A stretch of 59,999 nucleotides of DNA from a virus. Below the pieces are notes generated by a model. It ran no database searches and was not told the origin of the DNA. It saw nothing but the letters and a program-made list of their open reading frames with translations. Every line of letters starts with the position of its first letter. Positions within the stretch are counted from its first letter, which is position 1. This document shows, piece by piece, positions 1-59,999 of the stretch. The DNA lies in the IMG/VR virus record IMGVR_UViG_3300034158_000041, positions 1 to 59,999 of that record; one strand, 5' to 3'. Both the position numbers and the translations under genes were made by a program.

Positions 1-75
1 TTCCAACCGGGAACTAGATTCTTAATTGCCCTTCCTGGCTGGATAGCACTCTCCGGCCAATATGGATGATGGCAC
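1..75. repeat. terminal direct repeat, left copy
   Basis: These 75 bases are identical to positions 59925-59999. A gene reads in frame from one end to the other when one copy is removed, so this is the overlap expected of a circular or circularly permuted genome. The unique length would be 59,924 bp. A genuine short terminal repeat on a linear genome is possible, but a 75-bp length is also typical of assembler k-mer overlap. Confidence 0.95.
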
Positions 76-521
76 ATCACTTTGCCTTCATCGACGAAGT
101 ACCGTCTCTCCCTTGCGATTGGCAGGCCGTCAAATGCCTTGAATGGAGCGTATAGCGGCAAAAGCTCTCTGAATACAATTGCTTGCGGCCAAAGATCTCT
201 CATGAGGTGCCATTCGAATAGGCAAGCCAAATGGCCTAAAAGTTCTTTCTCGGAGGCCACACGACAAGAGTTCTCATAATCGTGTTTGGCGCTCCCTTGG
301 TCAGTCCTCATGAAAAGAGGGTAGCCGATCTTTGCCGCACTTTCCTTGATCTTATCAAAAAGCGCATCGGGGATCATTGTTTCGTCTAGCAATGCGACGA
401 TCTGCCATGCTTCGTCGGTGGTGATCTCCAATATCATCGTTCTTGGAACGGGCAGAACGTCTTTGATTTTTTGAAACCAGTTAAGCATGCTGGAATCTTG
501 TTGCATGTTGGTGATGGGCAT
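1..521 (-). CDS. phage-type ATP-grasp protein, N-terminal part (gene crosses the junction)
   Basis: Starting at the ATG at 521, which overlaps the stop of the upstream gene (ATGA), the frame stays open to base 1 and continues at 59924 down to a TGA at 59732. Joined, it encodes 237 residues. The middle and end carry the signature of viral ATP-grasp enzymes: a segment reading PIARERRYFVDEGKVMCHHPYWPE, with SVDFAQTEIGKWYMIDA and a Glu/His-rich tail in the C-terminal part. ATP-grasp enzymes join a carboxylate to an amine or thiol via an acyl-phosphate. The substrate here is unknown; protein or peptide modification is a guess. It is near the end of a long chain of coupled minus-strand genes. Confidence 0.8.
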   Translation of the reverse strand, partial: MPITNMQQDSSMLNWFQKIKDVLPVPRTMILEITTDEAWQIVALLDETMIPDALFDKIKESAAKIGYPLFMRTDQGSAKHDYENSCRVASEKELLGHLACLFEWHLMRDLWPQAIVFRELLPLYAPFKAFDGLPIARERRYFVDEGKVMCHHPYWPESAIQPGRAIKNLVPGW

Positions 522-853
522 CATTGGCATCCCTCCAGAACCACCACATCCGCCTCAAGCAGCTCCTTTCGATGCAAAGTCTCCTTAATGATCTCATCAC
601 AGGCCTTGATGCCTTCGGTGGCGCTGTCTAGTGCATCCTGGACAGATATCAGAGATTGCGGCTTCTCCTTGACAGGGCAGGCCAGGGCTCGGTTCCGCCT
701 GATGAATACCCGCCTGCCATATACCGGGATATTCTCAGCATGACCGGGAACCTGGTTGCATGTGCCTGGGCAGAGAGCCGGGATGGCATCGAGACCAATG
801 GCTAGGATCTCGGCTGCGATCTCTTCCTTTCCATAATGCTCTTTGGATTTCAT
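521..853 (-). CDS. hypothetical protein, 110 aa
   Basis: Not recognised. The start at 853 is chosen because its ATG overlaps the stop of the upstream gene (ATGA); an upstream in-frame start would lie inside that gene. The protein has two cysteines in an ALCPGTCNQ segment and a helical C-terminus rich in Glu and Leu. It precedes the ATP-grasp gene, which it overlaps by one base. Confidence 0.65.
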   Translation of the reverse strand: MKSKEHYGKEEIAAEILAIGLDAIPALCPGTCNQVPGHAENIPVYGRRVFIRRNRALACPVKEKPQSLISVQDALDSATEGIKACDEIIKETLHRKELLEADVVVLEGCQ

Positions 854-1191
854 TTGGTCAACTCCTTGAGGGCAGCCACATAGGCGGCGGTAATTGCTTC
901 TGCCTCGCTTTCCCCTGACCACGCCTGGTCTATTTCCTCATTATCCCAAATCGACGCGCCCGGTAAGAGGTCGCCGGTCTCGATGATAGAATCGTTGCCG
1001 TCTACCCCGACAGAATAGTACCACCCGCGTTCCTTAGTGGCCCGGCCAACCGCGCCTACAATGTGGTCTTGCACTTCAGGATCGCATAACCCCCTATCCG
1101 GCCCATCTCTTCTCATCATAAAGCCCATAATATCCCTCCAGAGAGGCCCGTCGAGGGGCTCCAGGAGAGCCAAATCCGATTTCAGACTCAT
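850..1191 (-). CDS. hypothetical protein, 113 aa
   Basis: Not recognised. Acidic soluble protein whose C-terminal half (about 70-113) is alanine- and glutamate-rich and probably helical. Both ends overlap the neighbouring genes by 4 bases (ATGA), consistent with translational coupling in the left minus-strand operon. Confidence 0.65.
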   Translation of the reverse strand: MSLKSDLALLEPLDGPLWRDIMGFMMRRDGPDRGLCDPEVQDHIVGAVGRATKERGWYYSVGVDGNDSIIETGDLLPGASIWDNEEIDQAWSGESEAEAITAAYVAALKELTK

Positions 1192-1502
1192 GCAACCTCA
1201 CATTCGAATATTTGCCCGATCTGATCACGGTAATATTGCAGCTTGTTGGCCGGCCATTGGCTCCGGATGGTGGTCCATAGTTGCCCCTTTCCTGACCCCG
1301 CTTGGAGCAAAAGTATCATGTATGCTCCGTGTGCGGGTAGGGCATAATGCTTGATTTCTCCGCCCTCTTCGTATGCAGTATCATATTCTAGGAAGAAGCC
1401 GCTTAACGTCAACAAATCAACTGGTATGACATCCAAGAGCATGGATAGCTCCGACCCTCGTGGCATCTTGAGATATCGATGGCTGAATTTAATCTTTCTC
1501 AT
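1188..1502 (-). CDS. hypothetical protein, 104 aa
   Basis: Not recognised. The start at 1502 (residues MRKIKFSHRY) overlaps the stop of the tiny membrane-protein gene upstream; a longer form from 1538 would extend through that gene and is less likely. Mixed alpha/beta composition with a hydrophobic stretch near residues 65-75. Confidence 0.65.
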   Translation of the reverse strand: MRKIKFSHRYLKMPRGSELSMLLDVIPVDLLTLSGFFLEYDTAYEEGGEIKHYALPAHGAYMILLLQAGSGKGQLWTTIRSQWPANKLQYYRDQIGQIFECEVA

Positions 1503-1588
1503 GTTTCTCTCCAGGCACAGAGCACCGGGTATCCCCACCGGGCGATCAGAAATAGCAGCAGTCCTATGCAGAAATAAATATAATTCAT
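1499..1588 (-). CDS. tiny predicted membrane protein, 29 aa
   Basis: The ATG at 1588 overlaps the stop of the upstream gene (ATGA) and its own stop overlaps the next start, so it fills exactly the space between two coupled genes. Residues 4-16 (IYFCIGLLLFLIA) form one hydrophobic segment followed by an Arg, consistent with a single membrane span. Function unknown. Confidence 0.55.
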   Translation of the reverse strand: MNYIYFCIGLLLFLIARWGYPVLCAWRET

Positions 1589-1851
1589 GCTATTACCTCC
1601 AACTGCCGAATATCTGTCAACCGGGCCCCGCCCTCTCTAGGAAACAGGCAAGCATAGAACCTGATCCTGCTGCCTTCTGGTATCCCTTCGGGATACTCCG
1701 GGCCCGGGAAGTTCGCCCTCTCTCCATGAAGATAGGCATGGTCTCGTTTCATATCTCCGGTCAGGTCATGCAGCAGATAACAGCCGTGTTTGTCTTGCCC
1801 GGCATATGTGGCTGTGATGTGGAGGCCATCATTGATTTTTGGTTTCCTCAT
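1585..1851 (-). CDS. hypothetical protein, 88 aa
   Basis: Not recognised. Composition and glycine/proline spacing (residues 45-75) suggest a small beta-rich, OB-like or SH3-like domain, but no motif proves it. Overlaps both neighbours by 4 bases. Confidence 0.65.
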   Translation of the reverse strand: MRKPKINDGLHITATYAGQDKHGCYLLHDLTGDMKRDHAYLHGERANFPGPEYPEGIPEGSRIRFYACLFPREGGARLTDIRQLEVIA

Positions 1852-2153
1852 AGCAATCCCTCTTTCACAAGTTGCCCGCGCGCGCCCTTCCGGAATTCGT
1901 CTTTAAGTTTTTCCGCTCCGGTCACTTTCCATTGGGGGCCATAATTTCTTTCTGCTCGCTCTTCTATCAGGGCTTTCTCCAGATCTTCGATCCTGTCAAG
2001 GGCAGCATGCATGTGAGTCTTGCAAACTCTCTGCATTGCCGTAAAATCCGGCCACTTATTGGCGAAGGTTTGTGTTTGGCCTGGAACCGAAAAGAACCGC
2101 ATCGGATTTGCAAGACTTAAATCTTCTTTGGCTTTTTGCATATCGAATGTCAT
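1848..2153 (-). CDS. hypothetical protein, 101 aa, helical C-terminus
   Basis: Not recognised. Residues 48-75 form an amphipathic helix (AALDRIEDLEKALIEERAER), and the C-terminus is basic and probably helical. Coupled by overlap to the downstream gene; one base separates it from the gene upstream. Confidence 0.65.
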   Translation of the reverse strand: MTFDMQKAKEDLSLANPMRFFSVPGQTQTFANKWPDFTAMQRVCKTHMHAALDRIEDLEKALIEERAERNYGPQWKVTGAEKLKDEFRKGARGQLVKEGLL

Positions 2154-2342
2154 TCAGATCAGTCTCTCCAATAGAATTCTTTGCTCGTAAAGAGCGGTTT
2201 CATTTCTAAACTCGTATTCCCGATATCGGTTGTATTCATGTTCAGAAATTCTGCGTGTTGTGACCATGTTCTCAAAGAACATCGCGCCACATCGTTTGCA
2301 TTTCGCGGTGAGTAAGTTATGCACCAAGTCGTGCCCAAACAA
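2154..2342 (-). CDS. small zinc-binding-like protein, start disrupted or frameshifted
   Basis: This frame encodes a short protein containing FGHDLVHN followed by CKRCG, a pattern seen in small phage zinc proteins. It can only start here at a TTG (2342). Upstream sits a strong AGGAGG sequence and an ATG (2353 region) in a different frame, encoding MLG. Inserting one base after the GGG would give MLGCLFGHDLVHN, the form expected for this family. A single-base deletion (biological or sequencing) or an unusual start is therefore likely. The alternative frame, 2159-2383, gives a low-complexity product and is less convincing. Confidence 0.55.
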   Translation of the reverse strand: MFGHDLVHNLLTAKCKRCGAMFFENMVTTRRISEHEYNRYREYEFRNETALYEQRILLERLI

Positions 2343-2354
2343 ACACCCAACATT

Positions 2355-2579
2355 CTAAATCCTCCTTTCAAATTCCGTCTCATTCGCCCGAAATTCCAGG
2401 CTCACATTCTGCTCTCCTGTCCCCTGCATGCTGACATTACCCGGGCCCTCCAGAACCATGGACCCATTGCCAGAGACATTGGTGCTGATATCAAGCCGGG
2501 CTTCTGTCAGGATGGTGAGCATTCCCACCAGCATGCAAAGCATGGCCAGGCAGACCAGGGCGAAGACTGCTCTCATCAT
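2355..2579 (-). CDS. small secreted protein, 74 aa
   Basis: Residues 1-28 form a signal peptide: a short basic start (MMRAV), a long hydrophobic core (FALVCLAMLCMLVGMLTIL) and then a polar region. The mature part is rich in Asn-X-Ser/Thr sequons (NVS, NGS, NVS, NET), compatible with N-glycosylation of an archaeal surface protein. No catalytic motif. Start overlaps the upstream stop. Confidence 0.65.
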   Translation of the reverse strand: MMRAVFALVCLAMLCMLVGMLTILTEARLDISTNVSGNGSMVLEGPGNVSMQGTGEQNVSLEFRANETEFERRI

Positions 2580-2875
2580 CGGTTCTCCAGTATATAGATC
2601 ATAAGATCCATGAATGCTTTCTCCGGCGATGGCTTTGCGCGAATGGTGGGATCTGGATCCGGTTGGCTGAAATCTATGTCGGGCTGGATGAATACCTCAC
2701 CGAGATCCTGAACTCCAATTACCGTTCTCATCTTTTCTATCAGAGCCCGGGCGCGATCGTATTGCATTCCGGTTTGATAGATAATGAATTCTTCAATATC
2801 GCGCTCCAGTTCGGGTGTCATGATGAGCGGATATCTCCCTAGATTTCTAATTGGTGGTGTTTCAAGTTTCCTCAT
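2576..2875 (-). CDS. hypothetical protein, 99 aa
   Basis: Not recognised. Helical N-terminal half (about 20-55, ELERDIEEFIIYQTGMQYDR) and an acidic, proline-containing middle (DFSQPDPDPT). Start and stop each overlap a neighbour by 4 bases. Confidence 0.65.
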   Translation of the reverse strand: MRKLETPPIRNLGRYPLIMTPELERDIEEFIIYQTGMQYDRARALIEKMRTVIGVQDLGEVFIQPDIDFSQPDPDPTIRAKPSPEKAFMDLMIYILENR

Positions 2876-3069
2876 GCTCTTATCCTCATGGTGTGGATAG
2901 TGTCCTTGCCCCGGTATATGATCTCACATCCTTTCAACTCTGGAAAGGACACCTGCAGCTTCTGTATGGCCTCTTCGGGGTCTTTGCCGCATTCCCAGGA
3001 AGCCCGATCATTGGCAATGGTTGCCATCCAGTCGTTGGCCCGGTGGTATAGATCGATTTCTTTCCTCAT
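2872..3069 (-). CDS. hypothetical protein, 65 aa
   Basis: Not recognised. Small soluble protein with charged termini. ATGA overlaps on both sides place it in the coupled chain. Confidence 0.6.
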   Translation of the reverse strand: MRKEIDLYHRANDWMATIANDRASWECGKDPEEAIQKLQVSFPELKGCEIIYRGKDTIHTMRIRA

Positions 3070-3221
3070 GACATCCTCTCCTTAATGCTGATCCTTTCCA
3101 CTCTTAGCTTCTCGTGAATCTTGCCCTGCAGTTTCCCCGCCCAAATAAGCTGTCCTCCGCCCATGGTATCGGACCATTCTGCCAGGTCGTGTGCGAGTGC
3201 TCGCAGGTGGGCGGGATTCAT
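3066..3221 (-). CDS. hypothetical protein, 51 aa
   Basis: A 51-codon frame starting MNPAHLRALAHDLAEW. Its ATG overlaps the upstream stop and its TGA overlaps the downstream ATG, so it occupies the whole interval between two coupled genes. Predicted helical N-terminus and a strongly basic C-terminus (KIHEKLRVERISIKER). Function unknown. Confidence 0.6.
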   Translation of the reverse strand: MNPAHLRALAHDLAEWSDTMGGGQLIWAGKLQGKIHEKLRVERISIKERMS

Positions 3222-3364
3222 GCAATCTGCTCCTTTAGATCGCATTTCTTTTCAGTATCTATCGAACAAATGCAGTATCCCTTTGTTACTTTCGGATTGC
3301 TGCAATAGTTGTGTGGACGGGTTTCATTGCCATCCACATGCCAAACACATGTTTTTATTGCCAT
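3218..3364 (-). CDS. cysteine-rich small protein, 48 aa
   Basis: Contains five cysteines in 40 residues (CVW ... YCSNP ... YCICS ... KKCD), suggesting a metal-binding fold. Two starts are possible: ATG at 3364, which overlaps the upstream TAA by one base, or ATG at 3370. No family recognised. Confidence 0.55.
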   Translation of the reverse strand: MAIKTCVWHVDGNETRPHNYCSNPKVTKGYCICSIDTEKKCDLKEQIA

Positions 3365-3552
3365 TAGCATCCCAACCTCTTGCAAACTTCCAATATCTCC
3401 TTGCCCACATCTGCCCCCCGGCACTCCTGGATGAGCAGGCCTTCCAGGGTTGCGCGCAACGCTTGCGCGCCCGTTGCTGGCAGGCTTCTTTCAGCCTTCA
3501 GAAAGTCTTGTGGCATCATGACATCGTATGGAGATGCGTAAGTGACCTGCAT
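3364..3552 (-). CDS. hypothetical protein, 62 aa
   Basis: Not recognised. Mostly helical composition with a C-terminal cysteine. Start overlaps the stop of the 22-aa gene upstream. Confidence 0.55.
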   Translation of the reverse strand: MQVTYASPYDVMMPQDFLKAERSLPATGAQALRATLEGLLIQECRGADVGKEILEVCKRLGC

Positions 3553-3621
3553 TCAGGCCACCTCTTCGTCTTGATCTTCTTTCTTGAAGTCCTGCCAGAA
3601 TTCGTCGTATTTTCCTATCAT
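3553..3621 (-). CDS. possible micro-protein, 22 aa
   Basis: An ATG at 3621, one base beyond the stop of the upstream zinc protein, opens a 22-codon acidic frame (MIGKYDEFWQDFKKEDQDEE) whose stop abuts the next ATG. It fills exactly the interval between two genes of the chain, the main argument that it is translated. Confidence 0.4.
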   Translation of the reverse strand: MIGKYDEFWQDFKKEDQDEEVA

Positions 3622-3622
3622 C

Positions 3623-3940
3623 TCAGGCCGCCTTCAGCTCTAAGCAATTGAAGCATATTATCTTGGTTCCACAATCCTCGCAGATTATCATATCATATTT
3701 CTCGCGATCTGCCTGATTGTCTGGGTCCAAGAGAGCCTTTCCGCATTCATCGCAGTTGAGGCCAACGATCTCTTTCAGGTCTTCTTCTGTCAAGGATTCC
3801 CTGGCTTCAATATCCTCTTTGGTCTCGCAGAATTGGCAGTCGGTTTTCTGGCGCTCTGGGAACATGCCTATGCAGCTTTCGCAGCTTCCGAGGTCGCAAA
3901 GCGTTGTATTGTTTCCTTCGATTTCATGTATGCATCTCAT
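3623..3940 (-). CDS. double zinc-ribbon protein, 105 aa
   Basis: First gene of the left minus-strand operon. It has three or more cysteine pairs: C-x5-C-x2-C near residues 15-23, CQFC at 36-39, CDEC near 63-66, CEDC near 88-91 and a final CFNC. This pattern predicts at least two zinc-binding knuckles. A purine-rich Shine-Dalgarno-like AGGAGATGA lies about 8 bases before the ATG. It may be a nucleic-acid-binding early protein; the exact role is unknown. Confidence 0.65.
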   Translation of the reverse strand: MRCIHEIEGNNTTLCDLGSCESCIGMFPERQKTDCQFCETKEDIEARESLTEEDLKEIVGLNCDECGKALLDPDNQADREKYDMIICEDCGTKIICFNCLELKAA

Positions 3941-4055
3941 TTTCTGTCATCTCCTTTTCTTGTACTCTCCTATGTGTCACTATGCCTATTTATAAGTTTC
4001 GATACAAAATTTATAACCGAAATCTATTAATACCTATAAAGATAACATAAGGAGC
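3941..4055. promoter_or_regulatory. divergent promoter region between the minus and plus early operons
   Basis: AT-rich 115-bp spacer between divergent genes. On the minus strand a TATAAATAG element at about 3986-3994 lies some 45-50 nt from the ATG at 3940, leaving a short leader with a Shine-Dalgarno sequence. On the plus strand TTATAA (4011-4016) and CTATAAAG (4034-4041) are candidate TATA boxes for the AbrB-like gene, with AAGGAG immediately before its ATG. Element assignment is by eye. Confidence 0.55.
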
Positions 4056-4205
4056 ATGAAGATTAAGAAGACTTCAAAGGGCTATGAACTCGATGCCTTG
4101 ATCACCACCAATGGAACAATCACCATCCCAGTTAATCTTCGGGAATTGGTAGGCAAAGGACTCGGAGACACGATACACGTAATAGTGCCGGAGAAACAAG
4201 CATGA
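4056..4205 (+). CDS. AbrB/SpoVT-type DNA-binding protein, 49 aa
   Basis: A swapped-hairpin AbrB domain: residues 13-45 read LITTNGTITIPVNLRELVGK followed by GLGDTIHVIV, matching the family pattern of a GxITIP core and a GD turn before the last strand. Such proteins are dimeric DNA-binding regulators or antitoxins. As first gene of the plus operon next to a divergent promoter, it is a good candidate for an autoregulator. No toxin partner is visible. The stop overlaps the next ATG. Confidence 0.7.
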   Translation: MKIKKTSKGYELDALITTNGTITIPVNLRELVGKGLGDTIHVIVPEKQA

Positions 4206-4408
4206 ATTCGATTCCAATATTAACCAAGGGCTCAGATGTGATAATTCGTCTGTATTGCGATATGAATATGCCCATAATAGGAAAGGTGTTCTGTCAGTCA
4301 TTGGACGGTGTCATGGTCGAAACCGAGTATTATATGTGGTCGGTATCGATTAACGATATTGCCACAATCGGACAGTCGAAGGCCACGCCTCTGGAGAGCA
4401 AGCAATGA
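4202..4408 (+). CDS. hypothetical protein, 68 aa
   Basis: Not recognised. Small beta-rich protein. Start overlaps the AbrB-like stop (ATGA) and its stop overlaps the next start, so it is co-translated in the plus-strand operon. Confidence 0.6.
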   Translation: MNSIPILTKGSDVIIRLYCDMNMPIIGKVFCQSLDGVMVETEYYMWSVSINDIATIGQSKATPLESKQ

Positions 4409-4761
4409 CCCTGATTGAGCAGGCTTCTGATTTGAAGAAGCTGGAGCAGAAAGCCGCCCCTGGTGAATGCATCGCAATCGAAGATGACGACAGATCCGGC
4501 GATTTCATTTTCATCCAGAACCGGGAACATTGGGCCTGGAACGATGGATCTAATTCACCCGACGCAAAATATCTCGCTGCCTTGCGGAATGCTGCTCCGG
4601 ATCTCCTCAAGGTCGCGGGGATGTTCCAGCCAGAAGATAGCCGCATGATCGGCGAAGTGATCAATGCGATTGATTCCTATTTCGGAGGATACTATAAGCC
4701 GCACAAGGCTGCCTTGCGTCGCCTGCAGGAAGCGGCCCAGACAATGGAGGCAAAGAGATGA
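4405..4761 (+). CDS. hypothetical protein, 118 aa
   Basis: Not recognised. The C-terminal half (residues 55-110) is helical, with AALRNAAPDLLKVAGMFQPE and AALRRLQEAAQTMEAK. Some phage proteins of unknown function have this alanine-rich repeating helix. Coupled to both neighbours. Confidence 0.6.
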   Translation: MTLIEQASDLKKLEQKAAPGECIAIEDDDRSGDFIFIQNREHWAWNDGSNSPDAKYLAALRNAAPDLLKVAGMFQPEDSRMIGEVINAIDSYFGGYYKPHKAALRRLQEAAQTMEAKR

Positions 4762-4889
4762 AGTTATGTAAAAAATGCGACTTACAAAAACCGGAAAGCG
4801 CGTTTTTCAAAAAGAAAACCGGTCTGCGTCCATATTGCAATGAAGAGGCTTGCGAAGCCCTGGATAAAATCAAGGAAGGAAAGGTATAA
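4758..4889 (+). CDS. small zinc-finger protein, 43 aa
   Basis: Short frame starting ATGA-coupled to the upstream stop. Residues 4-32 contain CKKC, a spacer with PESAFF, then YC and C, a pattern common in phage HNH-like or zinc-knuckle mini-proteins that lack the catalytic part. Basic overall, so nucleic-acid contact is plausible. Confidence 0.55.
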   Translation: MKLCKKCDLQKPESAFFKKKTGLRPYCNEEACEALDKIKEGKV

Positions 4890-4915
4890 ATAGTAATAAA
4901 GCTACTATCTTTATT

Positions 4916-5062
4916 ATGGGAAAGTATTTCCAGTATAACAGATCAGCCAGCATTGGAAAAGAGCTGGATGAATGGCTGGATGCGAATCCAGATGAGAGCT
5001 TTTCGGAGATTGCCCGGGAAGCGCTGACCAGAAGAAAGGAAGAGAAGGAAAGGAAGGGATAG
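4916..5062 (+). CDS. ribbon-helix-helix-like regulator, 48 aa
   Basis: The sequence YFQYNRSASIGKELDEWLDA followed by ESFSEIAREALTRR fits a short N-terminal strand and two helices, as in ribbon-helix-helix DNA-binding proteins. A TATAAATAG element (4885-4893) lies about 25 nt upstream of the ATG, overlapping the end of the previous gene, so it may have its own leaderless transcript. Confidence 0.5.
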   Translation: MGKYFQYNRSASIGKELDEWLDANPDESFSEIAREALTRRKEEKERKG

Positions 5063-5066
5063 AAAG

Positions 5067-5480
5067 ATGGATCTTGAAATGCAAATCAACGCCGTCCGAG
5101 ATCGACGCCTAATCGTGGCCGATCAGAAGGCAGCAATAGACGCCCGGCAAGCCGTGTTTGATAAGGAAAATGAATTGCTTCTTTCGTGTTATCAACAAGA
5201 AAAGGTAGATCTTGCCACGGATGAGAACAAACTACGGGAACTGACATTGGCAGCCTACGCCCTAACAGGCAATAAGAAGCCTGCGCCAGGCATCGGAATC
5301 CGTATCATGAAAGAACTTGATTATGAAGAGGATCAAGCTATCGAGTGGGCGGTGGAATCCGGTGCTGGCAATTGCTTGAAGCTTGATAAGAAGAACTTCG
5401 AGAAGGCAGCCGAGGCACTGGCATTGGATTTTGTGACTATCAATAATGTCGCCCAGGCGACTATTGCAAAGGAGTTATAA
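5067..5480 (+). CDS. phage coiled-coil protein, 137 aa
   Basis: The N-terminal 60 residues are a coiled coil (heptads of Leu/Ile/Val with charged residues). The second half contains TGNKKPAPGIGIRIMKELDY and LKLDKKNFEKAAEALALDFV, a pattern I recognise from uncharacterised phage proteins commonly found in replication/recombination neighbourhoods. The biochemical role is unknown. Confidence 0.6.
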   Translation: MDLEMQINAVRDRRLIVADQKAAIDARQAVFDKENELLLSCYQQEKVDLATDENKLRELTLAAYALTGNKKPAPGIGIRIMKELDYEEDQAIEWAVESGAGNCLKLDKKNFEKAAEALALDFVTINNVAQATIAKEL

Positions 5481-5482
5481 AA

Positions 5483-6334
5483 ATGTCTGGAAAAGAAATC
5501 ACCAAAGACGACCTCAAGCAGGCCGTCACCAAATACGCATCACAGAACGATTTGACCGTATCAGAGTCCGAGAATGGCTTCTGCCTCATGCCTGGAGATG
5601 TCATGGTGAGCTTGGAGAAGGGCAAGCCGAAATGTGCCAGCCAGAGCATCAAAGAGGGCATCTATGAAATCATCCTGGATATGATCGAGGAGGCTCCCAA
5701 GGGATCAAATTTGGCCGTTAGATCATCTGGCCGCATAACTAGCCGATCGCAGGCCGGAAGTGTGCCAGGAAGCGCCCTAAGCGAGGTCAGAGCCTGCCAG
5801 GCAACGGAGAAACCATCATATTCGACTGGCGGAGGCAAGAGAGCCGCAAGCGCCAAGACCAATATAGCCGCACTTATCCAGGCAGGCGGATCCCTGGAGA
5901 TCCTCGCAATGACCCACAACAAGGACTATATTGAATACCATGTCCGGGCCGTTATGGGCAGCCAGCACGTGGATAGCTCAATGGCCGTCGATAGGATGCA
6001 GTACCTTGCAAAGAAAGCATGGGATTGGATACCTAAATATGCCATTGAGGATCCCACTCTGGTAATTGGCACAGATGAAAACCTTCTTCCTACATTCCGC
6101 GAGGGCGCGGTCATTAAGACCAGAGTCCGAGACGGTGAAAATAGCCTTGTGGTCCCTCTTCCGGCGCCTATAGCAATGTTCAAGGAACTTGCCAGGGAAT
6201 GGCAGAGTGCTGGCAGGGTCTGCGAGACGAAAGCATACAACAGGGCGGCTGATATGATTCTAAGGCAGGACTTCCAGAGTCGGGAAGAGTTGGCAGAAGA
6301 GCAGAGCGAGGTCGATGCAATCAGAGGGGCTTAG
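5483..6334 (+). CDS. hypothetical early protein, 283 aa
   Basis: Not recognised. Residues 1-75 form a small domain with a helical N-terminus. A low-complexity Ser/Gly/Ala/Arg linker follows (about 80-128), then a C-terminal alpha/beta domain (about 130-283) containing EYHVRAVMGSQHVDSSMAVD. It starts two bases after the coiled-coil gene. The position next to a coiled-coil phage protein and upstream of a nuclease suggests DNA metabolism, but no recombinase motif is visible. Confidence 0.6.
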   Translation: MSGKEITKDDLKQAVTKYASQNDLTVSESENGFCLMPGDVMVSLEKGKPKCASQSIKEGIYEIILDMIEEAPKGSNLAVRSSGRITSRSQAGSVPGSALSEVRACQATEKPSYSTGGGKRAASAKTNIAALIQAGGSLEILAMTHNKDYIEYHVRAVMGSQHVDSSMAVDRMQYLAKKAWDWIPKYAIEDPTLVIGTDENLLPTFREGAVIKTRVRDGENSLVVPLPAPIAMFKELAREWQSAGRVCETKAYNRAADMILRQDFQSREELAEEQSEVDAIRGA

Positions 6335-6364
6335 TTATCGCCCCCTTTTAGGAGAGAAGAAGAC

Positions 6365-7474
6365 ATGATAGAAAAAGGAATTGGATTGTTGAAGGCGCTT
6401 GCAGAGACCTTTTCGCCTGATGTAGACGAAGATCAAGTTGTGTCTGGTGGGGTTGTCAGAAATAAAATCGAGTTCATAATAGACGAACTGGAAGGACGGC
6501 CGAAGACTTTTGAGATCGGGCAGAAGGTCAGGATCATAGGCCCCCATATCCCCGGTTATATACCCGTCGGAGGTGTGTCGGAATTTGTGATTTCCCAGAA
6601 AAATAACGCAGAGGACGAAGGCCCGACATATCGAGCCGCCGGGTTGCCGAGATATCCTGCCAGTTCCCTGGAGTTGGTCGATGATCTCAAGATCGGGGAT
6701 CTGGTTGAGATAGTCGGTCCCGCCGAGTATGGGGCAAAAGATCAAATCGGAAGGCACTTCAAGATAAGCGATATTCCAGATGGCAATAGATATCGGGGAT
6801 GGTTCTCGGCGAATGATACATCATATTGCTATCCTGCCAGCAGCCTCCGGAAGATCGACCCCCGCGAAAAAGAAACCATCGGCTACAAAACACAAGAATG
6901 TGTTGATGGCATCGAGAAAGGTATGCAGGCCATCCGAGATCTCCTGAAGCCGTTGGTGGATGATAGACTGTCAGGCATCGAGAAGCAATTGGCCGATCTG
7001 AAAGAAGCCTTCCAGGAGAATGAGCGCCAGGACATGCTCTCCATGAAGTACCGATCCGAGGGCATGGCAGACCATAGAGGAAGGATTCAGAAGCTAGAAG
7101 CCAAGGCAGAACAGCATGACGAAGAGATCAAAGGCATCTATGACATTCTAGCGATTCATGAAGAAGTTCATGAAGAGCAGGATACCTATCGCCAGACCTT
7201 CGCGGGCTCCTGCCAGGAGATGACAGAGAAAATGTTGGCCATAAAGAGAGATCTGGAGTCCAAGATCCTGGATGAGCAGAAGATCCAGGTGGGCGATTGG
7301 GTCCAGGTCATGGGAAGCCAGGTTCATGTCTTCCGGGTATCCAGTATATTGCCGCACGCCAGGCACGGATACTTATATTCAGGAGACACCGAATCGGGCT
7401 GGCATATGGGAGGGAACTTGCAGAAGCTTCCCGAGGTCGAAATCTCGGCCCGGCTGAATGGGGGACAACCATGA
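6365..7474 (+). CDS. SH3-like repeat and coiled-coil protein, 369 aa
   Basis: Three similar beta-barrel-like segments are visible: residues about 52-103 (IGQKVRIIGPHIPGY ... YPASSLELV), 108-160 (IGDLVEIVGPAEYGA ... CYPASSLRKI) and 313-360 (VGDWVQVMGSQVHVF ... NLQKL). The PASSL ending repeats in the first two. Between them, residues 165-305 are a long coiled coil. KOW/SH3-like barrels often bind nucleic acid or peptides. An AGGAG sequence lies about 10 bases before the ATG. Role unknown. Confidence 0.6.
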   Translation: MIEKGIGLLKALAETFSPDVDEDQVVSGGVVRNKIEFIIDELEGRPKTFEIGQKVRIIGPHIPGYIPVGGVSEFVISQKNNAEDEGPTYRAAGLPRYPASSLELVDDLKIGDLVEIVGPAEYGAKDQIGRHFKISDIPDGNRYRGWFSANDTSYCYPASSLRKIDPREKETIGYKTQECVDGIEKGMQAIRDLLKPLVDDRLSGIEKQLADLKEAFQENERQDMLSMKYRSEGMADHRGRIQKLEAKAEQHDEEIKGIYDILAIHEEVHEEQDTYRQTFAGSCQEMTEKMLAIKRDLESKILDEQKIQVGDWVQVMGSQVHVFRVSSILPHARHGYLYSGDTESGWHMGGNLQKLPEVEISARLNGGQP

Positions 7475-7566
7475 ATGATTGGATTGCCGTTGCCATATTT
7501 ATAGCAATTGAGACTGGTGTAATTATGTTGTGGCGGATAGGAAATGTATTGGAGAGACGGGCATGA
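7471..7566 (+). CDS. tiny membrane protein, 31 aa
   Basis: Its ATG overlaps the upstream stop and its TGA the next start. Residues 4-21 (WIAVAIFIAIETGVIMLW) make one transmembrane segment, followed by a positively charged tail (RIGNVLERR). Function unknown. Confidence 0.5.
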   Translation: MNDWIAVAIFIAIETGVIMLWRIGNVLERRA

Positions 7567-7763
7567 CCGAAGCTAATGCGTGCGACGATTGGGGCAACCC
7601 AATCATATTGTCAGTAAGCGATCATTGCGGGTCCGATACTGTTAGCCTTCCGCCATGCAAGCAACGGGAATACAAGTGCAATCAGCGAAAGCAGATATTC
7701 ACCGGGGATCAGGTTGAGCTGGAATGTAGGCTTTGTGTATGTGACTGCAAGGGGCAAGCATGA
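7563..7763 (+). CDS. cysteine-rich small protein, 66 aa
   Basis: Start at 7563 is chosen for the ATGA overlap with the micro-protein stop. Eight cysteines, including a C-terminal CRLCVCDCKG cluster, suggest metal binding or disulfides. No signal peptide. Not recognised. Confidence 0.55.
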   Translation: MTEANACDDWGNPIILSVSDHCGSDTVSLPPCKQREYKCNQRKQIFTGDQVELECRLCVCDCKGQA

Positions 7764-7942
7764 TGCCGGGATTCCGATCCCAGCTTGCCCACCATATAGC
7801 TTTCTTAATCGGAGGAGATGACTACAAAAGAGCAATCTATGGAATCGCTGCATTGGCCGAGATGAAGCGGAATGAACTCGAAGAGGCCGGCCAGGATATA
7901 GATGAAGAGGTCGCGAAACAGATAGCTGGATGGAAGACATGA
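7760..7942 (+). CDS. hypothetical helical protein, 60 aa
   Basis: Not recognised. Almost entirely helical in composition (AHHIAFLIGG ... YGIAALAEMKRNELEEAGQD). Coupled by ATGA to both neighbours, the second being the ERCC4-type nuclease. Confidence 0.55.
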   Translation: MMPGFRSQLAHHIAFLIGGDDYKRAIYGIAALAEMKRNELEEAGQDIDEEVAKQIAGWKT

Positions 7943-8721
7943 ATCAGAAAATCCAAGTCCTGATGCATACAAATGAAAAAGGATCCGGCCGAGATACCGC
8001 CCTGGCTAGAGCCATCATGGATGACCCCAGGTTCAGCCTGCCAGAGTTTGTGTCCGATATCAATGTGGATGTGCAATTCAGATATGGCGGCCATAAATGG
8101 ATTCCTGAATTGGTCGGGAAACTCGGAAGAAAGGATTATGACGATGCGGTATTCTTCAACTGCGAGCTGAAAGAAGCGCCTGATTATGTCAGCACCGTTC
8201 TAGGGCCAAATGGGCATGGTGCCATGCAATACCTCGATATGGCCGAGGCAGGGCAAAGATGCATGTTTCTGGTGCTGGGATCAGATGCCGATGTCAGCAA
8301 TGCCATCATGGATAGCCTCAAGACCCGCTATAGAGGCTCAGAGCTAGGATATCAGATTGCCAGCTATGAGAAGAGGTTGATAGACTTTGAGGCACAATGC
8401 GAGGCTCTGGGGTGCCCTGTACGAAGGTGGAAGGCCATGCCATATAGTAGGTTGCTATCCACAACACACAAGATCTTGACCGGCGCCTCTCTGGCTGGAT
8501 ATGGCCCGAGGCCGAAGGCCAATGAGAGAGAGGTCTTTGCGGCCAACTGCCTATTCAGAGGCATTGGAGAGAAGACCCTGGCAGAAGTCCTGAAGGAGTA
8601 CCGGCTTGCCCTGGTCCCAAGAGGCCAATATGCCAGGCCAGTTGAGGAGATCAAGGGCGTGGGTGAGAAGAGGGCGAAGGATTTGAATAGCAGGATTGTA
8701 ATGTTTTATGGAGCGATCTGA
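7939..8721 (+). CDS. ERCC4-type nuclease with helix-hairpin-helix (XPF/Hef-like)
   Basis: About 260 residues. Residues 35-75 carry a degenerate XPF/Mus81 nuclease core: VDVQFRYGGHKWIPELV followed by CELKEAPDYVSTVL, where ELK-x3-D stands in for the usual ERK-x3-D. The C-terminus (about 195-250) has two helix-hairpin-helix elements, FRGIGEKTLAEVL and IKGVGEKRAKDL. XPF-family enzymes cut branched DNA (flaps, forks). A viral version would process replication or recombination intermediates. Because the ERK motif is altered, activity is not certain. Start at 7939 overlaps the upstream stop (ATGA). Confidence 0.75.
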   Translation: MNQKIQVLMHTNEKGSGRDTALARAIMDDPRFSLPEFVSDINVDVQFRYGGHKWIPELVGKLGRKDYDDAVFFNCELKEAPDYVSTVLGPNGHGAMQYLDMAEAGQRCMFLVLGSDADVSNAIMDSLKTRYRGSELGYQIASYEKRLIDFEAQCEALGCPVRRWKAMPYSRLLSTTHKILTGASLAGYGPRPKANEREVFAANCLFRGIGEKTLAEVLKEYRLALVPRGQYARPVEEIKGVGEKRAKDLNSRIVMFYGAI

Positions 8722-8722
8722 A

Positions 8723-9700
8723 ATGAAACTCATCATAGCAATATTTGCCCTTGTGCTGGCAATTGCGCCAGCCATGGGGATAAGTGTATCGGCATCGGAT
8801 AATCAAGGCGCCATCACTACCAGCTACTCCCTGGCTGGAGATAGCAGCCTCCGGGATAGTACTTCCCTCTCCGAAGAGGGGATCTATCGTGAGATGGCCG
8901 TATCAGGCCCTGCCCAGATTGATCTAGCGGCCTCAGGCGGCTCGCAGAACTTCCGGGCATCAATTGCAGGCCCAGACATAGAAAGCTCTCTAGCCGCGGG
9001 CAAGGGTGGTGTGGGTGGCAAGGTAGATGTGGATGGCAATGAGATCTTCACAGAACAGGATGTTGCCCACCTGGCGACTAATCCAGATGCGTTTATAGGC
9101 ATCGGGCAGGCCACAGTGAAGGGCTCGACCATCCAGGCCATGGGCGGCAACTATCCGCGAGACGGGTCATTCGATCCCACCCAGCCCTGGTATATCGATC
9201 CTGCCGTAGATACCAAGTTCACAATGTCAACCCAGGGGCGGATAGATGTCTTGGACCCACGAAACCCGTTTGGTTCCAATTATATCGATATGACCAGATT
9301 TAAGAATGAATTGGTGGTATCAGGAAATACCTGGAATGGCCAAATAGGAAAACCGATATTCGACGGCGTAAAGACTAGCAGCAGCCTGAAATTGGATTTC
9401 TATGATTATACCAACACTGTGATGATCATCCCCGCCTTCGCCATGCGGAACGCCTGGGCACAAACCAGGATCGCGGGCATTGGGAGAGTTGTAAAGGATG
9501 TCGATACCGCATACAGCGATATCATAGCATCCCCGACAGGCGGCAACCCTGCCATATTCTCAATGGTCACATTGCACGAGATGGGCGAGGGCCTGGGACT
9601 GAAGCATGATCCGTACTATAACACGGTCATGAACCCGTATCCAAAGAATAATATCTTGGGCAATTCTGCCTATTGGGCCTGGCTGAAGTACAACAATTGA
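8723..9700 (+). CDS. secreted matrixin-like metalloprotease homologue with altered zinc site
   Basis: A signal peptide (KLIIAIFALVLAIAPAMG) opens a 325-residue protein. Residues 25-110 are a beta-rich domain related in pattern to the N-terminus of the protease at 31847-32818. The C-terminal catalytic-like domain has LHEMGEGLGLKHD and a downstream VMNP that resembles the Met-turn. Compared with HExxHxxGxxH, the second His is Glu, while the first His-Glu, the Gly and the third His are kept, so activity may be lost or changed. The start at 8723 is preferred over 8708, which would lie inside the preceding gene. Confidence 0.75.
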   Translation: MKLIIAIFALVLAIAPAMGISVSASDNQGAITTSYSLAGDSSLRDSTSLSEEGIYREMAVSGPAQIDLAASGGSQNFRASIAGPDIESSLAAGKGGVGGKVDVDGNEIFTEQDVAHLATNPDAFIGIGQATVKGSTIQAMGGNYPRDGSFDPTQPWYIDPAVDTKFTMSTQGRIDVLDPRNPFGSNYIDMTRFKNELVVSGNTWNGQIGKPIFDGVKTSSSLKLDFYDYTNTVMIIPAFAMRNAWAQTRIAGIGRVVKDVDTAYSDIIASPTGGNPAIFSMVTLHEMGEGLGLKHDPYYNTVMNPYPKNNILGNSAYWAWLKYNN

Positions 9701-9704
9701 AGGT

Positions 9705-9734
9705 CTCCAAGCTGAAAAAGAGCAGAGCTTGGAG
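9705..9734. terminator. hairpin between convergent genes
   Basis: A 9-bp perfect inverted repeat (CTCCAAGCT / AGCTTGGAG) with a 12-base A-rich loop, located 5 bases after the metalloprotease-like stop and before the convergent gene ending at 9758. It could act in both directions. Confidence 0.5.
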
Positions 9735-9757
9735 CTAAGGAGAATTGCAAGAAAAGC

Positions 9758-9985
9758 TTATACGTTGCCGATGAGGGCCTTGATGGCATTCTCCTCGGCC
9801 TTGATTTTTGCGCCAATTGTTGTCAGATCGGCATCTCTTTGGGCCTCAATCGCTACTATGTCCTCCCTCTTCTTCTGTAGCTGATTTTCGGACTTGTTTA
9901 TGATGTCCTGCATTTTAGCTTGCAAAATCGCAATCGTTCCGCGTGCCTTCATCGAGGCTGAGATATCTTCGTCTGTAATTGGCAT
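9758..9985 (-). CDS. coiled-coil protein, 75 aa (fibre-locus accessory)
   Basis: Nearly the whole protein is predicted helical coiled coil (ILQAKMQDIINKSENQLQKK). Last gene of the receptor-binding block, 10 bases after the LamG-like gene. A trimerising or assembly role for fibres is a guess based on location. Confidence 0.6.
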   Translation of the reverse strand: MPITDEDISASMKARGTIAILQAKMQDIINKSENQLQKKREDIVAIEAQRDADLTTIGAKIKAEENAIKALIGNV

Positions 9986-9995
9986 TTTATGACCT

Positions 9996-10652
9996 CTAAA
10001 CTAATAATCCTTTTGAATAAGCATACCATCGTCTAATATCTTGATCTGTCATGACATAGGGCAAAAGTAAAATACTATCAACTGCGCCTGTTAAATACGC
10101 CGAATAATTGGCGCTCGCGTCTTGTCTAACTCCAATCATTGGGTATTGTGTCGCGGTATATGTTAATGTCGCTGTCCATGCAGTAGAACTTTCGAGTTTT
10201 CCATCCAAGTATATTTTTATTGTAGTACCATCAAAGGTTGCCGCGATCATATGCCAAACATCATTAGTAACAGATGTAGATGTTGCCGCCGCTTTGATAT
10301 CACCATCTGCTGTTCCGGTGCCTTTGGCTAAAATTACACGAGCAACACCGGACAAAATGTCTAGAAAGAATCCATAATATACCGAACTTGTCAGATTCCA
10401 ATTTTGGATAATAGTCCCGTCGCCCGTTCCTTTGTACCAAGAAATAATTGTTGGTGTTGCAGGCTTCAGACTCGCATTATTTGGTAATGCTATCCTCGAT
10501 GTTGAACCATTAAAAATTCCAGCATCTCCAAATCTGCCCAATCCATAGGACATATTGGAGTCGGTGCCATTATTCGAGTTTCCCGATATATCATTAGAAT
10601 TACCATCTAGCGGCCAATTGCCCACCGAAATACCCGCATACCTTCCCATCAT
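9996..10652 (-). CDS. LamG/concanavalin-A-like lectin, tail-associated
   Basis: 218 residues forming a single jelly-roll domain of the laminin G-3 type. Diagnostic pieces are SVGNWPLDGNSNDISGNSNN near the start, GDAGIFNGSTSRIALPN (about 42-58), WHMIAATFDGTTIKIYLDGK (about 135-154) and a final GAVDSILLLPYVMTDQDI. Such domains bind glycans and occur on virion surfaces and tail fibres. No signal peptide, so it is a structural protein rather than a secreted one. Overlaps the upstream fibre gene by 4 bases. Confidence 0.8.
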   Translation of the reverse strand: MMGRYAGISVGNWPLDGNSNDISGNSNNGTDSNMSYGLGRFGDAGIFNGSTSRIALPNNASLKPATPTIISWYKGTGDGTIIQNWNLTSSVYYGFFLDILSGVARVILAKGTGTADGDIKAAATSTSVTNDVWHMIAATFDGTTIKIYLDGKLESSTAWTATLTYTATQYPMIGVRQDASANYSAYLTGAVDSILLLPYVMTDQDIRRWYAYSKGLLV

Positions 10653-11911
10653 GTTCTATACCTCCAAGAATATGGCATGGAATAGAGGATCACGTAAGCG
10701 TCACTGCCAGGTGTCGTGGCGTGCCCTGAGTCATAATCAAGCGTTACCGCCGATCCAGCAGCTACGACAGTCAGAGCCGTATCCAAGATGCAATCTGATA
10801 TTTGGTCTGCTCCGGTGTTGGCTGTGGCGGCTATTTCTGGTTTGGATGTGAAAATGCTGGTGCCGTCATCATTGACATCCCACACGCCCTTGGTGGTTGC
10901 ACACGCGGTCTTATACCTCACCAGGGCCGAAAATACGAGCCTGTCATCAGGCCACCAGATAGTTTTTCCGATATCAGTAGATGCGGCAGCAGGCAGTTTT
11001 CCAGGGACTATAAAAACATCCATCTCAGCTGGCTGGATGCAATACTTCATAAGCGTAAATCCGGCTACCAGATCGTTTCCAAGGATATCGATGGTGACTG
11101 CGTTGGTCCCATATACAGACTGCTTAATCATCGCGCACTGGAATCCACCGCCAGATTTCTCCCATTTAATTACTGTGCCTTTCGGGAAAGCAGTTGCATA
11201 TTTGTTTGCTTCGCTTGTATCGGTTATGGTGAATTGGCTATCCGAGACTCTGGTAGGTGATCCCGGGAAGGTTCGCCACATGCTCATGACAGTGGCGGCG
11301 GAATTGCCTTCCAGGAAACTGGTGTTTAGGTGTGCCACGACGGTCTCGGATGCGATGACCAGGGGCGCGGTGCCCGTCGCGACATCACTCTCGAACGTCT
11401 GCGCTCTGATCTCATAGCTGCCCGCGTCCCAATCAGCCGAAAGAGCAACCGTGCCTGCTGCCTTGAGAAAGGCGGTATCTGCGAGACCATTGAGAGCATC
11501 CGAATTTGCGGCATGTAGATTCGCGCAAACCGTGGTGCTGGCGCACTTAAATGGAGCCGTCCCGGTCGCCTGATCTGACTCGAATTTCAGGGCCTTGACC
11601 TGATAGCTACCGGCGTCCCAATCAGCGGCAAGTGTAAATGGTGCCGATGGATATGTCTGCCACCAGACAGCAGCGCCCGCGGTCGCGACCTTGCATACCC
11701 ACGCCCGGCCCGCGGTGGTGTTGAGCCATGTAGATCCGGCAGAATACCCGTCGGCGGAGTCATCGCCCACTCCTGGATCTGTGGCCGCGGCGAAGTTGCA
11801 TTTCGCGAGAGCGGCATCTATCGTCTGCATGTTCGTATTGGTGCCATACGGAAAATTGATATCTGCCGATCCATGGATGAGCAGGCCATTTCGGGTTGTT
11901 GTGGTCGTCAT
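10649..11911 (-). CDS. tail fibre protein with tandem repeats, 420 aa
   Basis: After a start region typical of phage fibres (GTNTNMQTIDAAL), two copies of a roughly 60-residue repeat begin with LAADWDAGSYQVKALKFESD and LSADWDAGSYEIRAQTFESD, each ending TGTAPF/L plus a helical ANSDALNG-like stretch. This repeated beta pattern is found in fibre shafts. The C-terminal 200 residues form a separate, unidentified domain, presumably near the tip. Start at 11911 (MTTTTTRNG) is chosen over 11929 because of a TATA element just upstream. Confidence 0.7.
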   Translation of the reverse strand: MTTTTTRNGLLIHGSADINFPYGTNTNMQTIDAALAKCNFAAATDPGVGDDSADGYSAGSTWLNTTAGRAWVCKVATAGAAVWWQTYPSAPFTLAADWDAGSYQVKALKFESDQATGTAPFKCASTTVCANLHAANSDALNGLADTAFLKAAGTVALSADWDAGSYEIRAQTFESDVATGTAPLVIASETVVAHLNTSFLEGNSAATVMSMWRTFPGSPTRVSDSQFTITDTSEANKYATAFPKGTVIKWEKSGGGFQCAMIKQSVYGTNAVTIDILGNDLVAGFTLMKYCIQPAEMDVFIVPGKLPAAASTDIGKTIWWPDDRLVFSALVRYKTACATTKGVWDVNDDGTSIFTSKPEIAATANTGADQISDCILDTALTVVAAGSAVTLDYDSGHATTPGSDAYVILYSMPYSWRYRT

Positions 11912-11924
11912 AGGGTCACACCGT

Positions 11925-11940
11925 AACATTTATATTCTAG
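11925..11940. promoter_or_regulatory. shared bidirectional TATA element
   Basis: The sequence CATTTATATTC lies about 20-30 nt from both the plus-strand ATG at 11959 and the minus-strand ATG at 11911. Read on either strand it gives a reasonable archaeal TATA box (TTTATATT / AATATAAAT), so one AT element may serve two divergent, nearly leaderless transcripts. Confidence 0.5.
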
Positions 11941-11958
11941 TAACAAGTAGTACAGTAT

Positions 11959-12228
11959 ATGCCGGAAAGCAAAACGAGAGTGATCCGGATATTCGAAGAG
12001 GATTACAAAAAGATCGCTTCGGAAGGCAGGTTCGGCGAATCTCAAGCCGAAGTTGTCCATCGGATGTTGAACAGGATCGAAGAACTTAAAAGCCAGATAA
12101 GCGCACTTAAGCAGGTGGCGTTTGATGGTCCAAAGGATTATGAGAAAATCGTGATCCCTGAATTGAAAGCGAAGATAGCAGAGTTCGATAAGAAATATCC
12201 CAAATTCGAACTTTTGACAAAAATATAG
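11959..12228 (+). CDS. possible ribbon-helix-helix/coiled-coil regulator, 89 aa
   Basis: N-terminus TRVIRIFEEDYKKIASEG with SQAEVVHRML resembles the strand-helix-helix arrangement of small DNA-binding proteins. A coiled coil follows at about 40-60 (NRIEELKSQISALKQ). First gene of the plus cassette within the fibre region; it may regulate the cassette, but this is inferred from position only. Confidence 0.5.
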   Translation: MPESKTRVIRIFEEDYKKIASEGRFGESQAEVVHRMLNRIEELKSQISALKQVAFDGPKDYEKIVIPELKAKIAEFDKKYPKFELLTKI

Positions 12229-12241
12229 TAGAGATGTTGAA

Positions 12242-12445
12242 ATGAAGATTCGCCTTGAAAACTGTGATCTGGAAATCTGCTATATCGGCACAAGAGAAGA
12301 GATCGATATGCAGATCTTCATTGATCAACTCATGGATTGGATTCCAGATTTCGGAAACTCTATCTCGGTCGCTCTTATGGAGATGTGCAATGCCATAGGA
12401 GATTGCTTCCATGATCTGGCAGAGAGTTTCAGGAGCGAAGAATGA
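12242..12445 (+). CDS. hypothetical acidic protein, 67 aa
   Basis: Not recognised. Acidic, helical protein with several cysteines. Its stop overlaps the next ATG. Confidence 0.55.
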   Translation: MKIRLENCDLEICYIGTREEIDMQIFIDQLMDWIPDFGNSISVALMEMCNAIGDCFHDLAESFRSEE

Positions 12446-12573
12446 GCCTCATATCAATGATCTATCGGGCCTTGCGCCTGCATAATGACATCAATGCAGT
12501 CAGAAAGGGCCGCATAGGCAAGAGGCTTGTGAATAAGGGAATTGGCCGGATGGCCGGGAAGCTGATGAAATGA
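12442..12573 (+). CDS. small basic phage protein, 43 aa
   Basis: The pattern IYRALRLHNDINAVRKGRIG followed by RLVNKGIGRMAGKLMK (strongly basic, conserved NDINA and GRIG-K-RLxNK) occurs in many tailed phages as a small protein of unknown role. Overlaps both neighbours by 4 bases. Confidence 0.6.
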   Translation: MSLISMIYRALRLHNDINAVRKGRIGKRLVNKGIGRMAGKLMK

Positions 12574-12740
12574 AAAGGATCGTTACAGGCGTTGATCTGT
12601 GTGGCCCGCCCAATGCAGTTGCGTATCTGGATAAGATACCCGAAGGCTGGACAATATGCGACGGCCAGAACGGAACGCCAAATGTAACCGATGAAGGAAT
12701 AGCAAAGTTGAATCTGAAATTGGAGAGTGAAACTAAATGA
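12570..12740 (+). CDS. collar-like mini-protein, 56 aa
   Basis: Contains IPEGWTICDGQNGTPNV, closely resembling the conserved PxGWxxCdGxxGTPdL segment of phage tail-collar domains in the fibres at 14061-16187, but here as a free-standing small protein. It may be a remnant, a donor segment or an independent use of the motif. Confidence 0.5.
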   Translation: MKRIVTGVDLCGPPNAVAYLDKIPEGWTICDGQNGTPNVTDEGIAKLNLKLESETK

Positions 12741-13105
12741 AGACTATCGTAGCACTAATGGTATTAATGGCACTCATCGTGCCCGGTATCGCAATGGACC
12801 AGAGAGATGGCAGCAATGGAGTCCCATTCCTGGCACCGGACCCTAGCCTGAAGACCACCGATAGGTTCCTGGCTAACATGGGCGGCCAATACATCGGCGA
12901 AGTATCCCAGGCATACCAGTTGCCCCCCATATTCGGTGGACCCATGCCAGCAACTGAGTCCGATGATCCTGCCTGGATGAACCTGACAGCCCATAACCAG
13001 AAGCTCAACAACGAAGGCAAGCTCTATATCGGCTCTGCCTACGACATGACCGAAGAGCAGCTTGGAAGGGCTGGTATTGAACTCGGAAAGGAGGCCTGGT
13101 TATGA
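12737..13105 (+). CDS. secreted protein, 122 aa
   Basis: Signal peptide KTIVALMVLMALIVPGIA (residues 2-19). The mature part is proline- and aspartate-rich with no known motif. Coupled to the collar-like gene and to the next secreted protein by ATGA overlaps. Likely exported to the host surface; role unknown. Confidence 0.6.
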   Translation: MKTIVALMVLMALIVPGIAMDQRDGSNGVPFLAPDPSLKTTDRFLANMGGQYIGEVSQAYQLPPIFGGPMPATESDDPAWMNLTAHNQKLNNEGKLYIGSAYDMTEEQLGRAGIELGKEAWL

Positions 13106-13368
13106 GGCAGGTATTAGCCTTCATATCCCTGCTTATCCTGGCAGGTAGTGCCTATGCAATGACGGACACACAAGCCGCGTACCTGGAAGGCTTTAATGAT
13201 GGCTGGGAAATCTGCTATCTCAGGCTGACCAATGCGACCGCCTACAATGAGACCATCCAGGCCTACAATGATGAGCTGAATGCAAGCCTGAATGCGACAG
13301 AAGCCGCTGCTCTCTGGCTTGCTCCGGCCTATCCGATAGCTTATGAACTGCCCGAGGTGTTCAGGTAA
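13102..13368 (+). CDS. secreted protein, 88 aa
   Basis: Signal peptide RQVLAFISLLILAGSAYA, then a short mature domain with several N-X-S/T sequons (NAT, NET, NAS, NAT). Follows another secreted protein with 4-base overlap. Function unknown. Confidence 0.6.
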   Translation: MRQVLAFISLLILAGSAYAMTDTQAAYLEGFNDGWEICYLRLTNATAYNETIQAYNDELNASLNATEAAALWLAPAYPIAYELPEVFR

Positions 13369-13369
13369 G

Positions 13370-13717
13370 ATGGAAGCAACCCCGTTCACGCTCATAAACG
13401 GCAAGGCCCTCCAGATCATGAACTGGTCCGGGTCCGTAATACCAGACGGTTGGGTGCCGCTCGATGGAAGAACCATCGACGGCGTGATACTTCCAGATCG
13501 CAGGGCAAACTTCATTTACGGAACTCCAATGGATAACGCAGCAGATACGAGAACTGTCTATGTTATCACGGAAATTGTCAAGCTGCATGACCTGGTGATG
13601 GACGGCGAATTGAAGATTCAAGGCATATTCCCGGCGTTGCCTATGACCGAGGAAGAAGAGAACGCTATCAAAGAGCATCAAAGAGCATGGATGGAGAAGC
13701 ATTATGGGACTGGCTGA
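13370..13717 (+). CDS. collar-like protein with helical tail, 115 aa
   Basis: Start at 13370, right after the upstream stop. Residues 15-50 contain MNWSGSVIPDGWVPLDGRTI and LPDRRANFIYGTP, the same order of motifs as the tail-collar domain (PxGW, DG, LPDlRgrF). The remainder (about 65-115) is helical. It may be a small structural or chaperone-like partner of the fibres. Confidence 0.55.
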   Translation: MEATPFTLINGKALQIMNWSGSVIPDGWVPLDGRTIDGVILPDRRANFIYGTPMDNAADTRTVYVITEIVKLHDLVMDGELKIQGIFPALPMTEEEENAIKEHQRAWMEKHYGTG

Positions 13718-14054
13718 AGAGACTATATTGATCGAGGATAACCGCACCGCACACGAAGAGATGGCTAGACTAGACGCTCTGGCAGTCGAGGCCGAAATCA
13801 AGAACCGAGATGCTAAGATGGCATTCGAGGAAGTCCAAGATGAGATGAATTACCGCTATAAGGAATTTATCAAGTCCGATCCAATCGGTGCCAAAATGGA
13901 AGTCCGGAAGGGGACCGCTTCAAAATTCGCCGAGTGGGTACAAGCCGAAACCGAATGGTGGAAGGCAAAGCTCGCATACAGGCAAGCGGGTTACAAGGTC
14001 GATTGCATCAAGAATGAAATCGAACTGCAAAAATCGGCTCTTGGAACCCACTAA
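13704..14054 (+). CDS. coiled-coil protein, 116 aa
   Basis: Extended coiled coil over most of its length (AHEEMARLDALAVEAEIKNR, AGYKVDCIKNEIELQKSAL). Last gene of the plus-strand cassette; its end is 7 bases from the convergent fibre gene. Role unknown. Confidence 0.55.
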   Translation: MGLAEETILIEDNRTAHEEMARLDALAVEAEIKNRDAKMAFEEVQDEMNYRYKEFIKSDPIGAKMEVRKGTASKFAEWVQAETEWWKAKLAYRQAGYKVDCIKNEIELQKSALGTH

Positions 14055-14060
14055 CTCTTT

Positions 14061-14774
14061 TTAGGCAGTCTTTTGGATATAACAAAGGGCATAGTAGAAA
14101 GGTAGTGATGCCACAGCGTTTCCGGTTAGTGCTGTTCCTTCTGCGCTGCTGTGCCCGTGACCTGATCCACTTCCGGCGCTGGATGTCGTGCCATTTTGTG
14201 TTAGTGCCACCGCCATCGATGTATTGAGATCGGAAGTCGCATCTTTCGGCGTTCCATTGTTATCCATGAAGGAATGTCGGTGTGTGCCCATTTCAGCAGA
14301 AGATAATACATGAGCATCGACTGTGATGGTTCCGGCTGCTGTGAATGTGGCAGAACCTCCTGTGGTGCCGGGATTGTATGTGTTGCCAGCCCCGACAACA
14401 AACCGCCCTCTTAGGTCTACTGTGCCGCCAGATCCATTGCAAAGAGCCCAGCCAGATGGGATGTCTCCGGTTGCCCCATACCATAGAATTATGATTCCGG
14501 TTGGCACTCCGAGGCCATAGAAGCTTGCGCCATGAAGGTTTCCGCCAGATTTGTAGAGAAGATCGGCATCTGCTCCAGATCCCGGCCCATCATTGCCCGC
14601 ATACCAGTATGAAGCCTCCAGCTCTGCCCTGGTAAGGTAGATATCATCGTGGTTGTGTGCGGTGAAATATGAGTACGATTCATCGTATATGGTCTCAAGG
14701 TTATCCAATTTCGCGGCGGTAATTACCGTATCGGATGCCCATTCTGCATTAGGAGTGTATGCCATGTTATTCAC
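14061..14774 (-). CDS. tail fibre with collar domain, paralogue 1 (237 aa)
   Basis: N-terminal helical/trimerising part, then a phage tail-collar domain: GDIPSGWALCNGSGGTVDL RGRFVVGAG (about 105-130). Histidine-rich loops GTHRHSF and GSGHGHSS and a C-terminal LPFYYALCYIQK follow. In T4-like short tail fibres the His pairs bind metal along the trimer axis. It is the most downstream of three paralogues and overlaps the next by 8 bases. Confidence 0.8.
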   Translation of the reverse strand: MNNMAYTPNAEWASDTVITAAKLDNLETIYDESYSYFTAHNHDDIYLTRAELEASYWYAGNDGPGSGADADLLYKSGGNLHGASFYGLGVPTGIIILWYGATGDIPSGWALCNGSGGTVDLRGRFVVGAGNTYNPGTTGGSATFTAAGTITVDAHVLSSAEMGTHRHSFMDNNGTPKDATSDLNTSMAVALTQNGTTSSAGSGSGHGHSSAEGTALTGNAVASLPFYYALCYIQKTA

Positions 14775-15474
14775 ACTTCATGATATAATACAATGAGTAC
14801 CAAGCTGGGCGGGGATCAATCGCTGTAAAGCTTGCCGTTGATCCGGTGTGACCATGCGCACTGCCTCCGGTGTCTTGGTTTGCTACCGAGGTGCTGCGGC
14901 TAGCGGTTCCGTAATAAGTATCATCGCCATATAGCGATCCGCGTCCCAAAATTGGTCCGTAGTTTTCAGTATAAGTGTGGGTATGTGCTGGCAGTTCGGC
15001 CGTTGTGACGGCATGGTCTCCTATGGTCACTGACCCGGTTGGTGTGATGGTGCCGTTCCATGTGGCAGGCCCTCCGGTTGCATTTACGGAATAAGACCCC
15101 CCTGCCCCAATGACAAACCGCTCCACAAGATTGGGTGTGGTCTTGCCCGCGTGAGCATTGCCATCGCAGACATACCAAGAATCTGGGACATCACCATCTG
15201 ACCCACTCCAGATCATAATGGCCCCAATGGGCAGGATGGATGACACCAGGCTGGAGAGTTGCGCCCCATCGATCAGATCAGCATCAAATCCTGTATAATA
15301 GGTCGTGCTAAAGAAGGTCGTATCCGCCAGAGCCTTGGTGTAATACCTGGTATCATGATTATGGGCGTCTGCGATTGCCTTCATTAAAGTCCATTGGCTC
15401 TCTATGTTATTCATTGCCTGACTGGTGATCGGGTCCGTGTTAGCCCAAGCTACATAATTTTTAGTATATGTCAA
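14767..15474 (-). CDS. tail fibre with collar domain, paralogue 2 (235 aa)
   Basis: Same architecture as its neighbours: AHNHDTRYY in the N-terminal half, then DVPDSWYVCDGNAHAGKT and NLVERFVIGAGGSYSVNATG, His-rich AELPAHTHTYTE and SAHGHTG, ending WYSLYYIMK. Tandem duplication with divergence suggests receptor-range diversification. Confidence 0.8.
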   Translation of the reverse strand: MTYTKNYVAWANTDPITSQAMNNIESQWTLMKAIADAHNHDTRYYTKALADTTFFSTTYYTGFDADLIDGAQLSSLVSSILPIGAIMIWSGSDGDVPDSWYVCDGNAHAGKTTPNLVERFVIGAGGSYSVNATGGPATWNGTITPTGSVTIGDHAVTTAELPAHTHTYTENYGPILGRGSLYGDDTYYGTASRSTSVANQDTGGSAHGHTGSTASFTAIDPRPAWYSLYYIMKCE

Positions 15475-15479
15475 TCAGA

Positions 15480-16187
15480 TCACCCTTTCATTATATAACA
15501 TAGAGCATAGAACGGTGGTCTCTTGTCTTGGTTCGCGGTTCCTGTGAAGCTCGCAGTATGCCCGTGCGCGTCTCCGCTGCCCGTGTATGAGGTATAGACT
15601 TTCGTCTCTACAATTGGAGCAACGAGGTAGCTATAACCATATGATCCGGGGCCATAATTTCGCAAGCTGGCCGGATATGAATCTGTGATGGTGCCGTGTG
15701 TATGCTTGGGTGTCTCAGCTTCTGTAAGAGCGTGCCCGGACACAGTGACAGTGGCCTGTGCAGTGACAGTATCCGAGCCCCCGGTGGACCCAACTGTATA
15801 GTTCCCTCCAGAACCCACAACAAACCTATCCTGCAGGTTTGGCGTGCTATTCAGCCCATTGCACAGATACCAGCCGGCTGGGATTGTGCCCACGGTCGAA
15901 GACCAGATCGCAATGCATCCTGAAGGCGTGCCACTATCAATGATCTGTTGAGCTGTGAGACCATCGAGGGTGGCGGCTATCATCCCGGAATCGGCACCAT
16001 CAGTGTCTGCTGTAAAGAACTTAGCAGCAACCTCGGCATCGGTATAATACAATGCCCCGTGCAGGATGGCATCGATATAATCGGCAACCTCGCTGTATAG
16101 GGTCTCAAGATTGTTTAGGGCATCGACCTTATTCTGGGTGGTCATGCCCGTTTCAATCCAAGTTGTCAGAGTGTAGGCCATGATCAC
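15480..16187 (-). CDS. tail fibre with collar domain, paralogue 3 (235 aa)
   Basis: Contains TIPAGWYLCNGLNSTPNLQD with RFVVGSGGNYTVGSTGG, His-rich ETPKHTHG and DAHGHTAS, and a C-terminal FYALCYIMK. The ATG at 16187 overlaps the hub stop (ATGA), so the three fibres are in one transcript with the tail genes. Confidence 0.8.
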   Translation of the reverse strand: MIMAYTLTTWIETGMTTQNKVDALNNLETLYSEVADYIDAILHGALYYTDAEVAAKFFTADTDGADSGMIAATLDGLTAQQIIDSGTPSGCIAIWSSTVGTIPAGWYLCNGLNSTPNLQDRFVVGSGGNYTVGSTGGSDTVTAQATVTVSGHALTEAETPKHTHGTITDSYPASLRNYGPGSYGYSYLVAPIVETKVYTSYTGSGDAHGHTASFTGTANQDKRPPFYALCYIMKG

Positions 16188-17998
16188 CAGTCCTTCAGGT
16201 CAACGAAATCGAATTGCAGCGACTCCAGGGAGTTCTTGGTTTTCGCATAGGCATATTTGCTCATCTCAATCCCGGTTCCGGCCACGCTGGAACATGCATC
16301 CCCGCCCCATAGGCCGACATGTGAGATAACCTGGGAGTTGCCTTCTGCCGCCAGGAAGAGAACCGTGGTATCAATCTCTTCGGCACCGATCACCTGAGCA
16401 GTAACGATCTTGCGAGTGAACTCTACCCCGGCCGAATATAGGACACAATAGGATAGCTTGTCGTCATCGGCCAGGCATGGGAAGTCCACATCAGCGGGGG
16501 TTGCTGTTCCTGGATAGACAGCGATGAAGGGATTTGGATGGTCTGTTGAAGCCCAGTCTTTTGAGAACTCCTCCAGGCCTTGGACCACATCGGCTTCGCC
16601 TGCACTGGCGGAAGCCTGTTTCTTCATCTCCTGGACAATGCCGCAGAATAGGTTCTGCCATGAATCATTTACCGGGCCCTGGCAAACTTGGATGGTTCTG
16701 GTGGTGACCGCATCCGGCCAAGAAATGACCATGCTGTAAATCAGCATATCAGTTGCAGCGAACCCTAATATTGGCAAGGCAACATTCTGCATGGTGCCCA
16801 CCGACAGCCCCCCGGCCATGGTATCATATTCAATCTGAATCCCGACAGTTGCATAATGGGCAAGCTTGGCTTTGGCCGCCTCCAGTGCGGTGCTCTGGCT
16901 TTTCAGGGAAATATCTTTATAGGATTTCTCGATCTTTCCAGTGCCAAACCCCTGAGCCAATCTTTGCCTTGTGACCTCGGCGCTTTGGGTAACCTTCGTG
17001 ATCAGCTTGTAATATCCGATGTAGGTTATTTCCAGATCATCGGATGCGGTTGGGACCGTGCCGGCCTGATCCTGGAAGATGGTATTCTCGCCCTCATTCC
17101 AATAGAAATCATAACCAGAGACATCCACGCCCTTGATGCCCACGGTCTGAGCAACAGAATTTAAAGTTATGGTGGGCTCTTTGGCAATCGGGAAGCCTAC
17201 TGTGAACGTCTGGTTCTTGCCATCGCATCCAATCGGCTCAGTTCTCTCTGATGTTTCCGCATTGCTGGATTGCAGATACTGAACATTCCGGTATTCTGGA
17301 TTGCCATAGGTGATTACAGGCAGGGGATTAAGAAGGATCTCGGCGCCAGTGACTATATTCCAGGCGGCCGGATAGGTCGCCCTCTCCAGGAAATAGAGCT
17401 TCTTTTCTTCACTGACAAACCAGGTAAAGCCGGAGCGCTCGCAACAGGTTTGCATGGCCTCAGCGCAGCTCACCCCATTGAAGGTGATGCGTTCCAGCAA
17501 TGGGCCAACCTGGATTAAACCCTCTGTAACCCCCTCTTCAGCCAGGACTGCGAGGATATCCCTAACGATAGTATCCGAGGTCGCAGACTCATAGGCATAG
17601 AAGAATTGCCTTCGGTCAGCCAGGGCCTGGTAGTCTACGCAAGTGACCGAATAGCAGAAGCCCGCCTGCCCATCGGTGGATATGGGGAACTTCTGGTAGC
17701 TGTCTATCACCCCCCCGAAGATCACATCAGTATCATCGGTTCCCCTGATAATGACTTCCTGCCCATATTCCAGGGTATGATGGTTGTCCTTGTCCCAGAT
17801 CTCAAAGGTTGCGGTGCTGCGTTCCTCCAATTGGAACGCAACCTGGGGGGTCGGATCGAGGAGAATATGGGTATTACGGAGCGCGCACATCTCGGCAACG
17901 GTCAGGGCATTGAGCTCTGCATAGGACATGGACGCCAGGGTGCCAGCCGTCTCGCCGGTTCCAAGTGGCTCACCGCCCACGGTGACAAAAATGCTCAT
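16184..17998 (-). CDS. tail hub / tail-associated protein, 604 aa
   Basis: Located directly downstream of the tape measure gene, where siphoviruses encode the baseplate hub. Residues 65-190 have hub-like features (FEIWDKDNHHTLEYGQEVII, VIFGGVIDSY, SVTCVDYQALADRR) resembling T4 gp27/prophage hub domains. The middle contains YYKLITKVTQSAEVTRQRLA and a domain with AKLAHYATVGIQIEYDT. No peptidase motif is apparent. Overlaps the tape measure by 4 bases. Confidence 0.75.
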   Translation of the reverse strand: MSIFVTVGGEPLGTGETAGTLASMSYAELNALTVAEMCALRNTHILLDPTPQVAFQLEERSTATFEIWDKDNHHTLEYGQEVIIRGTDDTDVIFGGVIDSYQKFPISTDGQAGFCYSVTCVDYQALADRRQFFYAYESATSDTIVRDILAVLAEEGVTEGLIQVGPLLERITFNGVSCAEAMQTCCERSGFTWFVSEEKKLYFLERATYPAAWNIVTGAEILLNPLPVITYGNPEYRNVQYLQSSNAETSERTEPIGCDGKNQTFTVGFPIAKEPTITLNSVAQTVGIKGVDVSGYDFYWNEGENTIFQDQAGTVPTASDDLEITYIGYYKLITKVTQSAEVTRQRLAQGFGTGKIEKSYKDISLKSQSTALEAAKAKLAHYATVGIQIEYDTMAGGLSVGTMQNVALPILGFAATDMLIYSMVISWPDAVTTRTIQVCQGPVNDSWQNLFCGIVQEMKKQASASAGEADVVQGLEEFSKDWASTDHPNPFIAVYPGTATPADVDFPCLADDDKLSYCVLYSAGVEFTRKIVTAQVIGAEEIDTTVLFLAAEGNSQVISHVGLWGGDACSSVAGTGIEMSKYAYAKTKNSLESLQFDFVDLKDW

Positions 17999-20900
17999 CT
18001 TATGGATAGCCCCCTGGATTGCATGGACTCGGCGCCGATCCTGAAGACCTGCTCGGCAATTTCCCTATGGTTCAAATGGATATGATTGTGCACTTCCTGG
18101 ATGGCCTGCCCCTTGGCACCGCCTGACGCGGTCAGATCTATGATGGTCCTGGAGATGTCGGAGGGCAGAACCAGTTCTGTGCCCCTTTCGCCCACGGTGA
18201 TTGCCCTGGGGCCTTGGTTGGCTAGGTAGCCTTTAGCCGCGAAGATGGGCGGTAATTGTACACCTGCCCCGGCATTGCTATATGAAGAGCTTTTCGATGA
18301 ACTGCCAGATCCTTGGTAACTGGATATGCCCCCATTCTCCTGGAAGGTCATGGGATTGATGTAGCTGGTATATCCTTGCGGATTGGTGTATTTCAGGCCA
18401 TTCACCAGGACTGTATCACCAAGGCAGGTCATATCATTGAAGTTGCCATTGACATCGGCGCCATTCATGTTTATTGCCTTGCCAGAACTTCCGCCTCCTC
18501 CAGATCCTCCAAATATGCTGCTGCCCATACCTGCCAGGGTTCCGGCAAACTGCCCGAGGGCCCCTACAATGCTGCCCACGCCCGTTGCCAGATCAGTGGC
18601 TGCCTTTGCGCCAGAAGTTGCTAATTGATCTGCAGATCCTGATATCTTGCCCGCGCTTGAGTTCCATTGGGAGGCAGCGTTGGTGGCGGTGCTCATGCCT
18701 ATGGAGCCCTGCTGGTTAGCGGTGTTTATTCCCACCGAAGCCTGCTGATTAGCGGCATTGATGCCTATGGCTGCCCCTTGGTTCATTCCGCCAATGATGG
18801 CCGTTCTGCCATCTATGCCACCCAATCGGACAGCCTGCCCGGCATCGGTGGTAAACTTGGCCCCTATCTCAGCACCTAGCCGGAGTGCCGTGGCTGCATA
18901 GCCGGAAGCCTGAACCTGGACGGCGGCATTGGCCTGAGCCGCTGCCTGAGACGAAGATGCTGCAGCTTGGGCGGCTGATGTGGTTGTATTGAAAAATCCA
19001 GTTGCTGCGCCGTCTACGCCGGTTTTGAAGTTTAGGGTGGTGGTGTTCATGCTGGTTTCAGTGCGGTTCAGAGCACCATTCAAACCAACGGCGAAAGCGC
19101 CAACGCTGTTACCTACGCCCTGAAGGGCAACCACATTGCTTTCTCGTGCGCTCACGACATTAATTTCAGACGAGGTTTTTGCACTTGTCGTGGTAATTGT
19201 GGCTGCTTCTTTCGCAGCACCTACCTTTCGGTTGGCGGCTTCAATTGCGGCTGTCTTGGTAGAATACGTCCCTTCCATATAGGCTTTTGTTATATCATCG
19301 TATATCCGGAATTCCTTGTCTCCGGTTTGGCTGATGCTGTACTTGGAGGTGTCGTAAGTCTTTGGTGTGTATCCAGAAGACCCCGTGCTACTGCCACCAG
19401 AATAGTAGCTGGAGGATTTTCCATTGGTCACTTGACCGGACCAATATTTTTTGATATCTTCTAACTGTTTGTCACCCATACCGATGTTGATTTCTTCCTC
19501 TTTTCCTCCGAATGTTGCCCACGATGGCAAGGTAAACGTAGTGCTGACCGAATGCAGGCCTTCAGCGAGTGCGACCACAATAGAACCGACAAATCCTTTG
19601 CAGAATTCGTTTGCTGCATCCAGCCCAAGAGTGGCCCAGGATACCCCCCCGCCCGGAGATAGAACGCTTTTTATTGCAGAGTTAAGTTCGTCCGCAATCC
19701 ACAATCCGATATCCAACGCGGTTTTTATGGCATCAGCAAGCAAGGTTCCAGCCGTTGCTCCTAACGCAGCGGGTGAGCCAGAATCTACCCACGTCTTGAT
19801 ACTAGACTGAATCCCCGTTGCATAATCATTGATAGTGTCAATTCCACTTCGGATAGCTTTGCCAATATCTTCGCCGATTGGACCCCATTTCACCGTTTCC
19901 TTGATGCCCTTAACAATGCTGGAAGCCCAGCCGGATATAGTGCCTATCCCGGACTTGATCTTTTCCGCCAGGCTGGAGCCTTCCGTTCCCCATGTATGCC
20001 CGGATATGAACTTGGCGATCTTGCCACCGATGTCTTTCAGTGTATCGATTCCGGTGTTAATGGCATTGCCTATGGTTTGGCCCACACCTTCCCATTTCAC
20101 ATTGGCTAGGTAATCCCACACCCGTTGACCGATATTAGAGAGAGTGCCGATAGCTCCGCTTATGGTCGTGGTTATCGTTGTAGCAACGGCATTCCAGTTG
20201 ATGTTTGCGAATGCATTGTAAAGCGTTGTGGCTATGCCGGTCCAGTAGTCCTTAAGAGTGTTCAGATATCCGACGATAACCGATACCAGGCCGGTCCAAT
20301 TAATCCCAGCGATAGCATTGTATAAAGTTGTGCCTATACTGATAAACGCACTCGCTGCCTTAGTGCCAACGCTATTCCAATTGATGCCTTGCAGATATCC
20401 GAGCAATTGACCGCCAAGGCTCTCCAGTTCCTTCCATACGCCCTTTATGCCGGTCACTATGTAGCTGCCTACTCCGGCCCAATTGACGCCCCTGAGCCAA
20501 CCATAGAGCTGGCTGCCCAGTCCCTTCAGTTTCTCCCATCCGGTCTTGATTGCAGACGATATCGCATCTCCAACTTTCTTCCAGTCTCCTGATGTGAGTG
20601 CTTTGTAGAAATTTCGAAGAGCCGGAGCTCCGGTGGAAGAAAACCAATCCAGTGCCGCCTTGATGGTAGGCGTAAGGTCTTGCCCTATGCCTATGGCTAA
20701 ATCTACGGCAGCGCCCTTGGCTGCATCAAAGGAGCCTTTCAGAGTATTGAGCATGAGCTTTGCCATGCGTTCGGCCGCGCCCGTCGAAGTGTCCAGTTTG
20801 GCCTCGAACCCGTCTATTTCTTTGGTGGCTCCCGCAAGACCATAAATCAGGCCGCCACGAACTCCAAAGATCTCAGTGAATGCCTTGAGTCCATCACCGG

Positions 20901-21816
20901 ACGCATCGGCTTTTTGTTTCAGGGTTGATAAAACATCGGCAAAATCATGCGTTCTTGGATCAACGTCTTTGAGGGCGACCCCGATTCCGGCCATTGCCTT
21001 GCTTGCGGTGCTGGTGGGCGCTACCAACGTATTCATTACATCGACTAACGCAGTCCCTGCCTTTTCGCCCTTTATGCCGCTGTTCGAAAATACTTCAAGT
21101 GCCGCAGTTGTTTCTTCTAAAGATACCCCGGCCGCTTTCGCAACTGGCCCAGCATAAGATAGGGCATATTGCAGATCTTCCATACCCAATGCGGAATCAC
21201 CGCATGCCTGGGTGAATACATCGGATATCGTTCCCAAATCGTTGATCGATAGGCCATACTGGTTCATGGTGGCCATTGCCATAGACGCAGAACTGGCGAG
21301 ATCATAATTGGTGGCGGTTGCCAGGGAAAGAATGGGAGTTAGATTTTTTGCGCTAGCTGTCGCTACGTCAAAACCACCGGCGGCCAACCCTGCCAGAGCA
21401 GCCGCTATCTGGGTGGGATCAAATGCATTGGTGTTGAGCTGACCAAGTTCCCTAGATACCGCTATTACATGCTCTTTAACACCGTCGAATGCGGAGGATA
21501 ATGAAGTTCCATTCTTCTGAGCAATAGCAGAAAGATCCATCTTGCTTGCGGCATCGGCGGCAGCACTCTCGATGTCCATATAGGACTTGACGCCAAGCGT
21601 TGCCACGCCTGCCAGAGCAACGCCCAGAGCGGCAACGCCAACCATGAGGGCTTTGCCCATAGCCGCCCCGGCACTTGCTGCTCGACCTTCCAGGCCGGAG
21701 GCGAAAGACGAAAATTTGCCATGCGCCGATGACATGCCGGAGTTCAGAGGTCCATCATCAAGCTTGATGGTTGCGTATGCACTGCCTACCTGTTCACCTG
21801 GAATAAGAATCACCAA
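17995..21816 (-). CDS. tail tape measure protein, 1273 aa
   Basis: The longest gene. Residues 1-300 carry the typical start of tape measure proteins, including a hydrophobic stretch at about 52-70 and QLNTNAFDPTQIAAALAGLA, LEETTAALEVFSNSGIKGEK and PRTHDFADVLSTLKQKADAS. Residues about 400-700 contain tandem tryptophan-bearing repeats (GVNWAGVG, GINWNSVG, GINWTGL, NINWNAVA, NVKWEGVG) spaced about 35-40 residues apart. The C-terminal third is Gly/Ser/Ala/Gln-rich. Length suggests a tail near 190 nm by the usual 0.15 nm per residue. The start is a TTG (21816) or GTG (21813); no ATG fits. Confidence 0.9.
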   Translation of the reverse strand: MVILIPGEQVGSAYATIKLDDGPLNSGMSSAHGKFSSFASGLEGRAASAGAAMGKALMVGVAALGVALAGVATLGVKSYMDIESAAADAASKMDLSAIAQKNGTSLSSAFDGVKEHVIAVSRELGQLNTNAFDPTQIAAALAGLAAGGFDVATASAKNLTPILSLATATNYDLASSASMAMATMNQYGLSINDLGTISDVFTQACGDSALGMEDLQYALSYAGPVAKAAGVSLEETTAALEVFSNSGIKGEKAGTALVDVMNTLVAPTSTASKAMAGIGVALKDVDPRTHDFADVLSTLKQKADASGDGLKAFTEIFGVRGGLIYGLAGATKEIDGFEAKLDTSTGAAERMAKLMLNTLKGSFDAAKGAAVDLAIGIGQDLTPTIKAALDWFSSTGAPALRNFYKALTSGDWKKVGDAISSAIKTGWEKLKGLGSQLYGWLRGVNWAGVGSYIVTGIKGVWKELESLGGQLLGYLQGINWNSVGTKAASAFISIGTTLYNAIAGINWTGLVSVIVGYLNTLKDYWTGIATTLYNAFANINWNAVATTITTTISGAIGTLSNIGQRVWDYLANVKWEGVGQTIGNAINTGIDTLKDIGGKIAKFISGHTWGTEGSSLAEKIKSGIGTISGWASSIVKGIKETVKWGPIGEDIGKAIRSGIDTINDYATGIQSSIKTWVDSGSPAALGATAGTLLADAIKTALDIGLWIADELNSAIKSVLSPGGGVSWATLGLDAANEFCKGFVGSIVVALAEGLHSVSTTFTLPSWATFGGKEEEINIGMGDKQLEDIKKYWSGQVTNGKSSSYYSGGSSTGSSGYTPKTYDTSKYSISQTGDKEFRIYDDITKAYMEGTYSTKTAAIEAANRKVGAAKEAATITTTSAKTSSEINVVSARESNVVALQGVGNSVGAFAVGLNGALNRTETSMNTTTLNFKTGVDGAATGFFNTTTSAAQAAASSSQAAAQANAAVQVQASGYAATALRLGAEIGAKFTTDAGQAVRLGGIDGRTAIIGGMNQGAAIGINAANQQASVGINTANQQGSIGMSTATNAASQWNSSAGKISGSADQLATSGAKAATDLATGVGSIVGALGQFAGTLAGMGSSIFGGSGGGGSSGKAINMNGADVNGNFNDMTCLGDTVLVNGLKYTNPQGYTSYINPMTFQENGGISSYQGSGSSSKSSSYSNAGAGVQLPPIFAAKGYLANQGPRAITVGERGTELVLPSDISRTIIDLTASGGAKGQAIQEVHNHIHLNHREIAEQVFRIGAESMQSRGLSIR

Positions 21817-21843
21817 TCCTAAATTATTATATCAAAAAAATAA

Positions 21844-22628
21844 TCAGGGAATCCGCAAACCTATTGCGGCCCCTTGTCTTTTCAGTTCTTTCTTTTCATC
21901 CGGGCTTATTTCTTCTGGATAGAATTTTGAGAAGCTCGGAAACTTGTTTTTCTCACTCAGAAGAGAAGCCACAGCAGATCGAATCAGAACCACGGTAGCA
22001 TAATCCTCGGATGCCTTGCGTTTCTGTGCCCGGTTCCAAGCCAGAACTTTGCAGTTAATTTCGCCCGGAGTAAGTTCTAAAAATTCATGCGGAGATAACC
22101 CTAGATCTCCTATACAGAACTCTGCGGCTCTGTCCCAGTCCCATGCAGTTTTATTCTGGCATCGATTAGTTCTATCAGGGTCTTCTCCTTCTCCGCTTTC
22201 TCCTTCTTCTGGTCCTCTTCCATCTTCTCCTTGAGCTTTTTTCCGTCCGCACCTCGCGCGGCAGATACGGCCAAAGATAGGATCTCACAAAGAGCTTCGT
22301 GCTTTTCGCCGGTGTCGAGCTCGCCCTCTTCCAGGAACTGATCTCGGAGTTCTATCGCTTCCTCAAACTTCATGCCCCGGTGTTCGGGCATTCCGCCTTG
22401 AATGCCCTTCCAGAGAAGATAAGCCTGGGTTTCGGGATCGCCCAGATTTTGGAGTAGGTTTTCCAGACCGAACTTCTGATTATCAACTCTTCCAAAGAGT
22501 TCCTTGCCAACTGTCTTGGAAATGCTGATCTGTACCAGGCCAGGATATCTTAATCTGTATTCTGTGCCATTGATTGTTATAGGCTCAAATATGTCGCTCA
22601 TGTCTATTTCTCCCTGTGATAAGTTCAT
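21844..22628 (-). CDS. tail assembly chaperone G-T frameshift product
   Basis: The 0 frame from 22628 can slip -1 at A AAA AAG (22236-22242) and then reads through a frame open to the TGA at 21844, giving about 261 residues. The -1 extension has no ATG of its own. It contains AWDWDRAAEFCIGDLGLSPH, EFLELTPGEINCKVLAWNRA and QKRKASEDYATVVLIRSAVA, the pattern of lambda T-like tail chaperone C-termini. Position just upstream of the tape measure is where lambda-type G/G-T frameshifts occur. In lambda, G and G-T coat the tape measure and recruit tail tube subunits. Confidence 0.8.
22110..22628 (-). CDS. tail assembly chaperone G, unshifted product (172 aa)
   Basis: Encodes MSDIFEPITINGTEYRLRYP near the start, typical of small tail chaperones, and a Lys/Glu-rich helical C-terminus (KKLKEKMEEDQKKEKAEKEK). 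Two starts are possible: 22628, which overlaps the upstream stop, or 22601 (MSDIF) with a nearby GGGAG. Terminates at 22110 when ribosomes do not slip at the heptamer. Confidence 0.8.
   Translation of the reverse strand: MNLSQGEIDMSDIFEPITINGTEYRLRYPGLVQISISKTVGKELFGRVDNQKFGLENLLQNLGDPETQAYLLWKGIQGGMPEHRGMKFEEAIELRDQFLEEGELDTGEKHEALCEILSLAVSAARGADGKKLKEKMEEDQKKEKAEKEKTLIELIDARIKLHGTGTEPQSSV
22236..22242 (-). promoter_or_regulatory. -1 programmed ribosomal frameshift site A AAA AAG
   Basis: In the G frame the codons are GGA AAA AAG, placing the canonical slippery heptamer A-AAA-AAG across codons 129-131. The -1 frame downstream is open for 130 codons and encodes a recognisable chaperone domain. 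A downstream stimulatory structure was not verified. Confidence 0.8.
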
Positions 22629-22873
22629 CTGTTTAAAATTTTCAAGCTATGAATAGGATAATATTCGGTCGTTTCTTTTACGTGATCCGCGTCCGGATAG
22701 GCAACGATTGGCCGATCACCCACTAGGATCAAACGATCAACTTTCAAGATAGGAAATTCGTTTCCAAATCCCCATTCGATTGAGAACCCACGAACTCCTT
22801 TCTGGAAATCGTCGCCTATATAAAGGTGAGACTTCCAAGGCCCGGGTTCATTGATGATAGTTATTTCTGCCAT
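22625..22873 (-). CDS. hypothetical tail-region protein, 82 aa
   Basis: Not recognised. Small beta-rich protein between the tail tube genes and chaperone G; its stop overlaps the chaperone start (ATGA). A minor tail or assembly role is inferred from position. Confidence 0.6.
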   Translation of the reverse strand: MAEITIINEPGPWKSHLYIGDDFQKGVRGFSIEWGFGNEFPILKVDRLILVGDRPIVAYPDADHVKETTEYYPIHSLKILNR

Positions 22874-22960
22874 ATTTCCCCCTGTTCTAAGTACCTATTT
22901 TGAATTAAAGTCGCTTAAAATCGATTACACGAATTATAAAAGTAACAAGAAAATAAATAG

Positions 22961-23005
22961 CAGGGAGACCCTCGGGTCTTGGTAGACCGTCATTGGGGCT
23001 CTCTG
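22961..23005 (-). terminator. structured spacer, possible attenuator/terminator
   Basis: Immediately downstream of the tail-tube-like gene on the minus strand. An outer stem pairs CAGGGAG (22961-22967) with CTCTCTG (22999-23005), and an inner hairpin uses AGACC/GGTCT around 22966-22979. It could lower expression of downstream genes relative to the abundant tube protein. Confidence 0.4.
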
Positions 23006-23006
23006 T

Positions 23007-24002
23007 TCACACTTCGTGATACAATAGCGGCCCTATGCCTTGGAGCTGCAGGTCAGACTCATACAGCCCTTCCAGCTTCATGTCCATTGGCAAGCCTGTC
23101 AGGTGGCACAAGCCAGAGACCATCTTCAAGGATCCCGTGGTGATATCCAGGTATGCCCTCACCAGGATCATGGTTCCAATCTTGTCGAAATCGGCATCCT
23201 GGTCTCGGCCTCCGGTCATCATCACAGCCGATTTGGCGTTCACAATCGCGGCCCCTGTCTTGCCCGCCGGATAGTCAACACTCACCAGAGCATTGAGCAC
23301 AGAGTCAGCTTCCACATGAGCCTTGATTGCGGCTGCCGTGCTGGTTGGGTTGGCCCCGGTGGTTCCCACGGTCACTGTATATTTGTGGGTTCCTGCATTG
23401 TACGCAACTTGCAAAGTTGCGTCATTTCCTACAATGTACTCCACCGATCGCAGGTTTCCTGGACTGCCCCAGCTCTTCTCGGCCCATATGAGGTCAGAAT
23501 TGTCGAGCGTGCAATCCAGCAACGCCCATGCCCGGCCATAGAAGAAATGCCTCTGTGCAGTTCCATCCCATGTGAGAAGGGTCTTGATGTAGGATCGCCA
23601 GATCACAGGATCATTGAGGGCAGTCGCAAAGACGGTTACGTCCTTGGTATCGGCTTTGCTATCAAAGTTGAACCCATAGACTCCGCCCAGGGCCTGTGGA
23701 GTATGCCAATAGACATCACAGGTCACATTGCCCGATGTATAAGTTCCTGGCTTGAACTCCACGAACCCGGCCGCATGATAGACCTGCAGGATGTCAGCCG
23801 CGGGCACTGGTGTGGCCCCGATATAGAAGGTTGTGGCCTGGTATGGATCCCAGAATGAATGATCTGTGGGCGATGCTCTGGCAGTGATATAGAACTGTTG
23901 AGTGCTTCCCAACCTAGTCATCGCTTCACCGGTCGCAGCCGTTGAGGTGCCGGTGGTCGAAAAAAGGGAGGCGACTTGGCCGCTCCTCGGCTCTCCGGTC
24001 AT
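23007..24002 (-). CDS. tail tube-like protein with extra domain, 331 aa
   Basis: Residues about 105-165 (VYGFNFDSKADTKDVTVF, NDPVIWRSYIKTLLTWDGTA) parallel the 150-aa protein encoded next to it (DGWNFDNKVDSKETTCAA, VVTWKSYIATLRDASGT), so both appear to share a tube-type fold. This one adds a N-terminal segment and a C-terminal domain of about 80 residues ending in LPMDMKLEGLYESDLQLQ. It may be a second tube or tail-decoration protein. Confidence 0.6.
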   Translation of the reverse strand: MTGEPRSGQVASLFSTTGTSTAATGEAMTRLGSTQQFYITARASPTDHSFWDPYQATTFYIGATPVPAADILQVYHAAGFVEFKPGTYTSGNVTCDVYWHTPQALGGVYGFNFDSKADTKDVTVFATALNDPVIWRSYIKTLLTWDGTAQRHFFYGRAWALLDCTLDNSDLIWAEKSWGSPGNLRSVEYIVGNDATLQVAYNAGTHKYTVTVGTTGANPTSTAAAIKAHVEADSVLNALVSVDYPAGKTGAAIVNAKSAVMMTGGRDQDADFDKIGTMILVRAYLDITTGSLKMVSGLCHLTGLPMDMKLEGLYESDLQLQGIGPLLYHEV

Positions 24003-24014
24003 CTATGACCCCCC

Positions 24015-24467
24015 TTAGCTGTACCCGCCGAGCTGCAGGCCGTCAACATCCTGGATCTGCACGTTCACGCTCATGCCTTCGCCTTGAACCCCGTCCAGCT
24101 TTGCCCCGACCGGGAAGGAAGTTGCAATGCAATCTGCATACAGGTAATGGGTCGTGTCCTGGTAGAATCGGATCTCAGCAACCGCGTTTGCTGTGGTGAA
24201 CAAAGTCCACAGAGCTTTCTGCCCGGGATCATCCAGCGCCAGATACTTGAATGAGATCGTGCCCGATGCATCTCGCAGGGTGGCTATGTAGGACTTCCAG
24301 GTCACAACTCCGGCTGCTGTTATTGCCGCGCAAGTTGTTTCTTTGCTGTCCACCTTGTTATCGAAATTCCATCCATCCACACCAGAGATGAAGGTCTCAG
24401 ATCCTGATAAGGGAGTGATCGAAACCTTTAGAGTTTGGCCGCTAATTGGGCCTGTTATGTCTGCCAT
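24015..24467 (-). CDS. major tail tube protein, 150 aa
   Basis: Size, position (start of the tail module) and motifs such as TWKSYIATLRDASGTISFKY and YLYADCIATSFPVGAKLDGV match siphoviral major tail proteins, which stack as hexameric rings. It has no signal peptide. A GAGGT sequence precedes the ATG, and a 16-bp palindrome lies just upstream, suggesting it heads a regulated operon. Confidence 0.75.
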   Translation of the reverse strand: MADITGPISGQTLKVSITPLSGSETFISGVDGWNFDNKVDSKETTCAAITAAGVVTWKSYIATLRDASGTISFKYLALDDPGQKALWTLFTTANAVAEIRFYQDTTHYLYADCIATSFPVGAKLDGVQGEGMSVNVQIQDVDGLQLGGYS

Positions 24468-24695
24468 TTAAATACCTCACATATTGCAATATGTTCGCAT
24501 CTCCGGCATCGTCGCGACAATGCCATCACAGAAGATAAAGATAAATAGAAGAAACGCCTATAATTTCATGCTCTGATAGTGTAGTCCGTTCTAACACATC
24601 ATGAGGCGAAAGCCGTGGAGTGATAACATGGGTTAAAATCCCATTCAGAGACATGCCGCCAATTTCCTGAAGTACAAGGGAGAAAGGGCGGCAAA
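24468..24695. other. non-coding spacer upstream of the tRNA-like gene
   Basis: 228 bases between the tail operon start and the tRNA-like RNA. Apart from the palindrome at 24479-24494 I see no convincing gene; a minus-strand open frame here runs antisense through the tRNA-like element and is rejected. Confidence 0.5.
24479..24494. promoter_or_regulatory. 16-bp perfect palindrome upstream of the tail operon
   Basis: ACATATTG followed directly by its reverse complement CAATATGT, 12 bases upstream of the major tail protein ATG, where a TATA box or operator would lie. A dimeric repressor or activator site is plausible. Confidence 0.5.
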
Positions 24696-24823
24696 GAGAA
24701 TCGTAGTCGAATTGGTAAGACACCGGCCCGTCTGGGGCCGAGCCCGTAAACGGCAAAAGCCGGAGTATCCGAAAGGACTCTACGGTAGCTGTGTAGTGAT
24801 GGTTCGAGTCCATCCGATTCTCA
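24696..24823 (+). tRNA. tRNA-like RNA with structured central insert; anticodon unresolved
   Basis: The 5' end folds like a tRNA: acceptor strand 24697-24703, D-arm 24706-24721 with A14, G18 and G19. The 3' end has a perfect 5-bp T-stem (24798-24802/24810-24814), a TTCGAGT loop and the acceptor complement 24815-24821; G24696-C24822 adds an eighth pair. Between them, CCGGC (24723-24727) can pair with GCCGG (24759-24763), but 31 bases separate these strands and 34 more precede the T-stem. The interval holds hairpins and two bulge-helix-bulge-like folds: CCGT/ACGG with a CTG bulge at 24732-24734, and GAGT/ACTC around a GAAA loop. The first trinucleotide in anticodon position is GTC (Asp), preceded by C, not U33. 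It could be a twice-interrupted tRNA or a degenerate one. Confidence 0.5.
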
Positions 24824-24862
24824 TAAGAAATCGTTAAATATCAGAAGATTCTATAAGATATC

Positions 24863-25039
24863 ATGAAAAAGAATCTAATTTCGAAGCTTTTCGAAGCTTT
24901 CAAGTCTGGAGAGATCCTGAAAGATGGAGCAGAGTTCTATAAGATAACTGAATTCAATATAACACTGCATCCCGATTTTGTCCAGCAAAGACAGATTGTC
25001 GTAGCAATTGCGCAGACCAATGAGACGGGGGAGCTATGA
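24863..25039 (+). CDS. hypothetical protein, 58 aa
   Basis: Starts 39 bases after the tRNA-like RNA; a TATA-like CTATAAGATA lies a few bases upstream. Contains a short in-frame direct repeat (TCGAAGCTTT twice, residues about 6-12). Not recognised. Stop overlaps the next ATG. Confidence 0.5.
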   Translation: MKKNLISKLFEAFKSGEILKDGAEFYKITEFNITLHPDFVQQRQIVVAIAQTNETGEL

Positions 25040-25521
25040 AAACCATCGACCTAACAGATCGAGATGTAAAAATCGAAATATCGCAAGACAGCGTGTCATT
25101 CAGTTCATGGAACAACACATACAAACCAGACCCCGCCTGGTGCTTACAGGATAGCGCCGGCCATATCCATAGATGGGACTTAGCAGCCAAGAAAGTGCAC
25201 ACCATCAAGACCGTTGTAGATGAGGTCTTCGAGCACTGGGATGACGGGGACTATTGGACCACCGAAGAGACCCACCAGGAGTGCGTCCGATGTGGTGAGC
25301 GCATCGAGCCGGGATATTTGGTTGATGTTCCCGCGGGGCAGATTGTGCTGGTTCCAACCTTAAAACGCTTATCGGGAAGCTATGCACTTGGAGAGAATGA
25401 TATATTCCCGGAAATGGGAGAACGGTATGCGTTCATAATTTACGGGGAAACATATGAAGCATACATAACCGAAATGTCGGCGTGCGCTCATGGGCCGATT
25501 ATGATATCTTTTGGAGCATGA
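25036..25521 (+). CDS. hypothetical protein with zinc knuckle, 161 aa
   Basis: Residues 83-86 CVRC with a following CGE... and a later cysteine suggest one zinc-binding site in an otherwise beta-rich protein (WCLQDSAGHIHRWDL early on). No family recognised. Coupled to the upstream gene by ATGA. Confidence 0.55.
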   Translation: MKTIDLTDRDVKIEISQDSVSFSSWNNTYKPDPAWCLQDSAGHIHRWDLAAKKVHTIKTVVDEVFEHWDDGDYWTTEETHQECVRCGERIEPGYLVDVPAGQIVLVPTLKRLSGSYALGENDIFPEMGERYAFIIYGETYEAYITEMSACAHGPIMISFGA

Positions 25522-25524
25522 GTT

Positions 25525-25629
25525 ATGAATTTCAGAGATGCTAAACTGACAAGAGATCTTGATAAGCTGGAAAGCCTGATTCGCAACCTATCAAAAGAGG
25601 AATGGAAAGAACTCTGCGATCGGTTCTAG
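25525..25629 (+). CDS. small helical protein, 34 aa
   Basis: Short frame three bases after the upstream stop, encoding a charged helix (RDLDKLESLIRNLSKEEWKE). Its stop overlaps, by 4 bases, the stop of the convergent head gene. Existence supported mainly by tight packing. Confidence 0.4.
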   Translation: MNFRDAKLTRDLDKLESLIRNLSKEEWKELCDRF

Positions 25630-25970
25630 CCAACGTGTTTTTTGATGTATTTGGGAAGCTTACTTATATTCGATTGTACCGTATCTCCGATAAAACCAGC
25701 GTGCCCCGTTGTATGATGCAACGATCGATCCATTTCCTGTTTGAATATATACGCCTTCGCTGCTCCTCCGCCCCCCACATAAATACACCGGTTTTTATCA
25801 TCCCTCTCATATCCCAGAGAGTTCCGCATAGTTCCGCCATTTACCGGAGCGACCGGGCAATTGATCTTTGCTTGGGGAAGCCAGACAACAAGGGCGAACT
25901 CTTCCAGGCCATCCATTCCAGCCTTGATGACCCGGTTCTTAAACGGCCCATCGTTCCAGGTAACACTCAT
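25626..25970 (-). CDS. HK97 gp10-like / neck protein, 114 aa
   Basis: Size and layout fit a head-tail joining protein: an N-terminal FKNRVIKAGMDGLEEFALVV, then GGTMRNSLGYERD and YIFKQEMDRSLHHTTG, with a basic end KLPKYIKKHV. Family members adopt an alpha/beta fold and lie between the head completion genes and the tail tube, as here. Overlaps the Mu F-like gene by 4 bases. Confidence 0.65.
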   Translation of the reverse strand: MSVTWNDGPFKNRVIKAGMDGLEEFALVVWLPQAKINCPVAPVNGGTMRNSLGYERDDKNRCIYVGGGGAAKAYIFKQEMDRSLHHTTGHAGFIGDTVQSNISKLPKYIKKHVG

Positions 25971-26908
25971 GGCAATATCTCACCAGGGCGCGTCGGACCG
26001 CTGCCTTTTATCGTCAGCTCTGCCAATTCATCGGTTACTCTACTCTTTAGAGAAACGCCTTTCTTGGATTCTTTCGGCTCTTTGGCAACCTTCGATTCTT
26101 CTTTTCTCTCTGCAACCTTTGGCATGTATGGTTTGGACGACTTCGCAACTACGATATTTGTGCATCTGCATCGGTTATGCAATGGCGGGCCTCTGCCATC
26201 TCCTGGAAAGTTGCCGCCAATCGCGGCTCTTTTGCCTTGCATACCGCCACATTTCGAGCATCGGTGGTCGTCTGCTGCTGTTAGCCATTCCTGCTCATAT
26301 TCATCCTTGCTTATGATGCCCCGCTCTACCGCGTTTTCGTTTACCTGTCTGCTGCCTTCGTTGGTCGCGGTGTGGCTTTCGGTGAGCCCGATGTTGTCAG
26401 CTCTCAACTTAATATAGAACTTAATTCTTTTTGCAACTAATCGTTCCACTGATATCTGATCCATACCAGAATCTAAGAGCGCCTTTCGATAATTCTCCGC
26501 TGCCTTGGCGTGTTGTGGCAAAATTCCTATATGTTGCCTAATAAGTTTGCTTTGCTCTTGCGGAGATAAGCCTTCTTCCAGTCCTCTTCTTGTTATATCC
26601 CGGATGGTTGCCTTGGTGGTATCGTTTATAAGTGTGATCTGATTGGCCCCATATTCCTTAATCCAGGCGATTGCTTCAGGCGATGTGATATCGAACTTGA
26701 TTCCAGTTCCAAGGATCTTTCCAAGCTCTCCTAATTGAGCTTCGCCTCCTTCATAAAACGCAGATTCTATGAGCGGTGTAGGATCAAATCTTATGATCTT
26801 GGTATTGGCACGCCCGGTTTTGGCTACTTCATCAGCCCACGATTGGAACTCATCTGAGATGTTTTTGGCCCACTTGTCTCCAATCGTCTGGATGGGAGTT
26901 TCTATCAT
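25967..26908 (-). CDS. minor head protein, Mu gpF/SPP1 gp7-like
   Basis: 313 residues. Residues 165-245 carry the family hallmark: RADNIGLTESHTATNEGSRQ, then EQEWLTAADDHRCSKCGGM and PPLHNRCRCTNIVV, with the Cys/His set that holds the small C-terminal domain. Such proteins are packaged with the portal and aid head morphogenesis or DNA ejection. It is unusual that it is far from the portal gene (40536-41894). The last 60 residues are a Lys/Glu-rich tail. Confidence 0.8.
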   Translation of the reverse strand: MIETPIQTIGDKWAKNISDEFQSWADEVAKTGRANTKIIRFDPTPLIESAFYEGGEAQLGELGKILGTGIKFDITSPEAIAWIKEYGANQITLINDTTKATIRDITRRGLEEGLSPQEQSKLIRQHIGILPQHAKAAENYRKALLDSGMDQISVERLVAKRIKFYIKLRADNIGLTESHTATNEGSRQVNENAVERGIISKDEYEQEWLTAADDHRCSKCGGMQGKRAAIGGNFPGDGRGPPLHNRCRCTNIVVAKSSKPYMPKVAERKEESKVAKEPKESKKGVSLKSRVTDELAELTIKGSGPTRPGEILP

Positions 26909-27324
26909 GTCCGAACCTTGACCAGCCCGAAATCGACCGAGAACCTGTAAGCGGGCCCGCCTACCATCTCCAGATCGCTTGTCACTGTCAGGTCATCTGG
27001 TATGGATCGGTTTGTGGCCAATGCGACATACCCAGTGGGCGGATTGAAGTCCAGCCACTTCCTGATATCTTCTGCAATCGCGAAAGCGTTGTGCGGATCG
27101 GTGTAGCGGACCTGGACCTGGACACCAGGATAGTCCAGAGCCCCCGCATTGCCTGAGCCGTTTGTGAAGTGACCGCTGGAGACTCCTATGTTTCCGCCCA
27201 CGCCCCCGCCAGTAGGAAACACTGCTATGCAGTTGATGACATCGGCGGGGAATTGCATGGGATATATAGGAAGCACCTGGTTGGGCATATCCGCGAGCCA
27301 ATTTGCAATATCGGTAATAAGCAT
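26905..27324 (-). CDS. minor capsid / tail terminator-like protein, 139 aa
   Basis: Contains YPGVQVQVRYTDPHNAFAIA followed by EDIRKWLDF and a C-terminal MVGGPAYRFSVDFGLVKVR, as in small minor capsid/tail completion proteins of siphoviruses that coincide with this gene position. Start at 27324 is preferred because GAGGT precedes it by a few bases; longer forms from 27339 or 27372 are possible. Confidence 0.65.
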   Translation of the reverse strand: MLITDIANWLADMPNQVLPIYPMQFPADVINCIAVFPTGGGVGGNIGVSSGHFTNGSGNAGALDYPGVQVQVRYTDPHNAFAIAEDIRKWLDFNPPTGYVALATNRSIPDDLTVTSDLEMVGGPAYRFSVDFGLVKVRT

Positions 27325-27433
27325 GATAACCTCACTCATAGGAAGAAGGGCCACTGGCTGCAACACCAGCACGCGCCCGCAATCCTATGGTTTCCCCTCT
27401 TGGTTTATGTACCTTGTCACGCTTAAAAGGTGA

Positions 27434-27559
27434 CTATGATGTAGATGTTGAGTATATATGCGTCTCTCCGTTTCGATCTTCGCAAAATTCGACGCATTCC
27501 ATCAATTTCAGGTAGCTATGGCAGTTGTCATAAATAGTGCAATCATCGCAAGCGCTCAT
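27434..27559 (-). CDS. cysteine-rich small protein, 41 aa
   Basis: ATG at 27559 has a strong GGGAGGAG sequence just before it. Five cysteines (CDDC, C near 13, C near 22, C near 26) suggest a zinc-binding mini-domain. Not recognised. About 110 bases with no gene separate it from the next gene downstream. Confidence 0.5.
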   Translation of the reverse strand: MSACDDCTIYDNCHSYLKLMECVEFCEDRNGETHIYSTSTS

Positions 27560-27661
27560 TTACTCCTCCCAAAAAGGATCTCGAAAGTCCGGCTCAAGTA
27601 TATCATAGATATACAATATCCAAATGCCCTCCAGTAGAAAGGCAAAGAACCGGACGCCCAT
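27560..27661 (-). CDS. possible small membrane-associated protein, 33 aa
   Basis: The frame MGVRFFAFLLEGIWILYIYD has a hydrophobic N-terminal half and an acidic end (LEPDFRDPFWEE). It fits exactly between neighbours, and its end contains the Shine-Dalgarno of the next gene. An alternative frame from 27671 is less protein-like. Confidence 0.4.
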   Translation of the reverse strand: MGVRFFAFLLEGIWILYIYDILEPDFRDPFWEE

Positions 27662-27668
27662 AGTATCC

Positions 27669-27767
27669 TCATTCCCTGGCTTTCCTTTCCCGTTCCTGGC
27701 ATATCGGGCAGATCTCGGCCTTGGCCGGCATCAGGTGATCGCCATGCTGCTGGTGGGGCTCAGGCAT
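27669..27767 (-). CDS. small CPIC-containing protein, 32 aa
   Basis: Starts at 27767 within the end of the upstream gene and encodes EICPICQERERKARE at its C-terminus, one zinc-knuckle half. Existence is supported by tight packing only. Confidence 0.4.
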   Translation of the reverse strand: MPEPHQQHGDHLMPAKAEICPICQERERKARE

Positions 27768-28002
27768 AGAAGAGCCCCGTTGTGTTGGTTAGGTTCAGGC
27801 TGCTATTGTTTCCCAAGAATGCCCATATCCCGGCCAACCACGTATCGTGTTGCCCCGCCAGGTCTTGTGGGATGGCAATTATGGAACTTGTGGCTTGAGA
27901 CATCGCGTCAGGGAACACAAGCGGCCCGGTGTTGACAGTTGCCATGTCTGCGACCGGGATAGTCGCATTCATGAGCAGTGTAACCATGAGAATCGAGATC
28001 AT
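27760..28002 (-). CDS. small secreted protein, 80 aa
   Basis: Start at 28002 overlaps the stop of the upstream membrane protein. N-terminus SILMVTLLMNATIPVADM is signal-peptide-like; the C-terminus has N-linked sequons (NNSS, NLTNTT). In the lysis-like region; function unknown. Confidence 0.55.
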   Translation of the reverse strand: MISILMVTLLMNATIPVADMATVNTGPLVFPDAMSQATSSIIAIPQDLAGQHDTWLAGIWAFLGNNSSLNLTNTTGLFYA

Positions 28003-28553
28003 ATAGTCCACGCCAACCCTCTGCCAGCGTCTGCTATTTTGCGGCGCCCCTTCCAGGCAAGAAACAGGAGAACCGCTATCGATCCGATCAGTGCCAACGT
28101 GATATGCAGGCCCCATTCTGCAATCATCTCATTGAGCCCCGGCCAATACACGCGGGCAGTTATTGCACTTAGAAGGAAGACAATAAAGGCCAAAACCGGG
28201 CTACTCGTTACGGTCTTCCATCCCACGCCCACAAGCCCTTTCTGGTAATCTACTATTATTCGCTGTTCCCTATAACATTGTAATTCCGTTTTTATTGGGC
28301 CGATTTCATCCATTAAACGCTGGTGGTTGGTAGCTATCTCGACGCGAAGTACCTCATTATTGGCACGGTTACGGGCATCGAACTCCTCCATGAGCCGCGT
28401 GCAATTATCTTGCCCGACTATGCGTTTATCCATGCCAGAAACCGCGTCTCGAAGCTTCTCGAAGTCGTGGCTCAAAGCTTCGTTGCTTTCTTTCCCGTCA
28501 TTCTTGACATCTTCGAGATTTGAAAGAATTAACTTTAGAGTGTCGCCGTCCAT
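27999..28553 (-). CDS. coiled-coil protein with two C-terminal membrane spans
   Basis: 184 residues. The first 105 are soluble and coiled-coil-forming (DGKESNEALSHDFEKLRDAV). Two hydrophobic segments follow: about 118-135 (SPVLAFIVFLLSAITARV) and 150-167 (ITLALIGSIAVLLFLAWK). The layout, next to a peptidase and another small membrane protein, suggests a holin- or spanin-like lysis protein. No family is certain. Confidence 0.6.
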   Translation of the reverse strand: MDGDTLKLILSNLEDVKNDGKESNEALSHDFEKLRDAVSGMDKRIVGQDNCTRLMEEFDARNRANNEVLRVEIATNHQRLMDEIGPIKTELQCYREQRIIVDYQKGLVGVGWKTVTSSPVLAFIVFLLSAITARVYWPGLNEMIAEWGLHITLALIGSIAVLLFLAWKGRRKIADAGRGLAWTI

Positions 28554-28559
28554 GCAGCC

Positions 28560-29210
28560 TCAAGAGAATGGCAATTGTGCCAACTCAGAGGCAGTACCCC
28601 GGATTTCCGCATTCTGGCTAGGGATATAGTATCTGGTCCAATAATAAGCATAGTAGCTTACTTGGTCCCTAGGAGCGGCTGGATGGCCTCTGAGGGCAAG
28701 GTTCAGCAACCAAGGCCAAATGCCTCTCTGGATGCCAGCTATCAGCACAACCCAGGCTAACTCATTTTCGCCACAGGCTGACCAAGATATGACTTGCGCA
28801 CCCGGGACTTCATGGATTCCAGCTCCATAGCAACAGCCAAAGAAGAGGTCGCAATTCACGCCGGGCCGGAGCCCTCGCAGGATGGCATCTACCTCATAGT
28901 CCCACACCAGCCCTCCGGATTCCCAGTCAGAAGCGCACAAGCATTCTGATGTGCCGTCGGGTTCCGCGCTCGGAACTTTGCCACCATGCCCGAAGAAGCC
29001 GAAGCATATCGAATCTCCTGCATATGAGGTATTTACCAGGTCACGCAAGCCGTTTATGATCGTGGCCTTGGATGGATTCGATTGGCACTGAACCACCTGG
29101 AAGCCTCTCTGCAATAGGCTTGTCCTTGTGTCGTTCATATCATTGATATTATTTTTCATGGTATAGGGAGCCCGATAGGCGTCCACCGCTGCAAGAAATG
29201 CCCTTTTCAT
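28560..29210 (-). CDS. caspase-fold (C14/metacaspase-like) peptidase, 216 aa
   Basis: Starts KRAFLAAVDAYRAPYTMKNN like metacaspase p20 subunits, followed by NDMNDTRTSLLQRGF and a T-x2-I-I-N-x-L helix. The catalytic His lies in ICFGFFGHGG (about residue 75) and the catalytic Cys in DLFFGCCYGAG (about residue 126), each after a beta strand as in C14 enzymes. No signal peptide. GGAGG precedes the ATG. Position next to small membrane proteins suggests it could cut cell-envelope proteins during lysis or act in a host interaction. No cell-wall-binding domain is present. Confidence 0.75.
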   Translation of the reverse strand: MKRAFLAAVDAYRAPYTMKNNINDMNDTRTSLLQRGFQVVQCQSNPSKATIINGLRDLVNTSYAGDSICFGFFGHGGKVPSAEPDGTSECLCASDWESGGLVWDYEVDAILRGLRPGVNCDLFFGCCYGAGIHEVPGAQVISWSACGENELAWVVLIAGIQRGIWPWLLNLALRGHPAAPRDQVSYYAYYWTRYYIPSQNAEIRGTASELAQLPFS

Positions 29211-29257
29211 GAATGGCCTCCATAATTGAAATTATTATTAGCAAAAAATAATAGAAG

Positions 29258-29512
29258 CTATTTACATTTAGCTTCAAGTTCTGCGATCTTTTCAGCCTTC
29301 GCGCCCTGAGTCATCACAATGATTCCGCCGCCGTACTTGCGGGCAATCATGACAATGATGAATATCAGAGCGGAAATAGCACTTATCTGTTCCACTGTTA
29401 CTTGTATTCCAGTGATACCAAGTGCTGAAAGAGCAGTTATGATAAGCCCGATCGTTGCGGCGATCTCCGTCTTGGAATCCCACGGCATCTTAACTTCTGA
29501 TTCGTCTACCAT
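29258..29512 (-). CDS. holin-like small membrane protein, 84 aa
   Basis: Two hydrophobic segments: residues about 16-36 (IAATIGLIITALSALGITGI) and 44-58 (ISALIFIIVMIARKYGG), with a short charged C-terminus (AEKIAELEAKCK). Size and topology match phage holins. Starts directly after the upstream stop (TAA then ATG). Confidence 0.55.
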   Translation of the reverse strand: MVDESEVKMPWDSKTEIAATIGLIITALSALGITGIQVTVEQISAISALIFIIVMIARKYGGGIIVMTQGAKAEKIAELEAKCK

Positions 29513-29797
29513 TTAAATCATACTCCTTGGATCAGTCACGAACTGGATTGCGCCCATGTATGCAGCCTTTGCAGGGACATAATTGGATGGGATCTTTCCA
29601 GCGTCTCCTATGTCCAGAACCTTGGACTGTTCCTTTGTGGCTCCGACGCTTGCAAGATCTCCGCTCATGCCGGTATCCATGCCTTTGATCTCATCAAATG
29701 AAATCTTGGAGAGCTGAACAGTTCCGTTTTCCATTGGCCATGCCGAGGCCATACCGATTGCAGCGAGTGCAACCATAATTATCAGAATTGTCTTCAT
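29513..29797 (-). CDS. small secreted protein, 94 aa
   Basis: Signal peptide KTILIIMVALAAIGMASA, then a short mature domain with no known motif. The signal has the A-x-A cleavage end common in methanogen exported proteins. Overlaps the upstream gene by 4 bases. Confidence 0.6.
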   Translation of the reverse strand: MKTILIIMVALAAIGMASAWPMENGTVQLSKISFDEIKGMDTGMSGDLASVGATKEQSKVLDIGDAGKIPSNYVPAKAAYMGAIQFVTDPRSMI

Positions 29798-30225
29798 TTG
29801 TGAACACCTGTATCAAAGGGCTCCGCGCCCATGCTTGGATTGAGGCTCATGTGGATCTTCGGGTCGACCCCATACGTCCACATGTAGGTTCGCCTATCGA
29901 GAAGAGGGCCGTTCTGGCCTGCGCGATACCGCTTAAATGCTAAATCACCAACTGATCCACCGGGAATCTTGGCCTGCTCCTCATCCATGAGTGGCACGCA
30001 GCCCAACCAGTCATCGTTCTCTGTGATGGTCGCGATCCATTGGCCGATTCCTTTTTCAGGAACATCCGGAACTTCCAGCACTCGCGCGCACTTAGGACAG
30101 CCCACAAGTACTTTTCCCTCGGTCTTGCCGCGTTGAACCGATGCCAGCTTCAAGTCTTGCGCTGAAATCGAGATCTCTTCTTCGCAGACCGGACAAATTA
30201 TTTCCAAGTCGGGTATTTTTATCAC
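29794..30225 (-). CDS. zinc-ribbon protein, 143 aa
   Basis: An N-terminal zinc ribbon: IICPVCEEE (about 9-17) and VGCPKCARV (about 41-49). The remaining 95 residues form a separate domain rich in Trp, Gly and Asp with DRRTYMWTYGVDPKIHMS. Not recognised. Confidence 0.6.
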   Translation of the reverse strand: MIKIPDLEIICPVCEEEISISAQDLKLASVQRGKTEGKVLVGCPKCARVLEVPDVPEKGIGQWIATITENDDWLGCVPLMDEEQAKIPGGSVGDLAFKRYRAGQNGPLLDRRTYMWTYGVDPKIHMSLNPSMGAEPFDTGVHK

Positions 30226-30252
30226 CTATTATTGAAAAAGGATAATAGCCGC

Positions 30253-30504
30253 CTATTGAACAGGCGGAGTTTCGGGGTCTTCGTCTCCCTCGGGGCGTGC
30301 CACTACAACGGGGGTATCCTGGAGGGGAATGTTCAGTGTGGGTATGATAACTTCGTCGATGAACTTCTTCGCCCGATCGCGAGTGAAATCATCAATTCCG
30401 GCGCCATACATCCGGGAGCCGCTATTCACAACTTCTTTCATCAAGGTCTCGAAGTACTCTCCGAGGGTGTTGACGGTATCATTTTTTCCCTTTTTGAAAA
30501 CCAT
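30253..30504 (-). CDS. hypothetical protein, 83 aa
   Basis: Not recognised. A helical core (about 12-55, TLGEYFETLMKEVVNSGSRM) and an acidic, proline-rich C-terminus (PEGDEDPETPPVQ). AGGTG-type sequence just before the ATG. Confidence 0.55.
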   Translation of the reverse strand: MVFKKGKNDTVNTLGEYFETLMKEVVNSGSRMYGAGIDDFTRDRAKKFIDEVIIPTLNIPLQDTPVVVARPEGDEDPETPPVQ

Positions 30505-30531
30505 TTGTTCACCTCAGCTATTAGCTGATTA

Positions 30532-30678
30532 TTATTCATCCCGTATAGACAGCCTATTATTGTTGTTTTCATATTCGGTTATCCTGATTTTCAGTCTCAC
30601 AATATCGCTTTCTCGGCCTTCTCGCAAGGCCCGAATGACCACGAGAACATCTTCTCCAGATAGATCTTCCAGGGACAT
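30532..30678 (-). CDS. small coiled-coil protein, 48 aa
   Basis: ATG at 30678 preceded by TGAGGT-like sequence. Helical heptads (EDVLVVIRALREGRESDIVR) and an Asn-rich end. Function unknown. Confidence 0.5.
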   Translation of the reverse strand: MSLEDLSGEDVLVVIRALREGRESDIVRLKIRITEYENNNNRLSIRDE

Positions 30679-30698
30679 GTGACCTCAGAAAAATAGAA

Positions 30699-31841
30699 CT
30701 AGCTGGAATTACCAGCCAATTCGTTTGGCGACGAATTGTCGCCCATTTCGATGGTTTTATTCAGGATGATCGGCTCTTCTATAGGATCCGTTTCATTGAT
30801 GGTCGGTTCTACCGCAAATACCGATTCATCAACTTCTGCCATTGTCTTCAGAGCGGGGGGATTGGTTATAGTAACCCTCAACGGAGCCTCCCAAATCTCT
30901 TCCGAGCACTGACCAAGTGAATCAACCGCAATGACCCGCACATCGAAGAATCCTGCGTTGTTCCAGCTATGAGAAGCCGTCACCACTGCACCGGAAGGAT
31001 AAAAGCCAGTGGTTTCTGTTGCGTCACCCCAGCAGAATATATACTGGATAGTATCTCCATCAGGATCGGTGGCACTTGTGGTGTAGCTATAAGTTACGCC
31101 TGCGATGCCCGAAGTTGGACCGACTGGAGTAGATGCCGTAGTGGGGGGATAATTTATTCTCGGACCCAACACGTTTACGACTCTGGCAACGGACCATCCA
31201 GAGGTTGCTCCATGTTCGTCTGTAGCCGTAGCACGCACGTTAAATGTCTTCTGGGTGTTGGGCGATACCGTCCATCTATGAGACGCGCTCGATTCTGTCC
31301 CAGAGGCCACCAGCGCGGTCGTGGTTGTGGTTCCGTCTCCCCAGTCGAAGGTGTACTTCACCCGGTCTCCATCAGGATCGATTGCATATACAGAGTAACT
31401 ATATGTGTTACCGGATTTGGCGGCTGTTGTGCCCCAAGGAGTATATGGGGCGTATGGTGCTTGATTTGTCGCGGCCTGATCTGAAATTGTCACCAATGTG
31501 CCTTTCTGTGAAAAGGTAGACACTGACCCAAAGCTATCTATTGCCTTGACGTACACGTTGTATGTCTTGGTTGTTCCAGTTACCGGCCATTTATGGGAAA
31601 CTGTCACGACCTGACCAGATGGGAAAAGGCCGGTGGTTGTCGTGGTGCGATCTCCCCAATAAAACACATACTTGACTTTATCTCCATTGGGATCGATTGA
31701 ACTGGTGGAATAGCTGTATGAAGTGCCTGATATGCCCACAGTCGGGCCACTTGGAAGAGAAGGAATTGAAGGGGGGCGATTTAACGCAGTGCATGTTGAC
31801 ATCATCGCGAGGATGACCAAAAAGATTAATATTTTTCTCAT
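30699..31841 (-). CDS. secreted protein with three PKD domains, 380 aa
   Basis: Signal peptide RKILIFLVILAMMSTCTA. Three tandem PKD domains of about 90-95 residues each contain FYWGDRTTTTT, FDWGDGTTTTT and FCWGDATETT, with the preceding DPDGD or DPNGD repeats. PKD domains are adhesive beta-sandwiches common on Methanosarcinales surface proteins. The last 60 residues are acidic with no anchor visible. A GTG start at 31850 overlapping the upstream stop is possible; ATG 31841 gives the better signal peptide. Confidence 0.85.
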   Translation of the reverse strand: MRKILIFLVILAMMSTCTALNRPPSIPSLPSGPTVGISGTSYSYSTSSIDPNGDKVKYVFYWGDRTTTTTGLFPSGQVVTVSHKWPVTGTTKTYNVYVKAIDSFGSVSTFSQKGTLVTISDQAATNQAPYAPYTPWGTTAAKSGNTYSYSVYAIDPDGDRVKYTFDWGDGTTTTTALVASGTESSASHRWTVSPNTQKTFNVRATATDEHGATSGWSVARVVNVLGPRINYPPTTASTPVGPTSGIAGVTYSYTTSATDPDGDTIQYIFCWGDATETTGFYPSGAVVTASHSWNNAGFFDVRVIAVDSLGQCSEEIWEAPLRVTITNPPALKTMAEVDESVFAVEPTINETDPIEEPIILNKTIEMGDNSSPNELAGNSS

Positions 31842-31846
31842 CTCGA

Positions 31847-32818
31847 TCACCCGTAAAGCTTCCAGATGCCGGTCTTGTCACCATTTCCAAGTGTGCGCTT
31901 TTCGACGGTGTAGTAATGCATCACCTGTCTGGTGTCATACTTGAACTCAGGCTTGGTATAAAGATCTCCTAAGCCAAGCGTATGTCCCATCTCATGCAAT
32001 GCTACCGACTGGACATCAACGCCGATTGTAGAGCGATCGGTGCGCCACTTGTAATCTGTATTGAAGACCAGATCCGAATCCAGAGCCGTATTGTATCCAT
32101 CGACCTTTTTAAAGTTGTAATAGGTTCTGGCGTAAGCTAAACAGTATGCGTTGCCGAACGGGCTCCAACTGACGGTGTTTATTTTGTTATATTTTTCGGC
32201 AACCACATTAGGATTCAAAGTGACCAAGCCGCTATCTGCGAAAAGGTTCTGGTTTGTGGCATCATCCCATGAGTTGGCTGCATTAGATATGGCGCTCTGC
32301 ACCGCACTGGTGGTTATTCCCTCTGCCGCCATGTTTGCGTCATTCTTCAACACCCATTTGAGTTGAGGATCTTTTATATTCCATCTATAACCGAATAAGG
32401 TATAGGCTTCTGCCCTTCCACCATCTGAAGTAAATGCCGGACCTGTTATCAGGTTAGTAACCCGGCCATCCATCATGTGGAAATTGATAGACTGAAGACC
32501 TTCATCTGCATCAATCAGGATACCATTGACCTGCCCTTTCAGAGAGCTATCTGTGACTTCTATATCTGCATCCAGGTCGCCCTTTGCTGCAATCATCAAG
32601 CCATTGGCCTCAATGGAGGCCTCGCCAGTTCCTGCAATCTCCCTGGAGCCCGACATTTGGCCACCTGCCAGAGTTGTGCTACCTGTCAGGCCGGCCTCTG
32701 GACTGAGATCATAGGATTCTCGTATTTCATTACCTTGCCCGTCGCCCATGGAAATGGATATGGCCGAAGCGGCATTGATCATAGCTGCTAGGATAAGCAG
32801 CGACAGTATATTTTTCAT
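31847..32818 (-). CDS. secreted matrixin-like metalloprotease, 323 aa
   Basis: Signal peptide NILSLLILAAMINAASA. Residues 20-115 form a beta-rich domain resembling the N-terminus of the protein at 8723-9700. Residues about 145-310 form a metzincin domain: zinc motif LHEMGHTLGLGDLY (HExxHxxGxxD, with Asp as third ligand) and Met-turn VMHYYT. Probably cleaves host surface or S-layer proteins at entry or release. Overlaps the PKD gene, so the two are probably made together. Confidence 0.85.
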   Translation of the reverse strand: MKNILSLLILAAMINAASAISISMGDGQGNEIRESYDLSPEAGLTGSTTLAGGQMSGSREIAGTGEASIEANGLMIAAKGDLDADIEVTDSSLKGQVNGILIDADEGLQSINFHMMDGRVTNLITGPAFTSDGGRAEAYTLFGYRWNIKDPQLKWVLKNDANMAAEGITTSAVQSAISNAANSWDDATNQNLFADSGLVTLNPNVVAEKYNKINTVSWSPFGNAYCLAYARTYYNFKKVDGYNTALDSDLVFNTDYKWRTDRSTIGVDVQSVALHEMGHTLGLGDLYTKPEFKYDTRQVMHYYTVEKRTLGNGDKTGIWKLYG

Positions 32819-32842
32819 CTATTATAAAAAAAAGAATGACCC

Positions 32843-34273
32843 CTAAGGAGCCACATTATCGGGTGAATTGCCAGACATGCCGGAGAATACGAAGTTCGAC
32901 CAGTAGATAGCACCGCCCATCTCGCCAGCCACATTATTCGTGATGGTTCCGCCAGTTCTAATGATGGTATTCCAGGCATTCATGACGCCACCGCCCATCA
33001 TTGCAGCAGTATTATGGTCTATAGACCCGCCTAGAAGTTTGAGCGTGCCCTCGAACTCTCGATCAGGGGAAACGTCCATGAATATGCCACCTCCATTAAA
33101 GACCGTGGCATTATTGTGGTCTATGGAGCCGCTTATCAGGGTCACGTTGGCCTCATCACTGTAGATAGCGCCCCCACTGTTGGCATTGTTATAAGACAGC
33201 GTGCTGCCATCGATCACCAACATCGAACTGCGATCATGAAACACGGCGCCGCCGATTCCGGCAGTATTGTGTGTAATCAGCGTGCCATTGCAGTAGGTGG
33301 TTGCGAAGTTATCATCATAGATCGCGCCTCCATATATGGCTGTATTGTGATCTATAGAGCCCGCATTCAAATATGCGGTTCCAAGTGTCTCGTGGTAGTC
33401 CTGAGCATCATTGTAGATGCCGCCGCCCGAGCCCAGGTTATTGGTGACTGTGTTGTATGAAATGGACCCCCCATTCATGATAAACAAGCCCCAGGTATAG
33501 ATGCCGCCACCGTACCAGTAACCGGTATTGTGGGAAATCGAGCCGTTCATGGTAAAGCTAGAACCACCATCGGAATAGACGCCCGCGCCGCTCCGAGCAG
33601 TATTGTAGTCTATCTTGCCACCGATCTGGTTTACCTCACCCCAGTTATAGATGCCGCCACCACCATACGTGGCCGCATTATTGGATATGTTGGCATTGTC
33701 TAGGAGAACATCACCAGTCGCAGCGTTGCAAATTCCGGCCCCATTTGGTGCTGTATTTTCCGACAACTCTGTGTCAATCAAATCAAGATCGCCAGCGTTA
33801 TAAATAGCTCCGCCGTCGCCCTCGCTTGATACGGTATTCTCGGATAATAGGCAATTTTCAAATGTTGCGTCTCCTGCATTGAGAACTCCTCCCCCATAAG
33901 TAGCGTGATTATCAACTATGGAAACGTCCTCTGCGTCCAAATTGCCATTATTTCGAATGCCTGCACCAGACGGAGAGCTACCATTTCGAATGGCAAACCC
34001 GGATAGAACCAAGCTCTTGCCAGCATCTATCAAGATGCATCGGCCAGAAAGTGATCCATCCAGAATGGCGTCATCGCCATATATGGCTAGGTTTTTGTTT
34101 ATAGTGAGATGCTCGTAATATGTCCCCGGCGCAACCAGAATCGTATCTCCAGCAGAACTTGCCGTGATCGCGCTCTGAATCGTGGTGTATGTTTGTGTGG
34201 GTGACACATGCAGTTCCGTGCAGTCGACCACAGATATCATGGCCAGTAAAATAATAAATAGAAATGTCTTCAT
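32843..34273 (-). CDS. secreted right-handed beta-helix protein, 476 aa
   Basis: Signal peptide KTFLFIILLAMISVVDC, then TYTTIQSAITASSAGDTILV and APGTYYEHLTINKNLAIYGD, the standard beginning of parallel beta-helix surface proteins. It is followed by more than ten 25-30-residue coils with repeated N-x-A-x-x-GGG-I-Y/N motifs (for example NATYGGGVLNAGDATFENC). Similar proteins are abundant on methanogen surfaces and in polymorphic outer-membrane-like families. It may be a host-surface adhesin or decoy. Confidence 0.8.
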   Translation of the reverse strand: MKTFLFIILLAMISVVDCTELHVSPTQTYTTIQSAITASSAGDTILVAPGTYYEHLTINKNLAIYGDDAILDGSLSGRCILIDAGKSLVLSGFAIRNGSSPSGAGIRNNGNLDAEDVSIVDNHATYGGGVLNAGDATFENCLLSENTVSSEGDGGAIYNAGDLDLIDTELSENTAPNGAGICNAATGDVLLDNANISNNAATYGGGGIYNWGEVNQIGGKIDYNTARSGAGVYSDGGSSFTMNGSISHNTGYWYGGGIYTWGLFIMNGGSISYNTVTNNLGSGGGIYNDAQDYHETLGTAYLNAGSIDHNTAIYGGAIYDDNFATTYCNGTLITHNTAGIGGAVFHDRSSMLVIDGSTLSYNNANSGGAIYSDEANVTLISGSIDHNNATVFNGGGIFMDVSPDREFEGTLKLLGGSIDHNTAAMMGGGVMNAWNTIIRTGGTITNNVAGEMGGAIYWSNFVFSGMSGNSPDNVAP

Positions 34274-34282
34274 AGTTTTCTC

Positions 34283-35485
34283 CTATGCCCTAGTCAAGGG
34301 CAAACTTCTGTATCTAGGGTTGGTAAGACCTTTGTCAAATTCATCGATTGTGACGCATTTGATTTTACGCTGAACGGCGTAGTCGATCAATGCTTGAAAA
34401 TCGGCTGTTACCCACGTTTCCGCGGCAGCCTCTTCTGCAAACATGTGGCCCATGAAGACTATGGTAGTTCCAGTCGTGATTGCGGTATCAATGGCTGCCT
34501 TGCAGGACGCAAGGGTCGTGCCTGTAGTTAATGCTTTAGTAACCGGGAAGTCATACGCAGAATATCGGAATGGATCAACCGATCCGACTCTGACAGACCT
34601 TGCGATGATGACTCCTGCAGCCACAGCAGCAGCATCGACTGTTGCATTGCGCTGTCCGCCTGGATGGGCCATATAATTGGCAGCCCTGGGCATTCCGTTG
34701 GCAATTAGATAATCACGACATGCCTCTAGGTTGGCCTGACACGCTGCCTGAGAAAGCTCAGTAAGATTGGCATGGTCATAAGCATGATTACTAATAGCCC
34801 ATCCATTTGCATATGCCTCTTGACACTGGGCAAGAGTCCAATACCCTTCAGTACCAAGCACAGTAGGAACGACAAAAACCGTGCCAACAATGCCCTTCGC
34901 ATCCATGTAGGCTTTGGCAACAGTATAAGATGTCGTCTTTGGGTCATCGAAGGTAAACAGGCACCTGGGTTCAACGGTTTGGTTGTAGTAAACAGCGCCA
35001 AATGTTATGGACGGCATTTTATCAGCCGCCCCACCAATGCGAAGGCGCGCGCGGATCATTGTATCGCTGGGGAGTCCACCGCCCGATGCGGTCATCGCGG
35101 AAGGCGCGATGGTAATTCTATTCCAGCCAGCATATATGATGAGCGGTCGCAGAACAGCGATCATCATTCTGGTCAACCCTGCATCAGCCGCCAACGCAAA
35201 ACTCATGTCGCTGATATCTGCGAGAGCAGAATGGAGGTAGACCCATATCGTAATGCTCTTGACACTGCTGAGATCAAGCGCCGAGATTGTCCGGGAATAA
35301 ACCGCACTCCCGGCCGGGGTCGTGGGGGTCATCCTTATGCCCTGCGTCCCAACCTTATAATTGGTGGTATCGGCCGCAAAAGTTCCTGCGTTGACGGCAG
35401 TCCAATCAGCCGTGTTGCCAAACGCCTCTAATAGAGTACCTTGATCGCGAATATTGTTTTGAGGCAACGTCGGTCTTGTCGTCAT
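34283..35485 (-). CDS. NodB-type polysaccharide deacetylase with N-terminal carbohydrate-binding-like domain
   Basis: Residues about 1-165 form a beta-sandwich (WTAVNAGTFAADTTNYKVGT, ITIWVYLHSALADISD). Residues 170-380 form a NodB domain: CLFTFDDPKT (motif 1, two Asp), SNHAYDHANL (motif 2, H-x3-H), YMAHPGGQRN (motif 3) and TTIVFMGHMF near the C-terminus. These enzymes remove N-acetyl or O-acetyl groups from polysaccharides using one metal ion. No signal peptide, so probably a virion or cytoplasmic protein used on host glycans. Confidence 0.85.
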   Translation of the reverse strand: MTTRPTLPQNNIRDQGTLLEAFGNTADWTAVNAGTFAADTTNYKVGTQGIRMTPTTPAGSAVYSRTISALDLSSVKSITIWVYLHSALADISDMSFALAADAGLTRMMIAVLRPLIIYAGWNRITIAPSAMTASGGGLPSDTMIRARLRIGGAADKMPSITFGAVYYNQTVEPRCLFTFDDPKTTSYTVAKAYMDAKGIVGTVFVVPTVLGTEGYWTLAQCQEAYANGWAISNHAYDHANLTELSQAACQANLEACRDYLIANGMPRAANYMAHPGGQRNATVDAAAVAAGVIIARSVRVGSVDPFRYSAYDFPVTKALTTGTTLASCKAAIDTAITTGTTIVFMGHMFAEEAAAETWVTADFQALIDYAVQRKIKCVTIDEFDKGLTNPRYRSLPLTRA

Positions 35486-35492
35486 TTCCGCC

Positions 35493-36029
35493 TCATGCGT
35501 TGAATGGCTGGACCTTGCAGGTCACGGTTGCCCCGTCGTCTGTCTCTGTCGCAGTGATCTTCACATAATCCGGGATGTTAGAGATCACGAAATATCCGCT
35601 TATGTCAGTTGTGATGCTAGACATTGCGGTGCCATCCGCGGTATTCAGAAGAGGCACGAAAGTTAAGCCGCTCCCTGTAGCACCAGTAATCGACAGTACC
35701 CAGGTCTTATCTGTTGCAGAAGAGACCCAATGGACCAATAGGCTATTGAATCCAGAGCAATTGATTTCTGCACTTGTGGCGGTGGCTGTTATCGCATTAT
35801 GGGCGGTAGTGACAGCGCCCTTAGACTTCTTCGCAACATCTATAGAATCAATGGCAGAACTTAGGGGAAGTATGGTTATGCCATTTGTCTCCAGGTTCGC
35901 GTCTATGCTGCCCAGGAGCACGTTGGCCACGTCTAGCTTGGTGCCTGCCGCGCTATCTGCCACAGGCAAGTTTCCGCCTGTCAAAATGTCTTGATTTACG
36001 CTATTTGTCAATCTAACCGGTTGTGCCAT
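35493..36029 (-). CDS. virion-associated beta-rich protein, 178 aa
   Basis: Start at 36029 (MAQPVRLTN) is preferred over 36047. The first 70 residues are helical and sparse in hydrophobics; residues 85-178 are beta-rich. Between capsid genes and the NodB gene, so possibly a head decoration or fibre base. Not recognised. Confidence 0.55.
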   Translation of the reverse strand: MAQPVRLTNSVNQDILTGGNLPVADSAAGTKLDVANVLLGSIDANLETNGITILPLSSAIDSIDVAKKSKGAVTTAHNAITATATSAEINCSGFNSLLVHWVSSATDKTWVLSITGATGSGLTFVPLLNTADGTAMSSITTDISGYFVISNIPDYVKITATETDDGATVTCKVQPFNA

Positions 36030-36078
36030 AGTTCCACCTCCGACCACCTCTATGGCTAAAATGTTTATTCACTCAATT

Positions 36079-36636
36079 CTATGCAAGATAAGTATAATAT
36101 TCGACTTCCCCGCCAAGCCCCTCGTTATCATCGGTCTGCTTGATGGTGTAATTTTTCGTGCCCTTTCTCACAATATCGTTTACTGCAAGCAAGGTATCCG
36201 AGAATATCTGAGTATCATTAATCGTAGTCCAAATTCCAGACGCATCTGAATGGCCGCTTTGATGAGGCTCGATCCTGGTCATGATGGCCGTTGTTGTCTC
36301 GACCTGAATGGGAGCCCCGCCAGAATTGATGCATTCGATCAAGACATGACAATCCAGGCCTGAATATGTCACAACAGGCAAAGCAGAAAGATTTGTAGTC
36401 GTCTGCTTGGTCCCGGCCTGAAGAAATGTCAGTGTCTCAGTGCCAAGCGTTATTGTGCCCGCGCAGTCAGTGTGACCAGTTGCCACCGAAACAGTAACCT
36501 TGCAGCGAAATGCCGTGCTTGGAGCCGATCCTAGAAGAGTAAGCGGGCTTGTGGGCGGAACCGCATCATAAAGCTCCTTTGGTGCGGTTGTGACCTTGTA
36601 AGCTCCGGTGGTCAGATACATATCAATCAGGGACAT
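36079..36636 (-). CDS. head-region structural protein, 185 aa
   Basis: Beta-rich protein with TLLGSAPSTAFRCKVTVSVA and DCHVLIECINSGGAPIQVE. Placed between the connector and the secreted block; likely a minor head component by position. Not recognised. Confidence 0.5.
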   Translation of the reverse strand: MSLIDMYLTTGAYKVTTAPKELYDAVPPTSPLTLLGSAPSTAFRCKVTVSVATGHTDCAGTITLGTETLTFLQAGTKQTTTNLSALPVVTYSGLDCHVLIECINSGGAPIQVETTTAIMTRIEPHQSGHSDASGIWTTINDTQIFSDTLLAVNDIVRKGTKNYTIKQTDDNEGLGGEVEYYTYLA

Positions 36637-36639
36637 GGA

Positions 36640-36936
36640 TCACGTACCATAGAAATCATAATGAATGTAAGTTCCCGTCTCTCCATAAACCGAAAGCGAA
36701 GTGTTGCCCGAAAGGTAAACCTTCCGAACCATGCCTTCAGCAACTATCAAAGAGGATGCCGAAGTGGCGACCACATCAACGGCGAACCTGCCATCGCCCG
36801 CTTCCGCGACTAGATCAACGTATCTGGTGCCCGATGGTATGGTTACGTCTTGCGCCGCGCCTATCATCGTTTTCCTTCCTCCCGACAAATGCTTTGCCCG
36901 GAGAATGAAATTATCCAATTCCTCCCACGTAGACAT
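36640..36936 (-). CDS. small head-region protein, 98 aa
   Basis: Not recognised. Contains a glycine-turn-rich beta segment (VTIPSGTRYVDLVAEAGDG). Three bases separate it from the gene downstream and 7 from the connector upstream. Confidence 0.5.
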   Translation of the reverse strand: MSTWEELDNFILRAKHLSGGRKTMIGAAQDVTIPSGTRYVDLVAEAGDGRFAVDVVATSASSLIVAEGMVRKVYLSGNTSLSVYGETGTYIHYDFYGT

Positions 36937-36943
36937 GACAACC

Positions 36944-37474
36944 TCAAGGCACAGGTCTCACCGCGCCCGCAATATACTGCTTCATGAAATCATAAGCTTC
37001 CTGACTATGCAAGCCCTTCCATTTACGGGCTGCTCCAGGTGCATAGGTCTCAGATAGCTTTCCAAGCGAAAAGCTGGTCACTCCCTGCTCCTGGAGCTTT
37101 CTGCGTTTCTGATCTCCTGGAGAGGAAACATAAGCATCATAGAGAGCTAATGCTTCCTCCAGACATGCTTTCTTAACCTCTTCTGGCACCAGTTCAGCAT
37201 TCCCGGTATAATCCCAATTATAGACCCTGCCATTGATGACCCTGGGGAATTGGCGAGCCTGATAGCCAGTGGGAGGATTGAGCTGGTCTATGGGATAGTA
37301 AGTTGATCCTTTCAGATATAGGGAATCTATTATTGCTGTGGCTTTCTGTAAATACCAGGTCTGGATGGCATCGCTCGCGGCCAAGAGCGCGATTGCCGAT
37401 GGCCTGGGGTCTGATGCTAATCTGGTTTCGAGATCGGCTATAGTCAGGATGTATGAATCGGCAACGTCAACCAT
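36944..37474 (-). CDS. head-tail connector protein (gp6/DnaT-like), 176 aa
   Basis: A helical protein with ATAIIDSLYLKGSTYYPIDQ, YQARQFPRVINGRVYNWDY and VPEEVKKACLEEALALYDAY, the pattern of the phage DnaT-like or head-tail adaptor family encoded after the capsid gene. It ends in SFSLGKLSETY and a hydrophobic helix, typical of adaptor C-termini. Confidence 0.75.
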   Translation of the reverse strand: MVDVADSYILTIADLETRLASDPRPSAIALLAASDAIQTWYLQKATAIIDSLYLKGSTYYPIDQLNPPTGYQARQFPRVINGRVYNWDYTGNAELVPEEVKKACLEEALALYDAYVSSPGDQKRRKLQEQGVTSFSLGKLSETYAPGAARKWKGLHSQEAYDFMKQYIAGAVRPVP

Positions 37475-37505
37475 TTATTATCCCTCTTTATTATATGAAA
37501 CGGGC

Positions 37506-37646
37506 TTAAATGCCCGTCTCGGTCTTCTTATGCTTCTTCTCTTTCACCAGATCCGCCAGGGCTCTAGTCACAAGCTCTCCCTCGATGTCGTCAGGCAAAC
37601 CATCGATCTTGGTGCCAATTGGGATGTTCACCGTTCCCAACTTCAT
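37506..37646 (-). CDS. small protein, 46 aa
   Basis: Short frame encoding GTVNIPIGTKIDGLPDDIEG and a basic tail (KEKKHKKTE). Sits between capsid-proximal genes. Function unknown. Confidence 0.5.
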   Translation of the reverse strand: MKLGTVNIPIGTKIDGLPDDIEGELVTRALADLVKEKKHKKTETGI

Positions 37647-37663
37647 GAACTTTCTTGTGACTA

Positions 37664-38278
37664 TCAATAGAACCACACCGTTATGGTATTGCCATCCAAG
37701 GCGCTTGAGAGGTCGATTGTGTTCAGTGATATGACGGTCGAGCTTGCGGTCACTGTTGGGGCCGTGGTCTCTTTCACGCCATTAAGCGTTGCCATGATCA
37801 CCCTTGTATTGCTTGCCAGAGGGGTATTCAGTCCAAGAGCCTGGCCATATCCGAGATTAAATGAGTTTGCTGCTCCGGTGGTACAGTTAAAGCTCGTGAC
37901 GGCGCTAAATGCTTTGGTGGTGTATTTTCCGAGATCACTTGATACCCAGGTCAATTTCTCAGAAATGACATTTCCATAGAAATCCGTGCCATTAATCAGA
38001 ACATTGCCGGTTATGGCGCTTCCCGGGGCGACGCCCACAACACGCGGCACGTCTGGTGATGGGTCTTTGCCGGCGATTGCTATTTCGGCTGCAGTCTTTC
38101 CGACGGTGAGATTACATGAGAGCGTGTTCCAGATGTCAGTAGAACTCTGCAATCCTGCGCCTCGGATGGTCTGGACGGTCACAGGAACCTTATAGTTCCC
38201 GGGAGCCAGGCCATACCAAGCGGCACCACCAATCCCGGCCAGTATCATCAGGACCAAAAAGATAGAAAGATATTTCAT
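37664..38278 (-). CDS. secreted or membrane-anchored structural protein, 204 aa
   Basis: A hydrophobic N-terminus (YLSIFLVLMILAGIGGAAWY) acts as a signal or anchor. The remainder is beta-rich (VPVTVQTIRGAGLQSSTDIW). Its gene lies directly after the major capsid gene, a place normally used for a decoration protein, so a signal segment here is unexpected. Confidence 0.6.
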   Translation of the reverse strand: MKYLSIFLVLMILAGIGGAAWYGLAPGNYKVPVTVQTIRGAGLQSSTDIWNTLSCNLTVGKTAAEIAIAGKDPSPDVPRVVGVAPGSAITGNVLINGTDFYGNVISEKLTWVSSDLGKYTTKAFSAVTSFNCTTGAANSFNLGYGQALGLNTPLASNTRVIMATLNGVKETTAPTVTASSTVISLNTIDLSSALDGNTITVWFY

Positions 38279-38287
38279 CTTTCCACC

Positions 38288-39295
38288 TCACGGCACAAGG
38301 ACGGCGAAGGGATAGCGGCTTCCATCGGTTGTCTGGATCTGGTTTTCAGGATTGGGCAACTGCCAGCCTAACCTGCAAGTGACTCTCATGGCCAGCATAT
38401 CCTGTTGCATCAAATTGAAGACAACGGCCCCGCTGTCATTGGTCACTACGCCCTGGTCGAAGATCTTGAAGGTGATGTCCTGTCTCCAGGAGTAGACCGC
38501 CTTCTTCCAGTCGCCTGCAATCAGGAGGGCATCAGATGGGTCAAAGGCTCCGTTAGCTGGGAAGCTGACAGGCACGCCGGCGATGCTCATCTTTGTGGCG
38601 CTGGTCATATCCTGCTGGAAGAGAAGCTGGCCATCTGTGCCTCTGATTCCTCGGAGGGCTGCCTTCTGAGACAGAGCACCAACGATACCATTGACCTCAT
38701 AGCCATCAGCCTCTACCAGGCTGAACAGGCCGCCTTCTCCCAGGATTGCATCATAGAGATCCGGGAAGGTCAGGCCGGTGCCCACAGCAGCAGACTTATC
38801 GATAGTCTGGGATGCGGTCGCGGCGGCGTCCACAATGCCATGCGGCCAGGACGCGGGCGCGTTGGTGTCATGGATGATAGCGGCATCGATTGCCTTGCCG
38901 ATTGCTTCTGATAGCCTGGGCGCAATTTCGCCCCATGCATCATAGCCGCCTCCGGCCATGTCGTCCACTACAGCGGCCGGGATGGGCACAATTACAGCCA
39001 ATTCCTCGGCGGTGATGGTGGCATAGGACCAGTTCTGGGTTGTGGTCTTCTTCAGGCCCTTGTCGTAGGTGTAAGAGCCACCATCGGTTCCGGCCTCACC
39101 AGAGACGAAGTAGGCCGTGGGAAACAGGCTCATGATGGGAAGCTGAGTTACCTTCGTAGGCATGTTGCTCAGCCTGGTCATCATGGGCAAGCAGAAGCTG
39201 CTCTGGATGGCGGTCTGGATGATCTCTTTGCTGTAGGTTGTCGGGATCAGGTTGCTAACGCCTGCCCGCGTAATAATGTTGTCGTAATCTGTCAT
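38288..39295 (-). CDS. major capsid protein, HK97 fold, 335 aa
   Basis: Follows the scaffold gene. Family-typical segments are SSFCLPMMTRLSNMPTKVTQ near the N-terminus, GGSYTYDKGLKKTTTQNWSY (E-loop/N-arm region), ELAVIVPIPAAVVDDM, AIGKAIDAAIIHDTNAPASW and the P-domain to C-terminal DALLIAGDWKKAVYSWRQDI, with VTCRLGWQLPNPEN at the end. Structural shell subunit; the separate scaffold gene replaces the delta domain. Confidence 0.9.
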   Translation of the reverse strand: MTDYDNIITRAGVSNLIPTTYSKEIIQTAIQSSFCLPMMTRLSNMPTKVTQLPIMSLFPTAYFVSGEAGTDGGSYTYDKGLKKTTTQNWSYATITAEELAVIVPIPAAVVDDMAGGGYDAWGEIAPRLSEAIGKAIDAAIIHDTNAPASWPHGIVDAAATASQTIDKSAAVGTGLTFPDLYDAILGEGGLFSLVEADGYEVNGIVGALSQKAALRGIRGTDGQLLFQQDMTSATKMSIAGVPVSFPANGAFDPSDALLIAGDWKKAVYSWRQDITFKIFDQGVVTNDSGAVVFNLMQQDMLAMRVTCRLGWQLPNPENQIQTTDGSRYPFAVLVP

Positions 39296-39305
39296 TCAAA
39301 TACTC

Positions 39306-39896
39306 CTATCGGCCTCCCCTACCAGCCACTGCCATGATTTGATCATTCATGAAAGCGTTCTTATTCGGAACCGCTTCGGTTCCTGCTGGGGTGGAATTGC
39401 CAATGTTCTTACGTTTCTCCACTTTCGCGCCGAAATCGGCGGCAATGGATTCTATACTAGCAGCGATGGATTTCTCATCGGTGCCGGTTACATACTTCAT
39501 GAGGCCAATTGGCAGGGACTGGCCATCCTTGGTTTTGTACTCAGAATACATATTGATCCTGAGTTCTTTAGCTCCGAAATCCGCGAGCTGGTTCTTGATG
39601 GCGTCTCTTTCCTTTATGGCCTCTTCTTTCTCTTTCTGAAGCCTTTCAGATTCCGACAGCTTGGCATCCTCGATTTCCTGAATCTTCTTTTTCAGGTCGT
39701 CATAATCCTTGAACTGGGCAGCCACGGTTTTGCGTTCTGCCTTTCGTTCTGCCGAGATTATCTTGCCAAGCTTCCTCTTCTGCTCAGGCGTAAACTCGAT
39801 ATCATCAGATTCATTCGGCTCTGACGGGTTCGCCGGTGCACCAGATTTGTTATCCTCTGGCGGCTGGTTCCCGCCATTAAGCTCTTGATCTGTCAT
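39306..39896 (-). CDS. capsid scaffolding protein, 196 aa
   Basis: Acidic disordered N-terminus (QELNGGNQPPEDNKSGAPAN), long coiled coil (about 45-100, ELKKKIQ-type heptads; the visible text is KKKIQEIEDAKLSESERLQK) and a short structured C-terminus. The order scaffold, then capsid matches many siphoviruses (DUF4355-like). Confidence 0.8.
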   Translation of the reverse strand: MTDQELNGGNQPPEDNKSGAPANPSEPNESDDIEFTPEQKRKLGKIISAERKAERKTVAAQFKDYDDLKKKIQEIEDAKLSESERLQKEKEEAIKERDAIKNQLADFGAKELRINMYSEYKTKDGQSLPIGLMKYVTGTDEKSIAASIESIAADFGAKVEKRKNIGNSTPAGTEAVPNKNAFMNDQIMAVAGRGGR

Positions 39897-39934
39897 TTAA
39901 GTCACCAAACTTTAACGCAAGCTGGAAGCGAAGT

Positions 39935-39956
39935 GACATTGCTAACGGGCAATGTC
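39935..39956. promoter_or_regulatory. 8-bp inverted repeat upstream of the head operon
   Basis: GACATTGC and GCAATGTC flank a 6-base spacer, about 40 bases upstream of the scaffold ATG and 70 bases from the plus-strand gene at 40029. Candidate operator in a divergent promoter region. Confidence 0.45.
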
Positions 39957-40028
39957 GAAACCGAGATGTATTGTACTGATTATTATCTATCGAAAGCTTG
40001 ATATATCTTAAGATACCTTATTATTATC

Positions 40029-40199
40029 ATGGAAAATGAAACTTTTTGTATCAAGATACCGTATTGCACTGGAGAAAAGCGAGACGCTTCCTTTTGGAGA
40101 GCGATAACGCATTTGATCGGCATCACATTAGAGGATAAGCAACACGAATTGGGGGATGTAATGCAGATTGAAGTACACTTGATGGAAGTGGAGATTTAA
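40029..40199 (+). CDS. hypothetical protein, 56 aa
   Basis: ATG at 40029, with AT-rich TATCTTAAGAT about 20 bases upstream. Beta-rich (ENETFCIKIPYCTGEK ... GDVMQIEVHLMEVEI). The stop overlaps the next ATG by one base. Not recognised. Confidence 0.5.
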   Translation: MENETFCIKIPYCTGEKRDASFWRAITHLIGITLEDKQHELGDVMQIEVHLMEVEI

Positions 40200-40330
40200 T
40201 GCCAAACGTCTACATTTCAGAACAGGCTTACTTAGAGCTGGAGAAGTACCGCTTGAAAGTGAATGAGCAAACCGGGATAGCCTGCGATCGAAGTCAGGCG
40301 GTTTTGAAGCTGATCAAGGAGAAAGCATGA
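40199..40330 (+). CDS. ribbon-helix-helix-like protein, 43 aa
   Basis: PNVYISEQAYLELEKYRLKV followed by DRSQAVLKLIKEKA resembles the strand-helix-helix DNA-binding fold. In a three-gene plus-strand cassette between two minus-strand structural blocks. Confidence 0.5.
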   Translation: MPNVYISEQAYLELEKYRLKVNEQTGIACDRSQAVLKLIKEKA

Positions 40331-40518
40331 GATGGAATGTTCACCAAGACAGGCTTAACCAGGAAATGCATTTCGAGATCTGCCTTAATGATTCCGATGT
40401 GAGACGATTCCAGGAATTGGGCCTTGATCGAATAGAGAACATTGATTTGGAGACATTCATTCGATACATGATTTATATATCGGAGCATTTCGGAAAGGGG
40501 ACAATCAAGCCCATTTAG
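40327..40518 (+). CDS. hypothetical protein, 63 aa
   Basis: Amphipathic helical protein (FQELGLDRIENIDLETFIRY). Coupled by ATGA to the RHH-like gene. Ends 18 bases before the convergent portal stop. Confidence 0.5.
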   Translation: MRWNVHQDRLNQEMHFEICLNDSDVRRFQELGLDRIENIDLETFIRYMIYISEHFGKGTIKPI

Positions 40519-40535
40519 GCTTGCTTCCCCTCTTT

Positions 40536-41894
40536 TCAGAACAGCCCCCCGCCCTGCGTCGTGGCTTCCTTGGCTATCTGCTTCTGATCTTCTTCGGATT
40601 GCTCATCGGACAACCTGTAGATCCTCTTGGCAGCAGCCTTGGTTGAAGTGATCTTATTCATCACTGCCATCTGCTCGATCTGCATCTGCTGATATTCATC
40701 ATTGGGCAGGCCGTCGTGCCAGTCAATCCCGATCTCCTGCTCTTCCAGTTGGATGCCGTCAAGTTGGGCGGCCAGCCAGATGATCTTCTTGATAGCTGGA
40801 TCGATGTTCAGCCGTAAGCGCTCGACGCGCTTCAAGGGCGCCATCATGCGAAGCCTGAGAGATGTTCCAGACTCTGCTCCTCCAGTCATGCTTTGGCCGA
40901 AAGCCTGCGGACAGGTCTCTGAGATGGCATATAGCTGGCTCATCAAGAATTCTATTTCCTGGAAAGATGCGGTTAGTTGGCCGTCCCAGGTGACATAAAA
41001 AGGCGGGGCTTGCCCCTCTGCCATGGGGAAAACTTTCAGGTTACTATCATAATGGCCCTCGCCCGTGTTGGGGTCTTTGCCTATCGCGTCCTCTGGCACG
41101 CCCATAACCGGTTCGCTGTGAGCATCCAGTATCCTGCCAAGCCTTGTCAGCCTGGTCTCCAGCCTTCTTATGATAGGGTCCAGGGGGGTGTAATCATCGC
41201 AGCCCCATTGGTTTGTGGTGGTGGTCAGGTTGAGAAGAGGAACTACCAGGAAGTCATCTATCTCAGTCTTGTCGATTTGGACATCTTTCTCATCCGAAGC
41301 TATCTTGCCCTGAATAATGTCATACTTGCGGGTTTCAACTTCGCCCCGCCTATGGATCTCTACATGGAGATATGATTGCAGAACATGATTTACGAAATCC
41401 TCCGAGGTCCAAGCCAGAACATGTTCTATAATCTGCCCGCCAGGTGCCTGGATGGGGAACCATTTGGATGGCGCTATGGCCTGAATGTGAACCCTGTCAT
41501 CTTCATCTTTGTAGATCTTGACGGGCCCTACACCGAACCTAGACATGTCCAGAAGGCCCTTATAAGCCTCCGGCCACAAGCCAGTATCACGCCGGAGTTC
41601 TTTGACAGCATCAGAATTGGCGTCATCTACCTTGACATCTGGGGTCTCCCCTATGAGCAGATCCGGCCAGAGGCAGGACAGCCTGCGATGCCAGTTTAGG
41701 ATCAGAATAATCTTCTGGTGTTCTGCCGCACTATTGTGGAAAAGCCTGAGCAGACCAGTATAGACTTTGGTATGATTGCCTTCGAATAGGTCTTGGTTTT
41801 GGGAATAAAGGGTCAATCTGGATTGTTCAGATGCCGGAGGCCACGGCGCGCCCTTATAAAGTATAGATTCCGTATCGTAGATAATTTTAATCAC
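40536..41894 (-). CDS. portal protein, 452 aa
   Basis: Size and position next to the large terminase fit a portal. Features include YKGLLDMSRFGVGPVKIYKD, FLVVPLLNLTTTTNQWGCDD, a helical tunnel region (QEIEFLMSQLYAISETCPQA) and a Gln/Glu-rich helical C-terminus. Portal dodecamers form the DNA entry/exit pore. The start is a GTG at 41894 overlapping the endonuclease stop (GTGA). Its first codons are a recoded copy of the remnant at 42759-42800. Confidence 0.85.
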   Translation of the reverse strand: MIKIIYDTESILYKGAPWPPASEQSRLTLYSQNQDLFEGNHTKVYTGLLRLFHNSAAEHQKIILILNWHRRLSCLWPDLLIGETPDVKVDDANSDAVKELRRDTGLWPEAYKGLLDMSRFGVGPVKIYKDEDDRVHIQAIAPSKWFPIQAPGGQIIEHVLAWTSEDFVNHVLQSYLHVEIHRRGEVETRKYDIIQGKIASDEKDVQIDKTEIDDFLVVPLLNLTTTTNQWGCDDYTPLDPIIRRLETRLTRLGRILDAHSEPVMGVPEDAIGKDPNTGEGHYDSNLKVFPMAEGQAPPFYVTWDGQLTASFQEIEFLMSQLYAISETCPQAFGQSMTGGAESGTSLRLRMMAPLKRVERLRLNIDPAIKKIIWLAAQLDGIQLEEQEIGIDWHDGLPNDEYQQMQIEQMAVMNKITSTKAAAKRIYRLSDEQSEEDQKQIAKEATTQGGGLF

Positions 41895-42727
41895 CCTATG
41901 CTGTCAAATCGATCTTTTTTTCTCTGCAACCACGGTGCATTGCCATCATATAGCCAGTTTCTAATTCGCAACGCATTATTTCTTCCGCTATATCGCAATT
42001 CGGATATTTTACCTTTCGATCTGATTTTTATAGGGTTTAATCCCAAATCGGATACTAACACGCTCATGACATCATTTAAGAATGGAACGGTACCAACCAG
42101 AGCAAACGTTGGTTTCCCGCTTTTATCAAAATATATTGATCCATCGCCGTCGAAATACCCACGGATGTAACTATTTATGAGACGACGCGGAACCTGTTTG
42201 CAGAATTCGAGCGTCAACGACTTTTGGGGGGTTATTCCCAAGCGTTTAAGTGATGATATTAAGGTCAGATTGTCGATAACAACACGAGCAAAATTCAGAT
42301 TCTTCGATTTTCCGCCCATAGAATAATAAATAGATTTATTGCTTTCAACGTCTTCGAGAAAGCCGTTTAAGATGATAGAATCTTTCGCGCTAAGACGGAT
42401 GGCCAATCGGTTCTTTTTTCCACTGTTTATACAGCCGTCCGCTGAAATGAACCCCAGCCAGTACGCTTTTTTCTCGTTGTCTATAACATCGAAAAAATTT
42501 TCGTTTAATGTGTACCGTTGGTGTGCGTGACTATCATCTCTCCTTTTTACTCTCATCCGATCTAATGCGTAATAAACCGCCGGCGTGGTTACATCATATT
42601 GCCGCGCGATCTCTGGAGCATCAACTCCATTTTTATAAAGTTCAGCGCATCCAAAATACCATTCTTTCGGTATGTATTTTGTAGGAGACACGATCTTAAT
42701 CGAGATTATTCTATTTTTGTTTTCCAT
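41891..42727 (-). CDS. LAGLIDADG homing endonuclease, 278 aa
   Basis: Two LAGLIDADG helices: AYWLGFISADGCI (about 88-100) and SYIRGYFDGDGSI (about 186-198), so it is a single-chain enzyme. The N-terminal 60 residues look like a helix-turn-helix (PEIARQYDVTTPAVYYALDR). It sits between the terminase and portal genes with its own TATA-like sequence and is probably a free-standing homing gene that targets the portal 5' end. Confidence 0.85.
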   Translation of the reverse strand: MENKNRIISIKIVSPTKYIPKEWYFGCAELYKNGVDAPEIARQYDVTTPAVYYALDRMRVKRRDDSHAHQRYTLNENFFDVIDNEKKAYWLGFISADGCINSGKKNRLAIRLSAKDSIILNGFLEDVESNKSIYYSMGGKSKNLNFARVVIDNLTLISSLKRLGITPQKSLTLEFCKQVPRRLINSYIRGYFDGDGSIYFDKSGKPTFALVGTVPFLNDVMSVLVSDLGLNPIKIRSKGKISELRYSGRNNALRIRNWLYDGNAPWLQRKKDRFDSIG

Positions 42728-42758
42728 ACACTATCAATGGCGCGCATACTATATATAC
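42728..42758 (-). promoter_or_regulatory. TATA promoter of the homing endonuclease
   Basis: Read on the minus strand, GAGTATATATAGTATG lies about 18-32 bases before the endonuclease ATG at 42727, the normal archaeal TATA distance for a leaderless start. Confidence 0.5.
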
Positions 42759-42800
42759 TCATGCTCCTTTGTAGAGAATGGAATCGGTGGAATAGATCAT
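42759..42800 (-). pseudogene. remnant of the original portal start (13 codons)
   Basis: An ATG at 42800 overlaps the large terminase stop (ATGA), as expected of the natural portal start. It encodes MIYSTDSILYKGA and then a TGA. The intact portal begins MIKIIYDTESILYKGAPWPP. The shared segment IY-x-T-x-SILYKGA has 10 identical residues; nine use a different synonymous codon and only the first (Ile, ATC) is unchanged. So this looks like the displaced original 5' end, cut off by insertion of the endonuclease cassette. Confidence 0.75.
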
Positions 42801-44062
42801 GTTATTAGCCTCATTTTTCTAAGCTCTCTGGCAGCCTCGCGAGATATATAACGGTTGCAATCGCAAATGTGGTCAGGACTTCCCGATCCACCTTTAATAA
42901 ACATGTCAATGCCCTGCGCCTGCTTCTTCTCGTCCCATCGCAGATCGCTTAAGCCCCAGATGGTCTTCTCGCATTTGTTAAAGATCTTCCAGCGACCCAG
43001 TGATAGCAATGTCGTGACGTCCTCAACACCGGGCAAAATGGCATTGTCGGCACTATGAACGCCCTGCAATTGGGGATATTTGCTTTGTCGGATCTCACGT
43101 TGAAATCCTGGCTCTTCTGGAGGTACTAAGATCTTTTGGGGAAACACCGGCTTGTCCTTCCAGTAGCAAAGCCTGGCCAGGTCTGCTATGTACTCTGAAT
43201 TGGTCTTTTGCTTCTGTTCGGTCTTGGAATCCCAATAGACCTCTTTCAGGCAGTACCAAACACCGCCCGACAGGCCCCAAAGAGCAGCACAGAAGGGGTT
43301 ACTGATTCCATAATCCATGCCCACAAGGTATTCTATGAAATTGTCAGGAATCTGGGAGACAACAAACCCCGCATTGGGATCTTCGTCAAAGAATGAGAAT
43401 ACCCGGCCTTCGGCAGCTACCCACAGACCCTCGATGAATCTCCTATAAAGGACGGTGCCTTTGGGATATTTCTTTTTCAGTGACGCAATATAAGAAGGAT
43501 CTAGGAAAGTGTTTTCATCCAGGATGAACCGCCAGGATCTCAGTTCTTTCCTGCCGTCCAGGGCGAAGCCGAGCTCATCTTCTCGATCTATAAGCTTCTT
43601 GATATAATGCTGAGGCGGGCCCGGGTTCATTGAGCCGATGAATACAGATCCTGTAGCCGATAGCCTGGTATCAAGCATCTCATAGAAGTTCTGAGGCCAC
43701 AGCACGACCTCATCACCTATCGCAATAGGTGTCTCCATGCCCTGAATACGTTCAACAGCGCCTTCGTTGGTGGCCCCTTCCACCCAGCACTCGCGACCGA
43801 ATACCTTCAGGGTCTTGGAGCTGCGATTGTATTTTACATGACCGGGGAATTTCTGTTGAAGAGGAATAATGAAATTGCGTTGAAGGGAGCCCTGTGTTTT
43901 GCCGATAAATATCGGGTGGCCCTTGGTAAGATTCTTAATTGCTTTCAGAGTGCAATATTGCTGGATCTCCGTCTTGCCGCTTCTCACAGACCCGTACATC
44001 AGGGTTTGGCGGGTCTTCAGGCAATCCAGGTACACATCGGCCTGTTTGGGTAGAAAGGGCAT
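42797..44062 (-). CDS. terminase large subunit, 421 aa
   Basis: ATPase domain: Walker A GSVRSGKT (about 25-32) near the N-terminus, a Walker-B-like hydrophobic run ending in IGDEV (about 115-119), then the nuclease domain with GMDYGISNPF (first catalytic Asp) and a C-terminal D-rich region. It packages DNA into the prohead, cutting concatemers. No HNH domain. Its 5' end overlaps the small subunit gene by 128 bases in a different frame. Confidence 0.9.
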   Translation of the reverse strand: MPFLPKQADVYLDCLKTRQTLMYGSVRSGKTEIQQYCTLKAIKNLTKGHPIFIGKTQGSLQRNFIIPLQQKFPGHVKYNRSSKTLKVFGRECWVEGATNEGAVERIQGMETPIAIGDEVVLWPQNFYEMLDTRLSATGSVFIGSMNPGPPQHYIKKLIDREDELGFALDGRKELRSWRFILDENTFLDPSYIASLKKKYPKGTVLYRRFIEGLWVAAEGRVFSFFDEDPNAGFVVSQIPDNFIEYLVGMDYGISNPFCAALWGLSGGVWYCLKEVYWDSKTEQKQKTNSEYIADLARLCYWKDKPVFPQKILVPPEEPGFQREIRQSKYPQLQGVHSADNAILPGVEDVTTLLSLGRWKIFNKCEKTIWGLSDLRWDEKKQAQGIDMFIKGGSGSPDHICDCNRYISREAARELRKMRLIT

Positions 44063-44507
44063 GGGTCTCTAACGCATCCGTGAATTGGGAAAGCAGCTTT
44101 TCATCGCCGTCTGGGTCTCCGGGCTCTTCCTCTCTCCTCTGTTCTAAGAGACGTTCCAAGGCAGCAGACCATTTGTCCATCTTATAGGGGTCTGCTATGC
44201 CGGCCAGGAGCCCTTTGTGGATTGTGATGGCTTCATCGATGAGGGAAAGCCTGGCGTCGGGGCCAAAAGTAACTATTTTTATGGGCTTATCAGATTTCGG
44301 TTTTTCCTGCGATACTTTGGGCGTGTTACTTCCGTTGTGCTTTCCACGCCTATCTTTACGAGAAAGGCCGTTCTTGATGGCTATTCTGCTTATAACCATC
44401 TTTCTTGTATGATCGCCTAAACGCTTTGCAGCGATCTCTTCATAATCAAGCCGATCTTCCTTCAGATCATCTATGATTGCTTGCTTGATTTCTTCAGAAA
44501 TTGCCAC
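43935..44507 (-). CDS. terminase small subunit, 190 aa
   Basis: N-terminal helix-turn-helix-like segment (DYEEIAAKRLGDHTRKMVIS) typical of DNA-recognising small terminases, a central helical region (LSLIDEAITIHKGLLAGIAD) and a disordered C-terminus that overlaps the large subunit gene. Start is a GTG at 44507; TTTATAG lies 12-18 bases upstream on this strand. Position directly upstream of the large subunit supports the call. Confidence 0.75.
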   Translation of the reverse strand: MAISEEIKQAIIDDLKEDRLDYEEIAAKRLGDHTRKMVISRIAIKNGLSRKDRRGKHNGSNTPKVSQEKPKSDKPIKIVTFGPDARLSLIDEAITIHKGLLAGIADPYKMDKWSAALERLLEQRREEEPGDPDGDEKLLSQFTDALETHALSTQTGRCVPGLPEDPPNPDVRVCEKRQDGDPAILHSESN

Positions 44508-44607
44508 ATGGAATCAATCCTATAAAGTAGAAAATCGCCGGTTAGCCCAGCATGTCAATTTAGTCAGTTTCCCGACAATTCAAGTTTCCTGTCGTAACAA
44601 GGTTAAA

Positions 44608-44681
44608 AGCCATCTGCATGATTCGAACATGCGACCTGCAGTTTACCGAACTGCCACTCTAACCAACTGAGCTAAGATGGC
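44608..44681 (-). tRNA. tRNA-Thr (anticodon GGU), with C33
   Basis: Clear cloverleaf on the minus strand: acceptor GCCATCT/AGATGGC, D-arm with AGTTGGTTA loop, anticodon stem GCAGT/ACTGC, T-stem GCATG/CATGC with loop TTCGAAT, variable loop AGGTC, and discriminator U at 44608. The anticodon loop reads TCGGTAA, giving anticodon GGU (Thr). Position 33, normally U, is C. No CCA is encoded, as usual for archaea. It lies in the same strand orientation as the following terminase genes. Confidence 0.85.
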
Positions 44682-44883
44682 GATAAGTAGGATAGGCAGC
44701 GGTTAGACCGCCGCACGATTGAAGTTTCCTACGAACGAGGAAGATCGGCCTGGAAAGGAGAGATAGGAAACCAGGCCGCTTTGCTAGATAATCAGTGAAA
44801 GCCGATGATCGGTCCACGCCCGATACACGCAGGCCATGATACCCCCGTATCACTACAAATCTTGTTTCCTGTCTATTTATACC
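44682..44883. other. structured non-coding spacer
   Basis: 202 bases without a convincing gene. It contains small inverted repeats: GGCCTGG/CCAGGCC (44747-44753 and 44771-44777), GCGGT/ACCGC near 44698, and CCGAT/ATCGG near 44802. These could be part of a tRNA precursor leader, a terminator for the upstream gene or a small RNA. Confidence 0.35.
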
Positions 44884-45123
44884 TTAGCATTTGGGACACT
44901 TATTATAACAATATAGCCAATTGCACACCCTTTGGCAAGGGCCCTGGCATCGGCTGCGCGGAACTATGGGCATGTGTGGGCTCTTGGTCAAGGAATCAGA
45001 AGATCCTTCCAGAGTCATGTCACAGGCAGTGCAGGTTTCTGACTTCTGATATGTGGTTGCATATGCTGCAATACCAATAGCCATGAGTACAATCAAGGCT
45101 GCTATCAAGAGATATTTTCTCAT
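44884..45123 (-). CDS. small secreted cysteine-rich protein, 79 aa
   Basis: Start at 45123 (MRKYLLIAALIVLM) has TTATTTATAG about 25 bases upstream, fitting a leaderless transcript. Signal-peptide-like N-terminus followed by two cysteine clusters (CTACD; CQGPCQRVCN and CYNKCPKC), suggesting disulfides or metal binding outside the cell. A longer start at 45195 is unlikely. Confidence 0.6.
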   Translation of the reverse strand: MRKYLLIAALIVLMAIGIAAYATTYQKSETCTACDMTLEGSSDSLTKSPHMPIVPRSRCQGPCQRVCNWLYCYNKCPKC

Positions 45124-45163
45124 ACCATCGGATAGGTTTCTGGCTATAAATAACTTTCGCCTG

Positions 45164-45343
45164 TCAGATAGTAAAGGATCTATTAAGATCTTCATATGAG
45201 ATATGACCGACGTCTCGCGAAAACCTTTTGGCTTCTGCTGCTATCTTCGGGTCTCGGAGTATTCGCTTAAAGGAACAGGCAAAACATAATCCATCCTTCC
45301 CAGCTTCCTTTTCCGATATATCCTTTCCGCATTTGCATTTCAT
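45164..45343 (-). CDS. zinc-finger protein, 59 aa
   Basis: MKCKCGKDISEKEAGKDGLC followed by FACSFKR gives a C-x-C-x16-C-x2-C zinc site; the rest is helical and basic. Start at 45343 preferred over 45352. Possibly nucleic-acid-binding. Confidence 0.55.
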   Translation of the reverse strand: MKCKCGKDISEKEAGKDGLCFACSFKRILRDPKIAAEAKRFSRDVGHISYEDLNRSFTI

Positions 45344-45348
45344 GCCTA

Positions 45349-45471
45349 TCATCCCACATGATGCTTTCTAAATCTCTTGACCTCATCAGGTTCCGGGTCT
45401 CGCAAGAAAACAAAGTTCGGCGAAGTCATGACGCGGGGCTTTTCATCAGATGGATTGGAAGAGGAAAGCAT
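45349..45471 (-). CDS. possible small protein, 40 aa
   Basis: Frame between two genes encoding VFLRDPEPDEVKRFRKHHVG at its end. It is in the same frame as the preceding gene beyond its stop, so it could be a remnant of a longer form. Existence uncertain. Confidence 0.35.
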   Translation of the reverse strand: MLSSSNPSDEKPRVMTSPNFVFLRDPEPDEVKRFRKHHVG

Positions 45472-45519
45472 GTGGACCTCGATAGCATACGCTTCAGCGC
45501 GATTGCTCGCGCCTTCTGG

Positions 45520-45876
45520 TTATACCGCACCAGGCACGGAAGAATTAAACTTAATAGCCTTTAGGAAATCGCGATCTAGGTGAGACTTTTTAGGACTAGA
45601 ATTGCCATCGTTGTAAATTTGACATTGACAAAACGCATATCCGCGCGAGTCATATCGTATGACTTCATTGCATTTTCTGCAAGATTTAGGGCCCGCGTTT
45701 AGCTTAACTTCTTCGGAACCTGTAAAATAAGGATGATCTGTTTTAGTATCATGCCAGGAAAGCAAGCATACAGACGCTTCTATTGCCTTCCAGGATGTGC
45801 CAACCTTCGACTTATGGCCTTCGTGGGCTAATCGCCCGCGCGCTTTGTACTCTTTTCCACTAGAGTTGGCATGCAC
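45520..45876 (-). CDS. zinc-binding protein, 118 aa
   Basis: Residues about 67-84 CRKCNEVIRYDSRGYAFCQC form a C-x2-C-x13-C-x-C-like zinc knuckle. The N-terminal half is basic. TATTTATAG lies about 25-30 bases upstream of the ATG, suggesting an own promoter. Not recognised. Confidence 0.5.
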   Translation of the reverse strand: MHANSSGKEYKARGRLAHEGHKSKVGTSWKAIEASVCLLSWHDTKTDHPYFTGSEEVKLNAGPKSCRKCNEVIRYDSRGYAFCQCQIYNDGNSSPKKSHLDRDFLKAIKFNSSVPGAV

Positions 45877-45907
45877 AAAATGTAATTGAAACTATTACTA
45901 TAAATAA

Positions 45908-46405
45908 CTACCTATCGTCTGGAAAATTCAAGCAACTAAATGCTTTGAAAAGTTTCCTAGCCTCCGCATCGTATGCCAATGCCGCATCTATCTCGGTATC
46001 GAAGTATCCTATATGTATCCGAGACCCATTCATTTTTATTCTGGCCCGCCATCTCTTGTCTCGGGCTTCCCAGTCAACCCCTTTATATTTGCTGCTAGTG
46101 ATACGATTCTGTTTCCTGCTGTTCTGGCAATTTTCTCGACACGTCGCGATTCTAAGATTTTCTCTCCGATTATCCAAACCATCGTGGTTTATATGATCTA
46201 TCTGTTCGTCGTCGCGAAGTTTTCTATCCAGCATCCGTTCCATAATCACGCGATGCATCAACACGCCAGCCACACGCGTTGACATCCGCATTGCATATGC
46301 ACGCGTGTTTACGTGACTGCGACACGCGCACCATTTCTCTTCGCTTAGTTCAACGTCTTCCCGACTTATTGTCACCATTTTGCCACCCGCAAGACGAATT
46401 TTCAT
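45908..46405 (-). CDS. HNH endonuclease with AP2 DNA-binding domain, 165 aa
   Basis: Residues 50-88 contain an HNH motif: MHRVIMERMLDRKL, then DHINHDGLDNRRENLRIATC. Residues 104-156 form an AP2/ERF domain: SSKYKGVDWEARDKRWRARI followed by IGYFDTEIDAALAYD. HNH-AP2 proteins are phage mobile endonucleases that recognise DNA with the AP2 part. Coupled by overlap to the zinc-ribbon gene upstream. No recoded duplicate of a neighbour was seen here. Confidence 0.85.
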   Translation of the reverse strand: MKIRLAGGKMVTISREDVELSEEKWCACRSHVNTRAYAMRMSTRVAGVLMHRVIMERMLDRKLRDDEQIDHINHDGLDNRRENLRIATCRENCQNSRKQNRITSSKYKGVDWEARDKRWRARIKMNGSRIHIGYFDTEIDAALAYDAEARKLFKAFSCLNFPDDR

Positions 46406-46530
46406 TTGATGCCCCGCACGCGTTCCTTATTCCAGTACGGGCTTTTGCATTTTGGGCAATTCTTTGGAGGCTTGTCGCTCCGAGGAATCCAGGAATGACC
46501 GCAGCGATTACAGGAAAGATGAGGAAGCAT
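46402..46530 (-). CDS. zinc-ribbon mini-protein, 42 aa
   Basis: SCNRCGHSWIPRSDKPPKNC followed by PKCKSPYWN gives two C-x2-C pairs, the pattern of a small archaeal and phage zinc-ribbon family. ATGA overlap with the HNH gene. Confidence 0.6.
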   Translation of the reverse strand: MLPHLSCNRCGHSWIPRSDKPPKNCPKCKSPYWNKERVRGIK

Positions 46531-46706
46531 CAAACCTCCTGTCCGTCTTTATCGAAGACCATTGATCCGAGATGTGAATGCACCGTCACAAAATCGTCTT
46601 TCTTCCTTGCACTGAAACAGATTGTGCCGACTTCTCCAAATCGATCACAGTAGGCATAATACATTTTGCTTTTGATTTCATTAGATACATCTGATAAATT
46701 TATCAT
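46530..46706 (-). CDS. hypothetical protein, 58 aa
   Basis: Not recognised. Start at 46706 (MINLSDVSNE) overlaps the upstream stop. Beta-rich C-terminal half. Overlaps the zinc-ribbon start by one base. Confidence 0.5.
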   Translation of the reverse strand: MINLSDVSNEIKSKMYYAYCDRFGEVGTICFSARKKDDFVTVHSHLGSMVFDKDGQEV

Positions 46707-46885
46707 GCTTTTCCCTTGCAACTTGCCACCGCGTCTATGCAATTATCGCACGCCGGGTAGTACACTCGCGTCTTGATACCTTCTCTGATCTCATACTTCC
46801 ACATCTTACCGCCCCCCATATCACAATTCGAACCGCAAAAGTGACATGAGGATGAACCTCTGACATGAATAATCGGATGCTTCAT
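46703..46885 (-). CDS. zinc-binding small protein, 60 aa
   Basis: Contains CHFCGSNCDMGGG and a later CDNC, a zinc-knuckle pattern. Start at 46885 (MKHPIIHV) overlaps the upstream stop. Not recognised. Confidence 0.5.
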   Translation of the reverse strand: MKHPIIHVRGSSSCHFCGSNCDMGGGKMWKYEIREGIKTRVYYPACDNCIDAVASCKGKA

Positions 46886-47019
46886 GCTTTCCTCTTCAGC
46901 ATACAATCGTATGCGTGGTGGTCCCACATAGCACACCCTTCCCGTTGGCATCTATCATCGAGTAAAATATCCATCGCCCTTCCGATAAAACGAAGAGGGC
47001 ATATTGCATCATCTTTCAT
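46882..47019 (-). CDS. hypothetical protein, 45 aa
   Basis: Short frame with three or four cysteines (AICPLRFIGRAMDILLDDRC). ATGA overlaps on both ends. Existence supported by coupling. Confidence 0.45.
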   Translation of the reverse strand: MKDDAICPLRFIGRAMDILLDDRCQREGCAMWDHHAYDCMLKRKA

Positions 47020-47138
47020 TTACGGTACCCCATATGATAAAGATACACGATCCCGTCTCTTTCTTCAGATTTCACCATTTCTTTGTTGCGAAACGGTTTC
47101 CCGCATTCGTTACAAATAAAATCGGTTGTGGGGTTCAC
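47016..47138 (-). CDS. treble-clef-like zinc protein, 40 aa
   Basis: Starts at a GTG (47138) overlapping the upstream stop (GTGA). FICNECGKPFRNKEMVKSEE is a typical viral small zinc motif. Function unknown. Confidence 0.45.
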   Translation of the reverse strand: MNPTTDFICNECGKPFRNKEMVKSEERDGIVYLYHMGYRK

Positions 47139-47293
47139 AGCACAACACCGTCCATTGCGATCCTCACTCCACAAACATCAACTTGATTTTCGCCGTACAA
47201 ATTCCTGAAATACTGCATTGCTTCCTGTGGTGTCTTGTCTTCTGTTATCGAATCGATGCTTTCCCCGTTTACCATTAAATCGTACTTTGCCAT
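47135..47293 (-). CDS. hypothetical protein, 52 aa
   Basis: First gene of a short transcript: TATATA at 47318-47324 on the minus strand lies about 25-30 bases from the ATG. Not recognised. Ends in the GTGA overlap with the zinc protein. Confidence 0.5.
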   Translation of the reverse strand: MAKYDLMVNGESIDSITEDKTPQEAMQYFRNLYGENQVDVCGVRIAMDGVVL

Positions 47294-47309
47294 AGATACT
47301 ACTATACGC

Positions 47310-47330
47310 CTATGAGCATATATACTTATC
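47310..47330 (-). promoter_or_regulatory. TATA promoter for the small zinc-protein operon
   Basis: Minus-strand GATAAGTATATATGCTC, with its TATATA about 25-31 nt before the ATG at 47293, the spacing of a leaderless archaeal transcript. Confidence 0.5.
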
Positions 47331-47366
47331 GGTACGGTCTGCTGCCTAATCTGGCAGGTCTTGGAT

Positions 47367-47711
47367 TCATTTCAGGCAATGTATCAACCTCCCCGCATGA
47401 TTATTAGTCATATTGCACTCCATAGCCACATCACTTGCAGTTGCTCCTGGATTGCGCTCCATATAGGCCCGAACTTCCTCCAGATCTCCCACAGCCGCCT
47501 TCATGCTGGTCTTGTGTGTCTCGAATCCTCCCCTCCTGCTGTCATCGCGCAGAGTGCAATCCGGCACTCGGCCCTCTTTCCAGGCCCTGATGTTCTTGGA
47601 TGTCTGGGTGGCTTTGATACCCCATAGCCTGCCGATGTCGGACAGAGGCCACCCAAAATCATATAAGAGCGCCATACCGGCATACTGGTCTCGCTGGACC
47701 TTGGGAGTCAT
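47367..47711 (-). CDS. helix-turn-helix DNA-binding protein, 114 aa
   Basis: Two helical modules: LYDFGWPLSDIGRLWGIKAT near the N-terminus, a HTH-like segment with a small turn, and NPGATASDVAMECNMTNNHA near the C-terminus, a second HTH-like element. Probably a regulator or small-terminase-like DNA binder. Overlaps the winged-helix gene by 4 bases. Confidence 0.55.
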   Translation of the reverse strand: MTPKVQRDQYAGMALLYDFGWPLSDIGRLWGIKATQTSKNIRAWKEGRVPDCTLRDDSRRGGFETHKTSMKAAVGDLEEVRAYMERNPGATASDVAMECNMTNNHAGRLIHCLK

Positions 47712-47911
47712 GCCTTCCTCCAGCCGACTGTTCTTGGAGCTCCTTGAGCTCCCTTGACCCGAATCTCAACCTTCTGCATCTTGCCGTCTTTGGCAAGACC
47801 CCTCAGAACCTGCCTCAGATAGCTATCAGCAATATCGAATTGTTTCACAAGTTCCTGGATGGTACAGATTCCATCTGGCATTTCAGCCAAGATTTGCTCT
47901 GCTCTGGTCAT
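47708..47911 (-). CDS. winged-helix protein, 67 aa
   Basis: DGICTIQELVKQFDIADSYL followed by RQVLRGLAKDGKMQKVEIRV is a winged helix-turn-helix of the MarR/ArsR type without extra domains. Likely a DNA-binding regulator. Confidence 0.6.
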   Translation of the reverse strand: MTRAEQILAEMPDGICTIQELVKQFDIADSYLRQVLRGLAKDGKMQKVEIRVKGAQGAPRTVGWRKA

Positions 47912-48168
47912 AGTCCCATTTCCCGTTTAATCATATTCAGCCTTAAAATTCGCTGCATATTTATTCCCGTTTTCGCGAAGAAGTAGCGAAACTTGGCGGC
48001 AAGCCCTCCATCTGAGTGTGCCCAGGCCCAATCATCCATGTTGAAGCCGTCCACTTCTTCCAGGAGCCAGTAAGCATGCGTCTGGAGCTGCCAATACCAG
48101 AACACGCCATCACACCGCGGTTTCATCTCTTCTGGAGAAGAGTAGGTTGTGCCTGCCCAGCCGCTCAT
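47908..48168 (-). CDS. hypothetical protein, 86 aa
   Basis: Not recognised. Tryptophan-rich (WAGTTYSSPEEMKPRCDGVF, WYWQLQTHAYWLLEEVDGF). Start at 48168 overlaps the upstream stop. Role unknown. Confidence 0.5.
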   Translation of the reverse strand: MSGWAGTTYSSPEEMKPRCDGVFWYWQLQTHAYWLLEEVDGFNMDDWAWAHSDGGLAAKFRYFFAKTGINMQRILRLNMIKREMGL

Positions 48169-48434
48169 AAACATTTCTCCGGCAGGTCTACGCAATGATT
48201 CTTTCCCTCGGTATTCTTTCCTTCCAGCATTGCGCGGGCCTCTTCCATGTAACACCAGGATCCGATCTTGTGCCCATTGTAGGATGGCGCAGTTCTATGT
48301 TTCGCTCTCTTCTTCCCGGTGTGCCAGTCACCATCACATTTTTTGGAGCAAAACTTATGGTCGCTTCGCCGTACCAGATATGGCCACCGTTCGAATGGTT
48401 CTCCGCACTCCTCGCAAATAACTGATAGCTTCAT
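48165..48434 (-). CDS. zinc-finger protein, 89 aa
   Basis: CEECGEPFERWPYLVRRSDH then KFCSKKCDGDWH gives a treble-clef-like zinc site as in small HNH-related proteins, but without catalytic residues. Start at 48434 by ATGA overlap with the upstream stop. Confidence 0.55.
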   Translation of the reverse strand: MKLSVICEECGEPFERWPYLVRRSDHKFCSKKCDGDWHTGKKRAKHRTAPSYNGHKIGSWCYMEEARAMLEGKNTEGKNHCVDLPEKCL

Positions 48435-48652
48435 ATCCATGCATCCATGATTACCTTGTGATATGGCCCCTCTTTCCAGGCATTGACCGCGCCTGCCAAC
48501 CTCTTGCCCTTCTTGGCAATTATGCCATTTGCATGCATCCTCTGAATGCACCCTCTCCCAGGCTTGATGAACTCACATTTCGCGAGCATTTCTCTTGTTA
48601 TGCCATGCTCTTCCATCCAGATTATTTCCCTGGATGGTTGCTTGCCCTTCAT
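48431..48652 (-). CDS. HTH-like small protein, 73 aa
   Basis: Helical and basic (EIIWMEEHGITREMLAKCEF). It may be a short DNA-binding protein. Coupled to both neighbours by ATGA. Confidence 0.5.
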   Translation of the reverse strand: MKGKQPSREIIWMEEHGITREMLAKCEFIKPGRGCIQRMHANGIIAKKGKRLAGAVNAWKEGPYHKVIMDAWI

Positions 48653-49509
48653 GCTGTCAGCTCCTTAATCCTTGCCCTGATAACCCCAACTTGCATGGGA
48701 TAACCCGATCGATCCAAGACCTGTTTGATCTCAAAGTCAAAGTCTCCAGCCTCATGCATGTCTAGCATGATTAGGTCGGCTTCTGACAAAGGAGATGAGG
48801 GAATCATAGGTTTCTTAGGAGATTTGGCTTCCTTGGGGCTCTGGTGAGATCCTAGAGGCTTTTCGAGGTATATCTCGGAGCATTCTTTCATGGTATCTCT
48901 AGCAATCTCCAGATTCTTCTTCTTGATGGCTCCCATATAGCCACCCAGCTTCTGGTGACTGATCTCGATGGAATGTTCAGAAGCCAGATGTTCCAAGATA
49001 GCCCGGGGTGTGAACTGATGGCTCATATAGCCTTCTATCAGGCCCCTGACATCTGGTATCGTGATCTTTGAGAAATCCTCCTCACATTGCACCGAACAAA
49101 AGGGCACCAGTCCGCGGGGATGCTCCATATTAAGATCGAAAGACACCCCGCAATAGGCACAGGACTTCATGTGGCTTTGCTGGCTGACAGATCTGCCAAA
49201 AGGCATGTACTTATCTGGATCTTCCTTTGCGTCGAGCCTTGGGGCTTTGGCGGGCTTCTGTGAGTATTCCTTCTCGCACTCGTAATTGCAGAAAAATTCG
49301 CCGTCTTCCATGATCGCGTTGGGTCCGCGTGGATTCTTGCCACAGTTCTCACATGTTATTTTAGGAAACTCTGACACGAAATTCTTGCGCGGTCTGGAGA
49401 AATCACCCTTTTCGGGTTCTCCTGCGAACTGTCCGTGGGGTTGCCAGGCTGCTATCTGGGCATCGATCTCGGCCTGGGTGCCGGAGAATATGACTTGGAT
49501 GGGAATCAT
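48649..49509 (-). CDS. double zinc-finger protein, 286 aa
   Basis: Two similar zinc fingers, CENCGKNPRGPNAIMEDGEF with CNYECE (about 55-80) and CAYCGVSFDLNMEHPRG with CSVQCEEDF (about 115-145), suggest duplication of a TRASH/MYM-like element. The C-terminal half is helical with two HTH-like segments. Start at 49509 (MIPIQVIF) preferred over 49527. DNA or RNA binding likely; role unknown. Confidence 0.6.
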   Translation of the reverse strand: MIPIQVIFSGTQAEIDAQIAAWQPHGQFAGEPEKGDFSRPRKNFVSEFPKITCENCGKNPRGPNAIMEDGEFFCNYECEKEYSQKPAKAPRLDAKEDPDKYMPFGRSVSQQSHMKSCAYCGVSFDLNMEHPRGLVPFCSVQCEEDFSKITIPDVRGLIEGYMSHQFTPRAILEHLASEHSIEISHQKLGGYMGAIKKKNLEIARDTMKECSEIYLEKPLGSHQSPKEAKSPKKPMIPSSPLSEADLIMLDMHEAGDFDFEIKQVLDRSGYPMQVGVIRARIKELTA

Positions 49510-49700
49510 GCACTCTCCCCAATCCACAACAGATCAGCAACCTGGAAAGAAATGTCTTTCTCGCCGTCATATTCCGCTACAAGAGTAACGGTCTCGCTCC
49601 CCCATATTCGGGAAGTAAAAGACTCAAACGACTCCGCGCCCAAATTAATTGTTGCATAGATTCGGCTTATGCCGTTCTTAAACTGAAATTCAAGTTTCAT
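49506..49700 (-). CDS. hypothetical beta-rich protein, 64 aa
   Basis: Not recognised. Alternating strands (LEFQFKNGISRIYATINL, ETVTLVAEYDGEKDISFQVA). Coupled to both neighbours. Confidence 0.5.
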   Translation of the reverse strand: MKLEFQFKNGISRIYATINLGAESFESFTSRIWGSETVTLVAEYDGEKDISFQVADLLWIGESA

Positions 49701-49837
49701 GCTTTGCCCTCCAGCCAGGAGTGGACCGCATTCCTAACCTTCTCACTCCAGCTCCCGGGCAATCCTGCCAGATGGGCCTCATCAGAGGCATATAGCTTGA
49801 TGCCATGGCAGGGGCCGAGATCTTGTTTTTTCCTCAT
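49697..49837 (-). CDS. hypothetical small protein, 46 aa
   Basis: Short frame with HGIKLYASDEAHLAGLPGSW. Coupled by overlap to both neighbours. Existence plausible, function unknown. Confidence 0.45.
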   Translation of the reverse strand: MRKKQDLGPCHGIKLYASDEAHLAGLPGSWSEKVRNAVHSWLEGKA

Positions 49838-50019
49838 ATATCAGTCTCCTTAATCCAGCAGATCTCTGCCTTCTCATATCCTGGTTTGCTTCTTATATAG
49901 TCCATCGCCGCGTTCTTGTCTGCGGCGAAGAATTTCCAGTTCTCGGAGAACTTGGTTCTCTTGGTTTTCAGAAAGCAAGCCTCGAAGAGAGGTTGCCCGC
50001 TTGCATTGTAGGATGTCAT
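49834..50019 (-). CDS. hypothetical protein, 61 aa
   Basis: Not recognised. Small alpha/beta protein (WKFFAADKNAAMDYIRSKPG). An AT-rich stretch around 50020-50062 separates it from the primase gene upstream, which may carry a promoter. Confidence 0.5.
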   Translation of the reverse strand: MTSYNASGQPLFEACFLKTKRTKFSENWKFFAADKNAAMDYIRSKPGYEKAEICWIKETDI

Positions 50020-50062
50020 ACTACCCTATAGGCAGGATGAGGATATAAATCTTACGGTAAGA

Positions 50063-52954
50063 TTATCCTTTTATCCAGCTCGGCACCGCCTCTTGGAATC
50101 CTATGCTCTTCAAATATGCCTCGCTGTCCATCGGTTTCATCTCTCCGCCCATATCTTTGATTCTCATGGAGAGGGTGAAGGGGGTTAGCTTGCCTTTGTT
50201 GAGCAGAATGCTCTGTAATGCTCTATTTGGTACATCATTGTCCTTTTCTGGTGTTTCCTCTTTGGCCTCTTTAGCCTCAAACGATGTTTCATAACGATCT
50301 TCTAGGGTATCGTTGACCTCTTCTATGGGCCGCTTGATATCGATTTTTTCCTCTGTAACGATTACGTCGATCTTTTCAACCAAGTCCTTTCTACTATATG
50401 CTTTATGGCAATTATTTGTACGTTTCAATAAGTCGTTAAAGATCGTTACATTCGTTACAATCGACCCACCGCTATTGCTTATAGTATCGTTACTAATCGT
50501 TTCAAGATCGTTCAAGATAGTTACTAAAGGAGTATTAGAGTACTCAATCGTTTTCTTGCCTATAAAGGCTTTAAATTCCTTTTCATCGAACCTAAGACCT
50601 TTAAATCCTCGCATCTCTGCGCCATCGACCCTAATTGTAACCGATGGTTGACCATTCTTCCCCCCGATATATCTGGAGAACTTTTTGCGACTCATCTTTG
50701 CCCCGACCGCGAACCGAGTGTACTCTTCGAATTTTGAGTATAACAAATCGGCAGAAATCTTATTGAAATCGTTATCTCTGTCGTTTGGTTCAAAGGTCAC
50801 AAATTGATCAATAAAATCCGAAATTGAATGACTCTGTATCTCATAAGCCTCAAAGTCGTTCTCCCTTCGGTGAATTTTGCGGTCTGGTATGATCGCCTTT
50901 GCCCGTTCGATTATCAGGTTAAGAATGCCGCTTAGTTCCGATTCAGTACAAAGCCTTGTCTCTAGGTTCGGGTCTTTTTGCCTTTGCAGAGGGTTCAAAG
51001 GATCTGGATTATCCACGAATTCATAAGGATGGTTTACTCTCGTGAACCTGCGAATAAAGCCATAGCTATTGTCCTCAAAGATCGGCATCGAGTTGCTATC
51101 AAATATCATCTGCAAAAATGCCCGGAACCTGATCCTGTCCTTGTTTTTGACATCAGCACTGAGCCAATCATTGCCCGATATCTTCTTAATAAGCTCGGTC
51201 TTTGCGCGGTCTGGGTTGGTTTCTGTTGATATGCACATCCTGGCCCGTCTCAGGTATCCGAGAGCAAAGTTTGATTTGGTCAACTCCTCTAAGCTTATCG
51301 CTTCTGTGAACTCTTCCCCGAAAAACGTCTGCAAGAGCGTCTCGTAGATCCTTTTTCCATTGCTGCCGTGCCCTGTTAGGAAGAGGAGATACTCGAATTC
51401 TACCAGACAGGCACAAGCTACTATCCAGTCGATGAGGGTAAGCCTGTCGCTGTCGTTTGATAACGATCCCTCTATAAATTCCACAAACACCGGGCAGGTC
51501 GCCGCCTTGTTATAGGTCACTTTGCAAGGCATTGTCATATAATATTCGGGCGAATGATCCGAGAAGGTGCCTGTCTTGAGGTCTACCACACCATTCTTGC
51601 AGCACAAAAGATAAGGATTTTTGTCAAGTTCATTAAATTCTACCAATGTTCTTAAATAAATCTTTTTAAGAGTTTCCACGCCTGCATGAATATTATAACA
51701 GCTCGCGGCCACTCTTTCAAATGTCTGCTCTATAATTGTTTCCCCATCCGGCCTATAGTATCCGTTTTCATATACCCATATCCTTTTATCTGGCGTAGTG
51801 ACGATATGCAAGTATTGGCAAACGGCATCTGCTGCCCGGGATGGATTGAATTTGACTTTATCAAATTGCCCGCCCTCATCATATTCGATGTCGGCAACAT
51901 CTTCAAGCCGGAGTTCTAATGCCAGGGTCTTTGGTCTTTTTGGCTGCTCAAATATCGGTTCGTTTCGAACCTGTCTGGGTTCATACAGTTCCCTCAGATC
52001 GCGCCAGCCTTTGCCTGTGCATCCATTGTGCTGGCAACCCGCGACCACCGCGCCAGATGGGTACTGAATCACCCACGCCGATCTATCAACATGTGATGAG
52101 TCCCACGGGCAGGTATCGAGCACATGGATAGTTCCGCCACCGTGTGCGGTCTTTCGTTTAACCACATCAAGACCGTGAGACGAAAGCCATTGCTCGATAT
52201 CTATCTTATCAGTTTGTTTTTCGTACCTTTCCGCATGTTCCTTTTGCTTGAAGCCCCATCCTAGACCCGCCAGGAGCTCTTCAGGCACGGGCTTAAGTTC
52301 TGCCGGCGCTTCTATGATTGCCGACTTTCTCCAGGGCCTCTCTGGCACGTTCGCGCCCTTGCGCGCCGTGGTGCCGTATGCCTTCCAGATCCGGGCCGCG
52401 TTGTAGTTTTTGCCATCAATCTTGACCTTATCATCGGAGAAGAGAGCATCCAGGGCTTTCAAAGCCAATTCCACTGATTCGGTGGAGGCATCATTGTTTG
52501 GCAGATCTATTGGATATATCAGGTGCGCGCCGTTGCCAGAGTCTGCGTATATGGGGTCCGGCCATCCTAATGTTTGGAGATGTTCGCGAACCTCTAGGGC
52601 CCTCTTCAGAGCCGCTTCATGCTCTTCATCGGTTGATGAGATCTCCGCCGGCCTGGTAGGGTCAAAGTCCACTGGCAGCCAATAGCGCCTCTCTATATCG
52701 GCATCTGATGTAGTTGCCATGCCCTCGCGCGGAGAGCTGAGGGAATCCGGCCGCCTGGCATAAAGGGCCGGGTTAATCTTGTTTAGAATGAAATATATGC
52801 CTTTGTGTTCTCCGGTTTTATCAAGGATATTAATGGTCTCTTCCAGCTTCTTAAAATCCTTATAATACCCGCTCTGGACGACGTTCTTTTGCTTGCCGAG
52901 GGCTCGCATTTCGATAACATGCCCCGGTTTGAAAAAAATACTCAAATCATTCAA
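50063..52954 (-). CDS. primase-helicase: AEP primase fused to SF3/D5-type helicase, 963 aa
   Basis: Residues about 85-215 form an archaeo-eukaryotic primase: YWLPVDFDPTRPAE (metal Asp pair), YADSGNGAHLIYPIDLPNN (SxH region) and ARIWKAYGTTARKGAN. Residues about 250-310 have a zinc-like set (CPWDSSHVD ... AGCQHNGCTGKGW). Residues about 500-680 form a SF3 helicase: Walker A LTGHGSNGKR, then CISTETNPDRAKTEL and a FLQMIFDSNSMP motif. The C-terminus is charged and disordered. It is the likely replication initiator/primase of the virus. The start is a TTG at 52954, coupled to the small gene upstream. Confidence 0.85.
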   Translation of the reverse strand: MNDLSIFFKPGHVIEMRALGKQKNVVQSGYYKDFKKLEETINILDKTGEHKGIYFILNKINPALYARRPDSLSSPREGMATTSDADIERRYWLPVDFDPTRPAEISSTDEEHEAALKRALEVREHLQTLGWPDPIYADSGNGAHLIYPIDLPNNDASTESVELALKALDALFSDDKVKIDGKNYNAARIWKAYGTTARKGANVPERPWRKSAIIEAPAELKPVPEELLAGLGWGFKQKEHAERYEKQTDKIDIEQWLSSHGLDVVKRKTAHGGGTIHVLDTCPWDSSHVDRSAWVIQYPSGAVVAGCQHNGCTGKGWRDLRELYEPRQVRNEPIFEQPKRPKTLALELRLEDVADIEYDEGGQFDKVKFNPSRAADAVCQYLHIVTTPDKRIWVYENGYYRPDGETIIEQTFERVAASCYNIHAGVETLKKIYLRTLVEFNELDKNPYLLCCKNGVVDLKTGTFSDHSPEYYMTMPCKVTYNKAATCPVFVEFIEGSLSNDSDRLTLIDWIVACACLVEFEYLLFLTGHGSNGKRIYETLLQTFFGEEFTEAISLEELTKSNFALGYLRRARMCISTETNPDRAKTELIKKISGNDWLSADVKNKDRIRFRAFLQMIFDSNSMPIFEDNSYGFIRRFTRVNHPYEFVDNPDPLNPLQRQKDPNLETRLCTESELSGILNLIIERAKAIIPDRKIHRRENDFEAYEIQSHSISDFIDQFVTFEPNDRDNDFNKISADLLYSKFEEYTRFAVGAKMSRKKFSRYIGGKNGQPSVTIRVDGAEMRGFKGLRFDEKEFKAFIGKKTIEYSNTPLVTILNDLETISNDTISNSGGSIVTNVTIFNDLLKRTNNCHKAYSRKDLVEKIDVIVTEEKIDIKRPIEEVNDTLEDRYETSFEAKEAKEETPEKDNDVPNRALQSILLNKGKLTPFTLSMRIKDMGGEMKPMDSEAYLKSIGFQEAVPSWIKG

Positions 52955-53063
52955 CTTTCATCGCCCCGCAGTTCTCGCACTTCCCATCACATACCGGGGC
53001 TCCGGTGCTCTCATCATCGGGATCCGCGCCTATGCAGCAGTTGCCCTCATAGCAGTAAATCAT
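52947..53063 (-). CDS. cysteine-rich small protein, 38 aa
   Basis: MIYCYEGNCCIGADPDDEST then CDGKCENCGAM gives six cysteines in 38 residues. Start at 53063 overlaps the upstream stop (ATGA); the longer form within 53183 is a shadow of the Gp37/Gp68 gene. Metal-binding is likely. Confidence 0.5.
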   Translation of the reverse strand: MIYCYEGNCCIGADPDDESTGAPVCDGKCENCGAMKVE

Positions 53064-53785
53064 CTCATCGCCTCCGGGAATTCTTTCCTTAGACTCGACT
53101 TCTTTCCAGCTAACATAAGTTGCGCCGCCGTGAGACCCGATAATGGCAGAAGGTTGTCCTTGAGAAATACCGGAACGCCCCATATTTCGGCCTCATCTAC
53201 GATGTAGTTGATCCATTGCTTTTCAGGAACGATCTTATTTGTCCGGTTGCCCGTCTCCATGCCAATGATCGCCCATTCGATCCCTTCCAGATAAGGCAGG
53301 ACGGGTCCATGCAAGGGCTCAAAGGATATGAACCGATGCTTATCAACTGCTTTCCTCAGCGCCGCTATTCTCCAAGCATCACCCTGGTGAGTCACAGATA
53401 CGCCAAACCAAAGGTTGTCCGGTATGCCAATATTCATTTCCTGGAGCACTCCCATTCTATCGGGCCGCTTAGTAAGAACTAAGAAATGATGCTCCGGCTT
53501 CTGCCATGCCATCCACACAATAGATTCTATCCAGTCTTTTTTGACTCCAGGAGAGAACCAATCCGACATGCTGTCAAGGAATACCCGCTTTCCCTTTCCG
53601 CCCAAATTCTGTATATCGCGAAGCTTATCGGAATGGAACGCAGGCCCAAAGGGTTCGTCCTCTGGATAGCCGAACCTGCCTTTTAATCTGAAAGCCATCT
53701 TCCGGGCATAACAATATTCACACCCATTCAAGCATCCTGTTATCGGGTTTATGGTGTCGGTGCACCATCCGATTGGGTTGCTCAT
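53060..53785 (-). CDS. phage Gp37/Gp68 family (DUF5131), radical-SAM-like protein
   Basis: 241 residues. Begins SNPIGWCTDTINPITGCLNG followed by CEYCYARKMA, giving the C-x3-C-x2-C typical of this family, with a distant relation to radical SAM enzymes. FLDSMSDWFSPGV and HFLVLTKRPDRM are family motifs, and EWAIIGMETGNR lies near the C-terminus. Common in phages; the biochemical function is not established. TATTTATAG lies about 20-28 bases before the ATG (53785), suggesting its own promoter. Confidence 0.8.
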   Translation of the reverse strand: MSNPIGWCTDTINPITGCLNGCEYCYARKMAFRLKGRFGYPEDEPFGPAFHSDKLRDIQNLGGKGKRVFLDSMSDWFSPGVKKDWIESIVWMAWQKPEHHFLVLTKRPDRMGVLQEMNIGIPDNLWFGVSVTHQGDAWRIAALRKAVDKHRFISFEPLHGPVLPYLEGIEWAIIGMETGNRTNKIVPEKQWINYIVDEAEIWGVPVFLKDNLLPLSGLTAAQLMLAGKKSSLRKEFPEAMR

Positions 53786-53854
53786 GCTACCCACCGAAGC
53801 CTATAAATACCCTCGGCCCTATTTATCTTATTGTCCATCTAGCATCTCTCCTTT

Positions 53855-54016
53855 TTAGGCTCCTTCAGGGGCCTTCTGCTCTTCCTTTTCTAAATATGCT
53901 TTCAAGGCATCTTCGACTACCTTGGATTGCCCTCTGAAAACCCCATATCTCTTCAGTGTAAAATCGCGCAGCTTTGCGGCGGTATCGTCGCTTATATCTA
54001 TTCCAATTTTAGCCAT
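53855..54016 (-). CDS. ribbon-helix-helix regulator, 53 aa
   Basis: AKIGIDISDDTAAKLRDFTL then GQSKVVEDALKAYLEKEEQ is a classic ribbon-helix-helix DNA-binding protein. A TTTAAATAAG element lies about 25 bases before its ATG. It sits between divergent transcripts and may control the replication or modification operons. Confidence 0.7.
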   Translation of the reverse strand: MAKIGIDISDDTAAKLRDFTLKRYGVFRGQSKVVEDALKAYLEKEEQKAPEGA

Positions 54017-54110
54017 GTTTTGAAGTTGGTTCTCTTCTTATTTAAAGATAGTGCTAATGGGTTAATTGACTAGAGAAAGGTTTAAATAACCATAAGATAA
54101 CTAGGATGCT
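54017..54110. promoter_or_regulatory. divergent promoter region
   Basis: Minus-strand TATA (TTTAAATAAG, about 54035-54045) for the RHH gene and plus-strand TTTAAATAAC (54081-54090), about 21-30 bases before the ATG at 54111. Two core promoters back to back, with the RHH protein as a candidate regulator. Confidence 0.5.
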
Positions 54111-54248
54111 ATGAGAAAGATGACCGTTGAAGAAGGCAAGCGTCTTGGAATGGAGCATCAAAAGGCTCGCGAAATGGAAGAGAATGAGATCAAGACGCAG
54201 AACTTTATCACCAATTCTATGAGCAGATTTTACCAGGAGAGCATGTAA
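54111..54248 (+). CDS. small helical protein, 45 aa
   Basis: Highly charged helix (TVEEGKRLGMEHQKAREMEE). First gene of the plus-strand modification/replication operon; the next ATG follows directly after its stop. Function unknown. Confidence 0.5.
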   Translation: MRKMTVEEGKRLGMEHQKAREMEENEIKTQNFITNSMSRFYQESM

Positions 54249-54560
54249 ATGGGAAAAATTAAAGAACGGCTTCGCGAATTCGCGGCAGAACGTGATTGGA
54301 CTCAATATCACACACCAAGCAACCTGGCCAAATCAATCAGCATCGAAGCCGCCGAGTTGCTTGAGCTATTCCAGTGGCAGGACGCCCCAAAAGAAGACCC
54401 CGCCCCGGAAATGGCCGATGTGTTGATCTATCTCATCAGGTTGGCTGATGTCATGGGAATAGACCTGGTGGCAGCAACATGGGCAAAGATCGCCAGCAAT
54501 GCCGCCAAGTATCCGGTTGAGAAATGTAAAGGGAGGTCAGATAAGTATGACAAGCTATGA
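54249..54560 (+). CDS. MazG-like nucleotide pyrophosphohydrolase, 103 aa
   Basis: All-alpha NTP pyrophosphohydrolase: IKERLREFAAERDWTQYHTP, then SISIEAAELLELFQW with the ExxE metal site and EMADVLIYLIRLADVMGIDL with ExxD. These enzymes hydrolyse (d)NTPs to NMP and pyrophosphate, often dCTP or unusual nucleotides. A role in nucleotide-pool control or in modified-base metabolism fits the neighbouring methyltransferase. Confidence 0.8.
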   Translation: MGKIKERLREFAAERDWTQYHTPSNLAKSISIEAAELLELFQWQDAPKEDPAPEMADVLIYLIRLADVMGIDLVAATWAKIASNAAKYPVEKCKGRSDKYDKL

Positions 54561-56769
54561 AGAATTCCTGAAATCAAAGCAATTCGCTGCAAAGCCATCC
54601 GGCTTCCATGCCACAGATATCAATCCAAAGCTCTTCCCCTTTCAGCATGATATAGTATCATGGGCATGTCAGAAGGGCAAGGCGGCCATTTTTGCAGGCA
54701 CTGGTCTCGGCAAGACACCAATCCAACTGGAATGGGCCAACCAGGTCTGCAAGCATTCTGGCGGCAATGTCCTGATCCTGGCTCCTCTCGCAGTCGCACA
54801 GCAAACCGTTGAAGAGGGAGCAAAGTTTGGCATCGAGGTCCATCTTTGCAGGAAGCAGGCCGATGTTCTGGAAGGCATCAATATCACCAACTATGAAATG
54901 CTGGATCATTTCGACCCGTTGCAATTCGTAGGAATTGTCCTGGATGAGAGCAGCATCATAAAGAGCTTTGAAGGCACGGTCAGAACTCAAATCATCGATT
55001 CCTTTCGAGACACGCCCTATAAGTTGGCTTGCACAGCAACCCCGGCGCCAAATGACCACATGGAGCTAGGCAATCATGCGGAGTTCATGGGCGTGATGAG
55101 CAGAACCGAGATGTTATCCTGCTATTTTGTGCATGACGGCGGCCAAACCAGCCAGTGGCGGCTCAAGGGACACGCCAAAACGGCATTCTGGCGATGGGTC
55201 GCGACATGGGCGGTAATGCTTCAAATGCCTTCTGATCTCGGATATGAAGACAACGGCTTCAAGTTGCCGCATCTGACCATAGATCAGGTGGTTGTGGATA
55301 AGACTGGCTACATAGTCCGAGAGGCTTTGACCCTCCAGGACCGCAGAGGAGCCCGGAAGAATAGCCTGGTTCCAAGGGTTGCAGAAGCCGCCAGAATCGC
55401 CACATCTTCACCGGGGCCATGGCTGGTCTGGTGTGATCTGAATGTTGAGGCCGATGCTCTGAGAAAGGCCATACCAGGATCAATTGAAATCAGAGGTTCG
55501 GATGATCCTGAGAAGAAAGCGCAAGCTGCCAGAGATTTTGCCAATGGAAAGATAAATATACTAATCAGTAAATCTTCAATATTTGGCTTCGGCCTCAATT
55601 TCCAAATTTGCCATAAGATGATATTCACCGGCATATCGGACAGCTTCGAGCAGTATTATCAGGCGGTTAGAAGGTGCTGGCGATTTGGCCAAGAGGAGCC
55701 TGTCGAAGTCCATGTTATAACCTCCGAAGCGGAGGGAGCAGTAGTTAAAAACATAGAGCGAAAAGAGAAGGAGTTTGAGAAAATGCTGACTGGAATGATT
55801 GCAGAAACGCAAGAACTGACAAAAGAAAACCTGAAATCCACTTTCAGAGAGACAGACGAATATAAGCAGGGCGTTCAATCCGGTGATGGGTGGGAAATGC
55901 GAATGGCCGATAGCTGCGAAGAGATCAAGACCATTGCAGACGGATCTATCCACTTCGAGATATTTTCTCCGCCTTTCTCCAGCCTATACACGTACAGCAA
56001 CAGTGAAAGAGACCTCGGAAACTGCAAAGGAGACGGCGAATTCTTCAAGCATTTCGGATTCATAGCACCCGAATTGTATCGGGTTCTCATGCCTGGTAGG
56101 TTGCTTGCGGTTCACTGCATGGATTTGCCACTTCAGAAAGCCAGAGATGGGATCATCGGCCTAAAAGACTTCTCAGGAGAATTGATAAGGATATTCCAGA
56201 ACGCCGGATTCGTCTACCATACCAGGATAACAATTTATAAAAATCCTGTGACAGAAATGCAACGCACGAAGGCACTCGGACTTCTCCATAAGCAACTGAA
56301 GAAAGACAGCAGCATGTCCCGGGTGGGATTGCCTGATTACATGTTGGTTTTCAGGAAACCGGGAAACAATCCGGAACCTATAACACACACCGCCGAAGAA
56401 TTCCCAGTTGCAAAATTCCAGGAATGGGCTCAGCCTATCTGGATGGATATCAATCAAAGCAACACCCTCCAGAGGAAATCTGCCAGGGACGACAAAGACG
56501 AAAAGCACATCGCGCCTCTCCAATTGGAAGTTATCAAGCGATGCATAGAAATGTGGACCGCCCCCGGCGATCTGATCTTGGACCCGTTCGCAGGTATAGG
56601 CAGCACTGGATATGAAGCCTTGCGAAATAAGAGAAGCTTCATAGGATTTGAATTAAAGGAAAGCTATTATGATCAGGCCTGCAAGAATCTAAAATTGGCC
56701 GAAATATCCCCGGTTGGACCGCCGCAAGTTGATCTATTTCAGTTCGAGAAAACGGAGGAAACGGTATGA
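54547..56769 (+). CDS. SNF2-like helicase fused to beta-class DNA methyltransferase, 740 aa
   Basis: Residues about 30-440 form a SF2 helicase/translocase: Walker A GTGLGKTPIQLEW (about 56-68), motif II LDESSIIKSF, motif III-like ACTATPAPND and motif VI QAVRRCWRFGQ. Residues about 460-735 form an amino-methyltransferase with motif IV FSPPFSSLYTY preceding motif I DPFAGIGSTGYEAL, i.e. beta-class order. The N-terminal domain may move the enzyme along DNA. Probably protects viral DNA from host restriction or marks it. Start 54547 overlaps the MazG gene; an in-frame 54499 start is less likely. Confidence 0.85.
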   Translation: MTSYEEFLKSKQFAAKPSGFHATDINPKLFPFQHDIVSWACQKGKAAIFAGTGLGKTPIQLEWANQVCKHSGGNVLILAPLAVAQQTVEEGAKFGIEVHLCRKQADVLEGINITNYEMLDHFDPLQFVGIVLDESSIIKSFEGTVRTQIIDSFRDTPYKLACTATPAPNDHMELGNHAEFMGVMSRTEMLSCYFVHDGGQTSQWRLKGHAKTAFWRWVATWAVMLQMPSDLGYEDNGFKLPHLTIDQVVVDKTGYIVREALTLQDRRGARKNSLVPRVAEAARIATSSPGPWLVWCDLNVEADALRKAIPGSIEIRGSDDPEKKAQAARDFANGKINILISKSSIFGFGLNFQICHKMIFTGISDSFEQYYQAVRRCWRFGQEEPVEVHVITSEAEGAVVKNIERKEKEFEKMLTGMIAETQELTKENLKSTFRETDEYKQGVQSGDGWEMRMADSCEEIKTIADGSIHFEIFSPPFSSLYTYSNSERDLGNCKGDGEFFKHFGFIAPELYRVLMPGRLLAVHCMDLPLQKARDGIIGLKDFSGELIRIFQNAGFVYHTRITIYKNPVTEMQRTKALGLLHKQLKKDSSMSRVGLPDYMLVFRKPGNNPEPITHTAEEFPVAKFQEWAQPIWMDINQSNTLQRKSARDDKDEKHIAPLQLEVIKRCIEMWTAPGDLILDPFAGIGSTGYEALRNKRSFIGFELKESYYDQACKNLKLAEISPVGPPQVDLFQFEKTEETV

Positions 56770-57845
56770 AAATGTTATTGGTTGAGCCAAAGATCCATTC
56801 ACCTTTTCCGCCATATGGGTTGCTGAAGATAGCTACCCATCTACGCAATGAAGGCCACGAAGTTGAGCTTATCAGGCAAGGGTATAAGCATCCCGGATAC
56901 ACGCCGGATAAGATTTACATGACTTCTCTGTTTACATATTCATGGAAGCCGGTATGGGAAGCGGTGAAATTCTATAAGGGTGCGTTCCCCAACACGCCCA
57001 TAGAATTGGGCGGTATATATGCCTCTCTGATGCCAGAGCACGCCCGAAAATCTGGCGTTGATAAGGTTTTCTCCGGGCTGTGGGATGAAGTTGATAATCT
57101 GGTTCCTGCCTATGACCTGGTGCCGGAATGGGATGGAAGCATCATATTTACGCAGCGGGGATGCATTAACAGGTGTGGGTTTTGCGCCGTCCATAGAATC
57201 GAAGGCCAAATGCGATCAACCGGGCCAAGCATCAAACCGTATATCTACCCCGGCCACACCAAGATATATCCATATGACAACAATATTACCAACGGGCCCG
57301 AATGGGATCGAGTTTGGCAGGAGTTGAAAGACTCCAAGCTGAAGATAGATATCAGAAATGGTATAGATTCCAGAACCGTTGATGATAAGATCGCAGGGCA
57401 AATGAACGATCTTCGATTGCTGAGGTTGCAGACATCTTTTGACAGTATCAAGGATTGGGATAAGGTCGAGAATGGCATAAGTCTATTGAAAAAACACATG
57501 ACAAAAAAGTATAATATCGTGGTTCTTATATTATACAACTTCAACGATACACCGGATGAATACTTTGAGAGAATGAAGGTAGTACTTGATTGGGGGTGCT
57601 TATGCTACCCAATGCGATATCAGCCACTGGATACACTAAAAAAGAACTCCTATCTATCGTCGAAGTGGACAGAAAAGGAGCTTTTGGCCGCGCGAGCCTT
57701 CGTCACTAACCACGGCATCATGAGCTTTACCTACAAATGCAAGCGCCTGCCAGAGACGTTTTTTGAAGCAAAAGATTTCAACGAAGGCGTGATGCAGTAC
57801 TACAATAAGAAGGATCAAACAGAATTAACGGTGTGGTGTGGATAA
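56766..57845 (+). CDS. B12-binding-domain radical SAM protein, 359 aa
   Basis: N-terminal 120 residues have a Rossmann-like B12-binding pattern (LLVEPKIHSPFPPYGLLKIA, ELGGIYASLMPEHA). Residues about 123-143 have the radical SAM cluster motif RGCINRCGFCAVHRIEG (C-x3-C-x2-C). The rest is a TIM-barrel-like domain. Such enzymes catalyse methylations or other rearrangements. Coupled by ATGA to the methyltransferase fusion, so a joint role in nucleic acid or protein modification is a reasonable inference. Confidence 0.8.
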   Translation: MKMLLVEPKIHSPFPPYGLLKIATHLRNEGHEVELIRQGYKHPGYTPDKIYMTSLFTYSWKPVWEAVKFYKGAFPNTPIELGGIYASLMPEHARKSGVDKVFSGLWDEVDNLVPAYDLVPEWDGSIIFTQRGCINRCGFCAVHRIEGQMRSTGPSIKPYIYPGHTKIYPYDNNITNGPEWDRVWQELKDSKLKIDIRNGIDSRTVDDKIAGQMNDLRLLRLQTSFDSIKDWDKVENGISLLKKHMTKKYNIVVLILYNFNDTPDEYFERMKVVLDWGCLCYPMRYQPLDTLKKNSYLSSKWTEKELLAARAFVTNHGIMSFTYKCKRLPETFFEAKDFNEGVMQYYNKKDQTELTVWCG

Positions 57846-57875
57846 GCTTATATAGTTATAGGTATAGTATCTAGT

Positions 57876-58076
57876 ATGGCACAGATTGAGATATCCAAAG
57901 TTGGGAAGAGATGGGTAGCAAAACTCGGAGAAACTGGAAGCTTCGGCGAAGCTCAGATGTTTGTTCGTGAGCATCCGATAAAAGATGCTAAAATTAGCAT
58001 CCTTCCAGACGACAGCGGGGCATGTGAGATCATGGCCGTTTGGACTAAGAACCCTGGTGAGGTACAATGGCGTTAA
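57876..58076 (+). CDS. hypothetical protein, 66 aa
   Basis: Small beta-rich protein (QIEISKVGKRWVAKLGETGS). TATATAG-type sequence about 25 bases before its ATG gives it its own leaderless promoter. Overlaps the next gene by 10 bases. Confidence 0.5.
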   Translation: MAQIEISKVGKRWVAKLGETGSFGEAQMFVREHPIKDAKISILPDDSGACEIMAVWTKNPGEVQWR

Positions 58077-58204
58077 TAAAGCGAAATGTGACCATAGAAA
58101 AGCAGCATGATGATTGGTTGAAGCTTCATAAAAAAAGTTTTAATTTTTCCGATCAGGTGCGAACGTGGTTAAGCAATTACATAAAAGCACACGATGGTGA
58201 TTAG
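58067..58204 (+). CDS. ribbon-helix-helix-like protein, 45 aa
   Basis: LIKRNVTIEKQHDDWLKLHK then FNFSDQVRTWLSNYIKAH resembles a ribbon-helix-helix DNA binder. It overlaps the start of the preceding gene's end and lies two genes upstream of PCNA. Confidence 0.5.
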   Translation: MALIKRNVTIEKQHDDWLKLHKKSFNFSDQVRTWLSNYIKAHDGD

Positions 58205-58205
58205 T

Positions 58206-58457
58206 ATGGAATGCAAAATCTGCGAAAAGGAAAGAGAGATTTCCAAACATTTTAAGCATAGTCCGAGACTTAGAATATGCGATGAATGTGTCGAATTGAT
58301 GGGATACAATCATCAGAGAATTGGAGAGAGAATCTATAATCAGTATAAAAAGAACCTGGACAAATCACTGAAAGAAGAGGTTCAAAGAACCCTGCCTATG
58401 ATTATTGAAAAGCTAATGACAGAATCCGATCTAACATTTGAACTGAAGGTGTGCTAA
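58206..58457 (+). CDS. zinc-binding protein, 83 aa
   Basis: MECKICEKEREISKHFKHSP then ICDECVELM gives a C-x2-C ... C-x2-C zinc ribbon; the rest is helical. Start at 58206 preferred over 58194. Immediately upstream of PCNA. Confidence 0.55.
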   Translation: MECKICEKEREISKHFKHSPRLRICDECVELMGYNHQRIGERIYNQYKKNLDKSLKEEVQRTLPMIIEKLMTESDLTFELKVC

Positions 58458-58458
58458 A

Positions 58459-59184
58459 ATGCAATTCAAAGTCGTAATTTCCCCAACCACAATGAAAGAC
58501 ATAATCAATGCCATCAAAGATGTAGCCGAAGAAGTCAGAATCCAAGTCTCGGAAACCGGCCTGAAAATCCAGGCCGTTGACCCGGCAAATGTCTGCATGG
58601 TATTCTTGGATGCACCCCAGGATGCATTCGAGTACTACAAAACCGATGCCGGAGACCTAGCACTCGATATGATCAGGCTGGACCAATTCACCAACGGATC
58701 TGACAGCATCTCCATGGAATTGGACCCCGAAACCCACAAGATGGCCGTGGACCATGGCCGGTCCAAGTTCTCCATGTCTATGATAGACCCAACTGCAATC
58801 AAGGGCGCCCCAAGAGTCCCCAACCTGGATATGCCATGTAGCATTGTGATATCAGGCGCTGATGTCTATGATGCTATCCAATCGGCTATCAAGGTCTCTG
58901 ATCATGCCATCCTCGAACAGGACGAAGAGAACTTTGTGCTGGAGGCCAAAGGAGACATTGACTCCGTGAGAACTGCTTTCCAGTTGTCGGAACTGACCGG
59001 TATTAGGCAAGGCATGTCTAGGGCCGTGTTCTCACTCGATTACCTGGCGGATATCGCAAAGGTGGCTAGAAAGGTATCGGCGGTCCAGATCGAAACCGGG
59101 ATAGATTATCCCACTGTGATATCCTTCGGGATGGGAAAAATTTCTGTTCGTTATATGCTCGCCCCGCGCATCGAACAGGACTGA
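58459..59184 (+). CDS. pcn: PCNA sliding clamp, 241 aa
   Basis: Two-domain clamp: FKVVISPTTMKDIINAIKDV, DPANVCMVFLDAPQDAFEYY and GSDSISMELDPETHKMAV in the first half, the interdomain DPTAIKGAPRVPNLDMPCSI, and IETGIDYPTVISFGMGKISV near the C-terminus. Three subunits would ring DNA and tether the polymerase. Archaeal-type viruses use PCNA to recruit host PolB or PolD, as no viral polymerase is present here. Confidence 0.9.
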   Translation: MQFKVVISPTTMKDIINAIKDVAEEVRIQVSETGLKIQAVDPANVCMVFLDAPQDAFEYYKTDAGDLALDMIRLDQFTNGSDSISMELDPETHKMAVDHGRSKFSMSMIDPTAIKGAPRVPNLDMPCSIVISGADVYDAIQSAIKVSDHAILEQDEENFVLEAKGDIDSVRTAFQLSELTGIRQGMSRAVFSLDYLADIAKVARKVSAVQIETGIDYPTVISFGMGKISVRYMLAPRIEQD

Positions 59185-59189
59185 AATCC

Positions 59190-59220
59190 TTTTTCTTAAA
59201 TTTTTTGAAAAAAAATTAAA
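59190..59220 (+). terminator. T-rich terminator after PCNA
   Basis: Oligo-T runs (CTTTTTCTT, ATTTTTTGA) followed by an A-rich segment just after the PCNA stop match archaeal intrinsic termination signals; no strong hairpin is needed. Confidence 0.5.
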
Positions 59221-59304
59221 TCCATCTTATGCCGCTTCCGACCTGCCACACAAGTGGATAGCAGAATATCAGATATATCCTGCCATTCTCACTTATGGTG
59301 CAAA

Positions 59305-59553
59305 TCATGCTCTCCTCTCCGGGCGTGGTGTCCTTTCAAATTCCTGCTCTATCTTCATTGCATCCACCTCAGAGCCCCGGACCTTGAACACCATCCCAAA
59401 CGCCGGCAACGTGAACTCTGCAATTCCTCTGGAAAGCAACTCATCACCATAGGCTTTCCTGCGCTTCTCCGCGCCCCACGGCAGGTCACTGGTTTCGTTT
59501 GCGGATTCCTTTGTGTATAGCCGAATGAGTTCGGCGTCGGGTAGATCTTTCAT
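59305..59553 (-). CDS. hypothetical protein, 82 aa
   Basis: Not recognised. Helical, charged protein ending ERTPRPERRA. Overlaps by 4 bases the cysteine-rich gene upstream. Last gene of the left operon read around the circle. Confidence 0.55.
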   Translation of the reverse strand: MKDLPDAELIRLYTKESANETSDLPWGAEKRRKAYGDELLSRGIAEFTLPAFGMVFKVRGSEVDAMKIEQEFERTPRPERRA

Positions 59554-59735
59554 GCTCCTCCTCTGCCACCCTTCGGCCTGCCCGACTTACATATCTTAGC
59601 CGGCCTCCACATAGATCCCATCTTGCCCTCCAGGTCCGCATGATCTTCGAAATAGCATTCCCCGGTAAAGTTCAGATATTGGGCTTGGCATTGGCGCCGG
59701 CGTGCCCATTCACATGAGCCACATTTGGCGGTCAT
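59550..59735 (-). CDS. cysteine-rich zinc-like protein, 61 aa
   Basis: Starts at 59735, overlapping the ATP-grasp stop (ATGA). Contains CGSCEWARRRQC and later ECYFED and ICKSG, a pattern of small zinc proteins. The C-terminus is basic (GRPKGGRGG). Confidence 0.55.
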   Translation of the reverse strand: MTAKCGSCEWARRRQCQAQYLNFTGECYFEDHADLEGKMGSMWRPAKICKSGRPKGGRGGA

Positions 59736-59999
59736 GCATCCTCGTGCTCTGGATGATATGACAGTTCGCCCCTCGCGGCATCTATCATGTACCATTTGCC
59801 TATTTCCGTTTGGGCAAAATCGACCGAATAGAAGCCTGGGACACATTCATTGAAGTCTTCGGCCATTCTGGTCAGGCAGGCAACCTCGAGATAATCTTCC
59901 TGGTTGATCTCAGCGAGCTTCTTTTTCCAACCGGGAACTAGATTCTTAATTGCCCTTCCTGGCTGGATAGCACTCTCCGGCCAATATGGATGATGGCAC
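59732..59999 (-). CDS. phage-type ATP-grasp protein, C-terminal part (gene crosses the junction)
   Basis: C-terminal part of the protein that starts at 521. Reading through the overlap, residues include ERRYFVDEGKVMCHHPYWPE, LTRMAEDFNECVPGFYSVDF and AQTEIGKWYMIDAARGELSY before the TGA at 59732. The Asp in IDA of this segment corresponds to a metal-binding region of ATP-grasp enzymes. The in-frame passage confirms that the two contig ends join. Confidence 0.8.
   Translation of the reverse strand, partial: CHHPYWPESAIQPGRAIKNLVPGWKKKLAEINQEDYLEVACLTRMAEDFNECVPGFYSVDFAQTEIGKWYMIDAARGELSYHPEHEDA
59925..59999. repeat. terminal direct repeat, right copy
   Basis: Identical to positions 1-75; see the left copy. 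Confidence 0.95.

Follow-up and report, generated by a model that had tools for sequence, protein, structure and literature searches.

A possible lysis cassette and the exit of archaeal viruses

The gene set xhlA-xhlB-xlyA of PBSX is an example of the holin/endolysin cassettes of tailed bacteriophages. For archaeal viruses, a 2015 review proposed exit via holins and S-layer proteases and stated that no viral holin gene or S-layer-degrading enzyme was known, and that no holin had been identified in psiM-type viruses (PMC4456609). In a 2025 survey of 129 archaeal dsDNA viruses, lysis proteins were detected in only 10.9% (PMC12596118). Viruses of sheathed archaea encode sheath-like proteins, a proposed exit factor for protein-enveloped archaea; these proteins have no protease nature but mimic structures in an amyloid-like way (PMC11576556). 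In bacteria, gasdermins with adjacent caspase-like proteases are established (PMC9079055). Searches of an open-access library turned up no paper on a caspase within the lysis cassette of a phage or an archaeal virus.

The exit of tailed viruses from archaea without murein or pseudomurein is unsolved. Here we describe a cassette that supplies a named enzyme and a named pore candidate for it, in a 59,999-base IMG/VR virus record (IMGVR_UViG_3300034158_000041; positions 1 to 59,999, hereafter the window). A caspase gene stands next to a holin-like gene and the order is kept in a related virus, which suggests that the protease helps to break the host open at exit.

As in bacteriophage holin/endolysin cassettes, a small transmembrane (TM) holin-like gene lies directly before the gene of a putatively cytosolic hydrolase on the late strand. 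The hydrolase lacks a signal peptide, like holin-dependent endolysins, and an XhlA-type coiled-coil TM protein is encoded next to it, like in PBSX. In contrast to the bacteriophage cassettes, this one belongs to an archaeal virus, its hydrolase is predicted to be a caspase-fold protease where those have a murein hydrolase, and its putative holin is recognized by weak matches. Pfam gave no murein-hydrolase match among ten proteins around and upstream of the caspase, and PHROGs gave none for the cassette proteins. With a caspase fold and no such match, the cassette at most works like a holin/endolysin cassette and is not strictly one.

As a putative exit enzyme of an archaeal tailed virus, expected to cut protein or peptide bonds with a Cys nucleophile, the window enzyme resembles the pseudomurein endoisopeptidases PeiP and PeiW of psiM-type methanogen viruses; unlike these cutters of pseudomurein, it has a C14 caspase fold. 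With metacaspases and bacterial orthocaspases (GSU0716, Yca1, TbMCA2, AtMCA9) it shares the fold, the His-Cys dyad and an ND motif near the N-terminus. It differs from them in consisting of one short domain encoded within a viral cassette, and in having neither the Asp two residues before the Cys nor the acidic stretch after the His; metacaspases have an acidic S1 pocket for Arg or Lys at P1. A C14 protease gene beside the gene of a putative membrane-acting protein also recalls bacterial gasdermin systems, from which the locus differs in having no gasdermin domain nearby and in being viral and late.

Genome layout and host

The window is from a head-tailed virus. The genes that define its layout and bear on its host are:

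58459-59184, PCNA sliding clamp, matching 21 phage records, all of archaeal viruses
42797-44062, minus strand, terminase
41891-42727, minus strand, HNH
40536-41894, minus strand, portal
39306-39896, minus strand, scaffold, directly before the MCP
38288-39295, minus strand, MCP
36944-37474 and 36079-36636, minus strand, connectors
30699-34273, minus strand, exported proteins (PKD, matrixin, repeat protein)
31847-32818, minus strand, exported matrixin (M10) metalloprotease (PF00413, 4.5e-11), upstream of the cassette and outside it
27760-30225, minus strand, cassette
25967-26908, minus strand, MuF
25626-25970, minus strand, neck
23007-24467, minus strand, tail proteins
17995-21816, minus strand, tape measure

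Judged by the sequence matches of its PCNA, an archaeal host is well supported. Three tandem tail proteins match BK063672 (vir515, stated host Methanosarcinales) at 36-48% identity, and a 604-aa tail protein, the terminase and the primase do so at 34%, 32% and 35%, respectively. The host is likely a methanogen and probably belongs to Methanosarcinales. Both the PCNA and the vir515 matches agree with the archaeal virus assumed in the original prediction, made from the letters of the window.

Host assignment through an MCP search of cellular genomes was discarded, as it returned only Clostridia prophages. The nearest MCPs there are from prophages of Lachnospiraceae and other Clostridia, at up to 47% identity, implying a common origin of the head genes with those of Firmicutes phages. 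That the MCP (38288-39295, minus strand) is nearest to Clostridia prophages although the virus is archaeal is a sign of cross-domain sharing of head genes.

Several other genes deserve mention. The three tandem paralogous tail proteins (14061-16187, minus strand; about 235 aa each), which have three matching proteins in vir515, are likely receptor-binding or fibre variants. Another secreted protein (8708-9700, plus strand) is also matrixin-like; its zinc motif is degenerate, with HEMGE replacing HExxH, and it is possibly an inactive relative of the 31847-32818 matrixin. Possible auxiliary genes encode a B12-binding/radical-SAM-like protein (56766-57845, plus strand) and a DUF5131 protein (53060-53794, minus strand). 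A signal-peptide protein straight after the MCP (37664-38278, minus strand) recalls the sheath-like proteins by position and size. No PDB sequence match was found for it, and a sheath-like reading was set aside; its counterpart in the related virus described below is 36-38% identical.

Gene order of the cassette

We compared the cassette with that of a related 64-kb virus, IMGVR_UViG_3300002171_000008 (G003), whose MCP is 77% identical to that of the window. The cassette genes of the window, in the direction of transcription, are:

29794-30225, minus strand, Zn-ribbon protein of 143 aa with CxxC motifs, first gene of the run; same slot in G003
29513-29797, minus strand, small protein of 94 aa with a signal-peptide-like N-terminus, from its sequence
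29258-29512, minus strand, holin-like small protein of 84 aa with two hydrophobic stretches and a charged C-terminus; weak holin-family matches
28560-29210, minus strand, C14 caspase-fold peptidase of 216 aa (PF00656; His75, Cys127), without signal peptide
27999-28553, minus strand, coiled-coil protein of 184 aa with two C-terminal TM segments, from its sequence
27760-28002, minus strand, small secreted or membrane-anchored protein of about 80 aa, homologous to G003 20559-20879

The Zn-ribbon gene overlaps the following secreted-protein gene by 4 nt, and no gap separates the latter from the holin-like gene. The caspase ORF, which has an SD-like GGAGG upstream, starts 47 nt past the holin-like gene, and the coiled-coil gene starts 6 nt past the caspase. 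The last secreted-protein gene overlaps the coiled-coil gene by 4 nt; its real start (28002) lies inside a longer listed ORF. In the window and in G003 alike, the cassette belongs to the late structural strand, with connector genes ahead of it and tail genes behind.

The two small membrane proteins that the original prediction saw flanking the peptidase (27999-28553 and 29258-29512) are present, and the small secreted proteins that it placed nearby occur on both sides (29513-29797 and 27760-28002). Its extent of 27760-30504 has to be shortened: the cassette proper covers about 27760-30225, and ORF 30253-30504 encodes a soluble protein outside it.

The 84-aa protein weakly matched the SPP1 holin (0.058) and the phrog_263 holin (0.013), and its G003 counterpart weakly matched the holins phrog_34682 (0.017) and phrog_297 (0.052). 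At 0.1, no holin match was obtained for six class-preserving shuffles used as controls, for two further window proteins (one small TM, one exported) or for the vir515 small TM protein. Set against these clean controls, the matches of both small TM proteins are suggestive of holin identity.

A predicted caspase-fold peptidase

Pfam placed the 28560-29210 product in PF00656 Peptidase_C14 (E 1.1e-7; score 32.2 bits, cut-off 21.4), and a PDB sequence search returned GSU0716 and metacaspases (3e-6 to 2e-3). The AlphaFold model (pLDDT 91.1, pTM 0.89) matched metacaspase 9 in Foldseek (E 2e-12, TMq 0.83-0.87). The His of FGHGG and the second Cys of FFGCCYGAG aligned with the metacaspase His and Cys. 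The product is thus predicted to be a C14 caspase-fold peptidase with an intact dyad. The family and both sites had been named from the letters at the outset, and the confident model, with its metacaspase matches, agrees with them.

Only N23, D24, H75, E83, D104, C127 and G163 (window numbering) are invariant across 12 viral C14 sequences. They include the dyad, and the loss of His or Cys in relatives, taken beforehand as a sign against an exit role, was therefore not seen. The window caspase retains the ND motif. The Asp two residues before the Cys, kept in the other 11 of the 12, is Gly here, so its specificity has probably changed. It is also the most divergent member, with the longest branch in a tree of viral C14 sequences that is itself unresolved. 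No signal peptide precedes the first strand of the fold, with which the protein directly begins. No close relatives were found in IMG/VR or the phage collection, neither the window nor the G003 caspase had a PHROG match, and the confident matches among predicted viral structures were all from viruses of eukaryotes.

Conservation in related viruses

In G003, the corresponding genes are:

18359-18844, Zn-ribbon protein
18844-19116, secreted protein, similar in type to window 29513-29797
between 18844-19116 and 19282-19452, extra ORF of 52 aa
19282-19452, holin-like protein
19456-20196, C14 peptidase
20203-20574, coiled-coil TM protein
20559-20879, secreted protein
22544-23314, MuF

The six-slot order is common to both viruses and is found in the same place, between the connector genes and MuF. 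The two caspases are 25-32% identical, and a pairwise test supported their common descent (z 26.6). The last secreted proteins are also related (window 27760-28002 against G003 20559-20879; Smith-Waterman z 6.2, 0 of 1000 shuffles), and common descent of the holin-like pair received weak support (p 0.01). The coiled-coil, first-secreted and Zn-ribbon pairs had no detectable sequence homology in these tests. Across these comparisons, slot and type are conserved more than sequence, as is usual for lysis genes. Unrelated C14s from other viruses give the G003 caspase higher scores than the window caspase does; given this and the 25-32% identity, the window and G003 copies may be separate acquisitions.

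In vir515, which is related in tail, terminase and primase, the cassette slot holds a Zn-ribbon gene (14866-15156, matched by the window Zn-ribbon at z 5.8) and a small TM gene, and the caspase is absent. The caspase is therefore not essential to the slot. No C14 was detected in MCP relatives at 36-46% by a profile search that is weak on divergent copies: when PF00656 was run against the record of the window itself, the loose first look missed the caspase that hmmscan of the translated protein scores above the cut-off. Apart from G003, the closer MCP relatives are short contigs, which break off ahead of the cassette region, and portal and G003-caspase scans yielded no additional long relative.

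A possible role in exit and alternative explanations

Our preferred reading, to which we give close to an even chance of being right, is that the virus has a lysis cassette of the holin/endolysin type for an archaeon without murein, with a metacaspase-like protease in place of the murein hydrolase. It is directly supported by the caspase fold, the dyad, the gene order and the conservation of the same slot in G003, a second virus keeping this order in this place, and gains from the small TM genes that adjoin C14 in other viral contigs. We infer the pore formation, protease activity, substrate and timing as follows. Late in infection, folded caspase would accumulate in the cytosol. Once the product of the holin-like gene immediately upstream had opened the membrane, the protease would gain access to S-layer or other envelope proteins and cleave them, helped by the coiled-coil membrane protein and by the small secreted proteins. 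Against lysis count the weakness of all holin matches, the chance that the window and G003 caspases were acquired separately, the exported matrixin in the same genome and the several C14 loci without lysis neighbours. For the lysis cassette raised as a possibility in the original prediction, the G003 order and the holin-family matches speak in favor and the vir515 slot without a caspase speaks against.

The protease may instead act inside the cell on a viral substrate and not on the S-layer, its cleavage of the coiled-coil membrane protein or the holin-like protein switching on permeabilisation in the fashion of gasdermins. In two viruses the caspase gene has a membrane-protein gene as its immediate neighbour on either side, the protease lacks a signal peptide, and the bacterial gasdermin systems provide a precedent; however, a gasdermin domain is absent from all neighbours examined, and with no similarity detectable between the sequences of the two coiled-coil proteins, no conserved cleavage site is visible. 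We consider such a triggered pore unlikely. It is improbable, too, that the caspase cuts host proteins for takeover, as a programmed-death mimic or in disarming defence, with the membrane neighbours incidental. Caspases are mostly known as intracellular regulators, the specificity of this one has probably changed with the lost Asp, and some viral C14 genes have no lysis neighbours, but the gene is part of the late structural strand, where connector and tail genes and not early replication genes surround it, and its slot is conserved in G003. PADLOC found neither a gasdermin nor any other partner gene of a defence system and matched the C14 proteins only with a generic caspase profile, leaving the programmed-death or defence role once offered as an alternative with little support; one G003 protein gave a weak coiled-coil match to LmuB (0.0036).

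The position between head-connector and MuF/tail genes in both viruses would also suit a protease that processes head, connector or tail proteins, or that rides in the particle to aid entry. Maturation proteases normally sit between portal and MCP, however, a separate scaffolding protein is encoded directly before the MCP, vir515 has no caspase and yet builds a related tail, and membrane-protein neighbours would be unexpected, so that we hold a virion or assembly role to be very improbable. Least of all do we expect the matrixin at 31847-32818 to be the envelope-cutting exit enzyme and the caspase to be minor. With its signal-like N-terminus and intact zinc motif (HEMGHTLGLGD), it could reach the S-layer as a secreted protease without a holin, but an all-against-all comparison found no matrixin counterpart in G003, where the caspase was found.

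Other viral C14 loci

A scan of viral contigs for C14 gave 18 loci. Counting the window and G003, a small TM gene adjoins the C14 gene in 8 of 14 cases, compared with 43 of 298 (14%) for other genes (Fisher p 4e-4), a count based on crude gene calls and on loci that are not fully independent. In L063, the clearest further case, C14 comes after genes for a holin (phrog_2359, 1.8e-4), a TM protein and an amidase, in this order; its direct C14 neighbour is the amidase, which places it outside the 8 of 14. In L065 and L067, C14 lies between coiled-coil-TM and holin-like genes, and in L055, L060 and L068 no lysis neighbours were found around it. Caspase-fold proteases could be a recurrent, undescribed class of lysis enzyme that partners holins in tailed viruses of archaea and bacteria, replacing the endolysin and cutting surface-layer protein in murein-less archaea, a generalization that we regard as rather doubtful.

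Three of the IMG/VR contigs carry C14-like genes (L065 5953-6741, L067 5881-6753 and L069 5926-6735) in which the Cys segment (ADSCFS) comes ahead of the His segment (NSTHGTQL). From the sequences, the His strand seems to have moved to the C-terminus; an AlphaFold model of one such permuted C14 reached a pLDDT of 36. The Cys-before-His order is identical in these three divergent loci, and GIY-YIG genes are found nearby in two of them.
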